Assembly (NCBI RefSeq): GCF_014698015.1
Contig: NZ_JACXBS010000002.1
Coordinates: 434,001 to 498,000, forward strand
Direction of reading: 5' to 3'
Length of the DNA: 64,000 bases
Source of the DNA: Kocuria sp. cx-455
GTDB taxonomy: Bacteria > Actinomycetota > Actinomycetes > Actinomycetales > Micrococcaceae
Part shown: positions 1 to 64,000 of the stretch, piece after piece
How the letters are laid out: each line of letters begins with the position of its first letter
Position numbering within the stretch: position 1 is the first letter of the stretch
Notes under the pieces: model-generated
Databases searched by the model: none
Seen by the model: only the letters and a program-made list of their open reading frames with translations
What the model was told of the DNA's origin: nothing
Program-made: the position numbers and the translations under genes

Positions 1-43
1 CGGTCCTGATCTCGGTGCTGTCGGTGGCAGTGTCGTTGGCCAT
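1..43 (-). CDS. Unidentified protein, N-terminal fragment cut by the window edge
   Basis: An ATG lies at 43-41 on the minus strand, preceded by a GAAGGA ribosome binding site. The reading frame stays open to the window edge. Only about 14 residues (MANDTATDSTEIRT) are visible, too few to assign a family. The start codon is 11 nt downstream of the copB stop, so it probably belongs to the copB transcript, and a metal-related role is inferred from position only. Confidence 0.55.
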   Translation of the reverse strand, partial: MANDTATDSTEIRT

Positions 44-54
44 GGTTGTGTCCT

Positions 55-2205
55 TCACTTCTGGCGCTCCAGGACGGAGCGGGTGCTGGCTTCGGGGGTG
101 AGGTCGATGCGCCGCAGCAGCTGGGCGTTGAGGGCGACAACGACGGTGGAGATCGACATCAGGATCGCGCCGACCGACATCGGCAGGACGAACCCGACGG
201 GTGCGAGGACGCCGGCCGCGAGCGGGACGGAGATGAGGTTGTAGCCGGCGGCCCACCACAGGTTCTGCTTCATCTTCCGGTAGGCGGCCCTCGACAGCTG
301 GATCACCGACAAGACGCTGCGCGGGTCGGAGCTGGCGAGAATGACCCCGGCCGAGGCGATGGCGACGTCGGTGCCGGCTCCGATGGCGATGCCGACATCG
401 GCCTGGGCCAGCGCGGGGGCGTCGTTGACGCCGTCGCCGACCATGGCGACCTTCTTGCCCTCGTGCTGGAGCGCGGCGACTTTCGCGGACTTGTCCTCGG
501 GACGAACGTCGGCGAAGACGCGGTCGATGCCGAGTTCCTGGCCGACCTCGTTCGCCACCGCTTCGGCGTCACCGGTGATCATGACGACCTCGACGCCGAG
601 CTCATGGAGGGCGTCGACGGCATCGCGGGACTCTGGGCGAACCTCGTCGGCGAGCTTGAGGCCACCGATCACCTTGCCATCACGGAGGACGTGCAGGATG
701 ATCGCGCCCTCTGCCCGCCACGCGTCTGCCGTGTCGACCTCGTCCTGCCCGGTCTCTTCGAGCAGCCGGGGTCCGCCGACGCGGATCTCCTGGTCGGCCA
801 CCGTCGCAGTGACGCCGACCGCGGGGGAAGAGGTGAATCCGCTGGACGGCTCGAGGGTGAGGCTCTTCTCCTTGGCGGCGGTAACGATGGCCTGGGCGAG
901 GGGGTGCTCGCTGTCGGCCTCGGCGGATGCGGCCAGGGCGAGCACCTGGTCGGCATCCATGCCTGCGGTCGGTTCGACGCCGGTGACGGTGGGCTCGCCC
1001 TTGGTCAGGGTGCCGGTCTTGTCGAAGAGGACCGCGTCGACTTGGCGCATGGACTCCAGGGCGAGGCGGTCCTTGACCAGGACGCCGCCGCGGGCGGCGC
1101 GCTCGGTGGCGATGGAGACGACCAGTGGGATCGCCAGGCCCAGAGCGTGGGGGCAGGCGATGACGAGGACGGTGATGGTGCGGATGACCGCGTCGTCGGG
1201 CAGTCCGAAGAGGGTCCAGACTGTTGCGGTGATCAGGGCGGCTACGAGGGCGAACCAGAACAGCAGGGCAGCGGCGCGGTCGGCGATGCGCTGTGCACGG
1301 GAGGAAGAGCCCTGCGCCTCAGCGACGAGCCGGTTGATGCCCGCCAGCGCCGTGTCGTCGCCCGTGGCGGTGATCTCCACCCGCAGGCCGGAGTCGGTGG
1401 CGACGGTGCCGGCGGTGACGTTCTCGCCCTCGCCGCGGGCGACGGGGCGTGACTCGCCGGTGATCATGGACTCGTCCATGTCGGCGCGGCCGTCGACGAC
1501 GATGCCGTCGGCGGGGACGCTGCCACCGGGGCGGACGATCACGACATCGCCGACGCGCAGCTCGGCCGGGTCGACCTTGACGACGTCGTCGCCCTCGATC
1601 CGCTCGGCCTCATCGGGCAGCAGCGCGGCCAGGGAGTCCAGCGCCGAAGTGGTCTGGGCCAGGGAGCGCATCTCGATCCAGTGGCCCAGCAACATGATGA
1701 CGATCAGCAACGCCAGCTCCCACCAGAACTCGAGCTCGTGATGGACGAGCCCGAGAGTGGCGGCCCAGGAGGCGAGGAACGCGACGGTGATCCCGAGCGC
1801 GATCAGCAGCATCATCCCGGGCTGGCGGCTCTTCAGCTCGCTGACGGCACCGGTGAGGAACGGGGTGCCGCCCCAGGCGTACATGACGGTGCCGAGCACT
1901 GCGGCGACCCAGCCCGCCCAGCCGGGCACCGAGTAGCCCAGCAGCATGGCGAACATGGGAGAGAACGCGACCACCGGGATGGCGATGACGAGGTTGATCC
2001 AGAACAGTCGACGGAACTGGCCGACGTGGTCGCCGTGGCCCGCATGACCACCATGGCCACTGCCGTGATCGCCGTGCCCGGCATGGTCGCCGTGTTCCAT
2101 GGTGTGGCCTTCGTGCTCGGCATGCGAGTCGTCAACGTGGCCGGACTCGGTGGTCTCGTCGGCGACGTCGCCGTGGTGATGGTGATGCGTGGTCGGGTCC
2201 GTCAT
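55..2205 (-). CDS. copB: CopB-type (CPH) heavy-metal P1B-ATPase
   Basis: A membrane ATPase that exports copper or silver ions from the cytoplasm. The 716-residue protein starts with a histidine-rich metal-binding stretch (about residues 7-60) instead of a CxxC heavy-metal domain. The transmembrane metal site is CPH (about 351-353), typical of the P1B-3/CopB class, whereas CopA in this window has CPC. The phosphorylation motif DKTGT is near 395, the SEHP motif near 432 and GDGVNDAP near 590, so all catalytic motifs are present. The ATG at 2205 is chosen because the frame upstream is low-complexity and the histidine tract follows directly. It lies downstream of the YdhK lipoprotein gene, behind an intercistronic hairpin. 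The exact ion (Cu(II), Cu(I) or Ag(I)) is not fixed by sequence. Confidence 0.93.
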   Translation of the reverse strand: MTDPTTHHHHHGDVADETTESGHVDDSHAEHEGHTMEHGDHAGHGDHGSGHGGHAGHGDHVGQFRRLFWINLVIAIPVVAFSPMFAMLLGYSVPGWAGWVAAVLGTVMYAWGGTPFLTGAVSELKSRQPGMMLLIALGITVAFLASWAATLGLVHHELEFWWELALLIVIMLLGHWIEMRSLAQTTSALDSLAALLPDEAERIEGDDVVKVDPAELRVGDVVIVRPGGSVPADGIVVDGRADMDESMITGESRPVARGEGENVTAGTVATDSGLRVEITATGDDTALAGINRLVAEAQGSSSRAQRIADRAAALLFWFALVAALITATVWTLFGLPDDAVIRTITVLVIACPHALGLAIPLVVSIATERAARGGVLVKDRLALESMRQVDAVLFDKTGTLTKGEPTVTGVEPTAGMDADQVLALAASAEADSEHPLAQAIVTAAKEKSLTLEPSSGFTSSPAVGVTATVADQEIRVGGPRLLEETGQDEVDTADAWRAEGAIILHVLRDGKVIGGLKLADEVRPESRDAVDALHELGVEVVMITGDAEAVANEVGQELGIDRVFADVRPEDKSAKVAALQHEGKKVAMVGDGVNDAPALAQADVGIAIGAGTDVAIASAGVILASSDPRSVLSVIQLSRAAYRKMKQNLWWAAGYNLISVPLAAGVLAPVGFVLPMSVGAILMSISTVVVALNAQLLRRIDLTPEASTRSVLERQK

Positions 2206-2260
2206 TGCTCTTCGCTTCCCCTCGTTCTTCCCCGGTCTTCCCTTCGATCGGGTCGTGTCT

Positions 2261-2288
2261 CGCCGCGGACCCTTCAGGGCCCGCGGCG
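2261..2288 (-). terminator. Hairpin between the ydhK-like gene and copB
   Basis: Perfect 8-bp arms (CGCCGCGG and CCGCGGCG) enclose a further 3-bp CCC/GGG stem with a TTCA loop. It starts 7 nt after the lipoprotein stop and has no T-tract, so it is more likely an attenuator or mRNA-stabilising structure than a full stop. Confidence 0.5.
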
Positions 2289-2294
2289 GCCGGC

Positions 2295-2891
2295 TCAGGA
2301 GGCCGGCTTGATCTCGCTCTCGACGACCCACTTGTGGTTGGTCATCTTCATGCCGTCGGACTCATAGTCGACCATGTAGACGGTCTCGTCGGTGGAGGAG
2401 GCGATGGTCGCCTTCGCGCCCTTCATGCCCTCCATGTGCTCCGCTTCCAGCGTGACCTCGGTGCCGTCGGCCACTCGCTGGTCTCCGGCATCCTTGATCT
2501 CCTCCTGCACGACCCACTTGTGATCCTTGACCGGATCCCCGCCGGTGGTGGGCGTGAAGTTCACCGCGTAGGTATAGGTGTCGTAGGCCCCGGCGATCGT
2601 GGCCGGTGCGCCGTCCATGCCCTCCATGTGATCGGCGGTGAGCTTGACCTCGGTGCCGACCGGATACTTCGGCGACGCGGCCTTCTCGATGCCCTCGGGG
2701 GCGGGGCCGCCGTCCATCGGATGCTCCATCCCGCCGCTGTCAGAACTGCTGCCACTGCTTCCGTGGCCCTCGTGCTGGCTGGTCGACGAGGGGGTCGCTT
2801 GGTCCTGGTCTCCTCCGGTGCTGCAGCCGGAGAGCACGAGTGCTCCGCCGAGCACTCCTGCGGCGACGGTGGTCATGAGGCGCTTGCGCAT
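2295..2891 (-). CDS. YdhK-family (DUF1541) lipoprotein, two repeats
   Basis: A 198-residue exported lipoprotein. The signal sequence begins MRKRLMTTVAAG and ends in the lipobox LSGC at about residue 23. A Ser/Gly/His/Met-rich linker follows (about 24-65), then two copies of the DUF1541 repeat. Each contains a GTEVxLxADHMEGM-like segment and ends in a (D/N)HKWVV motif. The family is found next to copper P-type ATPases in many Gram-positives. Metal binding through the His/Met-rich segments is inferred, not proven. It is the first gene of a minus-strand unit with a good AGGAGA ribosome binding site, under a promoter whose spacer is filled by a CsoR-like palindrome. Confidence 0.85.
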   Translation of the reverse strand: MRKRLMTTVAAGVLGGALVLSGCSTGGDQDQATPSSTSQHEGHGSSGSSSDSGGMEHPMDGGPAPEGIEKAASPKYPVGTEVKLTADHMEGMDGAPATIAGAYDTYTYAVNFTPTTGGDPVKDHKWVVQEEIKDAGDQRVADGTEVTLEAEHMEGMKGAKATIASSTDETVYMVDYESDGMKMTNHKWVVESEIKPAS

Positions 2892-2926
2892 AAAGTCTCC
2901 TATCCATTCATTCTAGTCCGATCAAC

Positions 2927-2953
2927 ATTATACCCCTATGGGGTATAGGTCAA
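2927..2953 (-). promoter_or_regulatory. Promoter of the ydhK-copB unit with CsoR-like operator in the spacer
   Basis: On the minus strand TTGACC (2953-2948) and TATAAT (2932-2927) are 15 nt apart. The spacer is filled by a perfect inverted repeat with 8-nt arms TATACCCC and GGGGTATA (2929-2947, 3-nt centre). The core is ATACCC-N5-GGGTAT, the layout of CsoR-type copper operators. A repressor bound there would block RNA polymerase directly. Confidence 0.7.
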
Positions 2954-2996
2954 ATATCGATCGGTGGGCGTGGAATCGCTCAGCTTCGATCCAGTC

Positions 2997-3033
2997 GCCC
3001 CGGGCAGCAGTAGTAATACTGCAGCCCCGGGGC
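2997..3033 (-). terminator. Terminator-like hairpin after the YHS gene
   Basis: Arms GCCCCGGG (2997-3004) and CCCGGGGC (3026-3033) form a perfect 8-bp GC stem with a partly paired inner loop. It begins 9 nt past the stop of the YHS-domain gene and separates the copA unit from the next promoter. Confidence 0.5.
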
Positions 3034-3042
3034 ATCGAAGGA

Positions 3043-3384
3043 TCAGGCCATGTTGGCGGCGTACTTGGCTGGATCGGAGTCGAAGGTCGGTCCGCAGCCT
3101 GGGCAGCAGAGCCAGTAGCGCTGCCCGTCGTAGTCACGGAAGAGGCCCTTTTCTTCGGCGTCCTGTTTGTTGACCGGATTGCCGACCATGACGGGGCAGG
3201 TGGTCATGTCGTCGCTTCCTTCGACGAGAAGGTTTTCGCGATGGCCGGAATTCGCGGCGTGGTTCTCTGCGCCGGTCGTGCCGCAGCAGCCGGATCCTGC
3301 GCTGACCGGTGCCTCGGCTGCGGATGTCTCGGTTGCGGGGGAGGTGCTGCAGCAGCTGGTGGGTGCCTGGTCTTCGATTCTCAT
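3043..3384 (-). CDS. Cys-rich YHS-domain metal-binding protein
   Basis: A small protein downstream of copA. The C-terminal 54 residues form a YHS/TRASH-like domain starting MTTCPVMVGNPV and containing WLCCPGC, with Cys residues placed to bind a metal. From the ATG at 3384 the protein has 113 residues and an extra N-terminal segment with two further Cys pairs (TSCCST and SGCCGT). An alternative ATG at 3207 has a better ribosome binding site (GAAGGAAG) and would give only the YHS domain. The longer form is preferred because it starts 49 nt after the copA stop and its cysteine pairs look functional. Likely a cytoplasmic copper-binding or copper-handing protein; its partner is unknown. Confidence 0.7.
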   Translation of the reverse strand: MRIEDQAPTSCCSTSPATETSAAEAPVSAGSGCCGTTGAENHAANSGHRENLLVEGSDDMTTCPVMVGNPVNKQDAEEKGLFRDYDGQRYWLCCPGCGPTFDSDPAKYAANMA

Positions 3385-3433
3385 TCTCGGTGGATGCCTT
3401 TCGTGTGTTCGGATGATGGTTGGTTCTGCGGCG

Positions 3434-5722
3434 TCACTGCTTGGCGACGCTGCGGAACCCGCGCAGGCGGAGGCTGTTGCCGACGACGAAGACGCTGGAG
3501 AACGCCATCGCCGCGCCTGCGAGCATGGGGTTGAGCATGCCCAGCGCCGCGACCGGAATGGCCGCGACGTTGTAGGCGAAGGCCCAGAACAGGTTCGACT
3601 TGATCGTGCCCAGGGTCCTGCGGGAGAGCCGGATCGCGTCGACCGCGGCCCGCAAGTCGCCCCGCACGAGGGTGATGTCGGAGGCCTCGATGGCGACGTC
3701 GGTGCCGGTGCCCATCGCCAGGCCAAGGTCGGCCTGGGCGAGGGCGGGGGCGTCGTTGACGCCGTCGCCGACCATCGCGATGACCTTGCCCGCGTCCTGG
3801 AGGCGGGTAACGACATCCACCTTGTCCTTGGGCAGGACCTCGGCGATGACCTTTTCGATGCCGACCTCGGCGGCGATCCGCTTGGCCACGGCCTCGTTGT
3901 CGCCGGTGAGCAGGACCGGGGTGAGGCCCAGGTCTTTCAGGCCCTGGATCGCCTCGGCGCTGGTGGGCTTGACGGCGTCGGCGACGACGAGGATTCCGCG
4001 GGCCTGTCCGTCCCAGCCGACGGCGACGACGGTCTTGCCCTCGTCCTCGGCTGCGGCCTTGGCGGCGGCGACGTCGGAGGAGAGGTGCTGCGACCAGTCG
4101 GCCAGCAGGGACTCCCGGCCGACGAGCACGCCGCGGCCGTCGACGACTCCCTGGACGCCCTTGCCCTCGATGTTCGCGAAGTCCTCGGGAGTGGGCAGCT
4201 GCCCGATCTCCTGGACCGCGCCCTTGGCGATGGCCTGGGCGATGGGGTGCTCGGAGGCGTCCTCCAGAGCGCCTGCCAGGCGGAGCAGCTCGGCGCGGTC
4301 GACGCCGGGCTCGGTGATCGCCTCGACCAGGGTCATCTTGCCGGTGGTGACGGTGCCGGTCTTGTCGAGGACGATAGTGTCGACCTTGCGGGTGGATTCG
4401 AGAACCTCGGGACCCTTGATCAGCACGCCCATCTGCGCGCCGCGACCGGTGCCGACCAGCAGGGCGGTGGGAGTGGCCAGGCCGAGGGCGCAGGGGCAGG
4501 CGATGACGAGGACCGCGACCGCTGCGGTGAAGGCGGCGGAGACGGGGAACCCGGCACCGAGCCACGCGCCGAGGGCGATGACCGAGATGGCGATGACGAT
4601 CGGAACGAACACGCCAGAGATCCGGTCGGCCAGGCGCTGGACCGCGGCCTTGCCAGTCTGGGCGTCCTCGACGAGCTTGGCCATCTGTGCCAGTTGGGTG
4701 TCCGACCCGACGCGGGTCGCGCGGATGACCAGGCGGCCGCCGGCGTTGACGGTCGCGCCCGTGACCGGGTCGCCGGCGACGACCTCGACTGGCACGGACT
4801 CTCCGGTGAGCATGGACGCGTCCACGGCCGACGTTCCGGAGGCGACGGTGCCGTCGGTGGCGATCTTCTCACCTGGGCGGACGACGAACTCGTCGCCGAC
4901 GGCCAGATCGGAGGTCGGGATCTTGACCTCGGCCCCATTGCGCAGAACCGAGACTTCCTTCGCGCCGAGCTCGAGCAGGGCGCGCAGCGCGGCACCGGCC
5001 TGGCGCTTGGAGCGCTTCTCGAAGTAGCGGCCGGCGAGGATGAACATCGTCACCCCGGCCGCGGCTTCGAGGTAGATGTTGCCCGCGCCGTCGGAGGGAG
5101 CGATGGTGAACTCGAAGGGATGCGTCATGCCTGGCGTCCCGGCGGTGCCGAGGAACAGGGCGTAGAGCGACCACAGGAACGCCGCGGTCGTGCCCATGGA
5201 GATGAGGGTGTCCATGGTCGCGGTGCCGTGGCGCAGGTTGGTCCACGCTGCCTTGTGGAACGGCCAGGCCGCCCAGACGATCACCGGTGCGGCCAGGGCC
5301 AGGGAGGCCCACTGCCAGTAGGTGAACTGGAGCGCAGGAACCATGGCCATGGCGATCACCGGGACGGTGAGCACGATTGCGCCGATGAGGCGGTGCTTGA
5401 GCGATGTCAGCTCGGAGTCGGGAGCCTCACCATCGTCCGTGGTCGGGCCCGACGGCGTCGCGTCCTTGGGCTTGGGCATGGCAGCGGTGTAGCCGGTCTT
5501 CTCGACCTCGGCGACCAGCAGGGCGGGGTCGTACCCGTCGGGCACGGTGACCTTGGCCTTCTCGGTGGCGTAGTTGACCGTGGCGGAGACACCGTCGAGC
5601 TTATTGAGCTTACGCTCGATCCGGTTCGCGCAGGAGGCGCAGGTCATCCCGCCAATCTCGAGCTCGATGCCGGCGTCCGCGACTAGCGGCGCTTGGGTGT
5701 TCGCTGCAGCTTGGGTGCTCAC
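3434..5722 (-). CDS. copA: CopA-type Cu(I)-exporting P1B-ATPase
   Basis: A 762-residue Cu(I) efflux pump. One N-terminal heavy-metal domain carries GMTCASC (residues 25-31). The membrane metal site is CPC (about 409-411), the phosphorylation site DKTGT is at about 453, and GDGVNDAP is near 650. MxxSS-type substrate residues were not checked. The start is GTG, with GGAAAGGA upstream. The gene lies between the HVHP-repeat protein (upstream, 50 nt gap) and the YHS gene. Together with CopB it gives the island two copper ATPases of different classes: CopA for cytoplasmic Cu(I), CopB probably for other ions. Confidence 0.95.
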
Positions 5723-5772
5723 CGCGTGTCCTTTCCTGTTGCTTCTTCGTCGACGGACTGGCCCTTTGGGGA

Positions 5773-6720
5773 TCAGTGGCCGCCCGAGTGTGATTCGTCG
5801 TCTGCCTGGGTGCCGTCGCCGTGCCCGGCGTCGACCACGAACTGTGCGGTGCGGACCTTGCCGTCGATCTGGAAGTCCAGGTACAGCAGGTATCGGCCGG
5901 CGGTGGGGACCTCGGCGGCGAAGCTGACGTCTGGTCCTCCGGTCGACCCCGCTTGGGGTTCGTCGCCGGCGGGGTGCACGTGCAGGTAGGCCAGGTCACC
6001 CTCGCGCAACGCGACCAGGTGGCCAAATGCGCCGAGGTACGGCTCGAGCGCGGTGACCGGCTTGCCGTTGCGCTCGACGGTGGCCGTCAGGTCGCTCGTG
6101 CTCCCGGCGTTTAATTCTCCGTCCAGGGTGACGGTGTACCCGTCGACCTCGTCGGTGCGCGAGACCGTCGCCTCGACCGGGGCGTAGTCGCCGGCGACCT
6201 CGACGGCACGGGTGAGCGTGACGCCCTCGGCGTCCTTCCCGGCGGGGGTGAAGTCGGCGTAGACGCGGTAGGTTCCTGCCTCGTCCCAGTTCCACGACGG
6301 CACCGACCAGGTGCCGGTGGCCTCGTCCAAGTCCGGGTGCACGTGGCGGAACTGCGTCCCGTCGGTGCGCACCACGATCAGGTGAAGATCCTTCTCATGA
6401 GTCCTCGTGTACTCCGTCACCGGCTTCCCGTCCTCATCGAGGATCCGGAAGCTCAGTTTGCCGGCATCATTGGTGCCTGATGGGGCCGTGACGGGAGAGA
6501 GGACGTAGCCGGCAGCGCTGGCCGAGACGCCGTTCATCGCGTGCTCCATGTTCTGCTCCTCCGTGTCCCCGTGACCCTCGCCGTGCGAGCCCGTGTCGCT
6601 GCTCTTGGCCCAGGCGGCCAAGACGCTGTCGGGGACGACGACGCCGGCGAGCCCGAAGGCCGCGCCGAACGCCACCACCAGCCCAGCGCCGTAGGCCGCG
6701 AGCCTGACCGGTGCCTTCAT
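5773..6720 (-). CDS. Membrane-anchored protein with two HVHP repeats, copper cluster
   Basis: A 315-residue protein with one N-terminal membrane segment (about residues 7-35). A His/Met-rich stretch follows (about 44-63), then two beta-rich domains that each carry an HVHP motif (near 126 and 247) after a similar LHLIVVR or GHLVALR strand. The C-terminus is His/Asp-rich. I do not recognise a named family with certainty. The fold may be cupredoxin-like or FixH-like. The histidines suggest extracellular copper binding, possibly capture or hand-over to an oxidase or ATPase. The start codon shares one base with the copZ stop (TGATG), so it is translationally coupled to copZ. Confidence 0.8.
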
Positions 6721-6929
6721 CAGACGCGAACCGCCGTATAGCCGGCTTCCTCGACCGCGGCCAGGACCTTCGCGTCGTCGACCTCGCCGGAGGCGGAGAC
6801 GACGAGCTTGCCGGTCTGCGCGCTGACCTGGATATCGGTGACGCCAGAGATCTCGCTGACCTCCTCGCGGACCGACATCTCGCAGTGCCCGCAGGTCATG
6901 CCCGTCACCTGGTACTCGTTCGCAGTCAT
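6720..6929 (-). CDS. copZ: Copper chaperone CopZ
   Basis: A 69-residue, single heavy-metal-associated domain with the Cu(I) site GMTCGHC near residues 10-16. It is the usual length for CopZ, which carries Cu(I) to the CopA N-terminal domain and to copper sensors. It is the first gene of the copZ-HVHP-copA-YHS unit, with a strong GAGGAGG ribosome binding site. Two CsoR-like operators lie upstream. Confidence 0.92.
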   Translation of the reverse strand: MTANEYQVTGMTCGHCEMSVREEVSEISGVTDIQVSAQTGKLVVSASGEVDDAKVLAAVEEAGYTAVRV

Positions 6930-6949
6930 CGCATAACCTCCTCAATTTG

Positions 6950-6968
6950 GGTACCCCCGGTGGGTACC
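6950..6968. promoter_or_regulatory. CsoR-like operator in the copZ leader
   Basis: Perfect 7-bp inverted repeat GGTACCC (6950-6956) and GGGTACC (6962-6968) with a 5-nt centre. It has the same spacing as the other copper operators in the window and lies just downstream of the predicted copZ transcription start. Confidence 0.6.
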
Positions 6969-6982
6969 TGTGTGAGTGCAAC

Positions 6983-7010
6983 CGTATACCCCTGACGGGT
7001 ATTCCCGCAA
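6983..7010 (-). promoter_or_regulatory. copZ operon promoter with CsoR-like operator
   Basis: Minus-strand TTGCGG (7010-7005) and TATACG (6988-6983) are separated by 16 nt. The spacer holds ATACCC (6986-6991), 5 nt, GGGTAT (6997-7002). This is the same promoter design as at 2927-2953. Confidence 0.6.
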
Positions 7011-7054
7011 GGGGATGCGGACTCGCCGCTGAATGATCCCCACGTGTCGAGGGG

Positions 7055-7074
7055 ATACACCACCGGGGTATGCT
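7055..7074 (+). promoter_or_regulatory. Promoter and CsoR-like operator of the DUF6153 gene
   Basis: The imperfect inverted repeat ATACAC-N5-GGGTAT (7055-7071) runs into a TATGCT -10 box (7069-7074). The GTG start of the gene lies 6 nt after the -10 box, where the transcript should begin, so the mRNA is probably leaderless. No convincing -35 box was seen. Confidence 0.5.
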
Positions 7075-7080
7075 GGGGCT

Positions 7081-7518
7081 GTGGAGACCGCGACCGATGA
7101 ACCCTGCCGCAGCCGGCACTGGCTGCAGCTGATCATTCTTACGGCGCTGCTGATCACGGGTCTCCTCGGCATGCACGCGCTGGTCGGCGGACCGGCAGCG
7201 GCGACGACCCCCATGGCGTCGCCGGCTCACGCGTCCTCGCAGTCGCCCGACATGACGGGCATGACGTCTATCGCCTCCATGTCGAGCGCGACCGGAGCAC
7301 AGGGTCCGGTGCACGGCTCCGGAGGCTGCGCAGACGCCATGAACAGCGGCGACTCCACCTGTGTCTCCGCGCCTACGACCCAGAGCATTCCGGCCCTCCC
7401 CGTTCCGTCCGTCGCAGCTGTGCCCACACTCGTCTCTGCGCCCATGCCGTCGTCGCCGTCCGAGACGCCCCGCCGGTTCGCGCTGACGCATCTGGAGCTG
7501 TCGATCTACCGAACGTGA
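7081..7518 (+). CDS. DUF6153-like small membrane protein
   Basis: A 145-residue protein from the GTG at 7081. One membrane segment (about residues 13-33) contains the LLGMHAL motif that I associate with DUF6153. The remainder is a Met/Ser/His-containing exterior region (for example SPDMTGMTSIASMSS) with two cysteines in the middle. Function unknown. It is divergent from copZ, shares the operator region, and is followed by the multicopper oxidase, so a role in copper handling outside the cell is inferred. Confidence 0.65.
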   Translation: METATDEPCRSRHWLQLIILTALLITGLLGMHALVGGPAAATTPMASPAHASSQSPDMTGMTSIASMSSATGAQGPVHGSGGCADAMNSGDSTCVSAPTTQSIPALPVPSVAAVPTLVSAPMPSSPSETPRRFALTHLELSIYRT

Positions 7519-7724
7519 GCACTGAGGAGCGCCGATGCGGCGCTCCTCAGTCAGCCACCTCGGCGGGTCCACGACCCTGCCGTGCCTGCCACGACACCGT
7601 GTCCCAAAACGCTGGCCCATCTTCCGGGCCCAGGCGGCTCTGTGCCTCCGATCACCCGTGTTCGTCGAGCGCGCGGGCGCGATGTCGTGGTCCCGTTCAC
7701 CATCGACACAGAAGGACATCACCC

Positions 7725-9233
7725 ATGCATTCCACCCTGAATCGTCGACAGTTCCTGTCTGTCGGCGCATTGCTGCTGACTGCCGCCGGCTTCGCCGGAT
7801 GCAGCACCACTGCCACTAAGACAACCTCGTTCATTGGGTCCAGCAGCACCGCAGTCACTTCCGCGGAGGCGAAGCGCCGCCGCACCGGAACGATCGTGCG
7901 GCGTGCGCTGACCGCCGAGCCGGTCACCCTGGACCTCGGAGGGAAGACCGCCAAGACCTGGGCCTATCGGGGAGCGTCGGCGACCAAGCCGCTGCGCGGC
8001 AACGTCGGTGACTCCCTGAAGGTCGACTTCACCAACGACCTGCCCGATCCGACCAGCGTCCACTGGCACGGGCTGGCGCTGCGCAACGACATGGACGGAG
8101 TGCCGAGCCTCACCCAGGAGCCCATCGAGCCCGGTGGGTCGTTCGACTACGAGTTCACGCTGCCCGAGCCGGGCACGTTCTGGTTCCACCCGCATGTCGG
8201 CGTGCAGCTCGACCGCGGCCTGTATGCGCCGCTGATCATCGACGATCCGCACGAGAAGGGCGACTACGACCAGGAATGGGTGATCGTTCTTGATGACTGG
8301 CTGGACGGCGTCACCGCGACGCCCGACGAGGTCCTCGCCGAGCTCGAGAAGGGGATGATGGACCACGGCGGCATGGACATGGGGCCGATGCGGATGGGCA
8401 ACACCCTGATGGGCGCGACCTCGCCGCTACTCGGCGGCGACGCCGGCGACGTCTACTACCCCCTCTACCTGATCAACGGCACGCCTGCGAACGACCCCCA
8501 GACCTTCACCGCCAAGCCCGGGGAGCGGATCAGGCTGAGGATCATCAACGCCGGCGGCGACACCGCCTTCCGCTTCGGGGTCGGCGAGCACCCGCTGACG
8601 ATCACCCACACCGACGGATTCCCCGTCGAGGCCTTCGAGGCCGAGAGCGTCGTGCTCGGCATGGGGGAGCGCTACGACGCGATCATCACCGCCGGCGACG
8701 GCGCGTTCGCGGTCGTCGCCGAGGCCCTGGGGAAGCAGGACCAGGCCCTCGCCGTCCTGCGCACCGCATCGGGCAGCGCACCCGCGAAGGACACGACGCT
8801 GCCGCAGACGAAAAATCCCGCCACAGCGGCCGACCTCAGGGCAGCCGGCGAGGTCGCACTTCCCAAGCGCGGCGTCGACCGCACGCTCACCCTCGAGCTG
8901 ACCGGAAGCATGGAAAAGTACGACTGGGCGATCAACGGCAAGCGCATGAACATGGACCAACCGATGCGCGACGCCCTCGGCATCGCCGACGGGGAGCGGG
9001 TCGCCCTCGAGTTCAAGAACTCGACGACGATGTGGCACCCGATGCACCTGCACGGGCACACCTACCAGCTTCCCGGCGGCGGGCCGCGCAAGGACACCTC
9101 GATCGTCCTGCCCGGCACGACGCTGCGCGTCGAGTTCGACGCCGACAACCCCGGGCGGTGGCTCACCCACTGCCACAACGTCTACCACGGGGAAGCCGGG
9201 ATGATGACGACGATCGCCTACCAGGAGAACTGA
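7725..9233 (+). CDS. Tat-exported lipoprotein multicopper oxidase
   Basis: A 502-residue multicopper oxidase, probably oxidising Cu(I) to the less toxic Cu(II) outside the membrane. The N-terminus has a twin-arginine motif (NRRQFL, residues 6-11) and a lipobox ending at Cys26. Type 2/3 copper ligands are HWHG (113-116) and HPH (155-157). The C-terminal copper sites are HPMHLHGH (438-445) and HCHNVYH with a downstream Met (482-493), which is complete for a laccase-type enzyme. A Met-rich patch (MMDHGGMDMGPMRMG) near residue 210 resembles the Met-rich regions of cuprous oxidases. The ATG at 7725 has GAAGGA upstream; longer in-frame starts would destroy the signal peptide. Confidence 0.93.
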   Translation: MHSTLNRRQFLSVGALLLTAAGFAGCSTTATKTTSFIGSSSTAVTSAEAKRRRTGTIVRRALTAEPVTLDLGGKTAKTWAYRGASATKPLRGNVGDSLKVDFTNDLPDPTSVHWHGLALRNDMDGVPSLTQEPIEPGGSFDYEFTLPEPGTFWFHPHVGVQLDRGLYAPLIIDDPHEKGDYDQEWVIVLDDWLDGVTATPDEVLAELEKGMMDHGGMDMGPMRMGNTLMGATSPLLGGDAGDVYYPLYLINGTPANDPQTFTAKPGERIRLRIINAGGDTAFRFGVGEHPLTITHTDGFPVEAFEAESVVLGMGERYDAIITAGDGAFAVVAEALGKQDQALAVLRTASGSAPAKDTTLPQTKNPATAADLRAAGEVALPKRGVDRTLTLELTGSMEKYDWAINGKRMNMDQPMRDALGIADGERVALEFKNSTTMWHPMHLHGHTYQLPGGGPRKDTSIVLPGTTLRVEFDADNPGRWLTHCHNVYHGEAGMMTTIAYQEN

Positions 9234-9239
9234 CGCATC

Positions 9240-9271
9240 AGGGCCGCGCACCTTACCGGGTGCGCGGCCCT
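9240..9271 (+). terminator. Terminator after the multicopper oxidase
   Basis: Perfect 13-bp stem (arms 9240-9252 and 9259-9271) with a 6-nt TTACCG loop, starting 6 nt after the stop codon. No T-tract follows. The stretch from 9272 to 9501 shows no gene that I can support. Confidence 0.7.
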
Positions 9272-9501
9272 GCGCCTCAATTGCGCGGACATGGCGTCTT
9301 CGTGACCCGGGGGAGACGGTCCGATGCCCCCGACGCGGCGCATCGGAACAGACAGTGCAGCACACGCCGCAACGTCGGTGAGTGTCGGACAGTGTCGATG
9401 GTGGTTCTGAGCGTGGTCATCGGGACTCCTTCGGCGTGTTTCGGCGGCCTCGTCGCGGGACGGGTCAGCCGCCGTCTCGGTGTACCTGCGGCGGGTGTCG
9501 G

Positions 9502-9543
9502 CGTTCGTGTCCGGCGGACTCATCCGTCCGCCGGACACGAACG
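9502..9543 (-). terminator. Strong terminator after the MFS exporter
   Basis: A perfect 17-bp inverted repeat (9502-9518 and 9527-9543), with one more C-G pair inside and a 6-nt loop. It lies 12 nt past the stop of the minus-strand MFS gene. Confidence 0.75.
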
Positions 9544-9555
9544 GTCGAGGATGCG

Positions 9556-11121
9556 TCACGACTCCTGAGCGGGCTCCTTCTCGGCGTCGACGTGAGCCTG
9601 CCCGGTGGGGCGGATGTGCCGCAGACCGATCGCGGCGATGAGCGCGGCAAGGGCGGCGATGATCGCGGAGGTGATCCCAGCGGCGTTCAGTCCGCTGGTG
9701 AACGCCTGCTGGGCCGCGGTCGTCAGTGCCTCTCCGACGTCGCCCGGCAGCTGTCCGGCGGCGGCGATGGCCCCGTCGATCCCGGTCTCGGCCGCGGCCG
9801 CCGCCTCCGGTGGCAGCCCATCGGGCAAGGAGTCGCTGATCTGGCTGCGATAGGCGGCGATCCCGATACTGCCGATGACCGCGACACCGAGTGAGATGCC
9901 CAGGTCGTTGACGGTCGTCGCGAGCCCGGAGGCACCGCCGGCCTTCTCCGGCGGGACCGAGCTCACCACCAGGTCCGTGGTCAGCGCCATGGAGGGCGCG
10001 ACCCCGGGGTAGGTGACGACGAAGCTCGCGATCACCAGCGCGAGACCGGTGACGGCGTCGAGCTGGGTGAACAGGATGTAGCCGACGACCTGGGTGAGCA
10101 GGCCCACGGCGATCACGTTGCCCGGCCGGAACCTCCGGGCGAGCATCGGCGAGAGGGTCGAGACGACGATGAGAACTGCCGCGGCAGGCAAAATCGACAG
10201 TCCGGCCTGCATAGGCGAGAGCCCTTGCACCTGCTGCAGGTACTGGGTGAACAGCGAATACACCCCACCCAGCGCCGCGGCCGAAAGAAGGAACACCGCG
10301 AGTGCTCCGCTGACGGTGCGGTTGGCAAACAGCCGGACGTCGAGCAGGGGCTGGGTCGCGCGCAGCTGCCGGATCACGAACCACAGCCCGACCAGTACTC
10401 CGGCGATCAGCAGGCCGATCGACGGGCCGGCCGGCTCCTGGGTGGCGAAGCGCTTGACGCCGTAGATGATGGCCAGCAGCGAAGCGACCAGGAGCAATGC
10501 GCTGAGCAGATCGATCTTCGCGGTCGGATCCTTGTGCTCAGGCAGCAGCAGCGGCGCGCCGATGGCCACCAGCGCCATCACGGGCACCGCGACCAGGAAC
10601 GTCGCCTGCCAGCCGGAGACCTCGAGCAGCAGGCCGGACAGCAGTGGTCCGAGGGCGACACCGGCGAAGATCCCGCCGGCCCAGACGCCGATCGCGACGC
10701 CTCGCGCCTTCGGGTCGGCGAAGAGCACGAAGATCAGCCCCAGCGTGGACGGGAGCATCATGGCTCCTCCCACGCCGAGGATGGCGCGCCAGGCGATCAT
10801 CAGCTCGGGACTGGTCGTCAGCGCCGCAGCGATGGACACGATTCCGAACAGGACCGCGCCGATCACCATAAGCAGACGCTTGCCGATCCGGTCGCCGAGG
10901 ACGCCCATCGCGACGAGGAATCCGGCCATGACGAACCCGTAGATGTCGAGAATCCACAGCAGCTGTGCGCTAGTCGGGTTCAGATCAGCAGCCATGTTCG
11001 GGGCCGCCAGGAACAAGATCGTCAGCATCATGAACAGCAGGGTCGACGGGATCACGAGGACCGCGAGCCCCCACCACTGCTTCGCCCCGGTCCGGGGTGC
11101 AGGTGCATTCGTCTCAGACAT
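9556..11121 (-). CDS. MFS multidrug exporter, DHA2 (14-TM, EmrB/QacA-like)
   Basis: A 521-residue drug:proton antiporter. It has about 14 hydrophobic segments and the MFS motif GDRIGKR after TM2 (near residue 80). Motif C-like glycine-rich segments and the long form separate it from 12-TM exporters. The ATG at 11121 follows a GGAGG site. It is divergent from a TetR regulator, with an inverted repeat in the shared promoter region, which is the usual layout for a substrate-induced exporter. The substrate is unknown; cationic drugs or biocides are typical of the family. Confidence 0.88.
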   Translation of the reverse strand: MSETNAPAPRTGAKQWWGLAVLVIPSTLLFMMLTILFLAAPNMAADLNPTSAQLLWILDIYGFVMAGFLVAMGVLGDRIGKRLLMVIGAVLFGIVSIAAALTTSPELMIAWRAILGVGGAMMLPSTLGLIFVLFADPKARGVAIGVWAGGIFAGVALGPLLSGLLLEVSGWQATFLVAVPVMALVAIGAPLLLPEHKDPTAKIDLLSALLLVASLLAIIYGVKRFATQEPAGPSIGLLIAGVLVGLWFVIRQLRATQPLLDVRLFANRTVSGALAVFLLSAAALGGVYSLFTQYLQQVQGLSPMQAGLSILPAAAVLIVVSTLSPMLARRFRPGNVIAVGLLTQVVGYILFTQLDAVTGLALVIASFVVTYPGVAPSMALTTDLVVSSVPPEKAGGASGLATTVNDLGISLGVAVIGSIGIAAYRSQISDSLPDGLPPEAAAAAETGIDGAIAAAGQLPGDVGEALTTAAQQAFTSGLNAAGITSAIIAALAALIAAIGLRHIRPTGQAHVDAEKEPAQES

Positions 11122-11250
11122 GGCGCACCTCCTTGTTCTGCGTCGTCGTTCTCATGGCTCCATTGGTCCTTTCGTTCTCGACAGGGTTGTCACGGGCCGG
11201 GAGGCCCTCAGCCGAAGTCAAGCATCGGTGTACGACTTCTAACCGCTATA

Positions 11251-11278
11251 CTAGTTCGTATATTCCCGTACGAGTTAG
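11251..11278. promoter_or_regulatory. Probable TetR operator between tetR and the MFS gene
   Basis: The imperfect inverted repeat CTAGTTCGTA (11251-11260) and TACGAGTTAG (11269-11278), 8-nt centre, two mismatched positions, sits just downstream of a plus-strand TATACT -10 box (11247-11252) and 9 nt before the tetR start. Confidence 0.5.
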
Positions 11279-11286
11279 AGGTGGGT

Positions 11287-11919
11287 ATGCCGAACGGAAA
11301 GGGCGCGGCCGGCGCTGGTGAACAGAAGCCGGTGCGGCGAGGAAAGACGGCCAACCAGAGGGCAGACGCCCAGCGCAATCGGGCGAAGATCCTCGCGGCG
11401 ACGCCGGATGCGCTCAGGAAGGACCCTGATGCCTCCGTCGCCGGCATCGCCGCCGAGGCGGGGGTCGGTCGGATGACCCTCTATGGGCATTTCAAGACGC
11501 GTGCCGAGCTCATCGACGCGACCCTCGCCGACAGCCTGGAACGAGCCGAGGCCGTCCTGGCCGACGTGCCTCTCGACGGTGATCCGGGCCAGGCGTTCGA
11601 GGCCCTGATCGCCCCGAGCTGGATGCTCCTGGAGCACATTCGCGCCGTGCTCGTGGTGGCTCAGCGCGAGCTGCAGCCGGCCCGCATCCGCGAGATGCAC
11701 GAGAAGGCCGAAGCCCGGATGCGGGGCCTTCTCGAGCGCGGCCAGCGCGAGGGCGTCTTCCGTGCGGATCTGCCTGTCGACTGGCTCCTCGCGGTCACTC
11801 ACCTGACCATGAACGCCGCAGCCGAGGAAGTCACCGCCGGCCGGCTCGACAGAGATGACGCTGCCCGCGTCATCGTCGTCACCCTGCACTCTGCCTTCGC
11901 CGCCAACGATCACAACTGA
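11287..11919 (+). CDS. TetR/AcrR-family transcriptional repressor
   Basis: A 210-residue regulator. A basic N-terminal tail (about 1-30) is followed by a helix-turn-helix in the first 80 residues (VAGIAAEAGVGRMTLYGHFKT). The C-terminal all-helical ligand domain does not point to a specific ligand. The ATG at 11287 has GAGGTGG upstream. It is divergent from the MFS exporter and most likely represses both genes. A GTG two codons upstream is an alternative start. Confidence 0.87.
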   Translation: MPNGKGAAGAGEQKPVRRGKTANQRADAQRNRAKILAATPDALRKDPDASVAGIAAEAGVGRMTLYGHFKTRAELIDATLADSLERAEAVLADVPLDGDPGQAFEALIAPSWMLLEHIRAVLVVAQRELQPARIREMHEKAEARMRGLLERGQREGVFRADLPVDWLLAVTHLTMNAAAEEVTAGRLDRDDAARVIVVTLHSAFAANDHN

Positions 11920-12028
11920 CCCGCCGAATCGCCGGCCAGGGCAATTCGTCGTCCTCGCGAGCCGAACGTGGGGCGGCCGGTGGCGTCTCGTGGGGCACTC
12001 ATCGATGCGCACTTACGTTCGAGTATGC

Positions 12029-12054
12029 AATAATCTGCGTATGGACGCAGATAA
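12029..12054 (+). promoter_or_regulatory. arsR promoter with an operator covering the start codon
   Basis: A perfect 8-bp inverted repeat, ATCTGCGT (12033-12040) and ACGCAGAT (12045-12052), has ATGG as its 4-nt centre, and that ATG is the arsR start. An AATAAT -10-like hexamer (12029-12034) lies 6 nt before the ATG. The regulator bound here would cover the transcription and translation start together. Confidence 0.6.
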
Positions 12055-12412
12055 GCAGATATGCGGGCTCGACCCCGACAGTCAGTACGTGGAACTTGCC
12101 GTCGAGGTGTTCGGGCTCCTCGCCGACGCGACCCGAGTCCGGATCGTCCTCGCGCTGCGTCGCAGCGACGAGCTGTCGGTGAACCACCTCGCCGAGAGCG
12201 TGGGCAAGTCGCCGGCCGCGGTGTCGCAGCACCTGGCGAAGCTGCGGATGGCCCGGATCGTGTCGACCCGGCAGGAGGGGCAGCGGGTGTTCTATCGGCT
12301 GGAGAACGAGCACGCCTCCCAGCTGGTGTCCGACGCGATCTTCCAGGCCGAGCACTCTGTCGCCAATGGGCAGGTCCCGGCACACCACCACGAGGAACGA
12401 GCAGAAGCATGA
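12041..12412 (+). CDS. ArsR/SmtB-family metal-sensing repressor
   Basis: A 123-residue winged-helix repressor with the core segments LADATRVRIVLAL and KSPAAVSQHLAKLR (recognition helix) typical of ArsR/SmtB proteins. Possible metal ligands are Cys9 near the N-terminus and a C-terminal HHH-containing tail (AHHHEERAEA). The ATG at 12041 fits best because an upstream ATG at 12005 lies outside the family alignment. There is no Shine-Dalgarno sequence, so the mRNA is probably leaderless. The stop overlaps the start of the cation exporter gene (ATGA), so the two form one unit. The probable signal is zinc, cobalt or nickel, inferred from the exporter. Confidence 0.88.
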   Translation: MDADKQICGLDPDSQYVELAVEVFGLLADATRVRIVLALRRSDELSVNHLAESVGKSPAAVSQHLAKLRMARIVSTRQEGQRVFYRLENEHASQLVSDAIFQAEHSVANGQVPAHHHEERAEA

Positions 12413-13503
12413 CGGAGCACAGCCACGCCCATCCGCACGCTGACCACGAGCAGGAGAGCGGAGCGTCCGCGCACGATCACGCGGATCGTGATCACGGCCA
12501 GGACCACGGGCATACGCACGGTCATGGCCATTCCCATGACCACGGCGAGCACGGTCACTCCCACCCGACGGGGTTCAAGGGCTTCCTGTACGGGATCTTC
12601 GTCCCGCACTCCCACGACGCCGCCGACTCGATCGACGACGCGATGGAAGCCCACTCCGAGGGAATCCGCGCGCTGAAGATCAGCCTGGTGCTCATGCTGG
12701 CAACGACCGTGCTGCAGGCCGCCGTCGTCGCGTTCTCCGGATCGGTAGCGCTGCTGGCCGACACGATCCACAACCTCTCCGACGCCCTGACCGCGGTGCC
12801 GCTGTGGATCGCGTTCGTGCTGTCCCGTCGGGTCGCCACGCGGAAGTACACCTACGGCTTCAACCGGGCCGAGGACCTCGCCGGGCTGTTCATCGTCCTG
12901 ATGATCGCCCTGTCGGCAGTCATCGCCGCTTGGGAGGCGATCGACCGCATGCTCAACCCCAGGCCCATGGAGAACATCGGCTGGGTGATCGCCGCCGGCA
13001 TCATCGGCTTCCTCGGCAACGAGGCGGTCGCGGTCTACCGCATCCGCGTGGGCAGGAAGATCGGCTCGGCCGCCCTGGTCGCAGACGGCATCCACGCCCG
13101 CACCGACGGATTCACCTCTCTGGCCGTCGTGGCCGGCGGGATCGGCGTGCTGCTCGGCTTCCCGCTCGCCGACCCGATCGTAGGCCTGCTGATCTCGGCC
13201 ATGATCGCGGTGCTGCTGGTCGGTACCGTGCGCTCGGTCGGCCGACGGCTGATGGATGGCGTCGAGCCGGAGCTCGTCGACCGCGCCGAGCACGCCCTGG
13301 AGCATCTGGCCGAGGTCGAGTCGGTGGAACGGGTGCGGATGCGCTGGGTCGGGCACAGGCTCCATGGCGACGCGCTCGTCCGCACCTCCGCGACGAGCCT
13401 CTCCGACGCCGACCGGCTGGCCGCGGAGGCGGAGAGTTCGGTGAAGCAGCACATGCCGAATGTGGATGAGATGTCTGTCCGAGTGGCCCCGGTCTGGCGG
13501 TGA
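12409..13503 (+). CDS. CDF-family cation diffusion facilitator (Zn/Co/Ni exporter)
   Basis: A 364-residue proton-coupled divalent-metal exporter. The N-terminus (about 4-52) and the loop at 66-70 are very rich in histidine. Six membrane segments follow. The paired metal-site motifs are HNLSD (121-125, TM2) and HARTD (229-233, TM5), with the C-terminal cytoplasmic domain after about residue 285. Both sites are HxxxD, as in Zn or Co exporters. It is co-transcribed with the ArsR sensor (4-nt overlap). It is the last intact gene of the metal island. Confidence 0.92.
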   Translation: MTEHSHAHPHADHEQESGASAHDHADRDHGQDHGHTHGHGHSHDHGEHGHSHPTGFKGFLYGIFVPHSHDAADSIDDAMEAHSEGIRALKISLVLMLATTVLQAAVVAFSGSVALLADTIHNLSDALTAVPLWIAFVLSRRVATRKYTYGFNRAEDLAGLFIVLMIALSAVIAAWEAIDRMLNPRPMENIGWVIAAGIIGFLGNEAVAVYRIRVGRKIGSAALVADGIHARTDGFTSLAVVAGGIGVLLGFPLADPIVGLLISAMIAVLLVGTVRSVGRRLMDGVEPELVDRAEHALEHLAEVESVERVRMRWVGHRLHGDALVRTSATSLSDADRLAAEAESSVKQHMPNVDEMSVRVAPVWR

Positions 13504-13888
13504 CTGGCTCCGTCATGCGGCTGGTCGTTTAGGAGCGGCTCGTATGCATCTCCTTCTCGAGACGAGACCGATGCCCCGCGATCATGCGAGGGCCGGTCTC
13601 AGAAAACTGTCCCGTTAGGGCGAGCGTCCAAGGCGGGCTACAGGAGGCGACGACCGGCAGGTGTTGAAGATCTGGAGGAGCGCCGACGCCCGAAGAGGAG
13701 TGGCTCGACGTCGCCGCCGCGGCCGAATGCCTCCATTGAAGCGCCCGGACCACCCCGGCGACTCACCTCAGTATCATGGTCTTCAACGCGTCCTGCCCTG
13801 CTGGATTGGGAGTGCGAGTCGAGTGCCGATTCATTCGCGAGTCGACTGGCGACTCGACTCGCTTGTGAGTGAACGTCACAAACTTGTC
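13504..13888. other. Non-coding right end of the metal island, up to the mutM junction
   Basis: No supportable gene. The stretch holds a GAGACCG/CGGTCTC inverted repeat, a CTCAGAAAAC string reminiscent of Tn3-type ends, and a patch of GAGTCG(A) repeats. The homology to mutM begins at 13889, so the island boundary must lie at or just before that point. The reading frame open from 13661 into mutM has no recognisable content before 13889. Confidence 0.6.
13564..13624. repeat. Inverted repeat and possible Tn3-type end remnant
   Basis: GAGACCG (13564-13570) is inverted as CGGTCTC (13594-13600), immediately followed by AGAAAACTGTCCCG. The word CTCAGAAAAC recalls the terminal repeats of Tn3-family transposons, from memory. 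It could equally be a terminator for the cation exporter gene. Confidence 0.25.
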
Positions 13889-13893
13889 GAGTC
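13815..13893. repeat. Cluster of GAGTCG(A) repeats at the island end
   Basis: CGAGTCG(A) occurs at 13815-13821, 13838-13845 and 13888-13893, and inverted around 13851-13861. GCGAGTCGA (13837-13845) and TCGACTCGC (13854-13862) form a perfect 9-bp inverted repeat with an 8-nt centre. The last copy lies at the first mutM codons (GAG TCG). The layout resembles recombinase arm sites at an attachment end, but no integrase gene is in view. Confidence 0.45.
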
Positions 13894-14059
13894 GGGGTAC
13901 TTCGCGCGCTCCCTGAACGCCTACGGGCGGGCGGGACAACGGTGCCCGCGGTGTGAGGCCGCGGGCACCGGGGGAACTATTCTGCGCGAACGGTTTGCAA
14001 ATCGTTCATCGTATCGCTGCGACCGCTGCCAACGGCGTCCGCGGCGCGCTCGGCCCTGA
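13889..14059 (+). pseudogene. mutM: mutM (fpg) 3' remnant: zinc-finger tail only
   Basis: The last 56 codons of formamidopyrimidine-DNA glycosylase. Recognisable parts are [16 protein letters not shown], the first zinc pair [14 protein letters not shown] and the second pair CDRC, ending QRRPRRARP. This matches the C-terminal DNA-binding zinc finger of Fpg proteins. The catalytic N-terminus (PE) and the helix-two-turn-helix core are absent; the frame upstream of 13889 is unrelated. The finger has about five extra residues (AAGTG) between its cysteine pairs, encoded by the hairpin at 13941-13969. The tail overlaps the 3' end of oleD on the other strand by 83 nt. Position before smc matches the usual actinobacterial rnc-mutM-smc order. 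It cannot make an active glycosylase as it stands. Confidence 0.85.
13941..13969 (-). terminator. ole operon terminator inside the mutM zinc-finger remnant
   Basis: A perfect 10-bp stem GGTGCCCGCG (13941-13950) and CGCGGGCACC (13960-13969) with a 9-nt loop starts 8 nt past the oleD stop. On the plus strand the same bases encode part of the mutM zinc finger. Confidence 0.65.
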
Positions 14060-15320
14060 CGCGCTGATCGTCGGCGACCTCCGTGACCCGTTCGGCCGCC
14101 ACCGATCCGGTGTGGCGCTCGGGGCGGGGATTGTCCTGGTAATACTGGGCCAGGCGCTCCATGCCCTCATCGATCGTCACGGACGGTTGCCAGTCCAGCA
14201 GCTTGTGCGTGTCCTTCTGATCGAACCAGTGCGCGGTGGACATCTGCTCGGCCAGGAACTCGGTCATGGGCGGCTCGGAGTCGTGTCCGCGCAGCTTGGC
14301 CGGAATGTAGGGCCAGACCTTCTCGATGACCTTGCCCGCAATACGGGCGACCTTGCCCGGGACGGACCGAGTGGGGGCCTCGACCCCGGCGGCCGCGCAC
14401 ATGCGGGCGACCAACTCGCCCACGGGGCGGGGCTCGCCGTTGGTCACGACAATGGCCTTGCCGTGAGTGACGTCGATGCGCTCGAGGCACCGGGCAATGG
14501 CCTCGGATGCGTTGTCGATGTACGTGGTGTCGATCATGGCCGCGCCGTGGTCAACGTTGGGTAGACGGCCCGCGGCTGCGCGGTCCACGATCCGTTCCAC
14601 GAGTTGGGTGTCGCCCGGCCCCCACACGATGTGCGGGCGGATGGCGGCGACACTCAGGCCGCGGCCATCGGTTTCCAGGGCCAATAGTTCGGCGGCGGCC
14701 TTGGAACGCGCGTAGTGTCCGCGCGCGGTGCGTGGGTTGGCGGGCTCGGCGCCCGCGCCCTCGATCGAGGCCCCGGCGTGCGCCACGGACGGGGAGGAGA
14801 CGAACACGACGTTCTCCACACCGGCCTCCTGCGCGCAGCACAGCAGCACGCGCGTGCCCGTGATGTTCACGTGCACGAAGTCTTCCCAGTCACCGGCGAA
14901 CGAGACCTTGGCGGCCAGGTGCACGACGTCGTCCACGCCCTCCAGCGCCTTGGTCATGGCGTCCGGGTCGGTCACAGATCCGAGCACCTCGTCCACGCCC
15001 TCGCGGTTGGCCACGCTGGCGTGTCCGCGCTGGAACACGCGCACGCGCCAGCCCTTCTCCAGCAGGGTGCGCGCGACCTCCCCGCCCAGCATGCCGGACG
15101 CACCGGTCACCAGGACGGTGCGTCCCTTCCCGGTCAGCTCGCCCTCGGTCGCGGTAGAGCCGGCCTCGGCGCGTGGCGAGGCGTTCGTGGAGTCGGGGGC
15201 GGACGACGTCGCTGTTGGTGACGTGCTCGCGCGCTCGTCCTCACCGCCCCCGGGGGTGCCCGCACGGTGGCGGCCGGCGCGGGAGACGGGGTCGGGGGTG
15301 ATTTCTGGTGAATTGCTCAC
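13977..15320 (-). CDS. oleD: OleD, NAD(P)H-dependent 2-alkyl-3-ketoacid reductase
   Basis: Reduces the 2-alkyl-3-ketoacid made by OleA to the beta-hydroxy acid in olefin biosynthesis. The 447-residue protein has an extended-SDR Rossmann motif TGASGMLGG (about residues 72-80) and the catalytic YxxxK (HYARSK, near 205). The first 65 residues are a Ser/Thr/Ala/Pro-rich disordered extension, and the C-terminal 50 residues are charged and probably unstructured. The GTG start overlaps the oleBC stop by 4 nt, so translation is coupled. The 3' end runs antisense to the mutM remnant. Confidence 0.88.
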
Positions 15321-18058
15321 AGTGCGCTCATCTTTCCGCCGGAAAGTACGCGCTCAGCCCACTGGCTCAACGCGGCCCGATCAATCTTGGAATTGTGTCG
15401 GATATCGGTGGGGTGTTCCGGAATTACCATAACCGCGCTCGGGCGGATTCCGGTGGCGAATTCCACCGTGGACCGCACGCGATCGGCGAGGTCGCCGGGG
15501 GCCAGCCCCGGTTTCTCGGGCGCCGGGTTCGTTTCGATCACGGCCACCGTGGTCTGTGAACCCTGCGGGCCGATTCCGACCAGTGCCGTGCGACCCACAC
15601 CGGGGATGGATTGGGCCGCGTGCTCGGCGGCGACCGGGGTGACGGGGCCGGTGGACGTCGTGATCACGTGCGCCAACCGGCCTTCGACCCACAGCCGTTC
15701 GTTCTCGTCGAAATGGCCGACGTCGCCGGTACGGTGCCAGCCCGGGGTCTGGTCGGAGCTGCGTTCGGTAATCCACAACCGGTCGTAGTGGTCCTTGGCG
15801 TGCGGTGCCCGGGCCACGATCTCACCGGTGACACCCGGTTCGGTCGTGATCTGATCGGTGACATTGCCCGAGCTGTCGAGCGGTAGGACACCCAGCTGGG
15901 CGCCGTGGACGGGGGTGCCCACGCACACCCCGTTACCCGCACCGGCCATACCGCGCTGGGCATCCTCCCGCGCGGCTCGGATGACGTCCAGGCTGACATC
16001 GGTGAGCGGCAACGCCTCGGTCATGCCGTACGGGGTGTGCAATTCCGCGGCCGGGAGCAGTGTCTGCAGGCGCTCCAGCAGTGCCTCCGGGATCGGTGCG
16101 CCGGCCGAGAGCATCAGGTCGACCCGAGCGAGTGCATCGCGCTGCGCCGGGGCGAGCGCGTCCGCGGTCGCCAACACATTGTCGATGGCCGCCGGTGAAG
16201 CGAAAATCGCGGTCGCGTCAATGGCCATGACGGCCTCGGCCAGCGCCCGCGCGGTCAAGGTTTTGGGTTGGGTCACGTCCATGTCCGGGGTGACGGACGC
16301 CGCGCCCAGTGCCGGGCCCAAGAGTGCGAACGGTGCGAAGCCGGCCACCAGACCGGTTCCGGCGCGCAGACCGTAGGTCACGCGAATGGCATCGCGCATG
16401 CTCGCCATTTGACGGTGTGTGTACACCACGCCCTTGGCGGGGCCGGTGGAACCGGAGGTGAACAACACGGCGGCCTCGGCGTCGGGATCCACGAGCGGCA
16501 GTTCGCCGTGGTTCACGGTGGTCACTGAGTCCAGGAGCTCCGGAACGGTGTGCTCGACACCCAGGGCTTTCTGGGTCACGGGATCCAGGCTCACCGCGGA
16601 GATCTTGCGCCCCGGCCACCCGAGGGCCTTGGCGCCCACCAGGGCCTTGCGGATGCCGATGAACCAGTCGGGGGAGGAACCCTTGAGCGCGCGGGTCAGA
16701 CCCTTGCGACCCAGGCCCTGGTCCGCGACCACAATGACGGCGCCGATGCGCAGGCACGAGTAGATCAACGTGGTCAGCAGCGAACCGGGGGGAACCATGA
16801 GGTTCACGCGGTCACCGGGGCGCACCCCGGTGCGCAGCAGGGCGGCACCGAGACGATCGACCTGGGAACTGAGCTGCGCCCAGGACACGGTGCGTTTCAC
16901 GTTCAGGGCCGGTGCCGTGCCGTCCACGGTCTGGGCCACGGGGCCCATGTCGACCACGGCGGGGGAGTCGTCGGTGCGCCGCGCCTCGAGCTCGGCGAAG
17001 AACGGTGAGAAATCGTCCGAGGCGTTGGCGCGCTTCTCCCGGTGCTGCTGCGTAATGGGTAGGCCGGCGCCGAAGTGTTCGTCGAGCCACGTGAGGACGG
17101 GTGTCGCGATGTCGCGGGATTCACCGACCAGGTGCTTGGCACCTTCGAACCGGTGAACGTCCGCGTGCGGCGCGCGGCGCAGGAGGTCATCCAGGTAGCG
17201 CTGTTGGAACACCGGGTCGTTGGTGCCCCAGAGCAGGAGGGTGGGAACCTCACGCGCGCTCATGCGGCCCGCGATGCGCTCGTAGTCGGCGTGCGAGGGA
17301 TGATCCTCGGGTGCGGGAATGTCGGCCACGAAATGGGCAATGGCCTGGCGACGTTCGCGGGTGCGGTACGGGGCCTTGAAGGCCTTCTTCACGTCACGGC
17401 TCGGCGCGGGATCGGCCAGGGCCAGTGTGGTGTCCAGAAACGCGGTGGTGTGCTTGGTGAGGGGTTCGTGCAATGCGGAGTTCAGTGCCACCTGCAACGC
17501 GGTGGGGATCGGCTCCGCATTATCGTGGTGGAGCGCGGTGTTGGTCAGGATGGTGGCCGCGTGAACGTCCGGATGTTCCTGGGCCCAGCCCTGGGAGATC
17601 AGGCCACCCCAGTCATGGGCCAGCGTGACCACGGGAACGTCCGCGGTGTCGATGCCGAGTTCGGCGGTGAGGTCGCTCAGGTCCTGGACCCGGTCCTGCA
17701 AGCGACGGAACAGTCCCGTGCGCTCGGAGAAACCCATGTCCAGCTGGTCCACGGCGACCACGCGCCAGGGCTGGTCGGCTTCCGTGGCGGCCCGGAGCAC
17801 GCTTCGCCACAGGTAGGACCACGTGGGGTTGCCGTGAACCGCCAGGATGATACCGCGGGCGGACACGCCCGCCTTCTCCAGGGCGGGGCCGTTGTCCAGC
17901 AGGTGCCAGCGGCGCTTGCGCCCGGGCACGGGTTCCACGGCTGCCGTGGAGGCCACCGTGACGGTGGTGGACCAGGCCGGATCGATACCCGGAAGGGCGA
18001 CATCGGTCATCGGCAGTCGAGGTCCGGTCTGGGCCGATCGAGAGGTTTTCTTGCTCAC
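15317..18058 (-). CDS. oleBC: OleBC fusion: beta-lactone decarboxylase plus beta-lactone synthetase
   Basis: One 913-residue protein covers two steps. Residues about 25-330 are an alpha/beta hydrolase of the haloalkane-dehalogenase type (OleB) with HGNPTWS near 75-81 and the nucleophile Asp in HDWGG (148-152); it decarboxylates the beta-lactone to the cis-olefin. Residues about 365-913 are an acyl-AMP-ligase-like domain (OleC) with the ATP loop FTSGSTGPAKG (533-543) and YGMTE; it closes the beta-hydroxy acid to a beta-lactone. The fusion is known from actinobacterial ole clusters such as that of Micrococcus. The GTG at 18058 has TGGAG upstream; a longer frame to 18139 lacks family homology. 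Confidence 0.92.
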   Translation of the reverse strand: MSKKTSRSAQTGPRLPMTDVALPGIDPAWSTTVTVASTAAVEPVPGRKRRWHLLDNGPALEKAGVSARGIILAVHGNPTWSYLWRSVLRAATEADQPWRVVAVDQLDMGFSERTGLFRRLQDRVQDLSDLTAELGIDTADVPVVTLAHDWGGLISQGWAQEHPDVHAATILTNTALHHDNAEPIPTALQVALNSALHEPLTKHTTAFLDTTLALADPAPSRDVKKAFKAPYRTRERRQAIAHFVADIPAPEDHPSHADYERIAGRMSAREVPTLLLWGTNDPVFQQRYLDDLLRRAPHADVHRFEGAKHLVGESRDIATPVLTWLDEHFGAGLPITQQHREKRANASDDFSPFFAELEARRTDDSPAVVDMGPVAQTVDGTAPALNVKRTVSWAQLSSQVDRLGAALLRTGVRPGDRVNLMVPPGSLLTTLIYSCLRIGAVIVVADQGLGRKGLTRALKGSSPDWFIGIRKALVGAKALGWPGRKISAVSLDPVTQKALGVEHTVPELLDSVTTVNHGELPLVDPDAEAAVLFTSGSTGPAKGVVYTHRQMASMRDAIRVTYGLRAGTGLVAGFAPFALLGPALGAASVTPDMDVTQPKTLTARALAEAVMAIDATAIFASPAAIDNVLATADALAPAQRDALARVDLMLSAGAPIPEALLERLQTLLPAAELHTPYGMTEALPLTDVSLDVIRAAREDAQRGMAGAGNGVCVGTPVHGAQLGVLPLDSSGNVTDQITTEPGVTGEIVARAPHAKDHYDRLWITERSSDQTPGWHRTGDVGHFDENERLWVEGRLAHVITTSTGPVTPVAAEHAAQSIPGVGRTALVGIGPQGSQTTVAVIETNPAPEKPGLAPGDLADRVRSTVEFATGIRPSAVMVIPEHPTDIRHNSKIDRAALSQWAERVLSGGKMSAL

Positions 18059-18084
18059 GCTTGAACTCCAGTTTCTCCCAGGCG

Positions 18085-19110
18085 TTACCAGGCCAGTTCC
18101 ATCAGGGTCGTGTTCAGGCCGGACCCCACACCCAGGCACAGCACCCGGTCACCGGGCGTCAAAGTCTCGGCCTGCAGCGCCAGGGTCATGGGCAGGGCGG
18201 CCGCGGCCACATTGCCCCAGAAGGGGAAGGTCAGCGGCACGCGCTCGGGGTCCAGTCCCATGTCCGCAATGAGTTTGTTGGTGTGCGAGTTGGAGACCTG
18301 GTGAGTCACGTAGCTGTCCATGTGCAGCCAGTCCCACCCGTCGTTCTCGGCCTCTCGCATGGCGTCGACCACCAGGCCCACCCCGTGATTGAGCAGTCCG
18401 GTGGCATTGGTGATCATGCCTTCCTCGCCCCCCACGCACAGCTCGTGGTACTGGGTGCCCGCCCGAGTGACGGAACCAACGATGCGGTGCCCGTCCGGGT
18501 GCCGGTCCGCCGGGCCCACCACGGCGGCGGCCGCACCGGAACCCAGGGTGAGGGTGGCGAACTCCTGGACGACCTGATCCCGGGTGACGCCGGGCTTTTT
18601 CAACCGCTCCACGGCCGCGCGGTGCCACCGCAGTGGGTCCTCGCCGTTGACGATCAGGGCGTACTCGATGGCACCCGAGTCGATCATGGAGGACGCCACG
18701 GTCACGGCGTTGAGGAAACCCAGGCACGCATTGGTGATATCGAAGTTCAATGCCGAGCTGGGCATGCCCAGCCGGTGATGGATGCCCACGGCCACCGCTG
18801 GTTCGTAGTCGTCGCGGGTGACCGAGGAGTTGATGAACAACCCGATTTGCTCCGGCTTGATGCCTGCCTGGTCCAGTGCGGCCTGCCCCGCTTCGGTGGC
18901 GCCGTCCGAGAAGTGGCGCCCCGGGGCCCACATGCGGCGTTCCTCGATCCCGGCCAGTCGTTCGAGGAGGCCGCGGGGTAAGCGCACGCGCTTGAAGGTG
19001 TCGGCGAGCTCGTCATCGAACCGCGTTGAGGGCACCACCTCGTCTGCTTCCACCTTGGTAATGGACAGCACGGCTGCATTGCGGTTTTTTATGGTTGAGT
19101 TTCCGATCAA
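18085..19110 (-). CDS. oleA: OleA, thiolase-type condensing enzyme for olefin synthesis
   Basis: Joins two fatty acyl-CoA (or acyl-ACP) chains head-to-head to a 2-alkyl-3-ketoacid. The 341-residue thiolase-fold protein has the catalytic Cys in NACLGF (Cys129), a Glu in the YEPA segment (about 103) matching the conserved OleA Glu, His in THQVSNSHT and Asn in FWGN. It resembles FabH-type enzymes in the window, but the Glu and length mark it as OleA. The start is uncertain: TTG at 19110 is the only start codon upstream of the conserved N-terminal strand, and its ribosome binding site is weak (GAAAG). It is the first gene of the oleA-oleBC-oleD operon, 26 nt before oleBC. Confidence 0.9.
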   Translation of the reverse strand: MIGNSTIKNRNAAVLSITKVEADEVVPSTRFDDELADTFKRVRLPRGLLERLAGIEERRMWAPGRHFSDGATEAGQAALDQAGIKPEQIGLFINSSVTRDDYEPAVAVGIHHRLGMPSSALNFDITNACLGFLNAVTVASSMIDSGAIEYALIVNGEDPLRWHRAAVERLKKPGVTRDQVVQEFATLTLGSGAAAAVVGPADRHPDGHRIVGSVTRAGTQYHELCVGGEEGMITNATGLLNHGVGLVVDAMREAENDGWDWLHMDSYVTHQVSNSHTNKLIADMGLDPERVPLTFPFWGNVAAAALPMTLALQAETLTPGDRVLCLGVGSGLNTTLMELAW

Positions 19111-19144
19111 CGTGGCGCTTTCGAGACTGGGCTCTCCCCGCGCC

Positions 19145-19171
19145 GTGATGAATCGGCAAACGATTCACCAC
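19145..19171. promoter_or_regulatory. Inverted repeat upstream of oleA
   Basis: GTGATGAATCG (19145-19155) and CGATTCACCAC (19161-19171) form an 11-bp inverted repeat with one mismatch and a 5-nt centre, 35 nt upstream of oleA. A regulator binding site for the ole operon is inferred. The rest of the 279-nt gap between oleA and smc holds a TACAGT -10-like box (19308-19313) on the smc side. Confidence 0.4.
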
Positions 19172-19389
19172 CGTGGGCGCTCGAGCGAGCAGGCGGACTG
19201 GACCGGCTCAGTCTATCGACCAGGTCGAACCTTGCAGCCAGCGGCTTTCAGCCGTTTCTCTGCAGGCTGACTATTACCGGGCTCCGGATCCCCGGCCCCG
19301 CGCGGGTACAGTGGTGTGGTTGTGCGGGCCCGCCAACCCCCGGACGGGCGCCGCACGGTGGTGAACATCTCACGCTAGGAGCCCCATAC

Positions 19390-22300
19390 GTGCACTTGAA
19401 GACCCTCACCGTGCGCGGTTTCAAGTCCTTCGCTTCGGCCACCACCTTCCATTTCGAACCCGGTGTCACCGCCGTGGTGGGCCCCAATGGTTCCGGGAAG
19501 TCGAATGTGGTGGACGCGCTGTCCTGGGTGATGGGCGAGCAGGGTGCCAAGTCCCTGCGCGGCGGCACAATGGAAGACGTCATCTTCGCCGGTACCTCCG
19601 GCCGTTCCGCGCTCGGGCGCGCTCACGTGTCACTGACCATTGACAACGCGGACGGCGCCCTGCCCATTGAATACAGCGAAGTCACCATTTCCCGCACGCT
19701 CTTCAGAACCGGCGGTTCCGAATACGCCATCAACGGTCGCTCGTGCCGCCTGCTGGACATCCAGGAACTGCTCTCGGACTCGGGCCTGGGCCGCGAAATG
19801 CACGTGATCGTGGGACAGGGCCAGCTGGACCGCATCCTGCAGGCCACTCCCGAGGACCGCCGAGGCTTCATCGAGGAGGCCTCCGGAATTCTCAAGCACC
19901 GCCGCCGCAAGGAGAAGACCCTTCGCAAGCTCGATTCCCTGCAGGCCAATCTGGACCGCCTGGAGGATCTGGTGGGGGAGATCCAACGGCAGTTGACCCC
20001 GCTCGGCCGCCAGGCACGCACCGCTCGGAAGGCACAACGGATCCAGTACGACGTGCGCGATGCCAAATCCCGATTGCTCGCGGACGACCTCGAGCAGGCA
20101 CGTGCGGCGTTACGGACCGACAGTGCCGCCAGCGCCACGACCCGGGCGGAGAAACAACGCCTCGAACAACTCACGGAGCAGCTCGCGGTGCGGCTGCGGG
20201 AGACCGAGGCGCACGCGGCTCGTACGGCACCCGTGCTCAATGCCGCCCGCGCCAGCTGGTACGAACTCAGTACCGTGCGTGATCAATTCCGCGCGCTCGC
20301 CTCGTTGGCGGGGGAGCGACGCAGGCTCCTGGGATCTGCCGAACCCGAACAGGACACGGGTCAGGACGCCACCCGGCTCGAGGAACACGCCGAACGCAGC
20401 CGCGCGGAAGCGGCCGGACTCCAAGAGCGGGTTACCGAGTCTCGGGAGCACCTGGCCACCGTCGAAGCGGCCCGCCACGAGGCCGAAGAAACGGCGCGGG
20501 CAGCCGAGCAGCGCACCGCTCATCTGGTGCGCGAGGCCGCTGACCGTCGAGCGGGCCAGGCGAAATTGGCGGCCGCCGTGTCCTCCGCTCGATCCGGTTT
20601 GACCGCCGCGGAAGCCGATGTTGAACGGCTGCGCGTGGAGATCAACGACGTGATCGCTCGTTCCGAGAGTGCCCGCGGGGAACACGCTCAGCTGAGCGAA
20701 CGCGCCGACAGTCTGCGCACGGCAGTCGCGCGCAGCGCCGAGCTCGCCGAACACGCTCGTGAGACCACCGAGCAGGTCGAAACCGCCGCCCGCCAGGCCG
20801 AGGCCGAACGCCAGCGGGTGCTGCGCGAACAGCACTCCGTGACCGTTCGCCTGGACACCCTGCAGCAGTCAATGCCGCAACCCGATGGTTCGCGGGCCGT
20901 CTCGGCAAGTCACGGTGACTCCGTGCTGGGGGCGGTATCGGACGCAATACGCGTGGCCGAGGGCTGGGAACGCGCCGTGGGCGCCGCACTGGGGCCGTGG
21001 TCCGAGGCGCTCGCGGTTGCCTCCCACACTCGGGCGGCGGACATCTTCGCCTCGCTGCGCACCGAGGAATCGGGGCGCGTCAACGTGCTGGTGGCTTCCG
21101 GGCACGACGCCGCGGGCGAGCCACCCGCCCTGAACCTCCCCGAGGGAGCGGTTCCGGCGGTCTCGGCGTTGTCCGGTTCGCCACAGGCCGCCACCGATTC
21201 AGCGGCACAGGCGATCCTCACTGCGGTGCGCGGCCTGCTGGCCACCACGATCCTGGTTCCCGATGCCCACACCGCGGTGGCCGTGATGGAGGGCGTCGCG
21301 GCGTCGGGAGCCACGGGGATCCGTGCCGTGACCGCGAACGGCGATGTCTTCGGCGCCCACCGAGCGCAGGGCGGCGCGGCAGAAGCCGCCGGCAGTCTCG
21401 AGATCCACGCGCAGATCGACAAGGCCCGTTCGGAGGCCGAGCGATGGTCGCGCGAATTGGCGACGGCGGCCGCGGCGGCCGAGCACGCCGAGGCCCTGCG
21501 CATCGAGGCCACCGCCAAGGCCCGTGAAGCCGGCGGGCTCGCACGGGACCGGCAGAAGGCCGCCTCCGAGGCCGCAAATGCCCTGGGTCGGGCCGAGGCG
21601 GTGCTGGCCTCGGCGGATGCGGAACTGCAGCGCCGTCGTGAGGCCCTTGCCACCGCGCAGCAACGGCTCGATGAACGCGAAGCACTCTTGCGGGACGCGG
21701 TGGCCCGCGCCGAGGCCGTGGACAGCGGCGACGAGGAGACCCTCGAGCGGGATCAGTTGGAAGCGGCGGCGGCGAAGGACCGGGCCGATCGCGCGGCACG
21801 GCAAGCGCGCGAAACCGAAACCCAGGCGAGACTGGCCCTGCGCGGGTTGGAGGAGCAGCATCGCTCGGCGGACTCGCGGGCCACGTCTCAGGCACGTGCT
21901 GCCCGGGCCGAGCGCGTGGCGCAGGCCGAGGCCGCCCGGCGCGCCGAACGACGCCGCGTGCGGGCCACCATTGCGCAGGCCGTGTCTCAGGCCGCCGAGC
22001 ACCTGCGGTTGCGCGCCGAGGAGTCCGTGATCGAAGCGGCCCGGGTCCGAGATGCGGTGGACGTGGAACGCGCCGGACTGGACGAGGCGGCCGGGCGCCT
22101 GCGCGCCGAGCGCGACGATCTGGGCAAACAACTCAACGCGGTGACCGAGCAATTGCACCGTGAAGAATTGGACCTGGCGCAGCGGCAGGCGAGGCTCGAG
22201 GCGCTCGAGAAGTCCTCGCTCGAAGAACTGGGGATGACCCCGGACTACCTGGTGAATCACTACGGACCGCACCTGCCCGTCCCCGACGCCGACGCCGTGT

Positions 22301-23043
22301 TGGAAGCCGCCCAGGACGCGGAGGAGCGCGGCGAAACCCAGGACCCCTCGCGCATGCCGGCCATGACGGATCCCGGTGCGCCGTTCCGGCGCGCCGAGCA
22401 GGAGACCCGGTTGCGGAGGGCGGAAAAGCAGCTCAAGGCGCTGGGCAAGGTGAATCCCCTGGCGCTGGAGGAATTCGCGGCGCTGGCGGAACGTCATGGT
22501 TTCCTGGTGGAGCAGCTGGAGGACGTCAAGAACTCCCGCGCGGATCTGCGCAACATCATCCGCCAGGTGGACGAGCATGTGGAACGCGTGTTCACCGAGG
22601 CTTACCGGGACACCGCCGAGCAATTCGTGCAGGTCTTCGCGACCTTGTTTCCCGGGGGGGAGGGGCGGCTGCGCCTGACCGACCCGGATGACATGCTCAC
22701 CACCGGCGTGGACGTGGAGGCGCGCCCGGCGGGCAAGAAGATCAAGCGACTGTCGCTGCTGTCCGGTGGCGAGCGCTCGCTGACCGCGCTGGCGTTGCTC
22801 GTGGCCATCTTCAAGGCCCGGCCCTCGCCGTTCTACGTGATGGACGAGGTCGAGGCGGCCCTGGACGATCGCAACCTGGGTCGCCTGCTGAGCATTTTCC
22901 AGCAGCTGCAGGAAAGTTCGCAGCTGATCATCGTGACGCACCAGAAGCGCACCATGGAGATCGCCGACGCCCTGTACGGCGTGTCCATGCGCGGTGACGG
23001 GGTGAGCTTGGTGGTGGGGCAGAAGCTCGCGGAGCTGCGCTGA
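19390..23043 (+). CDS. smc: Chromosome segregation protein SMC
   Basis: A 1217-residue condensin ATPase that organises the chromosome with ScpA and ScpB. Walker A GPNGSGKS is at 31-38. Two long coiled coils, very rich in Ala, Glu and Arg, flank a hinge region (about 510-650). The ABC signature LSGGERS is at about 1124, and Walker B YVMDE follows near 1150. The length is normal for bacterial SMC. GTG start with AGGAG 8 nt upstream. Unusually, oleA-oleBC-oleD separate it from its normal neighbour mutM. Confidence 0.97.
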   Translation: MHLKTLTVRGFKSFASATTFHFEPGVTAVVGPNGSGKSNVVDALSWVMGEQGAKSLRGGTMEDVIFAGTSGRSALGRAHVSLTIDNADGALPIEYSEVTISRTLFRTGGSEYAINGRSCRLLDIQELLSDSGLGREMHVIVGQGQLDRILQATPEDRRGFIEEASGILKHRRRKEKTLRKLDSLQANLDRLEDLVGEIQRQLTPLGRQARTARKAQRIQYDVRDAKSRLLADDLEQARAALRTDSAASATTRAEKQRLEQLTEQLAVRLRETEAHAARTAPVLNAARASWYELSTVRDQFRALASLAGERRRLLGSAEPEQDTGQDATRLEEHAERSRAEAAGLQERVTESREHLATVEAARHEAEETARAAEQRTAHLVREAADRRAGQAKLAAAVSSARSGLTAAEADVERLRVEINDVIARSESARGEHAQLSERADSLRTAVARSAELAEHARETTEQVETAARQAEAERQRVLREQHSVTVRLDTLQQSMPQPDGSRAVSASHGDSVLGAVSDAIRVAEGWERAVGAALGPWSEALAVASHTRAADIFASLRTEESGRVNVLVASGHDAAGEPPALNLPEGAVPAVSALSGSPQAATDSAAQAILTAVRGLLATTILVPDAHTAVAVMEGVAASGATGIRAVTANGDVFGAHRAQGGAAEAAGSLEIHAQIDKARSEAERWSRELATAAAAAEHAEALRIEATAKAREAGGLARDRQKAASEAANALGRAEAVLASADAELQRRREALATAQQRLDEREALLRDAVARAEAVDSGDEETLERDQLEAAAAKDRADRAARQARETETQARLALRGLEEQHRSADSRATSQARAARAERVAQAEAARRAERRRVRATIAQAVSQAAEHLRLRAEESVIEAARVRDAVDVERAGLDEAAGRLRAERDDLGKQLNAVTEQLHREELDLAQRQARLEALEKSSLEELGMTPDYLVNHYGPHLPVPDADAVLEAAQDAEERGETQDPSRMPAMTDPGAPFRRAEQETRLRRAEKQLKALGKVNPLALEEFAALAERHGFLVEQLEDVKNSRADLRNIIRQVDEHVERVFTEAYRDTAEQFVQVFATLFPGGEGRLRLTDPDDMLTTGVDVEARPAGKKIKRLSLLSGGERSLTALALLVAIFKARPSPFYVMDEVEAALDDRNLGRLLSIFQQLQESSQLIIVTHQKRTMEIADALYGVSMRGDGVSLVVGQKLAELR

Positions 23044-23049
23044 GGGGGA

Positions 23050-24351
23050 TCAGCCCCGTTGGTGCTGGTCGTCCGGGTTCTCGTTCTTGGGGTTCTCCTC
23101 CGGGGGCATGGTCTCCTTGGCCGGCAGCCACGCGAGCGCGGCCAGGAGCATGAGGCCGCCGGAGACGCCGAACGCCCACCCGAAGCCGGCGGCGTCCGCG
23201 AGTGCTCCCGCCAGGATCGGACCCAGGATCTGGCCCGCATCAGCGCTCATTTGGTAGCGAGACAGCACTCTGCCGCCGGCGCGCTCCGGACCGATGACGT
23301 CTGCCACCGCGGCCTGCTGGCCGGGGTTGAGGGTGCCGGAGCCCATGCCCGAGATCAGGGACAGGATCACGAACAACGGGACGGATGAGACCAGTCCCAC
23401 GCCAATGGTGGCCAGGGCGCAGACGCTCAATCCGGTGAGGATGAGCGGTTTGCGGCCCAGCTTGTCGGTCAACCGACCGGTGAATGTGAGGGCCAGGGCG
23501 TTACCGGCCGCGAACACCGCGAGGGCCAGCCCGGCAACCCGCGGGCCCTCTCCGACCAGCTGAACGGCGAGCAGGGGGATGAGGGCCACGCGCACGCCGT
23601 AGGCCGTCCACCCCGTGGCAAAGCTGGACACCAGGGCGGAGCGGTAGGCGCCCACCTGGAAGGCCTCGTGGAACGTCATGGGCGGCTGCGGGTTCTTGGC
23701 CTTGCGGGCCGCGAGGGTCTCGTCCTTGAGCCGGAGGTAAACCACGGCGGAGGCGATCAGCAGCGCCACCGCGTAAATGATGAACGGTGCCTGCATTCCG
23801 AAGCCGGCGAGCAAGCCACCCACGACCGGCCCCAGGATGCCGCCCAACAGGAACGCGGTGGCGTAGAACCCGGAGATCCGGCCGCGCATCCGAGGCGGCG
23901 CCAAACGCACGATCAAGCCCATGGCCGAGACCGTGAACATGGTGGAGCCAACACCGCCCAGGCCGCGGAACAGCAGCAACTGCCAGTAGGTCTCGGCGAA
24001 CGCGGTGGCCGCCGAGGATACCGCCACGACCAGCAGGCCGATCAAATAGGTGGGGCGTTCACCCAGCTTGTTCACGACCGCGCCGCTGGCCGGGGCGAAC
24101 AGCAACCGGCACAGCGCGAACGCGCTCACCACGGCGGAGGCCGCGGCCACGCCCACGCCGAAGCTGGAGGCGAACTGGGGCAGCACCGGGGCCACGATTC
24201 CGTAGCCGATGGCGATCACGAAGGCCGCCGCGATGAGCACCTTGATCTGGGAGGGCACCTTCTCCTTGCCGCCGGGGACCACCGGCTGAGGGCCCGTGAC
24301 GGGTGTGGAGCTCGGATCGGTGGGCGCGGGATCTTCGTTTGGGTGGGACAC
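23050..24351 (-). CDS. MFS exporter, DHA1 (12-TM, tetracycline-type)
   Basis: A 433-residue antiporter with 12 hydrophobic segments. After TM2 it carries a degenerate motif A (NKLGERPTYL). Between the halves it has a second motif A-like DKLGRKPL and a motif C-type glycine run (ATAFLLGGILGPVVGG). Likely exports a drug or metabolite; no substrate can be read. GTG at 24351 is chosen: it has no Shine-Dalgarno sequence, but TAAACT lies 7 nt upstream, consistent with a leaderless mRNA. The GTG at 24387 would overlap ftsY. It converges on smc, with only 6 nt between the stop codons and no visible terminator. Confidence 0.85.
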   Translation of the reverse strand: MSHPNEDPAPTDPSSTPVTGPQPVVPGGKEKVPSQIKVLIAAAFVIAIGYGIVAPVLPQFASSFGVGVAAASAVVSAFALCRLLFAPASGAVVNKLGERPTYLIGLLVVAVSSAATAFAETYWQLLLFRGLGGVGSTMFTVSAMGLIVRLAPPRMRGRISGFYATAFLLGGILGPVVGGLLAGFGMQAPFIIYAVALLIASAVVYLRLKDETLAARKAKNPQPPMTFHEAFQVGAYRSALVSSFATGWTAYGVRVALIPLLAVQLVGEGPRVAGLALAVFAAGNALALTFTGRLTDKLGRKPLILTGLSVCALATIGVGLVSSVPLFVILSLISGMGSGTLNPGQQAAVADVIGPERAGGRVLSRYQMSADAGQILGPILAGALADAAGFGWAFGVSGGLMLLAALAWLPAKETMPPEENPKNENPDDQHQRG

Positions 24352-24358
24352 GTCGAGC

Positions 24359-24364
24359 AGTTTA
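24359..24364 (-). promoter_or_regulatory. -10 box of a likely leaderless MFS transcript
   Basis: TAAACT on the minus strand, 7 nt before the GTG at 24351. It overlaps the region just upstream of ftsY (start 24380), so the two divergent promoters are packed together. Confidence 0.35.
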
Positions 24365-24379
24365 TGGGAGATTAGAAAC

Positions 24380-25504
24380 GTGACCACGACTCAATGGATT
24401 TGGATACTCGTTATAGCCGTCCTGGCGGTGGCGCTCATGGTGATTTTCGGCACCATGCTGCTGCGTAAACCCAAGGCTCCCAAGGGCGGATACCAACACA
24501 CCCGGGACATCGACGACATCCCATCGGCCGAGGGCGACGTGCTCGTCGAGGAGCGCCCGGCCACCACCGTGGAGCGGCCCGAATCGGCGCTGGGCCGCAT
24601 GGCGCGACTGCGCGGGCGCCTGTCCAAGTCGAACAACGTGTTCGGCAAGGGACTGCTGGCCCTGCTGTCCCGCGAACGTATTGACCAGGACGTGTGGGAC
24701 GAGATCGAGGACACGCTGCTGATGGCGGACCTCGGTACGGATGCGTCCCTGGAACTGGTGGAGAACCTGCAGAAGCGGGTGCGCGTGGAGGGCACCCAGG
24801 ACCCCGCGCACGTCAAGGCCATGCTGCGCGAGGAGCTGCTCCAGCTCGTGGATCCCGCAATGGATCGCACGATCAATTCCGTGGGCGCACCCGGCAAACC
24901 CGCGGTGGTTCTGGTGGTGGGCGTCAACGGCGTGGGCAAGACGACCACGGTGGGCAAGCTGGCCCGTGTGCTCGTGGCCGAGGACAAGGACGTGCTGTTG
25001 GGCGCGGCGGACACGTTCCGCGCCGCAGCCGCGGACCAGCTCGAGACCTGGGGCGCCCGGGTGGGAGTTGCCACGGTGCGTTCCGAGCACGAAGGCGCGG
25101 ACCCGGCGTCGGTCGCCTTCGACGCGGTGCAGGCGGGCATCGACCAGGAGTCGGACGTGGTGCTCATCGACACCGCCGGCCGCTTGCAGAACAAGGCCGG
25201 GCTGATGGACCAGCTGGGCAAGATCAAACGCGTGGTCACCAAAGCCGCCGAGGTGGACGAGGTGCTGCTCGTGATCGATGCGACCACCGGTCAGAACGGC
25301 ATGACCCAGGCCAAGGTTTTCGCGGAGGCCGTGAACATCACCGGCATTGTGCTGACCAAGCTCGACGGCACCGCCAAGGGCGGCATCGTGGTGGCCATCC
25401 AGCGCGCCCTGGGCGTTCCGGTCAAGCTCATCGGCCTGGGCGAGGGTCCCGATGACCTCGCCCCCTTCGACGCCGAGCAGTTCGTGGACGCGCTGCTCGA
25501 CTGA
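24380..25504 (+). CDS. ftsY: Signal recognition particle receptor FtsY
   Basis: A 374-residue GTPase that receives SRP-ribosome complexes at the membrane. It starts with a membrane anchor (residues 4-27), as in other actinobacterial FtsY. A short acidic linker is followed by the NG domain: G1 GVNGVGKTTT (181-190), the DTAGR motif (near 263), and TKLDGTAKGG near the end. GTG start with GGGAG 9 nt upstream. Partner of Ffh, encoded at 27528. Confidence 0.96.
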   Translation: MTTTQWIWILVIAVLAVALMVIFGTMLLRKPKAPKGGYQHTRDIDDIPSAEGDVLVEERPATTVERPESALGRMARLRGRLSKSNNVFGKGLLALLSRERIDQDVWDEIEDTLLMADLGTDASLELVENLQKRVRVEGTQDPAHVKAMLREELLQLVDPAMDRTINSVGAPGKPAVVLVVGVNGVGKTTTVGKLARVLVAEDKDVLLGAADTFRAAAADQLETWGARVGVATVRSEHEGADPASVAFDAVQAGIDQESDVVLIDTAGRLQNKAGLMDQLGKIKRVVTKAAEVDEVLLVIDATTGQNGMTQAKVFAEAVNITGIVLTKLDGTAKGGIVVAIQRALGVPVKLIGLGEGPDDLAPFDAEQFVDALLD

Positions 25505-25529
25505 GGACCGCGCCGCCGCGAGAGGTCTT

Positions 25530-25562
25530 GCGCCCGCCCCGTTGACGGGGCGGGCGCCTTTT
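25530..25562 (+). terminator. Rho-independent terminator after ftsY
   Basis: Perfect 12-bp GC stem (25530-25541 and 25546-25557), TTGA loop, followed by CTTTT. Confidence 0.9.
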
Positions 25563-25718
25563 CATACGTGCTCTCGTAACGCGGTTGTCACCTGCGGCGG
25601 GCAAAAGAAACACGGTCGAAACCAACCCCGAAGCACAGCCGAAACACAGCCGCTCTTTACTCGATAGCAACGGATAACCGTTGTACGAAACTTTGAGACG
25701 GAGACGAGGTGAGCTCGC

Positions 25719-27035
25719 GTGGAATTGACGGCGGGACACGTGTGGACTTTGGTGGCGGCGGGGCTGGTGTTCTTCATGACACCGGGGCTCGCGCTCTTCT
25801 ACGGTGGCATGACCCGGGCCAAGGGCGTGCTGAACATGATGATGATGAGCTTCATCTCCATTGCGATCGTGGCGGTGGTGTGGGTGCTGTGGGGAGCGTC
25901 CATGTCCTCCGGTGACGCGATCCTGGGCGGACTGGTGGCCGATCCCACCGCCAGCTTCGGCCTGAGTGGGCTGGTCGGTTCCGAGGACCTGCTGGGCAGC
26001 GCCTTCGGCATCACCTTCGCCATCATCACCGTGGCCCTGATTTCCGGCGCCGTTGCCGATCGCACCCGGTTCGGCAGCTGGGTGGTGTTCACCCTGCTGT
26101 GGATCACCGCGGTGTACTTCCCGCTGTCGTTCATGGTGTGGGGCGGTGGCCTGTGGTCCGAGGGCGGCGCCCTGGCCGAGATCTTCGGGGAGCCCATCGA
26201 CTTCGCCGGGGGACTGGTGGTGCACATCAACGCAGGGGTGGCGGCACTCGTGCTCATTCTGTTGATCGGCGCCCGGAAGGGCTTCGGTAAGGACTCCGGT
26301 CAGCGACCCCACAACCTGCCCCTGGTCATGCTGGGTGCGGCGATCCTGTGGTTCGGCTGGTTCGGCTTCAACGTGGGTGCCGCGGCAACCGCCGAGCAAG
26401 CGGCGTTGATCTGGACCAACACCCTCGTGGCCCCGGCGGCCGCGATGCTGACCTGGTTGCTCACCGAGAAGATCCGCGACGGCCACGCCACCTCCCTGGG
26501 CGCCGCCTCCGGAGTGGTGGCCGGCCTGGTGGCCATCACCCCCGCATGCGCCAACGTGTCACCGCTGGGCGCCATTGCCCTGTCCGCCGTGGCCGGTGTG
26601 CTGTCCGCGCTCGCGGTGGGCATGAAATACAAAATCGGGTTGGATGACTCACTGGACGTGATCGGCGTGCACCTGGTCTCGGGCATCGTGGGTACCGGGG
26701 CACTGGGGTTCCTGGCCATTCCCTCCGAGGGCCAGGCCGGCCTGTTCTACGGCGGCGGTTGGGCGCTCATGGGTGCCCAGGTGAGCTCCACCGTGTCCGT
26801 GGTGCTCTACACCGGTGTTCTCACGCTGATCATCGGCCTGCTCATCAGACTCACCCTGGGCCTGCGCATTTCCGCCCAGGACGAGGTGGACGGCATCGAT
26901 GTCACCCAGCACGCGGAATCCGCGTACTCGCTCAGGGACGAGGCCACCGGCTACTTCGCCGGGACCGCGCCCTCGCGAGCCCTCCCGGGGACCGCTGAGG
27001 CTCCCGTCCACGCCAAGGAAGGATCTTCCCTGTGA
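25719..27035 (+). CDS. amtB: Ammonium transporter AmtB
   Basis: A 438-residue ammonium channel with 11 membrane segments and no signal peptide. The family segments FYGGMTRAKGVLN (about 27-39) and the twin pore histidines (VVHINAG near 168 and VIGVHLVSG near 318) are present. The C-terminal tail (about 395-438), which docks the PII protein, is longer than in many homologues. GTG start behind GAGACGAGG. The stop overlaps the glnB start by 4 nt, the classic amtB-glnB/K pair. Confidence 0.95.
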   Translation: MELTAGHVWTLVAAGLVFFMTPGLALFYGGMTRAKGVLNMMMMSFISIAIVAVVWVLWGASMSSGDAILGGLVADPTASFGLSGLVGSEDLLGSAFGITFAIITVALISGAVADRTRFGSWVVFTLLWITAVYFPLSFMVWGGGLWSEGGALAEIFGEPIDFAGGLVVHINAGVAALVLILLIGARKGFGKDSGQRPHNLPLVMLGAAILWFGWFGFNVGAAATAEQAALIWTNTLVAPAAAMLTWLLTEKIRDGHATSLGAASGVVAGLVAITPACANVSPLGAIALSAVAGVLSALAVGMKYKIGLDDSLDVIGVHLVSGIVGTGALGFLAIPSEGQAGLFYGGGWALMGAQVSSTVSVVLYTGVLTLIIGLLIRLTLGLRISAQDEVDGIDVTQHAESAYSLRDEATGYFAGTAPSRALPGTAEAPVHAKEGSSL

Positions 27036-27370
27036 AACTCATCACCGCCGTTATCCGGCCGGACAAGTTCAGTGACGTCAAGGACGCACTGGAGGCCTTC
27101 GGAATCCAAGGAATGACTGTGCTCACCGTGCACGGCTACGGCCGGCAACGCGGTCACAACGAGGTCTACCGCGGGGCCGAATACACCGTGGACCTGTTGG
27201 AAAAAGTACGGGTGGAAACACTCGTCGCGGACGACATCGCCGCGGACGTGGTCAACGTGATCGTCTCCTCGGCCCACTCCGGTTCCGCCGGGGACGGGAA
27301 AGTCTGGGTCACCACCGTGGACGAGATGGTGCGCGTGCGCACCGGCGAACGTGGGGAGTCCGCGCTGTAG
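27032..27370 (+). CDS. glnB: Nitrogen regulatory protein PII
   Basis: A 112-residue PII signal protein that reads 2-oxoglutarate and ATP/ADP and blocks AmtB. The T-loop modification Tyr51 (in EVYRGAEYTVD) is present, and the C-terminal signature VWVTTVDEMVRVRTGE is typical. In actinobacteria Tyr51 is adenylylated by GlnD. GTG start inside the amtB stop (GTGA). No glnD follows here, unlike in many relatives. Confidence 0.95.
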   Translation: MKLITAVIRPDKFSDVKDALEAFGIQGMTVLTVHGYGRQRGHNEVYRGAEYTVDLLEKVRVETLVADDIAADVVNVIVSSAHSGSAGDGKVWVTTVDEMVRVRTGERGESAL

Positions 27371-27401
27371 CCGCGCGGCGGCGTCGGCAACCGACATGCA
27401 C

Positions 27402-27446
27402 CGGACGCACCGTGGGACGGGTGAGGAGCCCCCCGCGGTGCGTCCG
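27402..27446 (+). terminator. Probable terminator after glnB
   Basis: Perfect 11-bp arms CGGACGCACCG (27402-27412) and CGGTGCGTCCG (27436-27446) with a 23-nt loop, no T-tract. Confidence 0.5.
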
Positions 27447-27527
27447 TGTCGTTCCGGTGACCCGGCTCGGCTTGATAACCTGGGACACTGACCCCATCCG
27501 TTGACCGACGAAAGCAGCGACTGCCCC

Positions 27528-29099
27528 GTGTTCAACTCTCTGTCCGACCGGCTTACAGCGACCTTCAAGAACCTGCGCGGCAAGGGTAGGTTGTCCGAGG
27601 CGGATGTGGACGCCACCGTGCGGGAAATCCGACGCGCGCTCCTCGAAGCCGATGTCGCCGTTCCCGTGGTTCGTGAATTCACTGCCAGCATCAAGGAACG
27701 CGCTCTGGGTTCCGAGGTCTCCGAGGCGCTGAACCCCGGCCAGCAAGTGGTCAAGATCGTCAACGAAGAACTGCAAACTGTTCTGGGCGGTGAGACCCGC
27801 CGCGTCAACCTGGCCAAGTCCGGGCCCACCGTGATCATGCTGGCCGGTCTGCAGGGTGCCGGTAAGACCACTCTGGCCGGAAAGCTCGGTAAGTGGCTCA
27901 CGGACCAGGGACACAAACCCGTGCTGGTCGCCTCCGACCTCCAGCGCCCCAACGCGGTGACCCAGCTGCAAGTGGTCGGTCAGCGCGCCGGGGTTCCCGT
28001 GTTCGCCCCCGAGCCCGGCGCCACCTCCGAATTCGACGACCCCACCGGTGATCCCGTGGCCGTCGCCCGCGACGGCGTGGCCCACGCCCGCGCCAAGCTC
28101 TACGACGTGGTCATCGTGGACACCGCCGGCCGCCTGGGTATCGACGAGGCCCTCATGCGTCAGGCCCGCGACATCCGCAACGCTGTGAACCCGCACGAAG
28201 TGCTCTTCGTCATCGACGCCATGGTCGGCCAGGACGCGGTCAACACCGCCAAGGCTTTCGACGAGGGCGTTGACTTCACCGGCGTGGTGCTGTCCAAGCT
28301 CGACGGCGACGCCCGCGGCGGTGCCGCGCTGTCGGTCCGCTCGGTCACGGGTAAGCCCATCATGTTCGCCTCCACCGGCGAGGGCGTCAACGATTTCGAA
28401 CAGTTCCACCCGGACCGGATGGCCTCGCGCATCCTGGACATGGGGGACGTGCTCACGCTCATCGAGCAGGCCGAGAAGCAGTGGGACAAGACCGAGGCCG
28501 AGCGCATGGCCAAGAAGTTCACCGATCAGGAGGACTTCACCTTCGAGGACTTCCTCGTGCAAATGCAGCAGCTGCGCAAGATGGGTTCCATGAAGAAGAT
28601 GCTGTCCATGATGCCCGGGGCAGCGGGCATGCGTGAGCAGCTGGAGAACTTCGACGAGCGCGAGATCGACCGTGTGGAGGCCATTGTGCGGTCCATGACC
28701 CCGCACGAGCGCGTGGCGCCCAAGATCATCAACGGCTCCCGTCGGGCCCGCATCGCCCGCGGTTCTGGCGTGTCCGTCTCCGAGGTCAACCAGCTCATGG
28801 AACGTTTCTCCCAGGCGCAGAAAATGATGAAACGACTGGCCCAGGGCAAGGGAGTTCCCGGCATGCCCGGTGGCATCCCCGGTATGGGCGGCGGCGCCGG
28901 TGGCGGCGGTAAGAAAGGTAAGGCCAAGAAGAAGGGCTCGCGCTCGGGTAACCCCGCCAAGCGCGCCCAGGAGAACGCTGCGATCGCCAGCGGCCAGAAA
29001 CCCGCGGCCACGGGCAGTGCCTTTGGTGCGCAGTCGCAACAGCCGGATCCGGAGTCCCTGAACCTCCCCAAGGGCTTCGAAAAGTTCCTCGGAAAGTGA
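27528..29099 (+). CDS. ffh: Signal recognition particle protein Ffh
   Basis: A 523-residue SRP54 GTPase that binds signal peptides and SRP RNA. The N domain begins FNSLSDRLTATFKNLRGKGR, G1 is GLQGAGKTT (107-115), and the C-terminal M domain is rich in Met (about 340-440). A basic Gly/Lys-rich tail follows. The GTG at 27528 matches the conserved N-terminus; the TTG at 27501 is an alternative with no family support. No 4.5S RNA gene was recognised nearby. Confidence 0.96.
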   Translation: MFNSLSDRLTATFKNLRGKGRLSEADVDATVREIRRALLEADVAVPVVREFTASIKERALGSEVSEALNPGQQVVKIVNEELQTVLGGETRRVNLAKSGPTVIMLAGLQGAGKTTLAGKLGKWLTDQGHKPVLVASDLQRPNAVTQLQVVGQRAGVPVFAPEPGATSEFDDPTGDPVAVARDGVAHARAKLYDVVIVDTAGRLGIDEALMRQARDIRNAVNPHEVLFVIDAMVGQDAVNTAKAFDEGVDFTGVVLSKLDGDARGGAALSVRSVTGKPIMFASTGEGVNDFEQFHPDRMASRILDMGDVLTLIEQAEKQWDKTEAERMAKKFTDQEDFTFEDFLVQMQQLRKMGSMKKMLSMMPGAAGMREQLENFDEREIDRVEAIVRSMTPHERVAPKIINGSRRARIARGSGVSVSEVNQLMERFSQAQKMMKRLAQGKGVPGMPGGIPGMGGGAGGGGKKGKAKKKGSRSGNPAKRAQENAAIASGQKPAATGSAFGAQSQQPDPESLNLPKGFEKFLGK

Positions 29100-29106
29100 G
29101 TCACTA

Positions 29107-29601
29107 ATGGGTTCTTACCTGTCGGACCAGGAGCTCCGCGAGTTCATCGGCACCCTGCCCACGCGGCGCCTGGCGGCATCTGCCGTCATCCGTGATGAGC
29201 ACGGGCGCGTTCTGACGGTTGAACCCAACTACAAGTCGGAATGGACCCTCCCCGGAGGCACCGTGGAGGCGGGGGAGGACCCCCGTAGCGCGTGTTTCCG
29301 AGAAGTGGTTGAAGAGGTCGGTCTGCACCTGCCCGAGGGCCGCATGCTGCTGATCATGCACGGGCTCAGCATGGGCATGTGGGGTGACTCGGTCGCGTTC
29401 CTCTACGACGGCGGTGAGATTGCCTCCGACACAGAGATCACCGTCCAGGAAGAGGAACTGCTGTCCTACCGTTGGGTGGCCCCGCAGGACCTGGAAACCG
29501 TGCTCTCGGCCGGCATGTCACAGCGGATCCGCGACGCACTGCAGGCTCTTGAGCAGGGCACCGTGGTCGAGCACGTAGTAGACGGAGGAAAGCATTCATG
29601 A
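29107..29601 (+). CDS. NUDIX hydrolase
   Basis: A 164-residue NUDIX-fold pyrophosphohydrolase. The Nudix box is complete: Gly51, Glu57, then REVVEEVG (65-72), matching GX5EX7REUXEEXGU. The substrate (a nucleoside diphosphate linked to X) cannot be read. It follows ffh by 7 nt and overlaps the next gene (ATGA), so it is probably in an operon with the unknown protein at 29598. Confidence 0.88.
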   Translation: MGSYLSDQELREFIGTLPTRRLAASAVIRDEHGRVLTVEPNYKSEWTLPGGTVEAGEDPRSACFREVVEEVGLHLPEGRMLLIMHGLSMGMWGDSVAFLYDGGEIASDTEITVQEEELLSYRWVAPQDLETVLSAGMSQRIRDALQALEQGTVVEHVVDGGKHS

Positions 29602-30479
29602 GCGACCAACAGCTCAACCGGACGGCGGTTCTGGTCCACGTGGACGCACCCGAACTGCCGTTCCTGGCCAACGTCGTGGACGCCAGTTTCTCCGCGGTCA
29701 CACGGAACGGATGGGCCGTGATCCTGCCCGACGAGGACACCGATCCCGCGTTCATTGCCGCCGTTCACCCCGGCGAGATGTGCATTGCTGTGTCATCGGA
29801 CGGCGCCGAGCGCAGTCTCAGCGTGTACCCACCCACCGACTCCTCCCGGGACGAGCGGGCCGAACTCGACCACCAAATGGACGTGGGCCGCGTGGCCACG
29901 CTGCGCTGGGACGCCGAGCACAGTGACATCGCGGAGTTCCTCGGTGGCGAAGCGGACACCGCTTCACAGCACCCGGTGGCCACCGACACCGACCGTGAGA
30001 CCAAGATCGCCGTAGAGGCCATCGCCTCCATGTGTTCCCTGGACCCCGCGGCCACCGCCCGCCTGGAGAATTACGCTGCAACACCCAGTTCCGGTTTGCT
30101 GCTCGAATCGGTCCTGCAACTTCTGGGCGTGCCCGTGGTGGCCGCCAAGTTGGTCGAATCGGAGCACTCCCTCGAGGACATGGCAGATGCCCGCCATTAC
30201 GAACCCAAACCCATGGGGCTCTCCCTCGTGGACGCCGTCACCACGGAGCCGTCAGGCAACGATGTGGCCTCGCGAATCCAACGCGCCTACATCCGTCACC
30301 CGGAGATCCTGCTGGCCATGGGCGGAGCCGAACTCATTGCCGGTTCCACGCTGGCCGCTTTGGCTCGGCGTGGCGGGCGTGGTGCGCGCGTGCTCGGAAC
30401 GGCGTCGGCGGTGTTACTGACCGATGCCGCGGGGCAGACTGCGCTGTGGGCGGCGGTGCGGGCGCGTAAGAAGTCCTAG
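29598..30479 (+). CDS. Unknown conserved-looking protein in the ffh-NUDIX operon
   Basis: A 293-residue protein of no family that I recognise. No signal peptide. The N-terminal half (about 1-115) is mixed alpha/beta (AVLVHVDAPELPFLANVVD), the middle is helical, and residues about 235-265 are Ala/Gly-rich and hydrophobic (LLAMGGAELIAGSTLAALARRG), possibly a buried helix pair. It overlaps the NUDIX gene upstream by 4 nt and shares one base with the histidine kinase start. Codon phase and tight packing show it is a real gene. Confidence 0.75.
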   Translation: MSDQQLNRTAVLVHVDAPELPFLANVVDASFSAVTRNGWAVILPDEDTDPAFIAAVHPGEMCIAVSSDGAERSLSVYPPTDSSRDERAELDHQMDVGRVATLRWDAEHSDIAEFLGGEADTASQHPVATDTDRETKIAVEAIASMCSLDPAATARLENYAATPSSGLLLESVLQLLGVPVVAAKLVESEHSLEDMADARHYEPKPMGLSLVDAVTTEPSGNDVASRIQRAYIRHPEILLAMGGAELIAGSTLAALARRGGRGARVLGTASAVLLTDAAGQTALWAAVRARKKS

Positions 30480-31864
30480 TGGCCCGGTTCGAATGGGCCA
30501 GGGGGTGGGTTGCGGCGCTGTCGGATCCGGACGAGCCGGACTGGCAGCGGCCCCGCCCCGCGTCCCACGAACTCGCTCGGGATGTCTGGCTTGCGCTGGG
30601 CGTCGCGGCGGCGTCGGTGTTCTCGTTGGCGCTGATCGAAAGCTACGTGTCCCTGTCCCCCGAGCGCCCCTGGTGGCTGGGATATCTCGCGGCGGTGCTG
30701 ATCGCCGTGCCGCTGGCCGTCCGTCGCCGCTTCCCGGTCGCGGGCGTGGTCGCGGCCACGGCCGTGTTCGTGTGGACCTATTACACGGTTCCCCACATGA
30801 GCCTGCAGTTGTTCTTCCAGATCGCGTACTTCGCCAGCTTGTACTCCATGGTGGCCTGGGCCCGGTCCCGCCAGGTCGTGGCCTTGATGGTCGTGGGGTT
30901 GGCGGTGTTCATAGCCGGGTGGCTGATGGTGGACTGGACGATCACCAATTCTTACAGTGATCTGCTGGACGACGTCGAGGACGCGTCCGGCCCGTTTTCT
31001 CCCGCGGTGGGGATCATGGGCTACTCAGTGGTCATGAACGTCGTGTATTTCGGCGGTGCGGTCATCATGGGGCGGTCCTCGTGGCGTCGGGCCCTGGACC
31101 GGCGCAGGCTCCGTGAGCAAGCCTGGCGGATCGCCCACCAGTCGGAACAGCTGGCCATCCGCGCGGTCGTTGAGGAACGGCTGCGCATTGCCCGCGAACT
31201 CCACGATGTGGTGGCCCACCACGTGTCCGCGATCGGGATCCAGGCCGGAGCGGCACGCACCGTGATGAACAAGAATCCCCGGGCCGCAGCGGCGGCCCTG
31301 AGCACGGTCGAAGAATCCAGCCGGCAGGCGGTCACCGAGATGCGGGAACTCCTGGGTGTGCTGCGCGCCGAGGACGGCAGTGTATTGCCCTCCCCGTCCC
31401 GCACCCCCGAACCCCGGCTGAGCGAATTGGACGAACTGGTGGCATCACACACCCGCCACGGCCTGACCGTGACCTTGAATACGTCCCTGGAACACCCCGA
31501 TGACCTCACCACGCTGCCCGGCTCCGTCCAACTAACCGTCTACCGCTGCCTCCAGGAGGCCCTGGCCAACGTGACACGCCACTCCACCGCCCGGGAGGCC
31601 ACCGCCGTGGTGCGCACCGGATCCACGGCGGCCGGGCCGGGGGAGCAGAAACCCGACGCGTGGGTCGAAGTGGAAATCACCGACCGGGGCCAACCCCAAC
31701 CCGGGACGGAAGGTTCCGGATTCGGCCTCAAAGGCATCACCGAGCGTGCCCGGCTTTACAACGGCGTCACCGAGATCGGCCCGCGCACACCGGGTCCCGG
31801 GTGGCGCGTTCGCGTGCGCATTCCCCGGTCCACCATCAGCGCTACCCAGGAGATCGCCCCGTGA
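30479..31864 (+). CDS. Two-component sensor histidine kinase (NarL/DesK-type)
   Basis: A 461-residue membrane kinase. Five or so membrane segments occupy residues about 35-195 with no large sensor loop, so the signal is probably sensed in the membrane. The HisKA_3 phosphoacceptor is His242 in RELHDVVAHHVS. The ATPase region has the N box in QEALANVTRHS and the G box GSGFGLKGITER. GTG start shares one base with the previous stop codon. It overlaps the response regulator by 4 nt. The nearby ABC exporter is a likely target, as in cell-envelope stress systems. Confidence 0.9.
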   Translation: MARFEWARGWVAALSDPDEPDWQRPRPASHELARDVWLALGVAAASVFSLALIESYVSLSPERPWWLGYLAAVLIAVPLAVRRRFPVAGVVAATAVFVWTYYTVPHMSLQLFFQIAYFASLYSMVAWARSRQVVALMVVGLAVFIAGWLMVDWTITNSYSDLLDDVEDASGPFSPAVGIMGYSVVMNVVYFGGAVIMGRSSWRRALDRRRLREQAWRIAHQSEQLAIRAVVEERLRIARELHDVVAHHVSAIGIQAGAARTVMNKNPRAAAAALSTVEESSRQAVTEMRELLGVLRAEDGSVLPSPSRTPEPRLSELDELVASHTRHGLTVTLNTSLEHPDDLTTLPGSVQLTVYRCLQEALANVTRHSTAREATAVVRTGSTAAGPGEQKPDAWVEVEITDRGQPQPGTEGSGFGLKGITERARLYNGVTEIGPRTPGPGWRVRVRIPRSTISATQEIAP

Positions 31865-32577
31865 TCACAGTACTGTTGGCCGACGATCACGAACTGGTGC
31901 GTTCCGGTTTCGCGCTCATGCTCACCGTGGCGGAGAACATTGACGTGGTGGGGCAGGTCGCCCACGGCAAGGACGCCGTGGCGCACGTGCTCGAGACCCC
32001 CGTGGACGTGGTCCTCATGGACGTGCAGATGCCCGTGATGGACGGCATTGAAGCAACCCGGCTCATCACCCGAGCCACGGACACCAAGGTCATCATCTTG
32101 ACCACCTTCGACCGCGACGACTATTTGTTCGACGCGCTGCGGGCCGGCGCAAGCGGGTTCCTGCTCAAGAACGCCTCACCCGAAGATCTCGTGGCTGCGG
32201 TGCACGCCGTGGTTGACGGGCATGCACTCCTGGCCCCGGAAGCCACACTGCGCGTGGTTCAGCAACTCACCCGGCACGACGCTGCTCGCGCACCTCGCGG
32301 GGCCACGGCCGGGCGCCACGGCCGGGCGGCGGCGTCGTCGACCGAACTTGCCGAGCGCACGGGCGAGCAGCAACGCATCATCGACTCCCTGACGGCGCGC
32401 GAACGCGAGGTGCTCACCCTGGCGGCGGAGGGGCTGTCCAACGGGGAGATCTGCGAAACCCTGGTGGTCGGGCAGGCCACGGTCAAGACGCACATCTCCA
32501 ACGTGCTGTCCAAGGTGGGGGCGCGCGACCGCGTGCAAGCGGTCGTGTTCGCCTACAGGTCGGGCCTGGTCTCCTGA
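31861..32577 (+). CDS. LuxR/NarL-type response regulator
   Basis: A 238-residue regulator. The receiver domain (1-120) has the phosphoacceptor Asp54 (VVLMDVQMPVMDG) and Lys near 105. A Arg/Ala-rich linker of about 40 residues, longer than usual, joins it to the C-terminal LuxR helix-turn-helix (LTAREREVLTLAAEGLSNGEI). GTG start overlaps the kinase stop (GTGA). Probably controls the ABC exporter that follows. Confidence 0.92.
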   Translation: MITVLLADDHELVRSGFALMLTVAENIDVVGQVAHGKDAVAHVLETPVDVVLMDVQMPVMDGIEATRLITRATDTKVIILTTFDRDDYLFDALRAGASGFLLKNASPEDLVAAVHAVVDGHALLAPEATLRVVQQLTRHDAARAPRGATAGRHGRAAASSTELAERTGEQQRIIDSLTAREREVLTLAAEGLSNGEICETLVVGQATVKTHISNVLSKVGARDRVQAVVFAYRSGLVS

Positions 32578-32655
32578 CTCGTCGCGGCTCCCACCACACA
32601 ACCGTTCCCACGGGCCGACCCGGCCCCGGGCGCTACCCGGGTCAGTTACACCGCA

Positions 32656-32724
32656 CGGTGGAAGGGAAGTTCCACCGCCGGGCTGATCTGCTGGGTCCCC
32701 GGTCCTCCTAGGCTGGGATCAGCC
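32656..32724. promoter_or_regulatory. Inverted repeats and -10 box before the ABC exporter
   Basis: CGGTGGAA (32656-32663) and TTCCACCG (32670-32677) form a perfect 8-bp repeat with a 6-nt centre. A second perfect pair, GGCTGATC (32681-32688) and GATCAGCC (32717-32724), flanks a TAGGCT -10-like box (32709-32714). One repeat may be the regulator site, or the first may terminate the response-regulator transcript. Confidence 0.4.
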
Positions 32725-32785
32725 GGCCGCACCGTGTCTCGCGCACACCACGGCCGCCGATACGGCACGGATCCAGGGAGGCAGC

Positions 32786-33730
32786 ATGAGCTTGGCAGAA
32801 TCGGGGGCCGCGTACACTTCCGTCCGTTACTCGCCGTCGCGCGCGGGAGACACACTGGAGGTGCGGGACCTGACGCGACGTTTTGGCGAACGCACCGTGG
32901 TGGACGGGGTGTCCTTCCGGGTGGAGCCCGGGCAGATGACGGGTTTCGTGGGCGCGAACGGCGCGGGTAAGACCACCACCATGCGCATGATCATGGGTGT
33001 ACTCAACCAGCACGGTGGCACGGTTTTATGGAACGATCAGCCCATCGACTCCGGTGCGCGCTCGCGTTTTGGCTACATGCCCGAAGAACGCGGACTGTAC
33101 CCGAAACAGCGGATCGCGGATCAGCTGGGTTACCTGGGCCAACTCCACGGGATGCAACGCTCACGAGCACTGGCTCAGGCGCATCGTCTGCTGGAACGTT
33201 TCGGCCTGGGGGAGCGCGCCAAGGACCGGCTGGAGACTCTGTCCCTGGGTAACCAGCAGCGGGTCCAGGTGGCTGCGGCACTGCTGCACGACCCGGTGGC
33301 CCTGGTGCTCGACGAACCGTTCTCCGGCCTGGACCCCACCGCCGTGGACGCCATGGTGGGACTGTTGCGCGAATATACGGCTCGCGGCGTGCCGGTGCTG
33401 TTCTCCTCCCACCAATTGGACCTAATCGACAGGCTGTGCGACGCCCTCGTGGTTCTGGACCAGGGCACGGTCCGGCTGGCCGGGCCGGTCGATCAACTAC
33501 GTGCTGCGCGCCCGGAACAGTATCGATTGGTCTGCACCACCGACGCGGGCTGGACCCGGGGACAACCCGGGGTGGAGGTCATTGATCTCGACGCCAACAC
33601 TGCCGTCGTCCAGCCCACCAACGCGCAGGCTCGCGATCACTTGGCACGGGAAGCTGCGGCCCGAGGCATGATCGAATTCGCACGACTCCGTCCCTCGCTG
33701 GGAGAGCTTTACCGGGAGGCCATCTCATGA
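32786..33730 (+). CDS. ABC exporter ATPase (NatA-type)
   Basis: A 314-residue ABC ATPase. Walker A GANGAGKTTT (about 56-65), a variant signature LSLGNQQ (about 152) and Walker B LVLDEPFSGLD (about 173) are present. The C-terminal 80 residues carry the extra domain seen in NatA/drug-export ATPases. ATG with GGGAGG upstream. It overlaps the permease by 4 nt. Confidence 0.9.
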   Translation: MSLAESGAAYTSVRYSPSRAGDTLEVRDLTRRFGERTVVDGVSFRVEPGQMTGFVGANGAGKTTTMRMIMGVLNQHGGTVLWNDQPIDSGARSRFGYMPEERGLYPKQRIADQLGYLGQLHGMQRSRALAQAHRLLERFGLGERAKDRLETLSLGNQQRVQVAAALLHDPVALVLDEPFSGLDPTAVDAMVGLLREYTARGVPVLFSSHQLDLIDRLCDALVVLDQGTVRLAGPVDQLRAARPEQYRLVCTTDAGWTRGQPGVEVIDLDANTAVVQPTNAQARDHLAREAAARGMIEFARLRPSLGELYREAIS

Positions 33731-34953
33731 GCCACGACACGACCAACCATTCCACTGCGGCCTCCCACGCCGCCGCGGACGAGGAACAGACTGCCTCGGT
33801 GCCCGCCCCCTGGCTGACGGTGATGAACCGTGAGATCGGTGTCAAACTGGGAGACAAGGCCTTTGTGCTGTCCACGGTGCTCACGGTGCTGGGCATCATC
33901 GGCTTCACCGTGTTCACGTTCTTCATGGGCGAGCGCACCACCAGCTACACCGTGGCCGCCACCGATGACCAGTCGCTCGCGGTGGTGGAAACGGCCCGTG
34001 ACGCGGCCAGGCCGGGGACCACCATCGAACTGGAATCCGTCACTCCGGAGGAGGCCCGGGCTCTCCTGGAGAGCGAGGAGATTGACGCCGCCGTGACACG
34101 CGGGGACGGCGAGTGGGTACTCACGGCACGCACCGCTATGGATGGCACCCTGAGCGGGATGCTCTCGGATGCCGCCAGGGACGTCACCGCCCAGCAGAAC
34201 GCCGCCGAGGCAGGAACCACCACGGAGCAACTGGCGGTGGGCTCACAGGTGGAGACTCGCACACTGTCGGACGAACCCGACCGCGGTGTAGCGGCCAACG
34301 TGTTGGGCTTCGTCTTCGCCATGTTGTTCTACACGGCGGCCATCATTTTCGGCATGGCCATCGCCAATTCGGTGCTCGAGGAAAAGCAGAACCGAGTCGT
34401 GGAAATCTTGGCCACGGCCATCCCCGTCCGCCACATCCTGTACGGAAAGGTGGCGGGTAACTGCGTGTTGGCCTACGCGCAGATCATCCTGTACGGGGCC
34501 GTGGGGCTACTGGGCGTGAACGTGCTGGGCAGAGCGGAATCGGTCGGATGGATCCTGGAAGCCTCGGGGTGGTTCATCGGGTTCTTCGTGGTGGGCTTCG
34601 CGGCCCAGGCAAGTATTTGGGCCGTGCTGGGTTCCTTGGCCTCACGCACGGAGGACCTGCAGTCCAACACCGGGCCCATCCTGTCCGTGCTGATCGCCGC
34701 GCTGCTCGTGGGGTTGTTCGCCAAGGGAACGTGGCTGAGCGTCGCCTCCTACGTCCCCCTGGTTTCCTCGGTGGCGATGCCCGTGCGCATGCTCACCGAC
34801 ACCGTGCACTGGTGGGAACCATGGCTCGCGCTCGGATTGTGCGCGGCCTTCGGGCTCCTCATGTTCCGCGTGGGTGAACGCATTTACCAGCGCGCCGTGT
34901 TCCAGGGCGGTCAGGCGCTCACGTGGCGCAAGGCACTCAAACTGGAGAGGTAG
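33727..34953 (+). CDS. ABC exporter permease (NatB/ABC-2 type)
   Basis: A 408-residue permease. One N-terminal membrane segment (about 50-72) is followed by an external domain of about 110 residues, then five or six membrane segments from about 190 on. The segment [20 protein letters not shown] is the ABC-2/NatB signature before the membrane core. Forms an exporter with the preceding ATPase. The substrate is unknown; Na+, peptides or antibiotics are exported by relatives. Confidence 0.87.
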
Positions 34954-35131
34954 CCCACGCGCCGCCTGCGCGCCCGGGTTTGACACGTGTGGCACAATGG
35001 ACGGGTACTCGAGCCGTGCGGACCCTCTCACCGTGCGTGTCTCGCGTCCACAGGAAATCCCACCAAGGCCCGCCCCACGGGTGCGAGTGTGTGCATTTCC
35101 GACCACATTCGAAACAGGAGTAACCACTCAA

Positions 35132-35590
35132 GTGGCAGTTAAGATTCGTCTCAAGCGCATGGGTAAAATGCGCGATCCCCGTTACCGCGTTGTCATCGTC
35201 GACTCCCGCAAGAAGCGCGATGGCCGTGTCATCGAGGAGGTCGGCGTCTACCAGCCGACCGAGCACCCCTCTTACATCAACCTGGTTTCCGACCGGATCC
35301 AGTACTGGCTCGGCGTGGGCGCACAGCCCTCTGACGCCGTGGCGGCACTGTTGAAGATCACCGGTGACTGGCAGAAGTTCAAGGGTGAGCCCGGGGCCGA
35401 GGGTACCTACCAGGCTCCCGAGCCCAAGGGTCAGTTCGTGGCACCGGACAAGGGTTCCGTGATCATCCCCGAGGCCATCACCCCCAAGGCTGACAAGGCC
35501 GAGGCTTCCGAGCAGGCGGAAACGCCCGCGGAAGAAGCTTCCACCGAGGGTGCGGAATCCACGGAGGACAACGCCGAGAAGGCAGAGTGA
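35132..35590 (+). CDS. rpsP: 30S ribosomal protein S16
   Basis: Begins [19 protein letters not shown] and includes the family segment [16 protein letters not shown]. At 152 residues it is longer than the usual 80-90, because of a Lys/Glu/Ala-rich C-terminal extension typical of actinobacteria. GTG start with AGGAG 12 nt upstream. First gene of rpsP-khpA-rimM-trmD. The 178-nt leader upstream contains a TTGACA (34980-34985), but no well-spaced -10 box. Confidence 0.96.
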
Positions 35591-35838
35591 GCATGCTCGC
35601 CGAGGCTTTGGAGCACCTGGTTCGCGGCATTGTGGACAGCCCCGAGGACATCACCGTTCGCTCACGCGAAGGACGTCGCGGGCAGATCCTCGAGGTTCGG
35701 GTTCACCCCGACGACCTCGGTCGCGTGATCGGGCGTTCCGGACGCACCGCCAAGGCTTTGCGCACCGTCGTAACAGCCCTGGCACCCGGCGAAAATGTGC
35801 GCGTTGACGTGGTCGACACCGACCGTCGTCGTCGCTAA
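35587..35838 (+). CDS. khpA: KH-domain RNA-binding protein KhpA
   Basis: An 83-residue single KH domain with the GxxG loop GRSG at 49-52 ([13 protein letters not shown]). It binds RNA, in many Gram-positives as a partner of KhpB. GTG start overlaps the rpsP stop by 4 nt, the conserved rpsP-khpA-rimM-trmD order. Confidence 0.93.
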
Positions 35839-35857
35839 CGACCGCGCGTACATGACC

Positions 35858-35893
35858 GGCCCCCGTCTCCCGCACACTCGGGAGACGGGGGCC
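35858..35893 (+). terminator. Hairpin between khpA and rimM
   Basis: Perfect 15-bp stem (35858-35872 and 35879-35893) with a CACACT loop. No clear T-tract. It lies before rimM in a normally continuous operon, so partial termination is likely. Confidence 0.7.
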
Positions 35894-35945
35894 GTCATCA
35901 TTGGTAGCAACGTCACACCGGGCCAGTTCCCGCAAAGGAGATCTC

Positions 35946-36497
35946 ATGAGCGTTCGTATCGCACGTATCGGTAAGCCGCACGGCGTGCGCGGGGAGGTCA
36001 CGGTGCAATTGTTCACCGACGATCCCGAGTCGCGGTTCGCGCCCGGATCGGGCCTTGACGTCCAGTGGCCTCAGGGGCGAGACGACGCCGCCGCGGGACT
36101 TCCCGAGACCCTCACGGCTGCCGGTTTCCGCTGGAACAAGAAGGTGCTGATCGTCCGCTTCGCGGAGATCACCGACCGCAACCGCGCCGAGGACATGCGC
36201 GGCGCGCAGCTGTATGCACCGGCCCACGAGATCGAGCTCGAGGACGACGAGTGGCACCAGGACGACCTGCTCGGCCTCACGGCCGTGGACACCACCCGGG
36301 ACGACCGCGAGGTCGGTAAGGTGACCGCGCTGATCCCCGGAGCGGCTCAAGACCTGCTCGAACTGGAGGTCGGGGGTGAACGGCGTCGTATTCTCATCCC
36401 GTTCGTGGAAGAAATCGTGCCGGAGGTGGATCTGGAGACCGGGCGCGTGCTGTTGACCCCGCCCGCCGGACTGCTGGACCTGGGTGCGGAGGACTAG
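35946..36497 (+). CDS. rimM: Ribosome maturation factor RimM
   Basis: A 183-residue 30S maturation factor that binds S19. The N-terminal RimM domain begins [18 protein letters not shown] and the C-terminal PRC barrel includes DLLGLTAV and [21 protein letters not shown] with AAAGGAG. It is followed by trmD after 4 nt. Confidence 0.95.
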
Positions 36498-36501
36498 AAC
36501 C

Positions 36502-37314
36502 GTGCGCATCGATGTGCTCAGCATCTTCCCCGAATACCTGGCCCCGTTGGAATTGTCGTTGATCGGCAAGGCCATGACGGAGGGCGTGCTGGAACTGTCC
36601 GTGACCGATCCCCGCAGTTACGCCACGGACCGCCACCGCACGGTGGACGACACCCCGTACGGCGGCGGGGCCGGCATGGTGATGAAACCCGAACCGTGGG
36701 CGCAGGCCCTCGAATCCGTCACGGCAGCATCACCGTCGTCCGGTCAACCCGCGCTGGTGGTGCCCTCGCCGGCCGGGGAGGTCTTCACCCAGGAGATTGC
36801 CTACGAACTGGCCGAGCAGGAGCACCTGGTGTTCGCGTGCGGACGCTACGAGGGCATTGACGAACGCTTCATCGAATGGGCCTCCGACCACGCGGTGGTG
36901 CGCCCCATGAGCCTGGGCGACTACGTGCTCAACGGGGGAGAAGTGGCCGTGCTCGCCATGGTCGAGGCCGTGACCCGGCTGATCCCCGGCGTGATCGGCA
37001 ACCCCGAATCACTTGCCGAGGAATCCCACACCGGTGGCCTGCTCGAGTACCCCGTGTACACCAAGCCGGCGGTGTGGCGCGAGCGCGCCATCCCGGACAC
37101 GCTGCTGTCCGGTCATCACGGCCACATTGCGCGCTGGCGGCGGGATCAACAACTGCACCGGACCGCTCAGCGCAGACCGGACATGATCGAGCAGCTCGAC
37201 CCGGCGGAGCTGAACACGGCCGATCTGAGCATTCTGAGCGAGCATGGTTTTCGGGTGATCAACGGTTCGCTGCAGGTCTGCGCCCCCGACCCGGAGGATG
37301 GCGGCGGGCACTAG
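36502..37314 (+). CDS. trmD: tRNA (guanine-N1)-methyltransferase TrmD
   Basis: A 270-residue SPOUT enzyme that methylates G37 of tRNAs using S-adenosylmethionine. The trefoil-knot residues are present: [15 protein letters not shown] (about 52-66), [11 protein letters not shown] (near 113) and [11 protein letters not shown] (near 136). The length is normal. GTG at 36502 with GGAGG 9 nt upstream. Confidence 0.96.
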
Positions 37315-37513
37315 CCGGCGTATGGCATAATGGATCGCTGTGCGTGAGTTGGGCACGCCCCTGCCGCAGGGGGGAGAGCGACCAACAACCACGCATTCGA
37401 AATCACCACACCGGCCCGATTTCGACACACTTCTGCGCGTCGGTTCACACCTTGATGGCTGAGCCGCGCGGACCACACGCGATCGACCTGCGGCAGTCGC
37501 GAGGAGAATAAGC

Positions 37514-37876
37514 ATGAACCTTATCGATCAGCTTGATGCCAAGTCCCTGCGTAACGACATTCCGGACTTCCGCCCCGGCGACACCCTGAATGTCCACGTG
37601 AACATCATTGAAGGCAACCGTTCCCGTGTTCAGGTCTTCAAGGGTTACGTCATGGGCCGTCAGGGCTCCGGCGTGCGCGAAACCTTCACCGTTCGCAAGG
37701 TCAGCTTCGGTGTGGGCGTGGAGCGTACCTTCCCGGTGCACTCCCCGATTATCGACAAGATCGAGCTCGTGAGCCGCGGTGACGTGCGTCGCGCCAAGCT
37801 CTACTACATGCGCGATCGCCACGGCAAGGCCGCACGTATCCGCGAAAAGCGGGACTCGAGCGCTTCGAACAAGTAA
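37514..37876 (+). CDS. rplS: 50S ribosomal protein L19
   Basis: A 120-residue L19 with the family segments [21 protein letters not shown] and [20 protein letters not shown] behind GAGGAG. The 199-nt upstream leader has a CATAAT -10-like box (37326-37331) but no clear -35 box, so rplS probably has its own promoter. Confidence 0.96.
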
Positions 37877-37887
37877 GCATTTTCCAC

Positions 37888-38571
37888 GTGCAAGTGCACT
37901 CGGAATGCACGGAGGACCCGGCTTCTACCGGGTCCTCCGCTGTACCCGGACCACTGTCCCAGCGGCGCTGGTGGTTGCGAGTCATCACCCTTGCGGTAGT
38001 GGCGGCGCTGCTCATCGCGGCCGTGGTGCGCGCTTTCGTGGTGGACGTCTACTGGGTGGGTTCCAATTCCATGGAACCCACCCTGCAGGGCGGGGACCGG
38101 GTGCTCGTCAATAAACTCAGCGGCACGGAGCAACTGCACCGCGGTCAGCTCGTGGTCTTCGACGGTCGGGGATCCTTGGACCCGCTGCACTCCACCGATC
38201 CCTGGTACACCCAGGCCCTCAACAGCGTGGGGCGTTGGCTCGGAGTCACGGGCTCGTCCACCGCGTACGTCAAACGTGTGATGGCGGTGCCCGGGGACTC
38301 CATTGCATGCTGTGACGCTCAGGGCAAGATCACGGTCAACGGACAGGCTCTGGACGAGGACTATCTCTACCCTGACGAGAACCCATCGGATATCCCGTTC
38401 TCGGTCGATGTCCCCGCCGATCGCGTGTGGCTCATGGGCGATCATCGCAACGAGTCCGTGGATTCACGGTCCCTTCTGGGGGCCCCCGGCGGTGGTCTGA
38501 TCCGCACGGAGCGCATCATCGGAACGGCAGAACGGGTGTTGTGGCCCCTCGACCGAGCCCGGGACTTGTAG
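37888..38571 (+). CDS. lepB: Type I signal peptidase, first copy
   Basis: A 227-residue membrane peptidase that removes signal peptides outside the membrane. One membrane segment is at about 31-51. The catalytic Ser61 lies in GSNSMEPTLQGGD and the Lys129 in AYVKRVMAVPGD, so it is complete. The start is doubtful: GTG at 37888 has no ribosome binding site, and the rplS terminator hairpin lies inside its first codons (8-17). A later start (such as TTG near codon 30) would leave only the membrane segment. Confidence 0.87.
   Translation: MQVHSECTEDPASTGSSAVPGPLSQRRWWLRVITLAVVAALLIAAVVRAFVVDVYWVGSNSMEPTLQGGDRVLVNKLSGTEQLHRGQLVVFDGRGSLDPLHSTDPWYTQALNSVGRWLGVTGSSTAYVKRVMAVPGDSIACCDAQGKITVNGQALDEDYLYPDENPSDIPFSVDVPADRVWLMGDHRNESVDSRSLLGAPGGGLIRTERIIGTAERVLWPLDRARDL
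37911..37938 (+). terminator. rplS terminator-like hairpin inside the lepB 5' end
   Basis: Perfect 11-bp stem GGAGGACCCGG (37911-37921) and CCGGGTCCTCC (37928-37938) with a CTTCTA loop. It lies 34 nt after the rplS stop. No T-tract. Confidence 0.55.
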
Positions 38572-38620
38572 TCTGCCCCATGGGTGAGACACCCACCTTG
38601 TCAGGAAGGAACACGGCGTA

Positions 38621-39415
38621 GTGACTGAAGAACGATCATCAGATTCCGCGGGGGAGCAACCGGAGCACAAGCCGGTGCGTCCGCGCCGGTCCGCGCGCTC
38701 GTCCCGTTCCTCGGCCTCGCGCAACGCCAAGAAGTCGACTTCGGCGTGGCGGTCCGTCAAGGAGATCCTGATCGTGGTGGTGCTGGCCATCCTGATCGCC
38801 TTCATCGTCAAAACCCTGTTCATCCGTGGTTTCTACATTCCCTCCGGTTCCATGGAGAACACCCTGGAGTTGAACGACCGGATCTTCGTCAACGTCATGA
38901 ACGCCAATCTGGGCAACATCGACCGCGGGGACATCGTGGTCTTCCACGACACCAAGAACTGGCTGCCGGCCCAGCCGCAGGGGAGTGACGGGGTCGGCGG
39001 CGCCGTCCGCAGCGCATTGTCCTTCGTGGGTATCCTCCCCGACACGGGTGACCAGGCCCTCGTGAAGCGCGTGATCGGGCAGGGCGGGGACCACGTGGTC
39101 TGCTGCGACGCGGACGGCCGCGTCACCGTCAACGGAACCGCCCTGGACGAGACCTACGTGTACCCCGGGGCCGCGCCGTCCGAGATCCCCTTCGACGTGA
39201 TCGTGCCGGACGACCACTACTTCGTGCTCGGTGACCACCGCAACGCCTCCGCCGATTCGCGCGTGCACCTGGCCCAGGACAACGCGTTCATCCGGAAGGA
39301 CGACATCATCGGCACCGCATTCGTGATCGCGTGGCCGTTGGACCGCTTCCACATACTGCACCACCCGGACCAGGTCTTTGCCGACGTGCCGGCCGCCGGC
39401 TCCTCGGACAACTGA
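38621..39415 (+). CDS. lepB: Type I signal peptidase, second copy
   Basis: A 264-residue signal peptidase. A basic Ser/Arg-rich cytoplasmic tail (1-45) precedes the membrane segment (48-68). Catalytic Ser77 is in PSGSMENTL and Lys149 in ALVKRVIGQGGD. It is only moderately similar to the first copy; the two probably arose by duplication and may prefer different substrates. GTG with CAGGAAGGA upstream, 2 nt before rnhB. Confidence 0.92.
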   Translation: MTEERSSDSAGEQPEHKPVRPRRSARSSRSSASRNAKKSTSAWRSVKEILIVVVLAILIAFIVKTLFIRGFYIPSGSMENTLELNDRIFVNVMNANLGNIDRGDIVVFHDTKNWLPAQPQGSDGVGGAVRSALSFVGILPDTGDQALVKRVIGQGGDHVVCCDADGRVTVNGTALDETYVYPGAAPSEIPFDVIVPDDHYFVLGDHRNASADSRVHLAQDNAFIRKDDIIGTAFVIAWPLDRFHILHHPDQVFADVPAAGSSDN

Positions 39416-39417
39416 TC

Positions 39418-40104
39418 GTGGCCCCGCGGTTGGCCGCCGATCCCGGTCTCGATCTCGAACGCGAACTCGCCTCCCAGGGGCTGCGCTACGTGGGCGGCAT
39501 GGACGAAGTGGGCCGCGGCGCCCTGGCCGGGCCCGCGAGCGTCGGCCTGGTGGTTCTCGACGCCGCCACCCTCGACAGTGCCGATTCCTCCGCTTGGCAC
39601 GGTGTCCGCGACTCCAAGGCCCTCACCGCCAAGAAGCGCGAGGCGCTGGCACCGGCCATTGGCTCGTGGGCTGCTGCCTGCACCGTGGGCCATGCCCAAC
39701 CGGACGAGGTCGACCGGCTCGGAATCAGCGCGGCCCTGCGCCTGGCCGGGCTCAGGGCGTTGGCCCGAGCGGCGTCGTCGGGCGTTTCCGTGGACGCATT
39801 GATCCTGGACGGTTCCTACAACTGGCTCCGTTCGGAACCCGTCCTGGGGCAGGACCTCGACCCGTGGGAGGTCCCGCCCGTGGTGCGGACCCTGGTCAAA
39901 GCGGACGCCCACTGCGTTTCCGTGGCGGCCGCCTCGATTGCCGCGAAAGTGGAGCGGGATGCCCTGATGATCGACTACGCGGGGCAGTACCCCGCCTACG
40001 GCTGGGACTCGAACAAGGGCTACGGTAGCGCCGCGCACCGGACCGCACTCCGGACGCACGGTGTGACCCCCCTGCACCGGGTGAGCTGGAACCTGGGGAT
40101 CTGA
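39418..40104 (+). CDS. rnhB: Ribonuclease HII
   Basis: A 228-residue nuclease that removes ribonucleotides from RNA-DNA hybrids. The catalytic DEVGRGALAGP (about 30-40) and a second Asp in ILDGSYNW are present, with the C-terminal GYGSAAHR. GTG start, 2 nt after the lepB stop, so it is translationally coupled. Confidence 0.94.
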   Translation: MAPRLAADPGLDLERELASQGLRYVGGMDEVGRGALAGPASVGLVVLDAATLDSADSSAWHGVRDSKALTAKKREALAPAIGSWAAACTVGHAQPDEVDRLGISAALRLAGLRALARAASSGVSVDALILDGSYNWLRSEPVLGQDLDPWEVPPVVRTLVKADAHCVSVAAASIAAKVERDALMIDYAGQYPAYGWDSNKGYGSAAHRTALRTHGVTPLHRVSWNLGI

Positions 40105-40176
40105 ACGCGGCGACCTCTTACCTCGCCCGCACTCCACAGGCCCGCTCGCACCCTGGTCCTCGGCACCGCGGCACGC

Positions 40177-40182
40177 CACGAT
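40177..40182 (+). promoter_or_regulatory. Likely -10 box of a leaderless yraN transcript
   Basis: CACGAT, 6 nt before the ATG at 40189. No Shine-Dalgarno sequence and no clear -35 box. Confidence 0.35.
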
Positions 40183-40188
40183 GGGTCC

Positions 40189-40605
40189 ATGACTGCGACC
40201 CCTGTTTCCGCACCCACACCCGATCCTCCCGCGGCACACATCAGAACGGGACGATCCGGAGAAGACCTGATCGCCGACCTCCTCACCCGAGCCGGTTGGC
40301 GGGTACTGGACCGGAATTGGCGGCCGTCCGGCGAGCGCAGCGTGGGACGCGGCGAATTGGACATCGTGGCCGAGCGCGGGGGAGCCGCGGCCATTTTCGA
40401 GATCAAGACCCGCACCGGCACCGGATTCGGCCACCCGGCCGAGGCCGTGGGGCCCGAAAAACTGAAACGGCTCCATGTGCTGGCGCGTGCGTGGGCCCGG
40501 GAACACGGCCGGGCGGAAATCCCCAGTGTGGACGTGGTCTCGGTGCACTGGCCGGCGGGCGAGGCCCCGCGCGTGGAACACATGGGATCGTTGAGCTGGC
40601 ACTGA
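40189..40605 (+). CDS. yraN: UPF0102 (YraN) nuclease-like protein
   Basis: A 138-residue protein of the YraN/UPF0102 family, an endonuclease-like fold. The conserved residues appear as GRSGEDLIADLL, RGELDIVAERGG and IFEIKTRTGTGFG. A role in DNA repair or recombination is inferred from the fold and from its usual place before yifB-dprA. The first 18 residues are a Pro/Ala-rich extension. Confidence 0.9.
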   Translation: MTATPVSAPTPDPPAAHIRTGRSGEDLIADLLTRAGWRVLDRNWRPSGERSVGRGELDIVAERGGAAAIFEIKTRTGTGFGHPAEAVGPEKLKRLHVLARAWAREHGRAEIPSVDVVSVHWPAGEAPRVEHMGSLSWH

Positions 40606-40725
40606 ACTCGAAGGTCACAATTGGGTCGACATCCCGCGTGCTGAGTGACTTTGCCCGACCAACGTGCCACGGTGGGTCAAGGGTCGGGAAAGGCCCCCGA
40701 ACACTAGACCGTCAGCGAGGGCCGC

Positions 40726-41712
40726 GTGGTGACATTCTCTCTCTCACGTGGGCGGCCAGTGGGTGCTCTTGTGGCCTTGGGCCTTTGTGCCGTGGCTCTG
40801 GCCGGCTGCGGTGGAGACGAGGAACAAGAGCCTGACCGGACGACGTCGGCCTCCCCGGAGGAATCTTCCCCCGGTCTGCACGGTGGAAGTTTCAATGCGA
40901 CGCTGCCTTCCGGAGCGTCCGTGCGCATCACGCTGCCGGCATCACCCCCGCCCGATCAGGACGTGGACACGCTCCGTGAAGAGGCGGGCATCGACCGTGC
41001 CCTGTACGCGAACATCAGCATCGACAACCGCAAGGGGGATCGCCCTGTCTCGGTGAGCCGATTGGTTCTGACCGCCGAGGACGGCGCCGAGTATCGTCTC
41101 GATGCCCTGCCCAAGGTGGTACCCGGCTGGGCCTCACGTGAGGCGGAGCCCGGTGAATGGGCGACCGCCGGTGGTGCGCGCGTGACCCAGGACGAGGCCC
41201 GGGACATCAACCGCCGGGTGGCGGAAATGGTGAGCAAGTACGAAGGAGACGTTCCCGCCGGAGGGCAAGGGGAGGAGATTCTGGTGGGTGATCTGAGCCG
41301 CATTCCGGCCACGTTCGCCAGCATGGAGCTGATCCCCTCCATTGGCAATTCCGAGGAACGCGCTGTTCGGCCCAGCCCCGACAGCGACAACGACCCCGCG
41401 GCCCCGCGCCCGGCATCTCCGGCGGACCCCGACGTACCGGAACCCTCGGAGGCACCGGAAGGACAAACGGCGCCCGCGGACGGGCCCGATGATGAGGAAC
41501 CGCCCCCGGACGATGGGGCGGAACCCACCGCCGAGCCGACACCCGAGGACCCCCCGGAACCCACCGGTGCGCCCGTCCCGCCGGAGGACCCGGAGCCACC
41601 GGGTGCCGAGGATCCACCCACGCAGCCGCCCGAGGCGGTAGCCCCGGAGACTCCGGCGCAACCGTCGGTGCCGGTCCAGGCCGCCGGCGGCCGGCCCACG
41701 ACGCAGCAGTAG
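40726..41712 (+). CDS. Lipoprotein with long proline/acidic tail
   Basis: A 328-residue exported lipoprotein; signal sequence with lipobox ALAGC (Cys at about residue 28). A folded domain (about 50-205) has no family that I recognise. The C-terminal 115 residues are almost only Pro, Glu, Asp, Ala and Thr and look disordered, possibly a cell-wall-spanning stalk. GTG start at 40726 with CGAGGG upstream; a second GTG follows directly. It stands alone between yraN and yifB. Confidence 0.75.
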   Translation: MVTFSLSRGRPVGALVALGLCAVALAGCGGDEEQEPDRTTSASPEESSPGLHGGSFNATLPSGASVRITLPASPPPDQDVDTLREEAGIDRALYANISIDNRKGDRPVSVSRLVLTAEDGAEYRLDALPKVVPGWASREAEPGEWATAGGARVTQDEARDINRRVAEMVSKYEGDVPAGGQGEEILVGDLSRIPATFASMELIPSIGNSEERAVRPSPDSDNDPAAPRPASPADPDVPEPSEAPEGQTAPADGPDDEEPPPDDGAEPTAEPTPEDPPEPTGAPVPPEDPEPPGAEDPPTQPPEAVAPETPAQPSVPVQAAGGRPTTQQ

Positions 41713-41882
41713 ACGGCCCGGCACCGTGCGGAGCGTTCTCCGGAACTGCACAGCCGGCCTTCGTCTCTGTGCTGCGAACGTGCGGTCGGACATGGTCGTC
41801 TCATGCACAAAGACTCACTATCGCAATCCATGACCCCGAGGGGTCCAGCCCCCCGGTTGACATCGGCCCGGGGTGACCGGCC

Positions 41883-43427
41883 ATGACGGGCTTCGCGCGG
41901 ACCAAGTCCGTTGCCCTGGTCGGTCTGGACGGTCACGTGGTGGATGTCGAGGCGGATATCGGGCAGTCGCTTCCGGCGTTCAGCATCATTGGGCTCCCGG
42001 ACCAAGCGGTCAACGAATCCCGGGAACGGATCCGTGCCGCAGCGCGAAATGCCGGGGTGAAACTACCCGCCCGGAAAATCACGGTCAACCTGTCGCCGGC
42101 TACGCTCCCCAAACGCGGCTCACACTTTGACGTTGCGGTGGTGATGGCCGTGCTCACCGCGCACGGCGCGATTCGGGCCAGCGCGGACTCCGTGTACCTG
42201 GCCGAACTGGGTCTGGACGGCTCGCTGCGCCCCGTGCGGGGTGTGCTCCCCGCCGTGCATGCGGCGGTTCTCAACGGCCACCCCCGCGTGGTGGTCGCGC
42301 GGGAGAACCACGAGGAAGCGCGACTGGTCTCGGGGGCGGAGGTCACCGCGATCTCCCATTTGGCCGAGTTGCTGGTCATGAGCGGTGCCGACCCGCAACT
42401 GCTCGATCGGGTGCCCATGATCGACGAACCCACCGACGTCCGCACGGATGTCGCTGACTCTCCCGAGACCCCGGACCTGCGCGACGTGGTGGGGCAGATC
42501 GAGGGCCGCCAGGCACTGGAGATCGCCGCGGCCGGTGGCCACCACCTCATGATGATCGGGCCCCCGGGAGCGGGAAAGACCATGCTGGCCGAACGGCTGC
42601 CGGGAATCCTCCCCGACCTCGACGATCACCAGTCCCTGGAAGTCACCTCCATTCACTCTCTGCGAGGGGACACACGCTGTTCCGCATTGATCCGCCGGCC
42701 ACCGTTGCAAGCACCGCACCACAGCATCACCACACCGGCGTTGTGCGGTGGTGGCAGTGGAGTTCCGCGGCCCGGGGCGATTTCGCTGGCCCATCGCGGA
42801 GTCCTCTTCCTCGATGAAGCGCCGGAATTCGAACGCCGTGTTCTGGATACCCTCCGTCAGCCGCTGGAATCAGGAACGGTCACCATTGCGCGGTCACAGA
42901 ACGTCTCCCGCTATCCGGCCAAATTCCAACTCGTGCTGGCCGCGAACCCGTGCCCGTGCGGACAGGCGGGCGGCTCCGGGAACCGCTGTACATGCACTGC
43001 CCAACAGCGCCACCGGTATTTCAACAAGCTCTCCGGTCCCCTCGTGGACCGTGTGGACCTGCAATTGCGGGTCCCGGAGGTGACGTATCACGAGCTCAAT
43101 TCCACACTGGGAATTCCGCCCGAGGACAGCGCGGCCGTAGCCTCCCGGGTGCGGGCGGCCAGGGAGGCGCAACAGGACCGGCTGGCCCGCTACGGAGTGC
43201 ACCTGAACAGTGACATCCCGGGCGCCCTTCTGCGCAAAACCCTGGCCCCCGACCGGGCGGCGGTGCACTCGCTGAAAAAAGCCATGGACAATCACACGCT
43301 GACCGCCCGCGGATATATCAGGGTGCTCCGCACCGCATGGACTCTGGCGGACCTGTCCGGAGCCGTGTCTCCTACCTCCGACCACGTCCAACTCGCTCTC
43401 TTTTTCAAGACCACGGTGACCTCATGA
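41883..43427 (+). CDS. comM: YifB/ComM-type Mg-chelatase-like AAA+ ATPase
   Basis: A 514-residue AAA+ ATPase. An N-terminal Lon-protease-like domain (1-170) is followed by the AAA+ core with Walker A GPPGAGKTM (near 228) and Walker B FLDEAPEF (near 306). ComM is a branch-migration helicase that extends recombination during natural transformation. ATG at 41883. It overlaps dprA by 4 nt, and the pair indicates a role in uptake and integration of DNA. Confidence 0.93.
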   Translation: MTGFARTKSVALVGLDGHVVDVEADIGQSLPAFSIIGLPDQAVNESRERIRAAARNAGVKLPARKITVNLSPATLPKRGSHFDVAVVMAVLTAHGAIRASADSVYLAELGLDGSLRPVRGVLPAVHAAVLNGHPRVVVARENHEEARLVSGAEVTAISHLAELLVMSGADPQLLDRVPMIDEPTDVRTDVADSPETPDLRDVVGQIEGRQALEIAAAGGHHLMMIGPPGAGKTMLAERLPGILPDLDDHQSLEVTSIHSLRGDTRCSALIRRPPLQAPHHSITTPALCGGGSGVPRPGAISLAHRGVLFLDEAPEFERRVLDTLRQPLESGTVTIARSQNVSRYPAKFQLVLAANPCPCGQAGGSGNRCTCTAQQRHRYFNKLSGPLVDRVDLQLRVPEVTYHELNSTLGIPPEDSAAVASRVRAAREAQQDRLARYGVHLNSDIPGALLRKTLAPDRAAVHSLKKAMDNHTLTARGYIRVLRTAWTLADLSGAVSPTSDHVQLALFFKTTVTS

Positions 43428-44698
43428 ACCAGCTGACCGACAGCCACGTCTTGGCCCCCGACTATCTGCAGGAACTGCGGCGGGCGCGTGTTCAGCTCGC
43501 GCACGTTTTCGAACCCGCCGACCGCGCTGGCATGGCGCTATTGCAATGTCTGGGACCGATCAGTTTGCTGGAGACCATCACCGCGAACTCGACCCCACCG
43601 CCCTGGCTGCTGGGGAAGTTCCACAAGGCAATGGCCACATGGGGGCTGCGAAGCAAACCGGCTGACCTCGGAACCAGATTCGACGCGTGGCGCAGCAGGC
43701 TCCCCGTGGTGGACCCGGACATCGATGCGCGGAACTGCCAGTCCTTGGACGCGTGGGTCGTGATCCCGGAAGACCCCGATTGGCCGGGGCCGCTTGCCGA
43801 CCTCGGCTTGTCACGACCCATTGCCTTGTGGGGACGCGGGCAACGCGGGAAGCTTTCCGCACTGGAGCGCAGCGTGGCCGTGGTGGGATCGCGCAATGCC
43901 AGCGCGTACGGGGCCGCGGTGACGCGGGACATCACCCACCGGGTCAGCGGAGAGGGGTGGTGCGTGATCTCGGGCGGGGCCCACGGGATCGATGCTGCCG
44001 CGCACTCTGCCGCCCTGACCGCAGGCACATCGGCGCTTCCCACGGTCGCCGTGTTGGCATGCGGAGTGGATCGGTTCTACCCCAGCGCCAATGCGGACCT
44101 CTTGGGCAGGATCGAGGATCACGGGCTGGTGCTCAGCGAAGTACCACTGGGATGTTCACCCACGCGGTATCGCTTCCTACAACGCAACCGTCTGATTGCG
44201 GCGTTGTCCCGGGCCACCGTGGTCACGGAGGCCGCCTGGCGCTCCGGTTCCCTCAACACCGCCCACCACGCGGAAGCCATGTCACGGGATGTCGCTGCGG
44301 TGCCCGGTGATGTTCTCTCGGGTGGGTCGGCCGGCTGCCACAAGCTCATCCGGGAGGGTCACGCGGTACTGGTCAACAACGGCGCGGAAGTCCTGGAACT
44401 GCTCGGCCCGCTCGGTAATGACGCCGCCGTTAGGACCTACACCCAACAGGACGCAGCCGCGCAACGTCCGGAGGATGCTCTGGAACCTCAACTGCTACGC
44501 CTCTACGACGCGCTGCCCCTGCGCCGGGATGCAGAGCCCTCACAGTTGTGCCGCGTATCCGGTTTGTCCCCCACCGAGGTCATGTCCGGGCTGGCCGCAC
44601 TGCGGTCACAGGGTTTGGCAACCGACTCGTTGCTGGGCTGGCGCCGAGTAGGCTCGAAGAATGGCACCGCACATCCCCTCTCACCGCACGGACCATGA
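43424..44698 (+). CDS. dprA: DNA-processing protein DprA (Smf)
   Basis: A 424-residue protein that loads RecA on incoming single-stranded DNA. The Rossmann-type core has VAVVGSRNAS (near 150), SGGAHGIDAAAH (near 180) and VTEAAWRSGSLNTAHHA. A C-terminal winged-helix region (about 365-410) is seen in many DprA. ATG inside the comM stop (ATGA). Its last codons overlap xerC by 38 nt. Confidence 0.94.
   Translation: MNQLTDSHVLAPDYLQELRRARVQLAHVFEPADRAGMALLQCLGPISLLETITANSTPPPWLLGKFHKAMATWGLRSKPADLGTRFDAWRSRLPVVDPDIDARNCQSLDAWVVIPEDPDWPGPLADLGLSRPIALWGRGQRGKLSALERSVAVVGSRNASAYGAAVTRDITHRVSGEGWCVISGGAHGIDAAAHSAALTAGTSALPTVAVLACGVDRFYPSANADLLGRIEDHGLVLSEVPLGCSPTRYRFLQRNRLIAALSRATVVTEAAWRSGSLNTAHHAEAMSRDVAAVPGDVLSGGSAGCHKLIREGHAVLVNNGAEVLELLGPLGNDAAVRTYTQQDAAAQRPEDALEPQLLRLYDALPLRRDAEPSQLCRVSGLSPTEVMSGLAALRSQGLATDSLLGWRRVGSKNGTAHPLSPHGP
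44649..44654 (+). promoter_or_regulatory. Likely -10 box of a leaderless xerC transcript
   Basis: TAGGCT, inside dprA, 6 nt before the ATG at 44661. Confidence 0.35.
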
Positions 44699-45632
44699 CG
44701 TGGATCCTCCGAGTGCCTTGGCGCAAGAGATCACGATGTTCGCGCGGCACTTACGCCACGAAAAGGCCCGTAGTGAGCACACGGTGCGGTCGTACTTGAC
44801 TGATTTGGAAGAGCTGTCCGAATGGATGACAGAACGAGGACTCGGCGGTATCGAGGATCTGAATCGGGAATCCCTGCGGGGCTGGTTGGCGCAACGGCAT
44901 CAACGAGGGCTGGGGCGCAGTTCCGTGTCCCGGGGGATTGCCTCCGTTCACACATTTTGCCGGTGGGCGGTGGACAGCGGCCGCCTCGACCACGACCCCG
45001 CGATCGCGTTGAAAGGACCCAAGAAGGGCCGCTACCTACCCGAGGTGGTCAGCTCCGCAGCTCTGTCCGACATGCTCGAGGGTCTGGCGGCGGCAGCGCA
45101 ACAACCGGCCGAGGACGATCGTGCGGCGGCGCTCGCGGCCCGGAACTGGGCGCTCATCGAACTGCTCTACGCCACAGGGGCTCGAATCAGCGAAGTAGTC
45201 AACCTGGACCTGCAGGATATCGACCAAACCGTCCAAGTCCTCACGGTCACGGGTAAGGGCAACAAGGAGCGCCGAGTGCCCTTCGGGGACCGGGCCGCCC
45301 AAGCAATGGCGCTGTGGCGGCGCCGTCGTGATGTATTGGCCTCGGACAAATCCGGCGGGGCGGTCTTTCTCGGGACGCGCGGCGGCAGAATCGATGCTCG
45401 CGTGGCGAGACGCACGGTCGCGGACGCTCTTCGCACGGTGCCGGACACCCACGCCAGTGGGCCGCACAGTCTGCGGCACAGCGCGGCAACCCACCTCCTG
45501 GACGGGGGAGCGGACCTGCGCAGCGTCCAACAACTTCTGGGTCATTCATCGGTTGCCACCACGCAGATATACACGCACGTGTCCGTGGAACGGCTCAGGA
45601 ACGCTTACGCCCAGGCCCACCCGCGGGCCTGA
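44661..45632 (+). CDS. xerC: Tyrosine recombinase XerC
   Basis: A 323-residue site-specific recombinase that resolves chromosome dimers at dif with XerD. The catalytic set is complete: Arg175 (ATGARISE), Lys199, His269, Arg272 (HSLRHS), His295 (LLGHSS) and Tyr304 (TQIYTH). The SAM-like N-terminal domain is at about 20-105. ATG at 44661 is 38 nt inside dprA; a GTG at 44700 just after the dprA stop is the alternative. It has its own predicted promoter. Its place after dprA marks it as chromosomal XerC rather than a mobile integrase. Confidence 0.93.
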   Translation: MAPHIPSHRTDHDVDPPSALAQEITMFARHLRHEKARSEHTVRSYLTDLEELSEWMTERGLGGIEDLNRESLRGWLAQRHQRGLGRSSVSRGIASVHTFCRWAVDSGRLDHDPAIALKGPKKGRYLPEVVSSAALSDMLEGLAAAAQQPAEDDRAAALAARNWALIELLYATGARISEVVNLDLQDIDQTVQVLTVTGKGNKERRVPFGDRAAQAMALWRRRRDVLASDKSGGAVFLGTRGGRIDARVARRTVADALRTVPDTHASGPHSLRHSAATHLLDGGADLRSVQQLLGHSSVATTQIYTHVSVERLRNAYAQAHPRA

Positions 45633-45842
45633 CATGTTGCCGACACAACGACTTTAGGTTGACCCGCCCACCTCCCTGCTGAACAATGGGTGCCAGCAGT
45701 CGCGCAAGCGGATCTGCGGCCTCGAATCCGCAGGGAACGCCAACGGTGGTTGCGAAATAACTTAATATGGCTGTGGTGGTGAACAGAACTACTCCGTGCA
45801 GGGCGTTGGGGAAGACGTACCTATATGACGGAGGAACAGGCT

Positions 45843-46346
45843 ATGTCTTCACCCACCACCCGCGGAGTGCTCTATGTGCATTCCGCCTCACAGGCACTGT
45901 GCCCGCACATCCAGTGGGCTCTGGAATCCGTTTCGCGGCAGCGAACGGATCTAGAGTGGACCCCCCAGAACGCCGAACCCGGTGCCATGCGTACCGAACT
46001 CGAGTGGTCCGGGGTAGCCGGAACCGGTGCACTGCTGGCCTCGGCCCTCCGGACGCTCGGTCGGATCCGCTTCGAGGTCACCGAGAATCCCAGCCGCGGA
46101 AATGACGGCTCACGCTGGTCCTTCACCCCCGATCTGGGGATCTTCCACGCCACCACGGACGTGGCGGGCAACATCGTGGTGAGCGAGGACCGCATTCGGT
46201 ACGCCTACGAGGCGGCCGCGGGAGATCCAGCCCTGCTGTTCGCAGAACTGTCGGTCGCTCTGGGCGAATGCTGGGACGAGGAACTGGAACCCTTCCGTCA
46301 CGCGGCGGATGGTGCGCCCGTCCGCTGGCTGCACCGCGTCGGCTGA
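45843..46346 (+). CDS. DUF3145 family protein
   Basis: A 167-residue protein with the family segments GVLYVHSASQALCPHIQWALE, EWTPQNAEPG and RFEVTENPS, then TPDLGIFHA. DUF3145 is an actinobacterial family of unknown function. The ATG at 45843 is chosen because GGAGGA lies 7 nt upstream; the ATG at 45825 lacks one. Stands alone, ending at a terminator that serves both strands. Confidence 0.92.
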   Translation: MSSPTTRGVLYVHSASQALCPHIQWALESVSRQRTDLEWTPQNAEPGAMRTELEWSGVAGTGALLASALRTLGRIRFEVTENPSRGNDGSRWSFTPDLGIFHATTDVAGNIVVSEDRIRYAYEAAAGDPALLFAELSVALGECWDEELEPFRHAADGAPVRWLHRVG

Positions 46347-46357
46347 GACCGACATAG

Positions 46358-46408
46358 CAGAGCCCCGGCTCGCACCGCTATCCGTCAGCGGTGCGAGCCG
46401 GGGCTCTG
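46358..46408. terminator. Bidirectional terminator between DUF3145 and fabF
   Basis: A perfect 22-bp stem (46358-46379 and 46387-46408) with a 7-nt loop. It lies between convergent genes and works for both. Confidence 0.9.
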
Positions 46409-46422
46409 TGTCGGTGCTGTCC

Positions 46423-47685
46423 TTAGACGGAGCGGAATGCCGCTACCGAGTTGTGGCCGCCGAATCCGAACGAGTTGGAGATGGCCACCATGTCGCCCGA
46501 GGGCAGATCGCGGGCCGTGGTCACCACGTCCAGGTCGATCTTGGGATCCTGGTTGTCCAGGTTGATGGTGCACGGCGCCACACGGTGCTTGAGCGCCAGC
46601 ACGGTGAGGACACCCTCCACCGCACCCGAACCGCCCAGCAGGTGACCGGTCATGGACTTGGTGGCCGACACGGCCATGTTGTCCACCGCGGAACCGAAGG
46701 CCGCGCGCAGGGCCCCCGCCTCCGGGATGTCACCCACGGGGGTCGACGTCGCGTGGGCGTTGACGTGCTTGATGTCGCCGGGCTCAAAACCACCGGTCGC
46801 CATTGATTCCTTGAGCGCCCGCGCGGGGCCGCCCTCGTCACCGGTGGCGGGGGAGGTGATGTGGTGGGCATCGGCGCTGAGGCCCGCACCGGCGAGCTCG
46901 GCGTAGATCTTGGCACCGCGAGCCTTGGCGTGTTCTTCCGACTCCAGGATGCACGCGCCGGCGCCTTCACCCATGACAAATCCGTCACGGTCGAGATCGA
47001 AGGGGCGGGAGGCAGCCTGGGGGTTGTCATTGCGGCGGGACAGCGCCTGCATCGAGTTGAAGGCGGCAATGGTCACGGGGTGGATGGCGCTTTCGGCGCC
47101 GCCCACGATCACCACGTCCGCCTTGCCTTCGCGGATCAGGTTGAGGCCCTGGTAGAAGGCCTCGGTGCCGGAGGCGCACGCGGATACCGGGGTGATGGCG
47201 CACGCGCGTGCCTTGAATTCCATGCTCACGGAGGACGCGTTGCCGTTGGGCATGAGCATGGGGACGGTCATGGGCTTGACCCGCCGGGCGCCCTTGGCCT
47301 GCATGGTGTCCCACGCGTCCAAGAGGGTCCACACGCCACCGATGCCGGTGCCGAAGGCCACGCCAACGCGAGTGGGGTCCAGCTCGTCACTGGTATCGGC
47401 GGTATCCCCGGAGAAACCGGCGTCGGTCCAGGCTTCACGGGCGGCGGCCACGGAGAACCGTCCCGAGGGGTCCAGACGTTTGGCCTGAACGCGGGACACC
47501 GCAGCTTCCGAGGGTGTGGGGGCGGTTGCGCCGATGCGCACCGCGAGGTCGTATTGGTCGACCCAGTCATTTTCCAGGGCGTGAACACCGGAGACGCCCT
47601 TGAGAGCGTTGGCCCAGGTTTCCTGGACGTTTTCACCGATGGGGGTGATGGCTCCCAAGCCGGTGACAACTACTTTGCGGGACAT
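46423..47685 (-). CDS. fabF: 3-oxoacyl-ACP synthase II FabF
   Basis: A 420-residue condensing enzyme that elongates acyl-ACP. The catalytic Cys170 is in PVSACASG, His311 in NAHATSTP and His348 in TGHLLG, the CHH set of KAS II. ATG at 47685 with GAGGAAG 8 nt upstream; the GTG at 47694 overlaps that site. Last gene of fabD-fabH-acpP-fabF. Confidence 0.95.
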   Translation of the reverse strand: MSRKVVVTGLGAITPIGENVQETWANALKGVSGVHALENDWVDQYDLAVRIGATAPTPSEAAVSRVQAKRLDPSGRFSVAAAREAWTDAGFSGDTADTSDELDPTRVGVAFGTGIGGVWTLLDAWDTMQAKGARRVKPMTVPMLMPNGNASSVSMEFKARACAITPVSACASGTEAFYQGLNLIREGKADVVIVGGAESAIHPVTIAAFNSMQALSRRNDNPQAASRPFDLDRDGFVMGEGAGACILESEEHAKARGAKIYAELAGAGLSADAHHITSPATGDEGGPARALKESMATGGFEPGDIKHVNAHATSTPVGDIPEAGALRAAFGSAVDNMAVSATKSMTGHLLGGSGAVEGVLTVLALKHRVAPCTINLDNQDPKIDLDVVTTARDLPSGDMVAISNSFGFGGHNSVAAFRSV

Positions 47686-47752
47686 TATCTGCACTTCCTC
47701 GTGTCCGGGATCGCATGGGTTCCGGGCTCTGGCCGCAGCCAGATCACCGGCA

Positions 47753-47811
47753 GATGAAGTGCGGCGTGTGGGTGAGCCTCACGAGACCCACCCGACACGC
47801 CGCGCTTCATC
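47753..47811 (-). terminator. acpP-fabF intercistronic stem-loop (attenuator)
   Basis: A long stem of about 22 pairs (one G-U pair, one bulge) begins 7 nt past the acpP stop: GATGAAG, GCGGCGTGT and GGGTG pair with CACCC, ACACGCCGC and CTTCATC. No T-tract. It may let part of the transcripts stop after acpP, giving more ACP than FabF. Confidence 0.6.
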
Positions 47812-47817
47812 GGAGGC

Positions 47818-48063
47818 TCAGGCCTGAGCGTTGTCGATGAAGTTGACGGCGTCCTCGACGGTCTTGAGGTTCTTGACCTCTTCGTCCGGGATGGTCACAT
47901 CGAACTTCTCTTCGGCGTTGACGACAATGGTCATCATGGAGATCGAGTCGATGTCGAGATCATCGGTGAAGGACTTGTCGAGCTGGACAGCCTCGGTCTC
48001 CAGACCGGTCTCTTCGTTCACGATTTCTGCCAAGCCGGCCAGGATTTCGTCTTTGCTCGCCAT
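47818..48063 (-). CDS. acpP: Acyl carrier protein
   Basis: An 81-residue, acidic carrier protein. The phosphopantetheine Ser40 is in DDLDIDSISMM. It carries growing acyl chains for FabD, FabH and FabF and probably supplies the pool from which OleA draws acyl chains. The gene is 151 nt downstream of fabH, so it may have its own promoter. Confidence 0.96.
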   Translation of the reverse strand: MASKDEILAGLAEIVNEETGLETEAVQLDKSFTDDLDIDSISMMTIVVNAEEKFDVTIPDEEVKNLKTVEDAVNFIDNAQA

Positions 48064-48214
48064 GGGGCTTCCTTTCTGTGGGGCCGCGTGTTACGACCTT
48101 GCTATGGAACGACGACGCTCTGGTGAGCTGTCGTTGTGGTTCGTACCGAAACGTCCGGAACGATCCAAGAACATAAGGTGTGCGGTCTAACCCTACGACA
48201 CCTCACAAGCGGGT

Positions 48215-49282
48215 TCAGGGCAGTAGCACCACTTGCGCGCCGTAGACCAGGCCCGCGCCGAAACCGATCTGCAGTGAGGGCTTTCCGGACAGCTCCGGGT
48301 GCTCGGCGAGCAAGCGGTGGGCGGCCAGCGGGATGGACGCGGCGGAGGTGTTACCGGCGTCCGCGATATCGCGGGCAATGATGACGGACTCGGGTAGCTT
48401 GAGCACCTTGGCCATCTGATCGATGATGCGCATATTCGCCTGGTGGGGTACGAAAGCGGCCAACTCTTCGGGGGCCAGGCCGGCGGCGTCGAGCGCTTCC
48501 TGTGCGACGCGAGCGCCTTCCCAGGAAGCCCAGCGGAAGACGGTCTGCCCGTCCTGGCGCAGGGTGGGCCACATGGTCGCATCCGGGCGCATCTCGCCGG
48601 TCTCCGGGTCCGCGAGGTCCTTGGAGAAGGTGCGCTCACCACCCCGTTCCACGGTGAGGACGTCCGTGAGCGGGTGAGTCATTCGAATGGCGTCCCATTT
48701 GGAACCGTCCGAACCCCAGATCGAGGGGCCAATTCCGGGTTCGTCCGAGGGGCCGATGACCGCAGCGCCGGCACCGTCGCCCAACAGGAACGAGATGGAA
48801 CGCTCGCCGTTGTCGATCACGTCCGAGAGCTTCTCGGCACCGATCACCAGCACGTTGGTGGCCGCTCCGGAGCGCACGAGCGCGTCCGCCTGGGCAATGC
48901 CGTAGCAATAGCCCGCGCAGGCCGCGGAGACGTCGTAGGCCGCCGCCGGCGTCGCACCGATGCGGTCCGCGAGCTTGGCCGCCAAAGAGGGCGTCATGTA
49001 GGGGAACGTCACGGTCGAAACAACGATCGTGCTCAGCTGTTCACCGGTGAGTCCGGCGTTTTCCAAGGCTTCACGCGCGGCGTGTTCGGCCATGTCCAAC
49101 ACGGAAACATCCTGGGGGGCTCGCTTCCGGGTGTGAATCCCGGTGCGCTTGACGATCCACTCGTCCGAGGAGTCGATCCACTGGCACACGTCGTCATTGG
49201 TGACCGTCACGGACGGACGGTAAGCACCCATACCCAGGATCCTGGAATGAGCGTTCGGGGTGTTCTGCTTAATGGTCGCCAC
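48215..49282 (-). CDS. fabH: 3-oxoacyl-ACP synthase III FabH
   Basis: A 355-residue enzyme that starts fatty-acid synthesis by joining acetyl- or branched acyl-CoA to malonyl-ACP. Catalytic Cys122 (SAACAGY), His280 (PHQANMR) and Asn311 (AGNTSAAS) are all present. GTG at 49282 with GGAG 10 nt upstream; longer starts would add unrelated residues. 62 nt separate it from fabD. Confidence 0.95.
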   Translation of the reverse strand: MATIKQNTPNAHSRILGMGAYRPSVTVTNDDVCQWIDSSDEWIVKRTGIHTRKRAPQDVSVLDMAEHAAREALENAGLTGEQLSTIVVSTVTFPYMTPSLAAKLADRIGATPAAAYDVSAACAGYCYGIAQADALVRSGAATNVLVIGAEKLSDVIDNGERSISFLLGDGAGAAVIGPSDEPGIGPSIWGSDGSKWDAIRMTHPLTDVLTVERGGERTFSKDLADPETGEMRPDATMWPTLRQDGQTVFRWASWEGARVAQEALDAAGLAPEELAAFVPHQANMRIIDQMAKVLKLPESVIIARDIADAGNTSAASIPLAAHRLLAEHPELSGKPSLQIGFGAGLVYGAQVVLLP

Positions 49283-49344
49283 GAGAGGCTGACTCCTTAC
49301 ATGGTGCGAATCGAAGCGTGCTGCGCAATGGCGAGGCACCGTTT

Positions 49345-50256
49345 TCAGCTCAGAATACTCCGCACCGCCTCAAGATCTTCGGGTGTGTTCACCGCCGTTG
49401 CCTGCGCGCTCTTCAGGCCGCGCTTGGCCAGCCCCGCCAGGGTCCCGGCCGGCGGGAGCTCAATGAGCCGTTCCACGTCCAGCTCGGCCATGGTGTCCAT
49501 GCACGCGTCCCAACGCACCGGACGGCAGACCTGCGCCACGAGCGAGTCCACCACGTCGGCACCGGACGTGATGAGCGAACCGTCGAAATTGGTGAGCAAC
49601 CGATGCGCGGGGTCCTGCGGGGAGAGTTCGGGAGCCAGCTCGCGCAACGGTCCCAGCGCCGGTGCCATGTGCTCGGTGTGGAACGCACCGGCCACCTTGA
49701 GGGGAATCACTTTGGCTCGAGTTGGGGGATTCTCCTGGAGGGCCTTCAGCTGCTCCAGGGTGCCCGCCGCAACCACCTGACCGCCACCATTGGCGTTGGC
49801 GGGGGAGGCACCCGCGGCAGTAATGGCTGCGGCGACGTCCTCCGCCTTGCCGCCCAGAACGGCGGCCATACCGGTGGGCGTGGCCGCTGCGGCCTCGGCC
49901 ATTTCCGTCGCGCGGACCCGCACAAAACGCATCGCGTCCGCTTCACTCAGCACACCCGAAAGTGCCGCGGCGGTGATCTCACCGACCGAGTGGCCCGCAA
50001 AGACGACGTCGTCGCGGCCATTCCACGCGTCCGCGAGCAACCGTCCGGCCACCAAGCCGGCGGCCACGATCAGCGGCTGGGCAACGGCGGTGTCCTTGAT
50101 GGTTTCTTCGTCGGCCTCGGTCCCGTAATGGGCAAGGTCCAATCCCGCGGCGTCGGACAGCTGCGCCACATGTTCTGGCACACCGTCCATCGACAGCCAA
50201 TCGCGGAGGAAACCTGGTTTCTGGGAGCCCTGACCCGGGCAGACTACGGCAATCAC
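49345..50256 (-). CDS. fabD: Malonyl-CoA:ACP transacylase FabD
   Basis: A 303-residue acyltransferase. The nucleophile Ser90 is in GHSVGE, and the partner His lies in GAFHTEHM (near 193). It begins VCPGQGSQKPGF, typical of the family. GTG start with only a weak GGGATC ahead. 94 nt downstream of fasR; this gap is where FasR is expected to bind. Confidence 0.95.
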   Translation of the reverse strand: MIAVVCPGQGSQKPGFLRDWLSMDGVPEHVAQLSDAAGLDLAHYGTEADEETIKDTAVAQPLIVAAGLVAGRLLADAWNGRDDVVFAGHSVGEITAAALSGVLSEADAMRFVRVRATEMAEAAAATPTGMAAVLGGKAEDVAAAITAAGASPANANGGGQVVAAGTLEQLKALQENPPTRAKVIPLKVAGAFHTEHMAPALGPLRELAPELSPQDPAHRLLTNFDGSLITSGADVVDSLVAQVCRPVRWDACMDTMAELDVERLIELPPAGTLAGLAKRGLKSAQATAVNTPEDLEAVRSILS

Positions 50257-50350
50257 GATCCCATTCCATCAAACCGCACGCCGAAACGAGGTGTTCCCAG
50301 CCACCAAGTGGGGTGTGAGGCTTTGTGCAACTCCTACAAACGGCCACCTA

Positions 50351-51583
50351 TTAGGATGAATTCAGGCGGCCCGCAACCATGGCGCAATGCAAGACAAAGG
50401 CCTCCCGGGGAATCAAGGGGTCCCAACCGGTGATGTCGCAGACCCTGCGCAGCCGGTAGCGCACGGTATTGGCATGCACGAACAGTTCACGGGACGTGGC
50501 CTCGAGAGAATTACCCACACTGAAGTAGGTGCTCAAGGTCTCCACCAGACCGGTCGAGGAACCGGAGAGCGGTTCCCACACGGCGTCCACCATGGCCCGC
50601 AATGCGAGGGGGTCCCCGGACATGGCACGTTCGGGCCACACGTCCTCGGAGTCAACGGGCCTCGGTGCCTGGGGCCACGCGGACGTCGCTCGGAACCCCG
50701 CAGAGGCGCGGTCGGCCGAGTACTTGGCCTCGAAGACCGTATCAACTGCGGGGCCGAAGACCACGGGTCCGTCCCCGAACACGGAGGCAAGCTGGGGGAG
50801 CCCGCGGCGGGGATCCGCCACACCCCCCAGTACGAGCACCAGACGGTCGGTTTGCAGCGAGACGAGGCACTCCGCGGCATGACGGGTCGCGGACCGTCGA
50901 ATCTTGTCCACACTGCTCGGCCCGGTGGTGGCCGGGGTGGCGCCCACCATCACGGTGACCTGCCCCTGGTCCTTCCAACCGAGCGCGGCGACCCGGGAGC
51001 GGATGGAATCCGAGCGGTCCCCGCGCAGGATCCCGTCCACCACGAGTGACTCCAACCGGGCGTCCCACGAGCCACGATTCTCGGCGGCCTTGGCATAGAC
51101 GTCCGCGGCGGCAAAGGCCACTTCCCGGGAGAAGCGCAGCACGGCTTCCCGCAGCGCGCTCTCATCACTGGGCTGGGCGAGCTCGGGAACTTTCTCCTCC
51201 ACGACGTCCACCACGATGCGAAGGACCTGCAGCGCGTTCTGCAGCGAAATGGAACGGGTGAGTTCGGTGGGCGCCTGCCGAAAGACCTCGGTCAGGACCC
51301 AGACCGGTTCCTGCGGGTCCTCGTACCACCGCACGAAGGACGAGATACCACGCTGCGCCAGTAAACCCAGCTCGGAGCGTTCATCCGCCCGCAATTGGGA
51401 GAACCACGGCAGCGTGGTGCTCAGGCGCTGGACGGCCACGGTGGAAACCTGCCCCAGGTTGGCGGCGAGGTTATCCAGGGTTCGCGGATGCGGGCTTCCG
51501 GCCGGTCGGTTGCGCAGGGACCAGGTCACTCGTCGCGAGGATCGTTGTTTTGCGGCAGCGGTGCCCTTGGAATCGGAAGCCAT
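50351..51583 (-). CDS. fasR: PucR-type activator of fatty-acid synthesis (FasR)
   Basis: A 410-residue regulator with a C-terminal PucR helix-turn-helix (LETLSTYFSVGNSLEATS... then VHANTVRYRLRRVCDITG, about 345-395) and a GGDEF-like central region. Its place just upstream of fabD-fabH-acpP-fabF matches FasR of Streptomyces, which activates these genes. The first 35 residues are basic and poorly conserved. ATG at 51583 has no ribosome binding site; TAACCT lies 6 nt upstream. Confidence 0.9.
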   Translation of the reverse strand: MASDSKGTAAAKQRSSRRVTWSLRNRPAGSPHPRTLDNLAANLGQVSTVAVQRLSTTLPWFSQLRADERSELGLLAQRGISSFVRWYEDPQEPVWVLTEVFRQAPTELTRSISLQNALQVLRIVVDVVEEKVPELAQPSDESALREAVLRFSREVAFAAADVYAKAAENRGSWDARLESLVVDGILRGDRSDSIRSRVAALGWKDQGQVTVMVGATPATTGPSSVDKIRRSATRHAAECLVSLQTDRLVLVLGGVADPRRGLPQLASVFGDGPVVFGPAVDTVFEAKYSADRASAGFRATSAWPQAPRPVDSEDVWPERAMSGDPLALRAMVDAVWEPLSGSSTGLVETLSTYFSVGNSLEATSRELFVHANTVRYRLRRVCDITGWDPLIPREAFVLHCAMVAGRLNSS

Positions 51584-51589
51584 GGAACG

Positions 51590-51595
51590 AGGTTA
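51590..51595 (-). promoter_or_regulatory. Likely -10 box of a leaderless fasR transcript
   Basis: TAACCT on the minus strand, 6 nt before the fasR ATG, just 12 nt from the aceE terminator stem. Confidence 0.4.
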
Positions 51596-51607
51596 GTGCA
51601 TTGAAAA

Positions 51608-51647
51608 CGACGACGCCCGCTCAGCAAGAGCTGAGCGGGCGTCGTCG
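51608..51647 (-). terminator. Rho-independent terminator after aceE
   Basis: A perfect 18-bp stem (51608-51625 and 51630-51647), AAGA loop, followed on the minus strand by TTTTC. It lies 63 nt past the aceE stop. Confidence 0.9.
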
Positions 51648-51710
51648 ATTCGGGGCGTCGCTGGTCACCCGAGCCGAGGCTCGATCATCATGACCGGGCG
51701 GCCGGAGCGA

Positions 51711-54449
51711 TCAGGACTCGCCGCCGGCGTTGCCGGAGGTTCCGGCGTTCGGATCGAGCAGGTTGTACTTGTCGATCGCTTGCGCCGGCGCGGACCAGTC
51801 CACTTCGCCGCGCTTGGCCAACATCTCCAAGGTCCGTACCACCATGGAGTGGGCGTCGATGTTGAAGAAGCGACGCGCACCGGCGCGGGTGTCGGAGAAC
51901 CCGAACCCGTCCGCGCCCAGTGAGGCCCACTCGTTGGGCACGTACTGGCGAATCATGTCCGGCAGGTCCGATGCGAAGTCGCTCGTGGCCACCACCGGGC
52001 CGGTCGCACCGGCCAGAGCCTGTGCCACGTACGGGGTGCGGGCGCCCTCGTTGGGGTTGAGGAACGCCTCTTCCTCGGCGGCTTGTGCATCGCGGCGCAG
52101 GTTGGTCCAGGACGTCACCGACCACACATCGGCGGAAACACCCCAGTCCTCGGCGAGGATCTGCTGCGCTTCGAGAGCCCACGGCACACCCACACCCGAG
52201 GCGAGCAACTGGGCGCGGGGACCCTCCTGCTGGGCCGGCTTGAGCAGGTAAATGCCCTTGACGATGCCCTCGACGTCCACGTTCTCCGGTTCCGCGGGCT
52301 GGTGGATCGGCTCGTTGTACACCGTGAGGTAGTACATCACGTTGTGATCCTCATCGCCCGTGCCGTACATGTGCTCGATGCCGCGCTTGAGGATGTGCGC
52401 AATTTCGTAGCCGTAGGCCGGGTCGTAGTGGATCACGGCCGGGTTGGTGGCCGCCAGCAACGGGGAATGACCGTCCATGTGCTGCAGACCCTCGCCCGCC
52501 AGCGTGGTGCGACCGGCGGTGGCGCCAATGATGAAGCCACGGGCCAACTGGTCCGCCGCCGCCCAGAACACGTCACCGGTGCGCTGGAACCCGAACATCG
52601 AGTAGAAGATGTAGAACGGGATCATCGGTTCGCCGTGGGTGGCGTAAGACGTGCCGGCCGCAGTGAACGCCGCGGTGGCGCCGTCCTCATTAATGCCGGG
52701 GTGCAAGATGACACCCTGCTCGGACTCCTTGTACGCGAGCATCAACTCGCGGTCCACGGAGAGGTAGTTCTGCCCGTTGGGGTTATAGATCTTGGAGGTC
52801 GGGAAGAACGAGTCCATGCCGAACGTGCGGGCCTCGTCGGGCACGATCGGCACAATGCGGTGGCCGAAGTCCTTCTCCCGCAGCAGGTCCTTGAGGATGC
52901 GCACGAAGGCCATGGTGGTCGCGGCCAGCTGCTTGCCGGAGCCCTTCTTCGCGGACTTGTACGCCTTGTCCGTGGGAAGGGTGATCTCCTTCTGCTCGTG
53001 CGGGCGATCCGGGACAAATCCCCCCAGTTCCTTCCTGCGTTCCATGAGGTACTTGATTTCGGGGGAGTCCGGCCCGGGGTGGTAGTAGGGCGCGCCGTAG
53101 AGATCCTTCTCGAGTTCTTCGTCGCTGATCGGGATGCGCATGCGATCACGGAAGACCTTGAGGTCGTCCAGGGTCAGCTTCTTCATCTGGTGGGTGGCAT
53201 TACGCGCCTCGAAGTGCGAGCCCAGGCCGTAGCCCTTGATGGCCTGCGCCAGGATCACGGTGGGCTGACCCTTGTGCTCCAGCGCTGCCTTGTACGCCGC
53301 ATACACCTTGTTGTAGTCGTGGGCGCCGCGCTTGAGGTTCCAGATCTCGTCGTCGGACAGATCCGCCACGAGCTCTTTGGTCGCCGGGGACTTGCCGAAG
53401 AAGTGATCTCGGACGAACCCACCGGACTCGGCCTTGTAGGTCTGGTAGTCACCGTCCAGGGTTTCGTTCATGATCCGCACCAGGTCGCCGGTGGTGTCCT
53501 TCTCCAGCAGGGTGTCCCACTCACGACCCCACACGACCTTGATGACGTTCCAGCCGGCACCGCGGAAGAACGCTTCCAGCTCCTGGATGATCTTGCCGTT
53601 ACCGCGCACCGGACCGTCCAGGCGCTGCAGGTTGCAGTTGACCACGAAGGTCAGGTTGTCCAGCTTGTCGTTGGCCGCCAGCTGGAGCAGGCCGCGGCTT
53701 TCGGGTTCGTCCATTTCACCGTCACCGAGGAACGCCCACACATGCTGGTCGGCGGTGTCCTTGATGCCTCGGTTGTGGATGTAGCGGTTGAACTGCGCCT
53801 GGTAGATCGCGTTCATCGGTCCGATACCCATGGACACCGTGGGGAACTGCCAGAAATCGGGGAGGCAGCGCGGGTGCGGGTACGAGGGTAGGCCCTCGGG
53901 TGCCTTGGTCTTCTCCTGGCGGAACGCGTCCAACTGCTCTTCGGTGAGGCGACCTTCCAAGTAGGCCCGCGCGTAGTTACCGGGGGAGGAGTGACCCTGC
54001 CAGAACACCTGGTCGCCGCCGCCGGGGTGTTCGGGGCCGCGGAAGAAGTGGTTCAGGCCCACTTCATAGAGGGTGGCCACACCGGCGTAGGAGGAAATGT
54101 GACCGCCCACCCCGATCTCGGGGCGCTGCGCGCGGTGGACCATGACCGCCGCGTTCCAACGGATGAACGCGCGGTAGCGACGCTCGATCTCCTCATCACC
54201 GGGAAATTCCGGCTCCTGGTCCACGGGGATGGTGTTGACGTAGTCCGAGGTGGTCACCATGGGCACGCCCACCGAATGGGCACCCGCGTACTGCAACATG
54301 GCTCGCATGACGTACTGCGCGCGCTCGGTGCCCTGGGTCTCGATCAGACCCTTGAAGGACTCGATCCACTCCTGGGTTTCCTCGGAGTTGGCGTCCTCCA
54401 GATTATTGGTTAAGCCACTGAGAATGTGGTGGTTGCTGGATGAAGACAC
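51711..54449 (-). CDS. aceE: Pyruvate dehydrogenase E1 component, homodimeric
   Basis: A 912-residue TPP enzyme that decarboxylates pyruvate and hands acetyl groups to the E2 lipoyl domain, giving acetyl-CoA for fatty-acid synthesis. The TPP motif is [10 protein letters not shown] (about 227), with the Asn in [16 protein letters not shown]. The length matches actinobacterial/gammaproteobacterial AceE. GTG at 54449 with AGAGAGG upstream. It stands alone; E2 and E3 are not in the window. Confidence 0.95.
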
Positions 54450-54782
54450 TTCAACCTCTCTATCATCGGCTCCGTGAATCGGGGGTGGTCCGGCGGGGCG
54501 CGTCATCGGTGCCCGCTGTGGGACGTACCGCTTTGCTGTACATCGTGTCATAAATCGTCAGTGGTCATACCGGGCGGCAGTGGTTCCGCGCGTCACACAG
54601 AAGTCGTCACAACAGTTTGAATCCATGCTTTCCATCCGGTGGAGCTTGAACGAGAATTGAATCCGGTGTTGTCTTATATCGCACCGTTTCTATGTTCGGT
54701 CCGGCACCCGTCGGCCACGACATCCGTCAGTGCATCGGCACTGTGGGCGGTTGCACGTCTACATCGAGAAGGAGTACATACG
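54450..54782. other. Divergent gap between aceE and the DUF3052 gene
   Basis: No gene. On the plus strand TTGTCT (54669-54674) and TATGTT (54691-54696), 16 nt apart, form a plausible promoter for the DUF3052 gene with an 80-nt leader. On the aceE side no good promoter was found. Direct GTCAC words occur near 54592 and 54605. Confidence 0.45.
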
Positions 54783-55199
54783 GTGAGCGAGGCAAAGGCC
54801 CCCGACGAGTCCGCGGTGGACCAGCTCAACTTGAAGGACGGCGATTACGTCCAGGAGTTCGGTTACGACGACGACGTCGACGCTCAATTGCGGGACCGGA
54901 TCGAGGCCACCATCGGCTCCGAGCTGTTCGATGACGAGGCCCAAGAAGTGGTGGATGCCGTCATTCTGTGGTGGCGCGACGGCGACGGAGACTTGGTGGA
55001 CGAGCTCGTGGACGTCCAGACGACCCTTGATGAGGGCGGCGTGGTCTGGCTGTTGACCCCCAAGGCCGGCCGTGCAGACCACGTTTCCCCGGCCGACGTT
55101 CAGGACGCTGCCCCCACTGCGGGGCTGCACGTGACCACCACCGCACGGGTCTCGCCCGATTGGTCCGTCACTCGGTTGGCGCCCAAGCGCAATTTCTGA
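54783..55199 (+). CDS. DUF3052 family protein
   Basis: A 138-residue acidic protein of the actinobacterial DUF3052 family (typical segments QEFGYDDDVDAQLRDRIE, DDEAQEVVDAVILWWRDGDGDLVDELVD and VWLLTPKAGR). Function unknown. GTG at 54783 behind GAAGGAG. Its usual neighbour is aceE, as here, so a link to central metabolism has been suggested by position only. Confidence 0.92.
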   Translation: MSEAKAPDESAVDQLNLKDGDYVQEFGYDDDVDAQLRDRIEATIGSELFDDEAQEVVDAVILWWRDGDGDLVDELVDVQTTLDEGGVVWLLTPKAGRADHVSPADVQDAAPTAGLHVTTTARVSPDWSVTRLAPKRNF

Positions 55200-55242
55200 C
55201 CATGCGCGCAATCTTTCACCAGTCACGCCGGGAGCTGCTCCC

Positions 55243-55704
55243 GTGATCTCCGTCGGTTCTTCCGCACCGGATTTCACCCTGCTCAACCAGCGCGGTGACG
55301 CGGTGACGTTGTCGCAGTTGCGAGGCAGCCCTGTGGTGCTGATTTTCTTCACGTTCGCGTTCTCACCCGTCTGCACCAGTGAGCTGTGCGACGTGCAGGA
55401 TCACCCCGAGGTGTTCGAGACGAGCAACGCCAAGGTGCTAGGAATTTCCACCGACAGTTCTTTCACCCTCGACGCTTTCGCGCGCCAGGAATCCTATGAC
55501 TTCGAGTTATTGTCCGATTTCTGGCCCCACGGTGATGTCAGCCGGCGCTTCGGTGTTCTGGCCGAGGACGGCGGTTATGCCAAGCGGCAGACCTTTGTTC
55601 TCGATGCCCAGGGCGTGGTCGTGGACGCATTCGAGTCCGAGGTCACCGAACCCCGCCAATTGGAGCGCCTCGAGCGGGCACTGGCCCAACTCGAGCAGCA
55701 CTGA
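55243..55704 (+). CDS. AhpE/Bcp-type peroxiredoxin
   Basis: A 153-residue thiol peroxidase that reduces H2O2 and organic peroxides. The peroxidatic Cys44 is in SPVCTSELC. A second Cys49 follows at CX4C spacing, as in Bcp/PrxQ, whereas one-Cys AhpE lacks it. An atypical 2-Cys mechanism is therefore possible. GTG at 55243. Its stop overlaps the sirtuin start by one base. Confidence 0.9.
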   Translation: MISVGSSAPDFTLLNQRGDAVTLSQLRGSPVVLIFFTFAFSPVCTSELCDVQDHPEVFETSNAKVLGISTDSSFTLDAFARQESYDFELLSDFWPHGDVSRRFGVLAEDGGYAKRQTFVLDAQGVVVDAFESEVTEPRQLERLERALAQLEQH

Positions 55705-56618
55705 TGCCCGTCCGGGTGATCCGCGCCGGCTACGGGGCGCCCCGCGACGCGGCACAGTTTCCGGATCCGAATGCACTCGATGCCACCGCAGGACTTCCCG
55801 CGGCGGTGTCCGCGCTATCGGGACGGCGGCTAGCAGTCCTCACGGGCGCGGGGGTCAGTACCGATTCCGGCATCCCGGACTATCGGGGACCCGGGGCAAA
55901 GCCACGAATGCCCATGACCTATCAGGAATTCATGGGCTCAGAACGGATGCGACGTCATTACTGGGCGCGTAACCAGTTCGGATGGCACTTCGTTGCCCAG
56001 GCAAAACCCTCCGAAGCGCACGCCGCCCTGGCCGAGCTGGAACACCGGGGCACTCTCTGTGGGATCATCACCCAGAACATCGACCGGTTGCATCAAAAAG
56101 CCGGATCCATCGACGTGCTGGACCTGCACGGCACTCATCACAGGGTGATCTGCACCCGTTGCCGCGCCACCATTCCCCGCGCGGTGTTGTCGCATCGGTT
56201 GGATTCGTTGAATCCCGGGTTCTACGACGACGTCGCCACGCGCCACGACATCGAATACGCGCCCGACGCGGACGCCACCATTGAGCACACCGAACACTTC
56301 ACAATCCTGGACTGTCCGGTGTGCGGTGGGATCCTCAAACCCGACGTGGTGTTCTTCGGCGAGAACGCACCGGTGGAGCGGGTGCGTTACGCGAAACTGA
56401 TGGTCGACCGGGCTGAGGGGCTCCTTGTCGCTGGTACATCGTTGACGGTCAATTCCGGGAAACGGTATGTACGTCGCGCGGTGAGCAACGGGATCCCCGT
56501 GGTCATTGTCAATCACGGGGTCACGGGCTCCGATCACCTGGCCACGGTCAAGGTGGACGCGTTCGTGGGCGGGTTCTTGCGATCGCTGGTAGATGAACTG
56601 CTTGGTGATCTTGATTGA
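55704..56618 (+). CDS. Sir2-family NAD-dependent deacylase
   Basis: A 304-residue sirtuin that removes acyl groups from lysine using NAD. The NAD site GAGVSTDSGIPDYRG is at 48-62, TQNIDRLH near 123, the catalytic His142 in DLHGTHH. Zinc cysteines are Cys150, Cys153, Cys204 and Cys207. The region 160-200 holds an insert that is longer than in bacterial CobB. Translationally coupled to the peroxiredoxin gene (TGATG). Confidence 0.93.
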   Translation: MPVRVIRAGYGAPRDAAQFPDPNALDATAGLPAAVSALSGRRLAVLTGAGVSTDSGIPDYRGPGAKPRMPMTYQEFMGSERMRRHYWARNQFGWHFVAQAKPSEAHAALAELEHRGTLCGIITQNIDRLHQKAGSIDVLDLHGTHHRVICTRCRATIPRAVLSHRLDSLNPGFYDDVATRHDIEYAPDADATIEHTEHFTILDCPVCGGILKPDVVFFGENAPVERVRYAKLMVDRAEGLLVAGTSLTVNSGKRYVRRAVSNGIPVVIVNHGVTGSDHLATVKVDAFVGGFLRSLVDELLGDLD

Positions 56619-56650
56619 ATCGCCGTAGCTACATAAACTAGGACACGAAG

Positions 56651-56694
56651 ATCCCGTTGGGACTGCGGAGGGGAAGCCGCGGTACCAACGGGAT
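56651..56694. terminator. Terminator between the sirtuin gene and ppgK
   Basis: Arms ATCCCGTTGG (56651-56660) and CCAACGGGAT (56685-56694) form a 10-bp stem with an inner GCGG/CCGC helix, followed by TCTTT. It lies between convergent genes. Confidence 0.75.
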
Positions 56695-56715
56695 TCTTTG
56701 CGTTCGGGGTTCGTG

Positions 56716-57552
56716 CTACTTCTTCTCGGGGTCGATCACCGCTTTGGCCGCCTGGGCCTCGCCGCACTGCTGGGCCCACAGGGCCGCACCCACGATTCCC
56801 GCGTTATTGCGCAGTGACGCGATCTCCACCGGGGTCTTCAGCTCCAGGTACGGCACGAACTTCTCCGAATTCTTGGACACGCCCCCGCCAATGATGAACA
56901 GGGAAGGGGAGAAGAGAAATTCCACGTGGGAGAAATACCGCTGGAGGCGCTTCTTGGCCCATTTCTTCCACGGGAGATCCTCGCGTTCGCGAGCCGCCGC
57001 CGATGCCTTGGACTCAGCGTCGTGGCCGTCGATTTCCAGGTGGCCCAGTTCGGCATTCGGAACCAGCTGGCCGTTGAGGATCATTGCGGAGCCAATGCCC
57101 GTGCCCAGGGTGATGACCATGACCAAGCCGGTCTTGTCGCGGCCCGCACCGTAGTACGCCTCCGCCAACCCGGCGCCGTCGGCGTCGTTGAGAGCCTCTA
57201 CTTCACGCCCCAGGGTTTCGGTCATAAGAGCATCCACGTTGGTGTTGATCCACGACTTGTCGACATTGGCGGCCGAGAGCGCCACACCGTCCTTGATGAT
57301 GGCCGGGAACACAATACCCACGTGTGAGTCTGGGGCCGGGGCCTCGGGGCGGGACTGCAGTTCGTCCACGATCTGCTTGACCACGGCGGCCACGGCTTCC
57401 GGGGTTGCCGGCTTGGGAGTGGGGATGCGGAACCGGTCGCCCACGAGCTCCCCGGAACTGAGATCAACGATCCCGCCCTTGGTGCCGGTACCGCCGATAT
57501 CAATTCCGATACCGAGTGTCGAAGGGGCCTTCGAAGGGTTGGTGGGGCTCAT
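56716..57552 (-). CDS. ppgK: Polyphosphate glucokinase
   Basis: A 278-residue ROK-family kinase that phosphorylates glucose with polyphosphate (or ATP). The phosphate motif [12 protein letters not shown] (about 15-26) and [10 protein letters not shown] (about 148-157) are present, with ELGHLE (near 170). It is an actinobacterial trait. ATG behind GAGAGGA. Alone on the minus strand with map upstream. Confidence 0.93.
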
Positions 57553-57590
57553 GAACGGTCCTCTCGGTTCACGGTGAAACCAGGTGGTCA

Positions 57591-57608
57591 GGGGCCATCT
57601 CCGGCCCC
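57591..57608 (-). terminator. Small hairpin after map
   Basis: GGGGCC and GGCCCC with a 6-nt loop, 16 nt past the map stop. Short, no T-tract. Confidence 0.35.
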
Positions 57609-57624
57609 CGAATGTGCGGTTAGT

Positions 57625-58521
57625 TTACGGCAGGGTGAGTACGTCCACGCCGTCTTCAGTCACAACCATGGTGTGTTCGAACTGGGCGGTGCGGCGCTTG
57701 TCGGAGGTGGTGATGGTCCAATCGTCTTCCCACTGGTCCCACGCAATCGATCCCAGGGTGAGCATGGGCTCGATCGTGAAAATCATCCCCGGAGTCATCT
57801 CGGTGTTGTAACTGGGCGCGGCGTCGTAGTGGGGGATGATCAGACCCGAGTGGAATTCGCGCCCCACGCCGTGTCCGGTGAAATCGCGCACGACACCGTA
57901 GTTGAAACGCTTGGCGTATTTCTCGATGACCCGCCCGATCACATTGATCTCACGGCCCGGACGCACGGCCTTGATAGCGCGGTGAGTGGCTTCTCGGGTG
58001 CGCTCCACCAGTAAGCGGGAATCCTCGTCCACGTCTCCCACCAAGAAGGTCGCATTGGTGTCCCCGTGCATGCCGTTCTTGTACGCGGTGACATCCAGAT
58101 TCACGATGTCACCGTCCTCGAGCACGGTGGAGTCCGGGATTCCGTGGCAGATGACCTCATTGAGAGAGGTGCAAATCGACTTGCGGAAACCCCGGTAGTC
58201 CAGGCACGAAGGGTAGGCCCCGTGATCGCACATGTATTCGTGGGCCAGGCGATCCAGTTCGTCCGTGGTCACTCCGGGCTGGGCTGCCGCCCCGGCCAGT
58301 TCCAGGGCCTGTGCCGCAATCCGGCCGGCCTCACGAACCAATTCGATTTCCTCGGGGGTGTAAATATTGGAGCCCCTGCCTTCGTTGGGCTCCATCCGAC
58401 CTACGTACTCGGGACGGGGAATGGACGCGGGGACGAATCGAGAGGAACCAATGATCCCCGGTTTCAAATCACCGATCGGAGCGGTGGAACCGGGGGCTGG
58501 GGCCAAATTGTGCGATGTCAC
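57625..58521 (-). CDS. map: Methionine aminopeptidase, type I
   Basis: A 298-residue metalloprotease that removes the first Met. The ligand residues can be seen in [19 protein letters not shown] (two Asp), [11 protein letters not shown] (His), FTIEPM (Glu) and the final [12 protein letters not shown] (Glu). An N-terminal extension of about 45 residues with PxPR-type linker sequence marks the type Ic form seen in actinobacteria. GTG at 58521 with GGAGG 13 nt upstream. Confidence 0.94.
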
Positions 58522-58709
58522 GGTGGGTCGTTGCCTCCAACGGGTTGAAAAGGTGGATGCCGAACCGACGCGAGTGCGGGCTCGGCATGTGTCTTGGCAC
58601 TAGCCTAATCCTTAGACGCTCGGAGCAGAGCCGAGCCGGGATCCCGCAGTTTTGCACCCGGATCCACCGACCGACAGGGCGCGCAGCGCCGTGCGAAGGA
58701 GGCAGAGTC

Positions 58710-58886
58710 ATGGCCGAGTACTGGTACAACCTGTACACCAAGCAGGTGGAAGAAGGTCCCAAGGACGACTACCGCCAGCTCATGGGTCCGTACCCGACCC
58801 GCGAAGAAGCGTCACGCGCGCTGAAGACCGCGGCGGAGAACACCAAGCGCTGGGACGACGAGGACGCCGCCTACAAGGGCGACTGA
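58710..58886 (+). CDS. Small SPOR-like protein
   Basis: A 58-residue protein (MAEYWYNLYTKQVEEGP...) of the type annotated in actinobacteria as a short SPOR domain-containing protein. Segments GPYPTREEASRAL and NTKRWDDEDAAY are typical. A peptidoglycan link cannot be tested, since it has no signal peptide. ATG with GAAGGAGG upstream. It stands alone and ends at a strong terminator. Confidence 0.85.
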   Translation: MAEYWYNLYTKQVEEGPKDDYRQLMGPYPTREEASRALKTAAENTKRWDDEDAAYKGD

Positions 58887-58902
58887 GATACCCCGATATC
58901 AA

Positions 58903-58934
58903 CGGTGGCCCGGACCTCTTGGTCCGGGCCACCG
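58903..58934. terminator. Bidirectional terminator between the SPOR-like gene and panB
   Basis: Perfect 14-bp stem (58903-58916 and 58921-58934) with a TCTT loop, between convergent genes. Confidence 0.85.
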
Positions 58935-58951
58935 CCGTGCTCCTGTCGGCA

Positions 58952-59806
58952 TCAGCCGCGGAAGCTGTTCTCCTCGGCCGGGAACCGCCCGGATTTCACG
59001 TCCGTCACGTAGCTGCCCACGGCGTCCCCGATAATCTGAGACAACTGGGCGTACTGCTTAACGAAGCGCGGGATCCGTCCGGTTCGCAGTCCCAGCATGT
59101 CCTGCCACACGAGCACCTGACCCGTGGTGGAGTTTCCGGCGCCAATACCCACGGTGGGAATGACAAGCGCGTCCTCGACCCGGGCCGCGGCGTCTGCGGA
59201 GACCATTTCGAGGACCACGGCGAACGCGCCGGCCGCCTGCACGGCGCGGGCGTCGGCAATCAGTGCGGCCGCGGCGTCGCCCTTGCCCTGGACCCGATAA
59301 CCGCCCAGGGCGTGTTCGGATTGGGGGGTGAAGCCCACGTGCCCCATCACGGGGATGCCCGCGCGCACCACCGCGGCCACATGGTCGCAGAGGTCCGCAC
59401 CCGCCTCGATCTTGACGGCGTGGGCCCCGGTTTCCTTCATGATGCGCACGGAGGAGCGGACGGCCTGCTCCGGGGACTCCTCGTAGGAACCGAACGGCAG
59501 ATCCACCACCACCAGGGCGCGCCGGGCGGCGCGGGAGACCGCGGCGGCCAAAGGAATCATGTGCTCGAGCGTGACCGGAAGGGTGGTTTCGTAGCCCAGC
59601 ACGTTGTTGCCCGCGGAGTCCCCCACGAGCAGAACGTCCACGCCGGCGCCGTCGAAAATCGCGGCCGTCAGGGCGTCATAACTGGTGAGCATCGCGAATT
59701 TTTCGCCCTGCGCCTTGGCTCGTTGCAAATGCACGGTGCGCACGCAGGTCACCTCGCTCAACGAAGGCGCGTTGGAAGCTTGATCTGACGGGGGTGTAGC
59801 GGTCAT
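58952..59806 (-). CDS. panB: Ketopantoate hydroxymethyltransferase
   Basis: A 284-residue TIM-barrel enzyme of pantothenate synthesis that adds a hydroxymethyl group from methylene-tetrahydrofolate to 2-oxoisovalerate. Motifs [14 protein letters not shown] (metal Asp), [14 protein letters not shown] and GHVGFTPQ are present. ATG at 59806; the frame upstream is Arg-rich and non-homologous. Leaderless by the -10 box 6 nt before it. Position beside glnA2 and glnE matches mycobacteria. Confidence 0.95.
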
Positions 59807-59812
59807 TGGTCC

Positions 59813-59818
59813 AGGGTA
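59813..59818 (-). promoter_or_regulatory. Likely -10 box of a leaderless panB transcript
   Basis: TACCCT on the minus strand, 6 nt before the ATG at 59806. No -35 box is clear. Confidence 0.4.
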
Positions 59819-59974
59819 CCGCCGCCGACGACGCCGCACTCGCCGTGAGATCTCGCGTCGTGTCCGCGTGCGGGGCCTGCCGTTAGAGTTGGGGGAGCGG
59901 CTCAGCTGTGATGCAGACGTCACGGGGCCGCGAGAACATCCGCAACACGGTCGAGATACCCGAGGTGGCCCCAC

Positions 59975-61318
59975 ATGGATCGGCAGCAAGAATTCGTTTT
60001 GCGAACCATTGAGGATCGTGACGTACGATTCGTCCGGCTGTGGTTCACCGATGTCGTGGGAACGCTCAAGTCCGTGGCCCTGGCCCCGGCGGAGGTGGAG
60101 GCCGCTTTCGACGAGGGTCTGGGCTTTGACGGCTCCTCCATCGAGGGGCTCTCGCGCGTGTACGAATCCGACATGCTGCTCCAGCCGGACCCCTCCACAT
60201 TCCAGTTACTGCCCTGGCGGGGGGACGAGGAACCCACCTCGCGGATGTTCTGCGACCTCAAAACCCCGGACGGGGAACCCTCGGCCTCCGACCCGCGCGG
60301 TGTGCTCCGACGAGTCCTGAACAAGGCCGCGGACATGGGTTTCACGTGTTACACCGCTCCGGAAATCGAGTTCTACCTGCTGCGCTCCTCGGAGCTGGAC
60401 GCCACGACCGGTGAGCCCACGCCCGTGGACTACGAGGGGTATTTCGATCACGTCCCCGGGGGTGTGGTCCAGGACTTCCGCCGCACCGCGGTGAGCATGC
60501 TCGAAGCCGTGGGGATTTCCGTGGAGTTCTCCCACCATGAGGCCGGGCCCGGGCAGAACGAGATCGACCTGCGCTACGCGGACGCCCTGCAGACGGCGGA
60601 CAACATCATGACGTTCCGCACGATCGTCAAGGAAGTGGCGCTGTCCCAGGGCATTTATGCGACGTTCATGCCCAAACCGTTTTCCCGTCAGCCCGGTTCG
60701 GGCATGCACACCCACTTCTCGTTGTTCGAGGGGGACACCAACGCGTTCTACGAAGCCGGTGCGGAGTTCCGGTTGTCCAAGGTAGGCCGTCACTTCATTG
60801 CCGGACTGTTGCGCCACGCACCCGAGTTCACCTCGGTCACCAACCAGTTCGTGAACTCCTACAAGCGGCTGTGGGCCGGCGACGAAGCGCCGTCCTACAT
60901 GTCCTGGGGTCACAACAACCGGTCCGCCCTGGTACGGGTACCGCTTTACAAGCCGGACAAGGTGCAGTCCTCGCGTATCGAGTATCGCGGTATCGATTCG
61001 GCCACCAACCCGTATCTCTCCTACGCGGCACTGTTGGGAGCGGGGCTCAAGGGCATCGAGAACGAGTACGAGCTGCCGCCGGTGGAAATGGACGATGTGT
61101 TCGCCATGAGTAGCGCCGAGCGCCGCGCCGTGGGCCACCAGCCGCTGCCCACGAGCCTGCACGAGGCCATCCGACAGACCGAGGACTCGGAGTTCATGGC
61201 GGAACTGCTCGGGGAGCAGGTTTTCGATTACTTCCTGCGCAATAAGCGCCGAGATTGGGACAATTACCGGGTGGAGGTCAGCCCCTACGAGCTGCGGACC
61301 AACCTGGGAATCCTGTAG
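59975..61318 (+). CDS. glnA2: Glutamine synthetase, GlnA2-like
   Basis: A 447-residue type I-alpha glutamine synthetase. Segments DGSSIEG (about 51), metal Glu in [19 protein letters not shown] and GSGMHTHFS are present. At the position of the adenylylated Tyr (NLYDLPPEE in GlnA1) it has [10 protein letters not shown], so the Tyr is replaced by Phe and it is probably not adenylylated. The product ends ELRTNLGIL, as in GlnA2. ATG behind GAGGTG. glnE follows 11 nt later. Confidence 0.92.
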
Positions 61319-61329
61319 GCGTGGTCGGG

Positions 61330-64000
61330 ATGAGCGCCACGGACGGAAGTGCCAAGGAACGCGCGGAAAAGATCTCGGCCAAACGGCTGATCTCCATCGG
61401 TTTCGCGGACGTCACCAACGCGCGGCGCTGGCTGGGTTTTCGCGAGCTCGACGGCGTCGATCTGCAGTTGCTGCTCAACGGCCTGGCGCATTCCGCCTCC
61501 CCGGATGTGGCGCTGCAGCTGATCGTCCGATTGATCGAACGGCATCCGGAGATCGCGAAACGAGTCAACGGGGACCCGGCGAAGTCCGAGACCATGTTCC
61601 GGCTGTTGGGTGCCTCCGAGGCGCTCGGCGAATTCCTGCTGCGGGCCCCGCAGAACCTGGATCTGTTGGACATCGAGCCACAGGACCAGCCCGGGCACGA
61701 CAAAGCGGAGGTCTTCCGGGACGCCCTGTTGGAAGCGGTGGGCGCGGATCCCGAATCCGACGTCCCCACCGCCACTGAAACCGGCGAAGAAGCCTACAAA
61801 GCATTACGGGTCGCGTACCGGCGGGGGATCACCAAAGTCGCCATTCGCGACGTCGGTGCCTTGGATCCGGTGGACTACATGCCGTCCGTGGGGCGCCAGC
61901 TCGCTGATTTGGCCGGTGCCGCTCTTGAAGCGGGTTTGGCCGTCTCACGAGCGGAAGCCAACGAACACTGGGGCCGCGCGCTGGTCGATCAGGTACGGCT
62001 GGCCGTGATCGGGATGGGTAAGTGTGGTGCCCGCGAGCTGAACTATATTTCCGACGTGGACGTCGTGTACGTCGTCGACATTCGAGCCGCTGACCAGCAG
62101 GAGGGACCGGACGAGCAGCTGGCCGCGGAAATCGCCACGAGCCTGGCGTCCGGCATGGCACACGCCGTCATGACGACCGGGCCGGAACCGGCTCTGTGGG
62201 AAGTGGACGCCAACCTCCGGCCCGAGGGCAAGGACGGGCCGCTCGTGCGCACACTGGATTCACACGTGCAGTACTACAAGCGGTGGGCCAAGTCCTGGGA
62301 GTTCCAGGCGTTGCTCAAGGCCCGAGCCATCGCGGGGGACATTGACCTGGGCGAGCGTTACGAAACCGCCATCAGCCCCTTCGTCTGGTCATCGGCGCAA
62401 CGCGAGGGCTTCGTGGAATCCGTCCAGGGCATGCGACGCCGTGTCACGGACAACATTCCCGAAGCGGACCGCGATCGACAGATCAAGTTGGGCCCGGGGG
62501 GCCTGCGCGACGTCGAATTCACGGTGCAGTTGCTGCAGCTCGTTCACGGGCGCAGCGATGAAACGGTGCGCACCAAAGCCACTACCGATTCTCTCGTGGC
62601 GCTGTCCGCCGGCGGTTACATTTCCCGCAGTGACGGCGACGAGTTCCACCGCAATTACCGGTGGCTGCGCCTGCTCGAGCACCGCATCCAGCTGTTCCGT
62701 ATGCGTCGCACCCACCTGATGCCACGCGACGAGCGGGAGCTGTCCGTGGTGGCCCGGTCCGTGGACGGGGCGGGGGAGCACACCCACCCCACGGGTAAGG
62801 CGCTGAGCGAGAATTGGACCAAGGTCAAGCGGTCGGTGCGCACCATGCACGAGCGGATTTTCTACCGCCCCATGCTCGCCGCGCTCGCCAACGCCCCCGC
62901 GGACACCACGCTCACGACCGAATCCGCCCTGGACCGTTTGGCCGCCCTCGGATACCAGGACACCAAAGCGGCAATGCGTCACATCGAAGCTCTTTCCCGG
63001 GGCGTCAGTCGCCGGGCGGAGATTCTCCGCACCCTGCTGCCCGTGCTGTTGGACTGGATCGCGCAGGGCGTGGACCCGGACGCAGGTCTGCTCAACTTCC
63101 GGAAGATCACCGAGGCCATGGGCAACACGCCGTGGTTCTTGCGCTTGTTGCGCGACTCCAACGCGGCGGCGGAGCGCTTGTGCCAGATCCTCTCCAGTTC
63201 CCGGTACGTCTCGGACCTGCTGGAAACGTCTCCGCAGTCCATTGCATGGCTCGGGGACGACCCCCAACTGCGCCCGCGCACCCTGGATGAGCTCACCAAG
63301 GAAATGCGCACCCAGCTGCAACGGCACCCCGAACCGGACGAGGCCATTCGCGCGATTCGCCAGGTCCGACGTCGCGAGCAGCTACGCATCGCGCTCGCTG
63401 ACACGAGCGGTCTGGCCTCGGTCGAGACGGTCGTCGCGGGACTCTCGGACGTTGATCAGGCCACCGTGATGGGTGCCTTGTACATTGCCCAGCGGGAGCT
63501 CTGCGAAGGCGGGGACGAGGAAAGCTCGGCCGACGTGATGGTCGTGGCCATGGGCCGCCAGGGCGGGCGGGAGATCGGTTACGGATCGGACGCGGACGTC
63601 ATGTACGCCTTCGAACCGCGCGAGGGAGCCGAATCCGATGAAGCTCGGTCGCAGGCGGAGACGATCTTCTTACGCATGGTGCAGTTGCTCAAAATGCCGT
63701 GCCAGCCACCCATTATTGCCGAACGGACACTGGAGATCGACAATGATCTGCGGCCCGAAGGCAAGCAGGGGCCCATGGCGCGTTCGGTTGAATCCTTCGC
63801 CCAGTACTACGACCGGTGGGCTCAGACGTGGGAGTTCCAGGCCCTAACGCGAGCTCGTTACATGGCGGGCAGCGAAAATGTTGCGACAGCGCTCGTTCGC
63901 GTGTTTGACCGCTTCCGGTATCCATCCGACTTCACGGAGCGTCAGCTCATCGACGTGCGCCGCATGAAGGCACGTGTGGAGAACGAACGGATGCCGCGCG
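61330..64000 (+). CDS. glnE: Glutamine-synthetase adenylyltransferase GlnE, 3' end cut by the window
   Basis: At least 890 residues, open at the right edge. It has two nucleotidyltransferase domains: GMGKCGARELNYISDVDVVYV (about 219-239) and AMGRQGGREIGYGSDADVMYA (about 740-760), each with the DxD metal pair. It ends RMKARVENERMPR, the expected region before the last helices. GlnE adds or removes AMP on GlnA1, which lies outside the window. ATG at 61330 is chosen; an in-frame GTG at 61321 is possible. Neither has a clear ribosome binding site. Confidence 0.94.
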   Translation, partial: MSATDGSAKERAEKISAKRLISIGFADVTNARRWLGFRELDGVDLQLLLNGLAHSASPDVALQLIVRLIERHPEIAKRVNGDPAKSETMFRLLGASEALGEFLLRAPQNLDLLDIEPQDQPGHDKAEVFRDALLEAVGADPESDVPTATETGEEAYKALRVAYRRGITKVAIRDVGALDPVDYMPSVGRQLADLAGAALEAGLAVSRAEANEHWGRALVDQVRLAVIGMGKCGARELNYISDVDVVYVVDIRAADQQEGPDEQLAAEIATSLASGMAHAVMTTGPEPALWEVDANLRPEGKDGPLVRTLDSHVQYYKRWAKSWEFQALLKARAIAGDIDLGERYETAISPFVWSSAQREGFVESVQGMRRRVTDNIPEADRDRQIKLGPGGLRDVEFTVQLLQLVHGRSDETVRTKATTDSLVALSAGGYISRSDGDEFHRNYRWLRLLEHRIQLFRMRRTHLMPRDERELSVVARSVDGAGEHTHPTGKALSENWTKVKRSVRTMHERIFYRPMLAALANAPADTTLTTESALDRLAALGYQDTKAAMRHIEALSRGVSRRAEILRTLLPVLLDWIAQGVDPDAGLLNFRKITEAMGNTPWFLRLLRDSNAAAERLCQILSSSRYVSDLLETSPQSIAWLGDDPQLRPRTLDELTKEMRTQLQRHPEPDEAIRAIRQVRRREQLRIALADTSGLASVETVVAGLSDVDQATVMGALYIAQRELCEGGDEESSADVMVVAMGRQGGREIGYGSDADVMYAFEPREGAESDEARSQAETIFLRMVQLLKMPCQPPIIAERTLEIDNDLRPEGKQGPMARSVESFAQYYDRWAQTWEFQALTRARYMAGSENVATALVRVFDRFRYPSDFTERQLIDVRRMKARVENERMPR

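Follow-up and report, generated by a model that had tools for sequence, protein, structure and literature searches.

Two tandem elements inserted in mutM of Kocuria sp. cx-455 leave an uninterrupted mutM beside rnc and displaced mutM 3' ends

Staphylococcal cassette chromosome (SCC) elements are inserted by serine recombinases at the 3' end of rlmH, a conserved housekeeping gene that stays whole after insertion. They stack in tandem, carry resistance and defence cargo, and include some elements without a recombinase of their own. The mutM elements described here resemble SCC and the Enterococcus cassette chromosome in that the target gene is kept whole, in their stacking and in their resistance or defence cargo. 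They fall outside SCC in that the target is mutM and not rlmH and the hosts are actinobacteria. In addition, a single integrase of 482 amino acids, found in another Kocuria genome (G019), stands in place of the ccr pair, and the two elements at our locus, termed A and B, contain no serine recombinase domain. Furthermore, the replaced end, about 41 codons, differs strongly in sequence from the original one.

The main text of a survey of large serine recombinases (PMC10083194) groups targets as genes disrupted by insertion and contains no occurrence of mutM or glycosylase. As in the elements presented there, the mutM elements show an integrase beside one attachment site, a conserved protein-coding target and a two-base crossover; unlike those elements, they rebuild the target gene, and most of those seen have no integrase. 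Islands at the 5' end of dusA (PMC4482086) and at the 3' end of trmE (PMC8409611) share with the mutM elements the site-specific insertion in a conserved housekeeping gene and differ in the gene targeted. A mutM element of Salinibacterium (locus L151, about 11 kb), which carries an integrase, a MobA/VirD2-type relaxase and type I restriction genes, resembles integrative and mobilizable elements, whereas the searches run on A and B recognised neither an integrase nor a relaxase. A and B also differ from integrative conjugative elements, having no integrase and, among the 24 island ORFs put to Pfam (five without a match), no conjugation gene. As for integrons, whose integrase IntI is a tyrosine recombinase, a PF00589 search found no tyrosine recombinase in the region.

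The window analysed is the whole stretch of 64,000 nucleotides at G000:C2:434001-498000, where G000 is the genome of Kocuria sp. cx-455 (assembly of 3.06 Mb in 10 contigs, completeness 99.8%, contamination 0.02%). The features that the argument needs are listed below in window coordinates.

1..13894, + strand: right part of element B with copper/zinc/arsenic cargo (Pfam on chosen ORFs)
55-2331 and 3434-5722: two large P-type ATPase frames, recognised by eye
7515..9233, + strand: multicopper oxidase (Pfam Cu-oxidase_3, Cu-oxidase_2, Cu-oxidase)
12490..13503, + strand: cation diffusion facilitator, the last gene before the junction (Pfam Cation_efflux, 1.9e-44)
13561..13888, + strand: right end of B, with repeats of the GAGTCGACTC type (alignment to the right end of A)
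13872..13894, + strand: the half of the attachment site that the element carries, AACGT, 15 bp, TCG (motif AAYGT-N15-TCGGG)
13895..13896, + strand: crossover point, GG after GAGTCG; attR and right end of the island (three-genome junction comparison)
13897..14059, + strand: original mutM 3' end of the host, now displaced; 53 complete codons and a stop, including the four cysteines of the zinc finger (frame, Pfam, native-type long spacer)
13977..15320, - strand: oleD-like host gene (Pfam Epimerase/3Beta_HSD), whose ORF runs antisense into the displaced tail
19390..23043, + strand: smc, host gene (ORF; homologue downstream of mutM in 10 of 11 Kocuria loci)

The original prediction, made from the window, was that a mutM tail with all four cysteines begins abruptly at 13889 after unrelated island DNA. 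The tail is as described: 13889-14059 (+) holds 56 in-frame codons followed by TGA, with four zinc-finger cysteines, and scores 24.6 bits against Pfam zf-FPG_IleRS (curated cut-off 21.3). The sequence on its left side has no relation to mutM and is part of the metal-resistance region. By Pfam the fragment is a zinc finger only and not a complete glycosylase; the longer ORF from 13661 that contains it gave no Pfam match at 0.001. The abrupt junction is real, and its position shifts by six bases, as comparison of three genomes places the crossover at the GG of 13895-13896, with host-specific sequence starting at 13897. The fragment therefore opens with two island codons (GAG TCG), and 53 codons and the stop belong to the host. 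The four cysteines and the long spacer between them have the form that prevails among Kocuria MutM proteins (21 of the 26 compared). In the current MutM of cx-455, in a second, inner tail described below, and in the MutM of G001, G002, G004 and G019, the spacer is shorter by five residues. The fragment is 64% identical to the end of the present cx-455 MutM, and the inner tail 78%.

The remainder of the gene lies outside the window. A profile search for the H2TH family gave its best match 26 kb to the left, where rnc (L001:327-1031) is followed by an uninterrupted mutM of 297 codons (L001:1036-1929 = G000:C2:407527-408420), about 39.5 kb left of the detached end. Thus the suggestion to look left of the window for rnc and the 5' part of mutM led to both, in a gene that is complete with a new 3' end. 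An island has indeed inserted in the 3' part of mutM and parted rnc and most of mutM from smc, as had been proposed. The picture of one single island event did not survive, however: a search of the intact MutM against 27 Kocuria genomes revealed in cx-455 a second displaced end inside the island, at C2:414753-414887, which rules out that reading. The interval resolves into two tandem elements in mutM, A (C2:408292-414762, 6.5 kb) and B (C2:414762-447895, 33.1 kb), both inserted at the codons for Gly-Glu-Ser-Gly. At its left boundary, A supplies a foreign, complete mutM 3' end that keeps the frame, the domains and the zinc finger. B likewise brings a complete mutM 3' end at its left boundary, one that is now displaced, and on its right B abuts the original end. 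When the host flanks are joined, an uninterrupted MutM of 309 amino acids results, which would be the gene before insertion.

The right ends of A (C2:414451-414755) and B are 78% identical over 329 columns, so that A and B can be assigned to one element family. A 111-base query from the end of B matched the end of A at 83% over query bases 1-107, and Kocuria G024 at 72% over bases 26-111. From the nesting of the elements, the simplest order is that B entered first and that A would then have entered the mutM rebuilt by B. Directly to the right of the inner tail lies a gene for a 324-aa protein of unknown family with two cysteine pairs near its start (L005:11020-11994, G000:C2:415019-415993), which recurs next to mutM-like genes in G291. 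It gave no match in Pfam (searched as the longer 396-aa frame, 1e-6) or in PADLOC. As a candidate for a shared mobility gene it was rejected, being confined among the fetched loci to carriers of A and B and to G291.

The host context was also compared. The original prediction expected rnc-mutM-smc; in Kocuria the order is rnc-mutM-oleD-oleBC-oleA-smc, with smc lying downstream of mutM within the stretch compared in 10 of 11 Kocuria loci. An OleD homologue follows mutM in all 11, with a distance to the aligned part of 131-315 bp in five, 1.2-1.9 kb in five and 4.6 kb in one. The gap size thus varies, and nothing of 39 kb stands between mutM and oleD in these 11 loci. In Kocuria carniphila CCM 132 (G002, NZ_NOIT01000004.1), a pair of genes that by eye look like hipBA (L050:1767-3295) lies between a short-type mutM end and oleD; no displaced tail was found there, and the locus is perhaps an element with a decayed right tail.

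The pair A+B (39.6 kb) occurs at the same mutM base in two further genomes, G219 and G139, at 99.67% identity over 39,925 columns and 98.77% over 40,912 columns, respectively, with some flank included in both alignments. Both probably are Rothia, since their genus group also holds Rothia kristinae NBRC 15354 (G104). At the left junction, the sequence is host-specific up to GARTCS and identical from GG-AAGAAGC onwards; at the right junction, identity extends through GTCGAGTCGGG and the bases after it are host-specific. The crossover is hence confined to the GG at both junctions in all three genomes, the sharp insertion expected of a large serine recombinase. Over the 600 bp left of the crossover, identity to the two genomes is 70.6 and 70.9%, compared with 100% over the 600 bp inside. 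At the right end, identity inside is 99.8%; across the next 150 bp of host tail, in the stretch that corresponds to 13897..14059, the two carriers are only about 60% identical to cx-455. G219 holds a further element to the right, giving three in tandem. At the level of sequence, the comparison demonstrates two nested elements, a displaced original end and, for three genomes from two genus groups, insertion at a single base.

Intact and displaced ends differ in the spacing of one motif at the attachment site. The motif AAYGT lies 10 bp before the crossover codon (TCSGG) in 16 of the 17 intact mutM genes scored, the exception being G010 with AACAT. In displaced ends, it lies exactly 15 bp before the codon in 19 of 25. 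Among these 19 are the end in the window, that of G019 and those at the four other named integrase loci. Copies of the A and B ends in G219 and G139 account for four, many others are probably related by descent, and the 25 leave out the ends of G325. The six without the 15-bp spacing are G004 and G133a (both degraded), G309 (12 bp), G059, G239 and G194. AAYGT at 10 bp was absent from all five element-borne mutM-like genes scored. A model of serine integrase sites given in PMC3783163, with motifs for several integrases, puts the zinc-domain motif 5 bp nearer the crossover in attB than in attP. The offset of 5 bp observed here, with attP longer than attB, agrees with that model; the comparison covers the left half-site, and the fit was noticed after alignment and was no blind prediction. 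AAYGT-N15-TCGGG occurs once in the window, where 0.27 occurrences are expected, and at least once in 24 of 100 shuffles; the weight therefore lies on its position and conservation and not on its rarity. A palindromic attB around the GG was considered and discarded, as dyad symmetry is weak (rank 9 of 405 positions, 10 genes).

The cargo differs between elements. Pfam assigns to A half an Abi_2, Abi_C, MerR, a redoxin and a pyridine-nucleotide disulphide oxidoreductase, which we read as mercuric reductase. The Abi_2 gene lies leftmost in A (L001:1880-2587), matches only profile positions 2-86 of 184 and looks truncated. In B, Pfam recognises ArsR, a flavin monooxygenase-like protein, MFS and LMWPc/ArsC proteins, an SBF-family (ACR3-like) transporter, an amino-acid permease, a P-type ATPase, CueP, the multicopper oxidase and the CDF transporter. 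Related elements carry a YobI-like NTPase (G004), an AAA_13 protein (G010), type I restriction genes (G210) or type III restriction genes together with a SNF2 helicase (G291), which makes the copper/zinc genes one cargo among several. Gene clustering over 20 assembled loci, with the 40 largest clusters viewed, revealed no cargo cluster in more than five loci.

The strongest of the rival explanations, itself very unlikely, is that A+B is an inert remnant that arose once and was carried whole on a larger vector, for example a conjugative plasmid or a phage. It draws on the failure to recognise mobility genes in A+B, and on a Microbacterium plasmid that matches 55% of the left 8.2 kb of B at 78% identity. 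The features under this match are arsenic and transport genes, that is, cargo only, and a vector by itself leaves the single-base insertion point in mutM of three genomes unexplained.

A site-specific recombinase was sought by genome searches with PF00589 and PF00239 and by Pfam on chosen ORFs, and none was found in A or B. Movement by a tyrosine recombinase, for instance host XerC/XerD or an integrase elsewhere in the genome, would accord with the presence of such enzymes in 17 of 17 genomes searched, cx-455 having three, none of them in the island. We nevertheless consider it highly unlikely. None of the tyrosine recombinases in the 17 genomes maps to the interval from mutM to its displaced end; in this set, G024 and G291 have that interval broken across contigs, and G001 and G002 lack a displaced tail. 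Furthermore, a serine integrase sits at the site in close relatives, and the half-site spacing fits serine integrases.

That serine integrase was recognised in Kocuria sp. S28M_Sa_16 (G019, JAUNHG010000002.1), which gave the sole PF00239 match between mutM and a displaced tail in six Kocuria genomes, a set that includes G024, with its interval broken across contigs, and G002, which lacks a displaced tail. The protein of 482 amino acids has Resolvase and Recombinase domains, and its gene starts about 230 bp from the crossover. Ten family genomes outside Kocuria, searched with PF07508 and PF00589, showed no match inside the element interval, which in G291 is split. Against 295 family genomes at 1e-60, the G019 integrase gave 11 matches, namely itself and ten relatives at 39-41% identity; of the 11, only that of G019 adjoins a mutM tail, and the ten have none within a flank of 1.5 kb. 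The cx-455 genome contains no relative at E 1e-60. Its other serine recombinase-like gene, a 554-aa frame (L064, C2:765950-766432) with similarly scoring matches in G004 and G010, has no mutM tail in the surrounding 8 kb.

A wider scan of named genomes, from which the best 80 of 85 relatives were taken and 79 distinct loci kept, connects the enzyme with mutM. The five loci at 58% identity or more, the G019 query included (relatives 58-65%), all abut a displaced mutM end. They are from Leucobacter chromiireducens, Salinibacterium sp. SWN167, Gordonia sp. ABSL49_1, Gordonia spumicola and Kocuria G019. The displaced end lies just upstream of the integrase in all five, at a distance of about 40 bp in the first four. 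No displaced mutM end was found at E 0.01 in the other 74 loci (30-57%), of which L155, L160 and L163 hold less than 160 bp upstream, too little to tell, and the one at 57% is a partial match at a contig end. Judged by these sequences, the clade is tied to the mutM site, and these relatives (L150-L154), in contrast to A and B, carry a recombinase. L150 and L151 extend as far as the 3' part of a mutM, at a distance of about 11 kb, so their elements measure about 11 kb; L150 encodes a type ISP restriction enzyme and a PF00910-family helicase. Small HTH-like proteins directly 3' of the integrase (L150:11643-11951 and L151:11679-12047; 102 and 122 aa, no Pfam match) are candidates for a directionality factor. 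Among viral contigs, eight relatives of the integrase were found at 32-42% identity. A search with the mutM tail gave mutM-type matches in 45 plasmid records (25 of them listed) and 22 phage records, with two match places in the unannotated 86-kb phage record MT835574.

These observations can be combined into one mechanism. A mutM-specific large serine integrase, of the type found in G019, Leucobacter, Salinibacterium and Gordonia, would catalyse insertion. B would insert in the original mutM, supplying its own 3' end and leaving the host tail at its right end; A would then insert in the rebuilt gene, so that the 3' end of B becomes the inner tail and A supplies the present end. Because each rebuilt mutM is a fresh target, elements can stack. 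A and B, having no integrase gene, would have been moved in trans by an enzyme from elsewhere. The detached fragment is then the host's own original mutM 3' end, displaced by site-specific insertion. This explanation as a whole is very probable; within it, the role of the serine integrase and its action in trans are inferred. Homologous recombination through flanking mutM or smc DNA after transformation, with the extra tails as by-products, is most unlikely: conserved mutM could supply the homology and most elements show no recombinase, but the boundary lies at the same base on both sides in three genomes with flanks just 60-71% identical, and replacement would bring donor flanks along and leave no native tail beside a foreign one. 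More tentatively, and with somewhat more doubt than confidence, our preferred explanation may extend to a modular 'mutM cassette' system of Micrococcales, in which recombinase-free cargo cassettes, each starting with a mutM 3' end of its own, would be inserted, stacked and moved between genera in trans by the mutM-specific serine integrase.

Other Micrococcaceae repeatedly show displaced mutM ends as well, and defence genes often lie next to them. Detached tails were found in 5 of 27 Kocuria genomes at E 0.001 (G000, G004, G010, G019 and G024), G007 giving weak MutM matches only. A query with the mutM tail matched 339 of 345 family genomes. In 24 genomes picked, among the matches listed, for many or short-type tail matches and searched again, 10 carried detached tails (G059, G133, G135, G139, G210, G219, G239, G291, G309 and G325) and G194 a partial one; given this choice, the counts represent no family-wide frequency. 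In G059 (L140:1985-2987) and G239 (corresponding part of L141), only about 1 kb separates mutM from the displaced tail; these intervals lack the 15-bp motif and contain by eye a GNAT-like and a PhzF-like gene. Five genomes (G133, G135, G210, G291 and G325) have in their arrays an additional mutM-like gene of a different type (L143:2345-3178, L144 at G291:C1:768735, L146, L142, L137 and L147), which is present twice in G291 and degraded in G325. The G133 copy lies far from the native mutM-smc locus and has displaced tails of its own.

The integrity of mutM in cx-455 bears on the remaining claims. All three domains of the 297-aa protein, Fapy_DNA_glyco, H2TH and zf-FPG_IleRS, exceed their Pfam cut-offs, as befits a member of the MutM/Fpg family, and residues 1-295 align with solved MutM proteins (1l1t; best E 3.8e-42). 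That the island broke mutM and left the strain without a working MutM, as the detached tail in the window alone would suggest, is scarcely credible beside this whole gene next to rnc. The gene is not lost in the strain, and the proposed link between copper genes and a missing MutM falls with it. An uninterrupted mutM with rnc and no island junction nearby had been named as the outcome that would speak against the original prediction; the gene was found, and the junction sits in that very gene. The hybrid MutM is probably active, and selection presumably favours keeping mutM whole. A rebuilt mutM would spare the host its 8-oxoguanine glycosylase.

A literature search, with most subscription journals and preprints outside its scope, returned no paper joining a serine integrase with mutM and attB, or with formamidopyrimidine and integrative elements. 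A table in PMC12467314 lists, without comment there, fpg genes of Brevibacterium in islands that contain merR-merA-merB or ctpG-cmtR, and these may be further instances of what is described here.

What looked like the loss of a DNA repair gene thus becomes its opposite, a mode of insertion that preserves it. Detached mutM ends and extra mutM copies in this family are possible scars of mobile elements and no proof of gene loss. The Gly-Glu-Ser-Gly codons of mutM mark an attachment site that is both precise and conserved, by which the limits of islands can be set in many actinobacteria, and a candidate integrase family with predictable sites can be named. Insertion at mutM also gives a reason why metal-resistance and phage-defence genes gather downstream of this gene. 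If the cassette reading is true, defence and metal-resistance genes would share a common dock in one repair gene, whose C-terminal zinc finger would have been swapped repeatedly.
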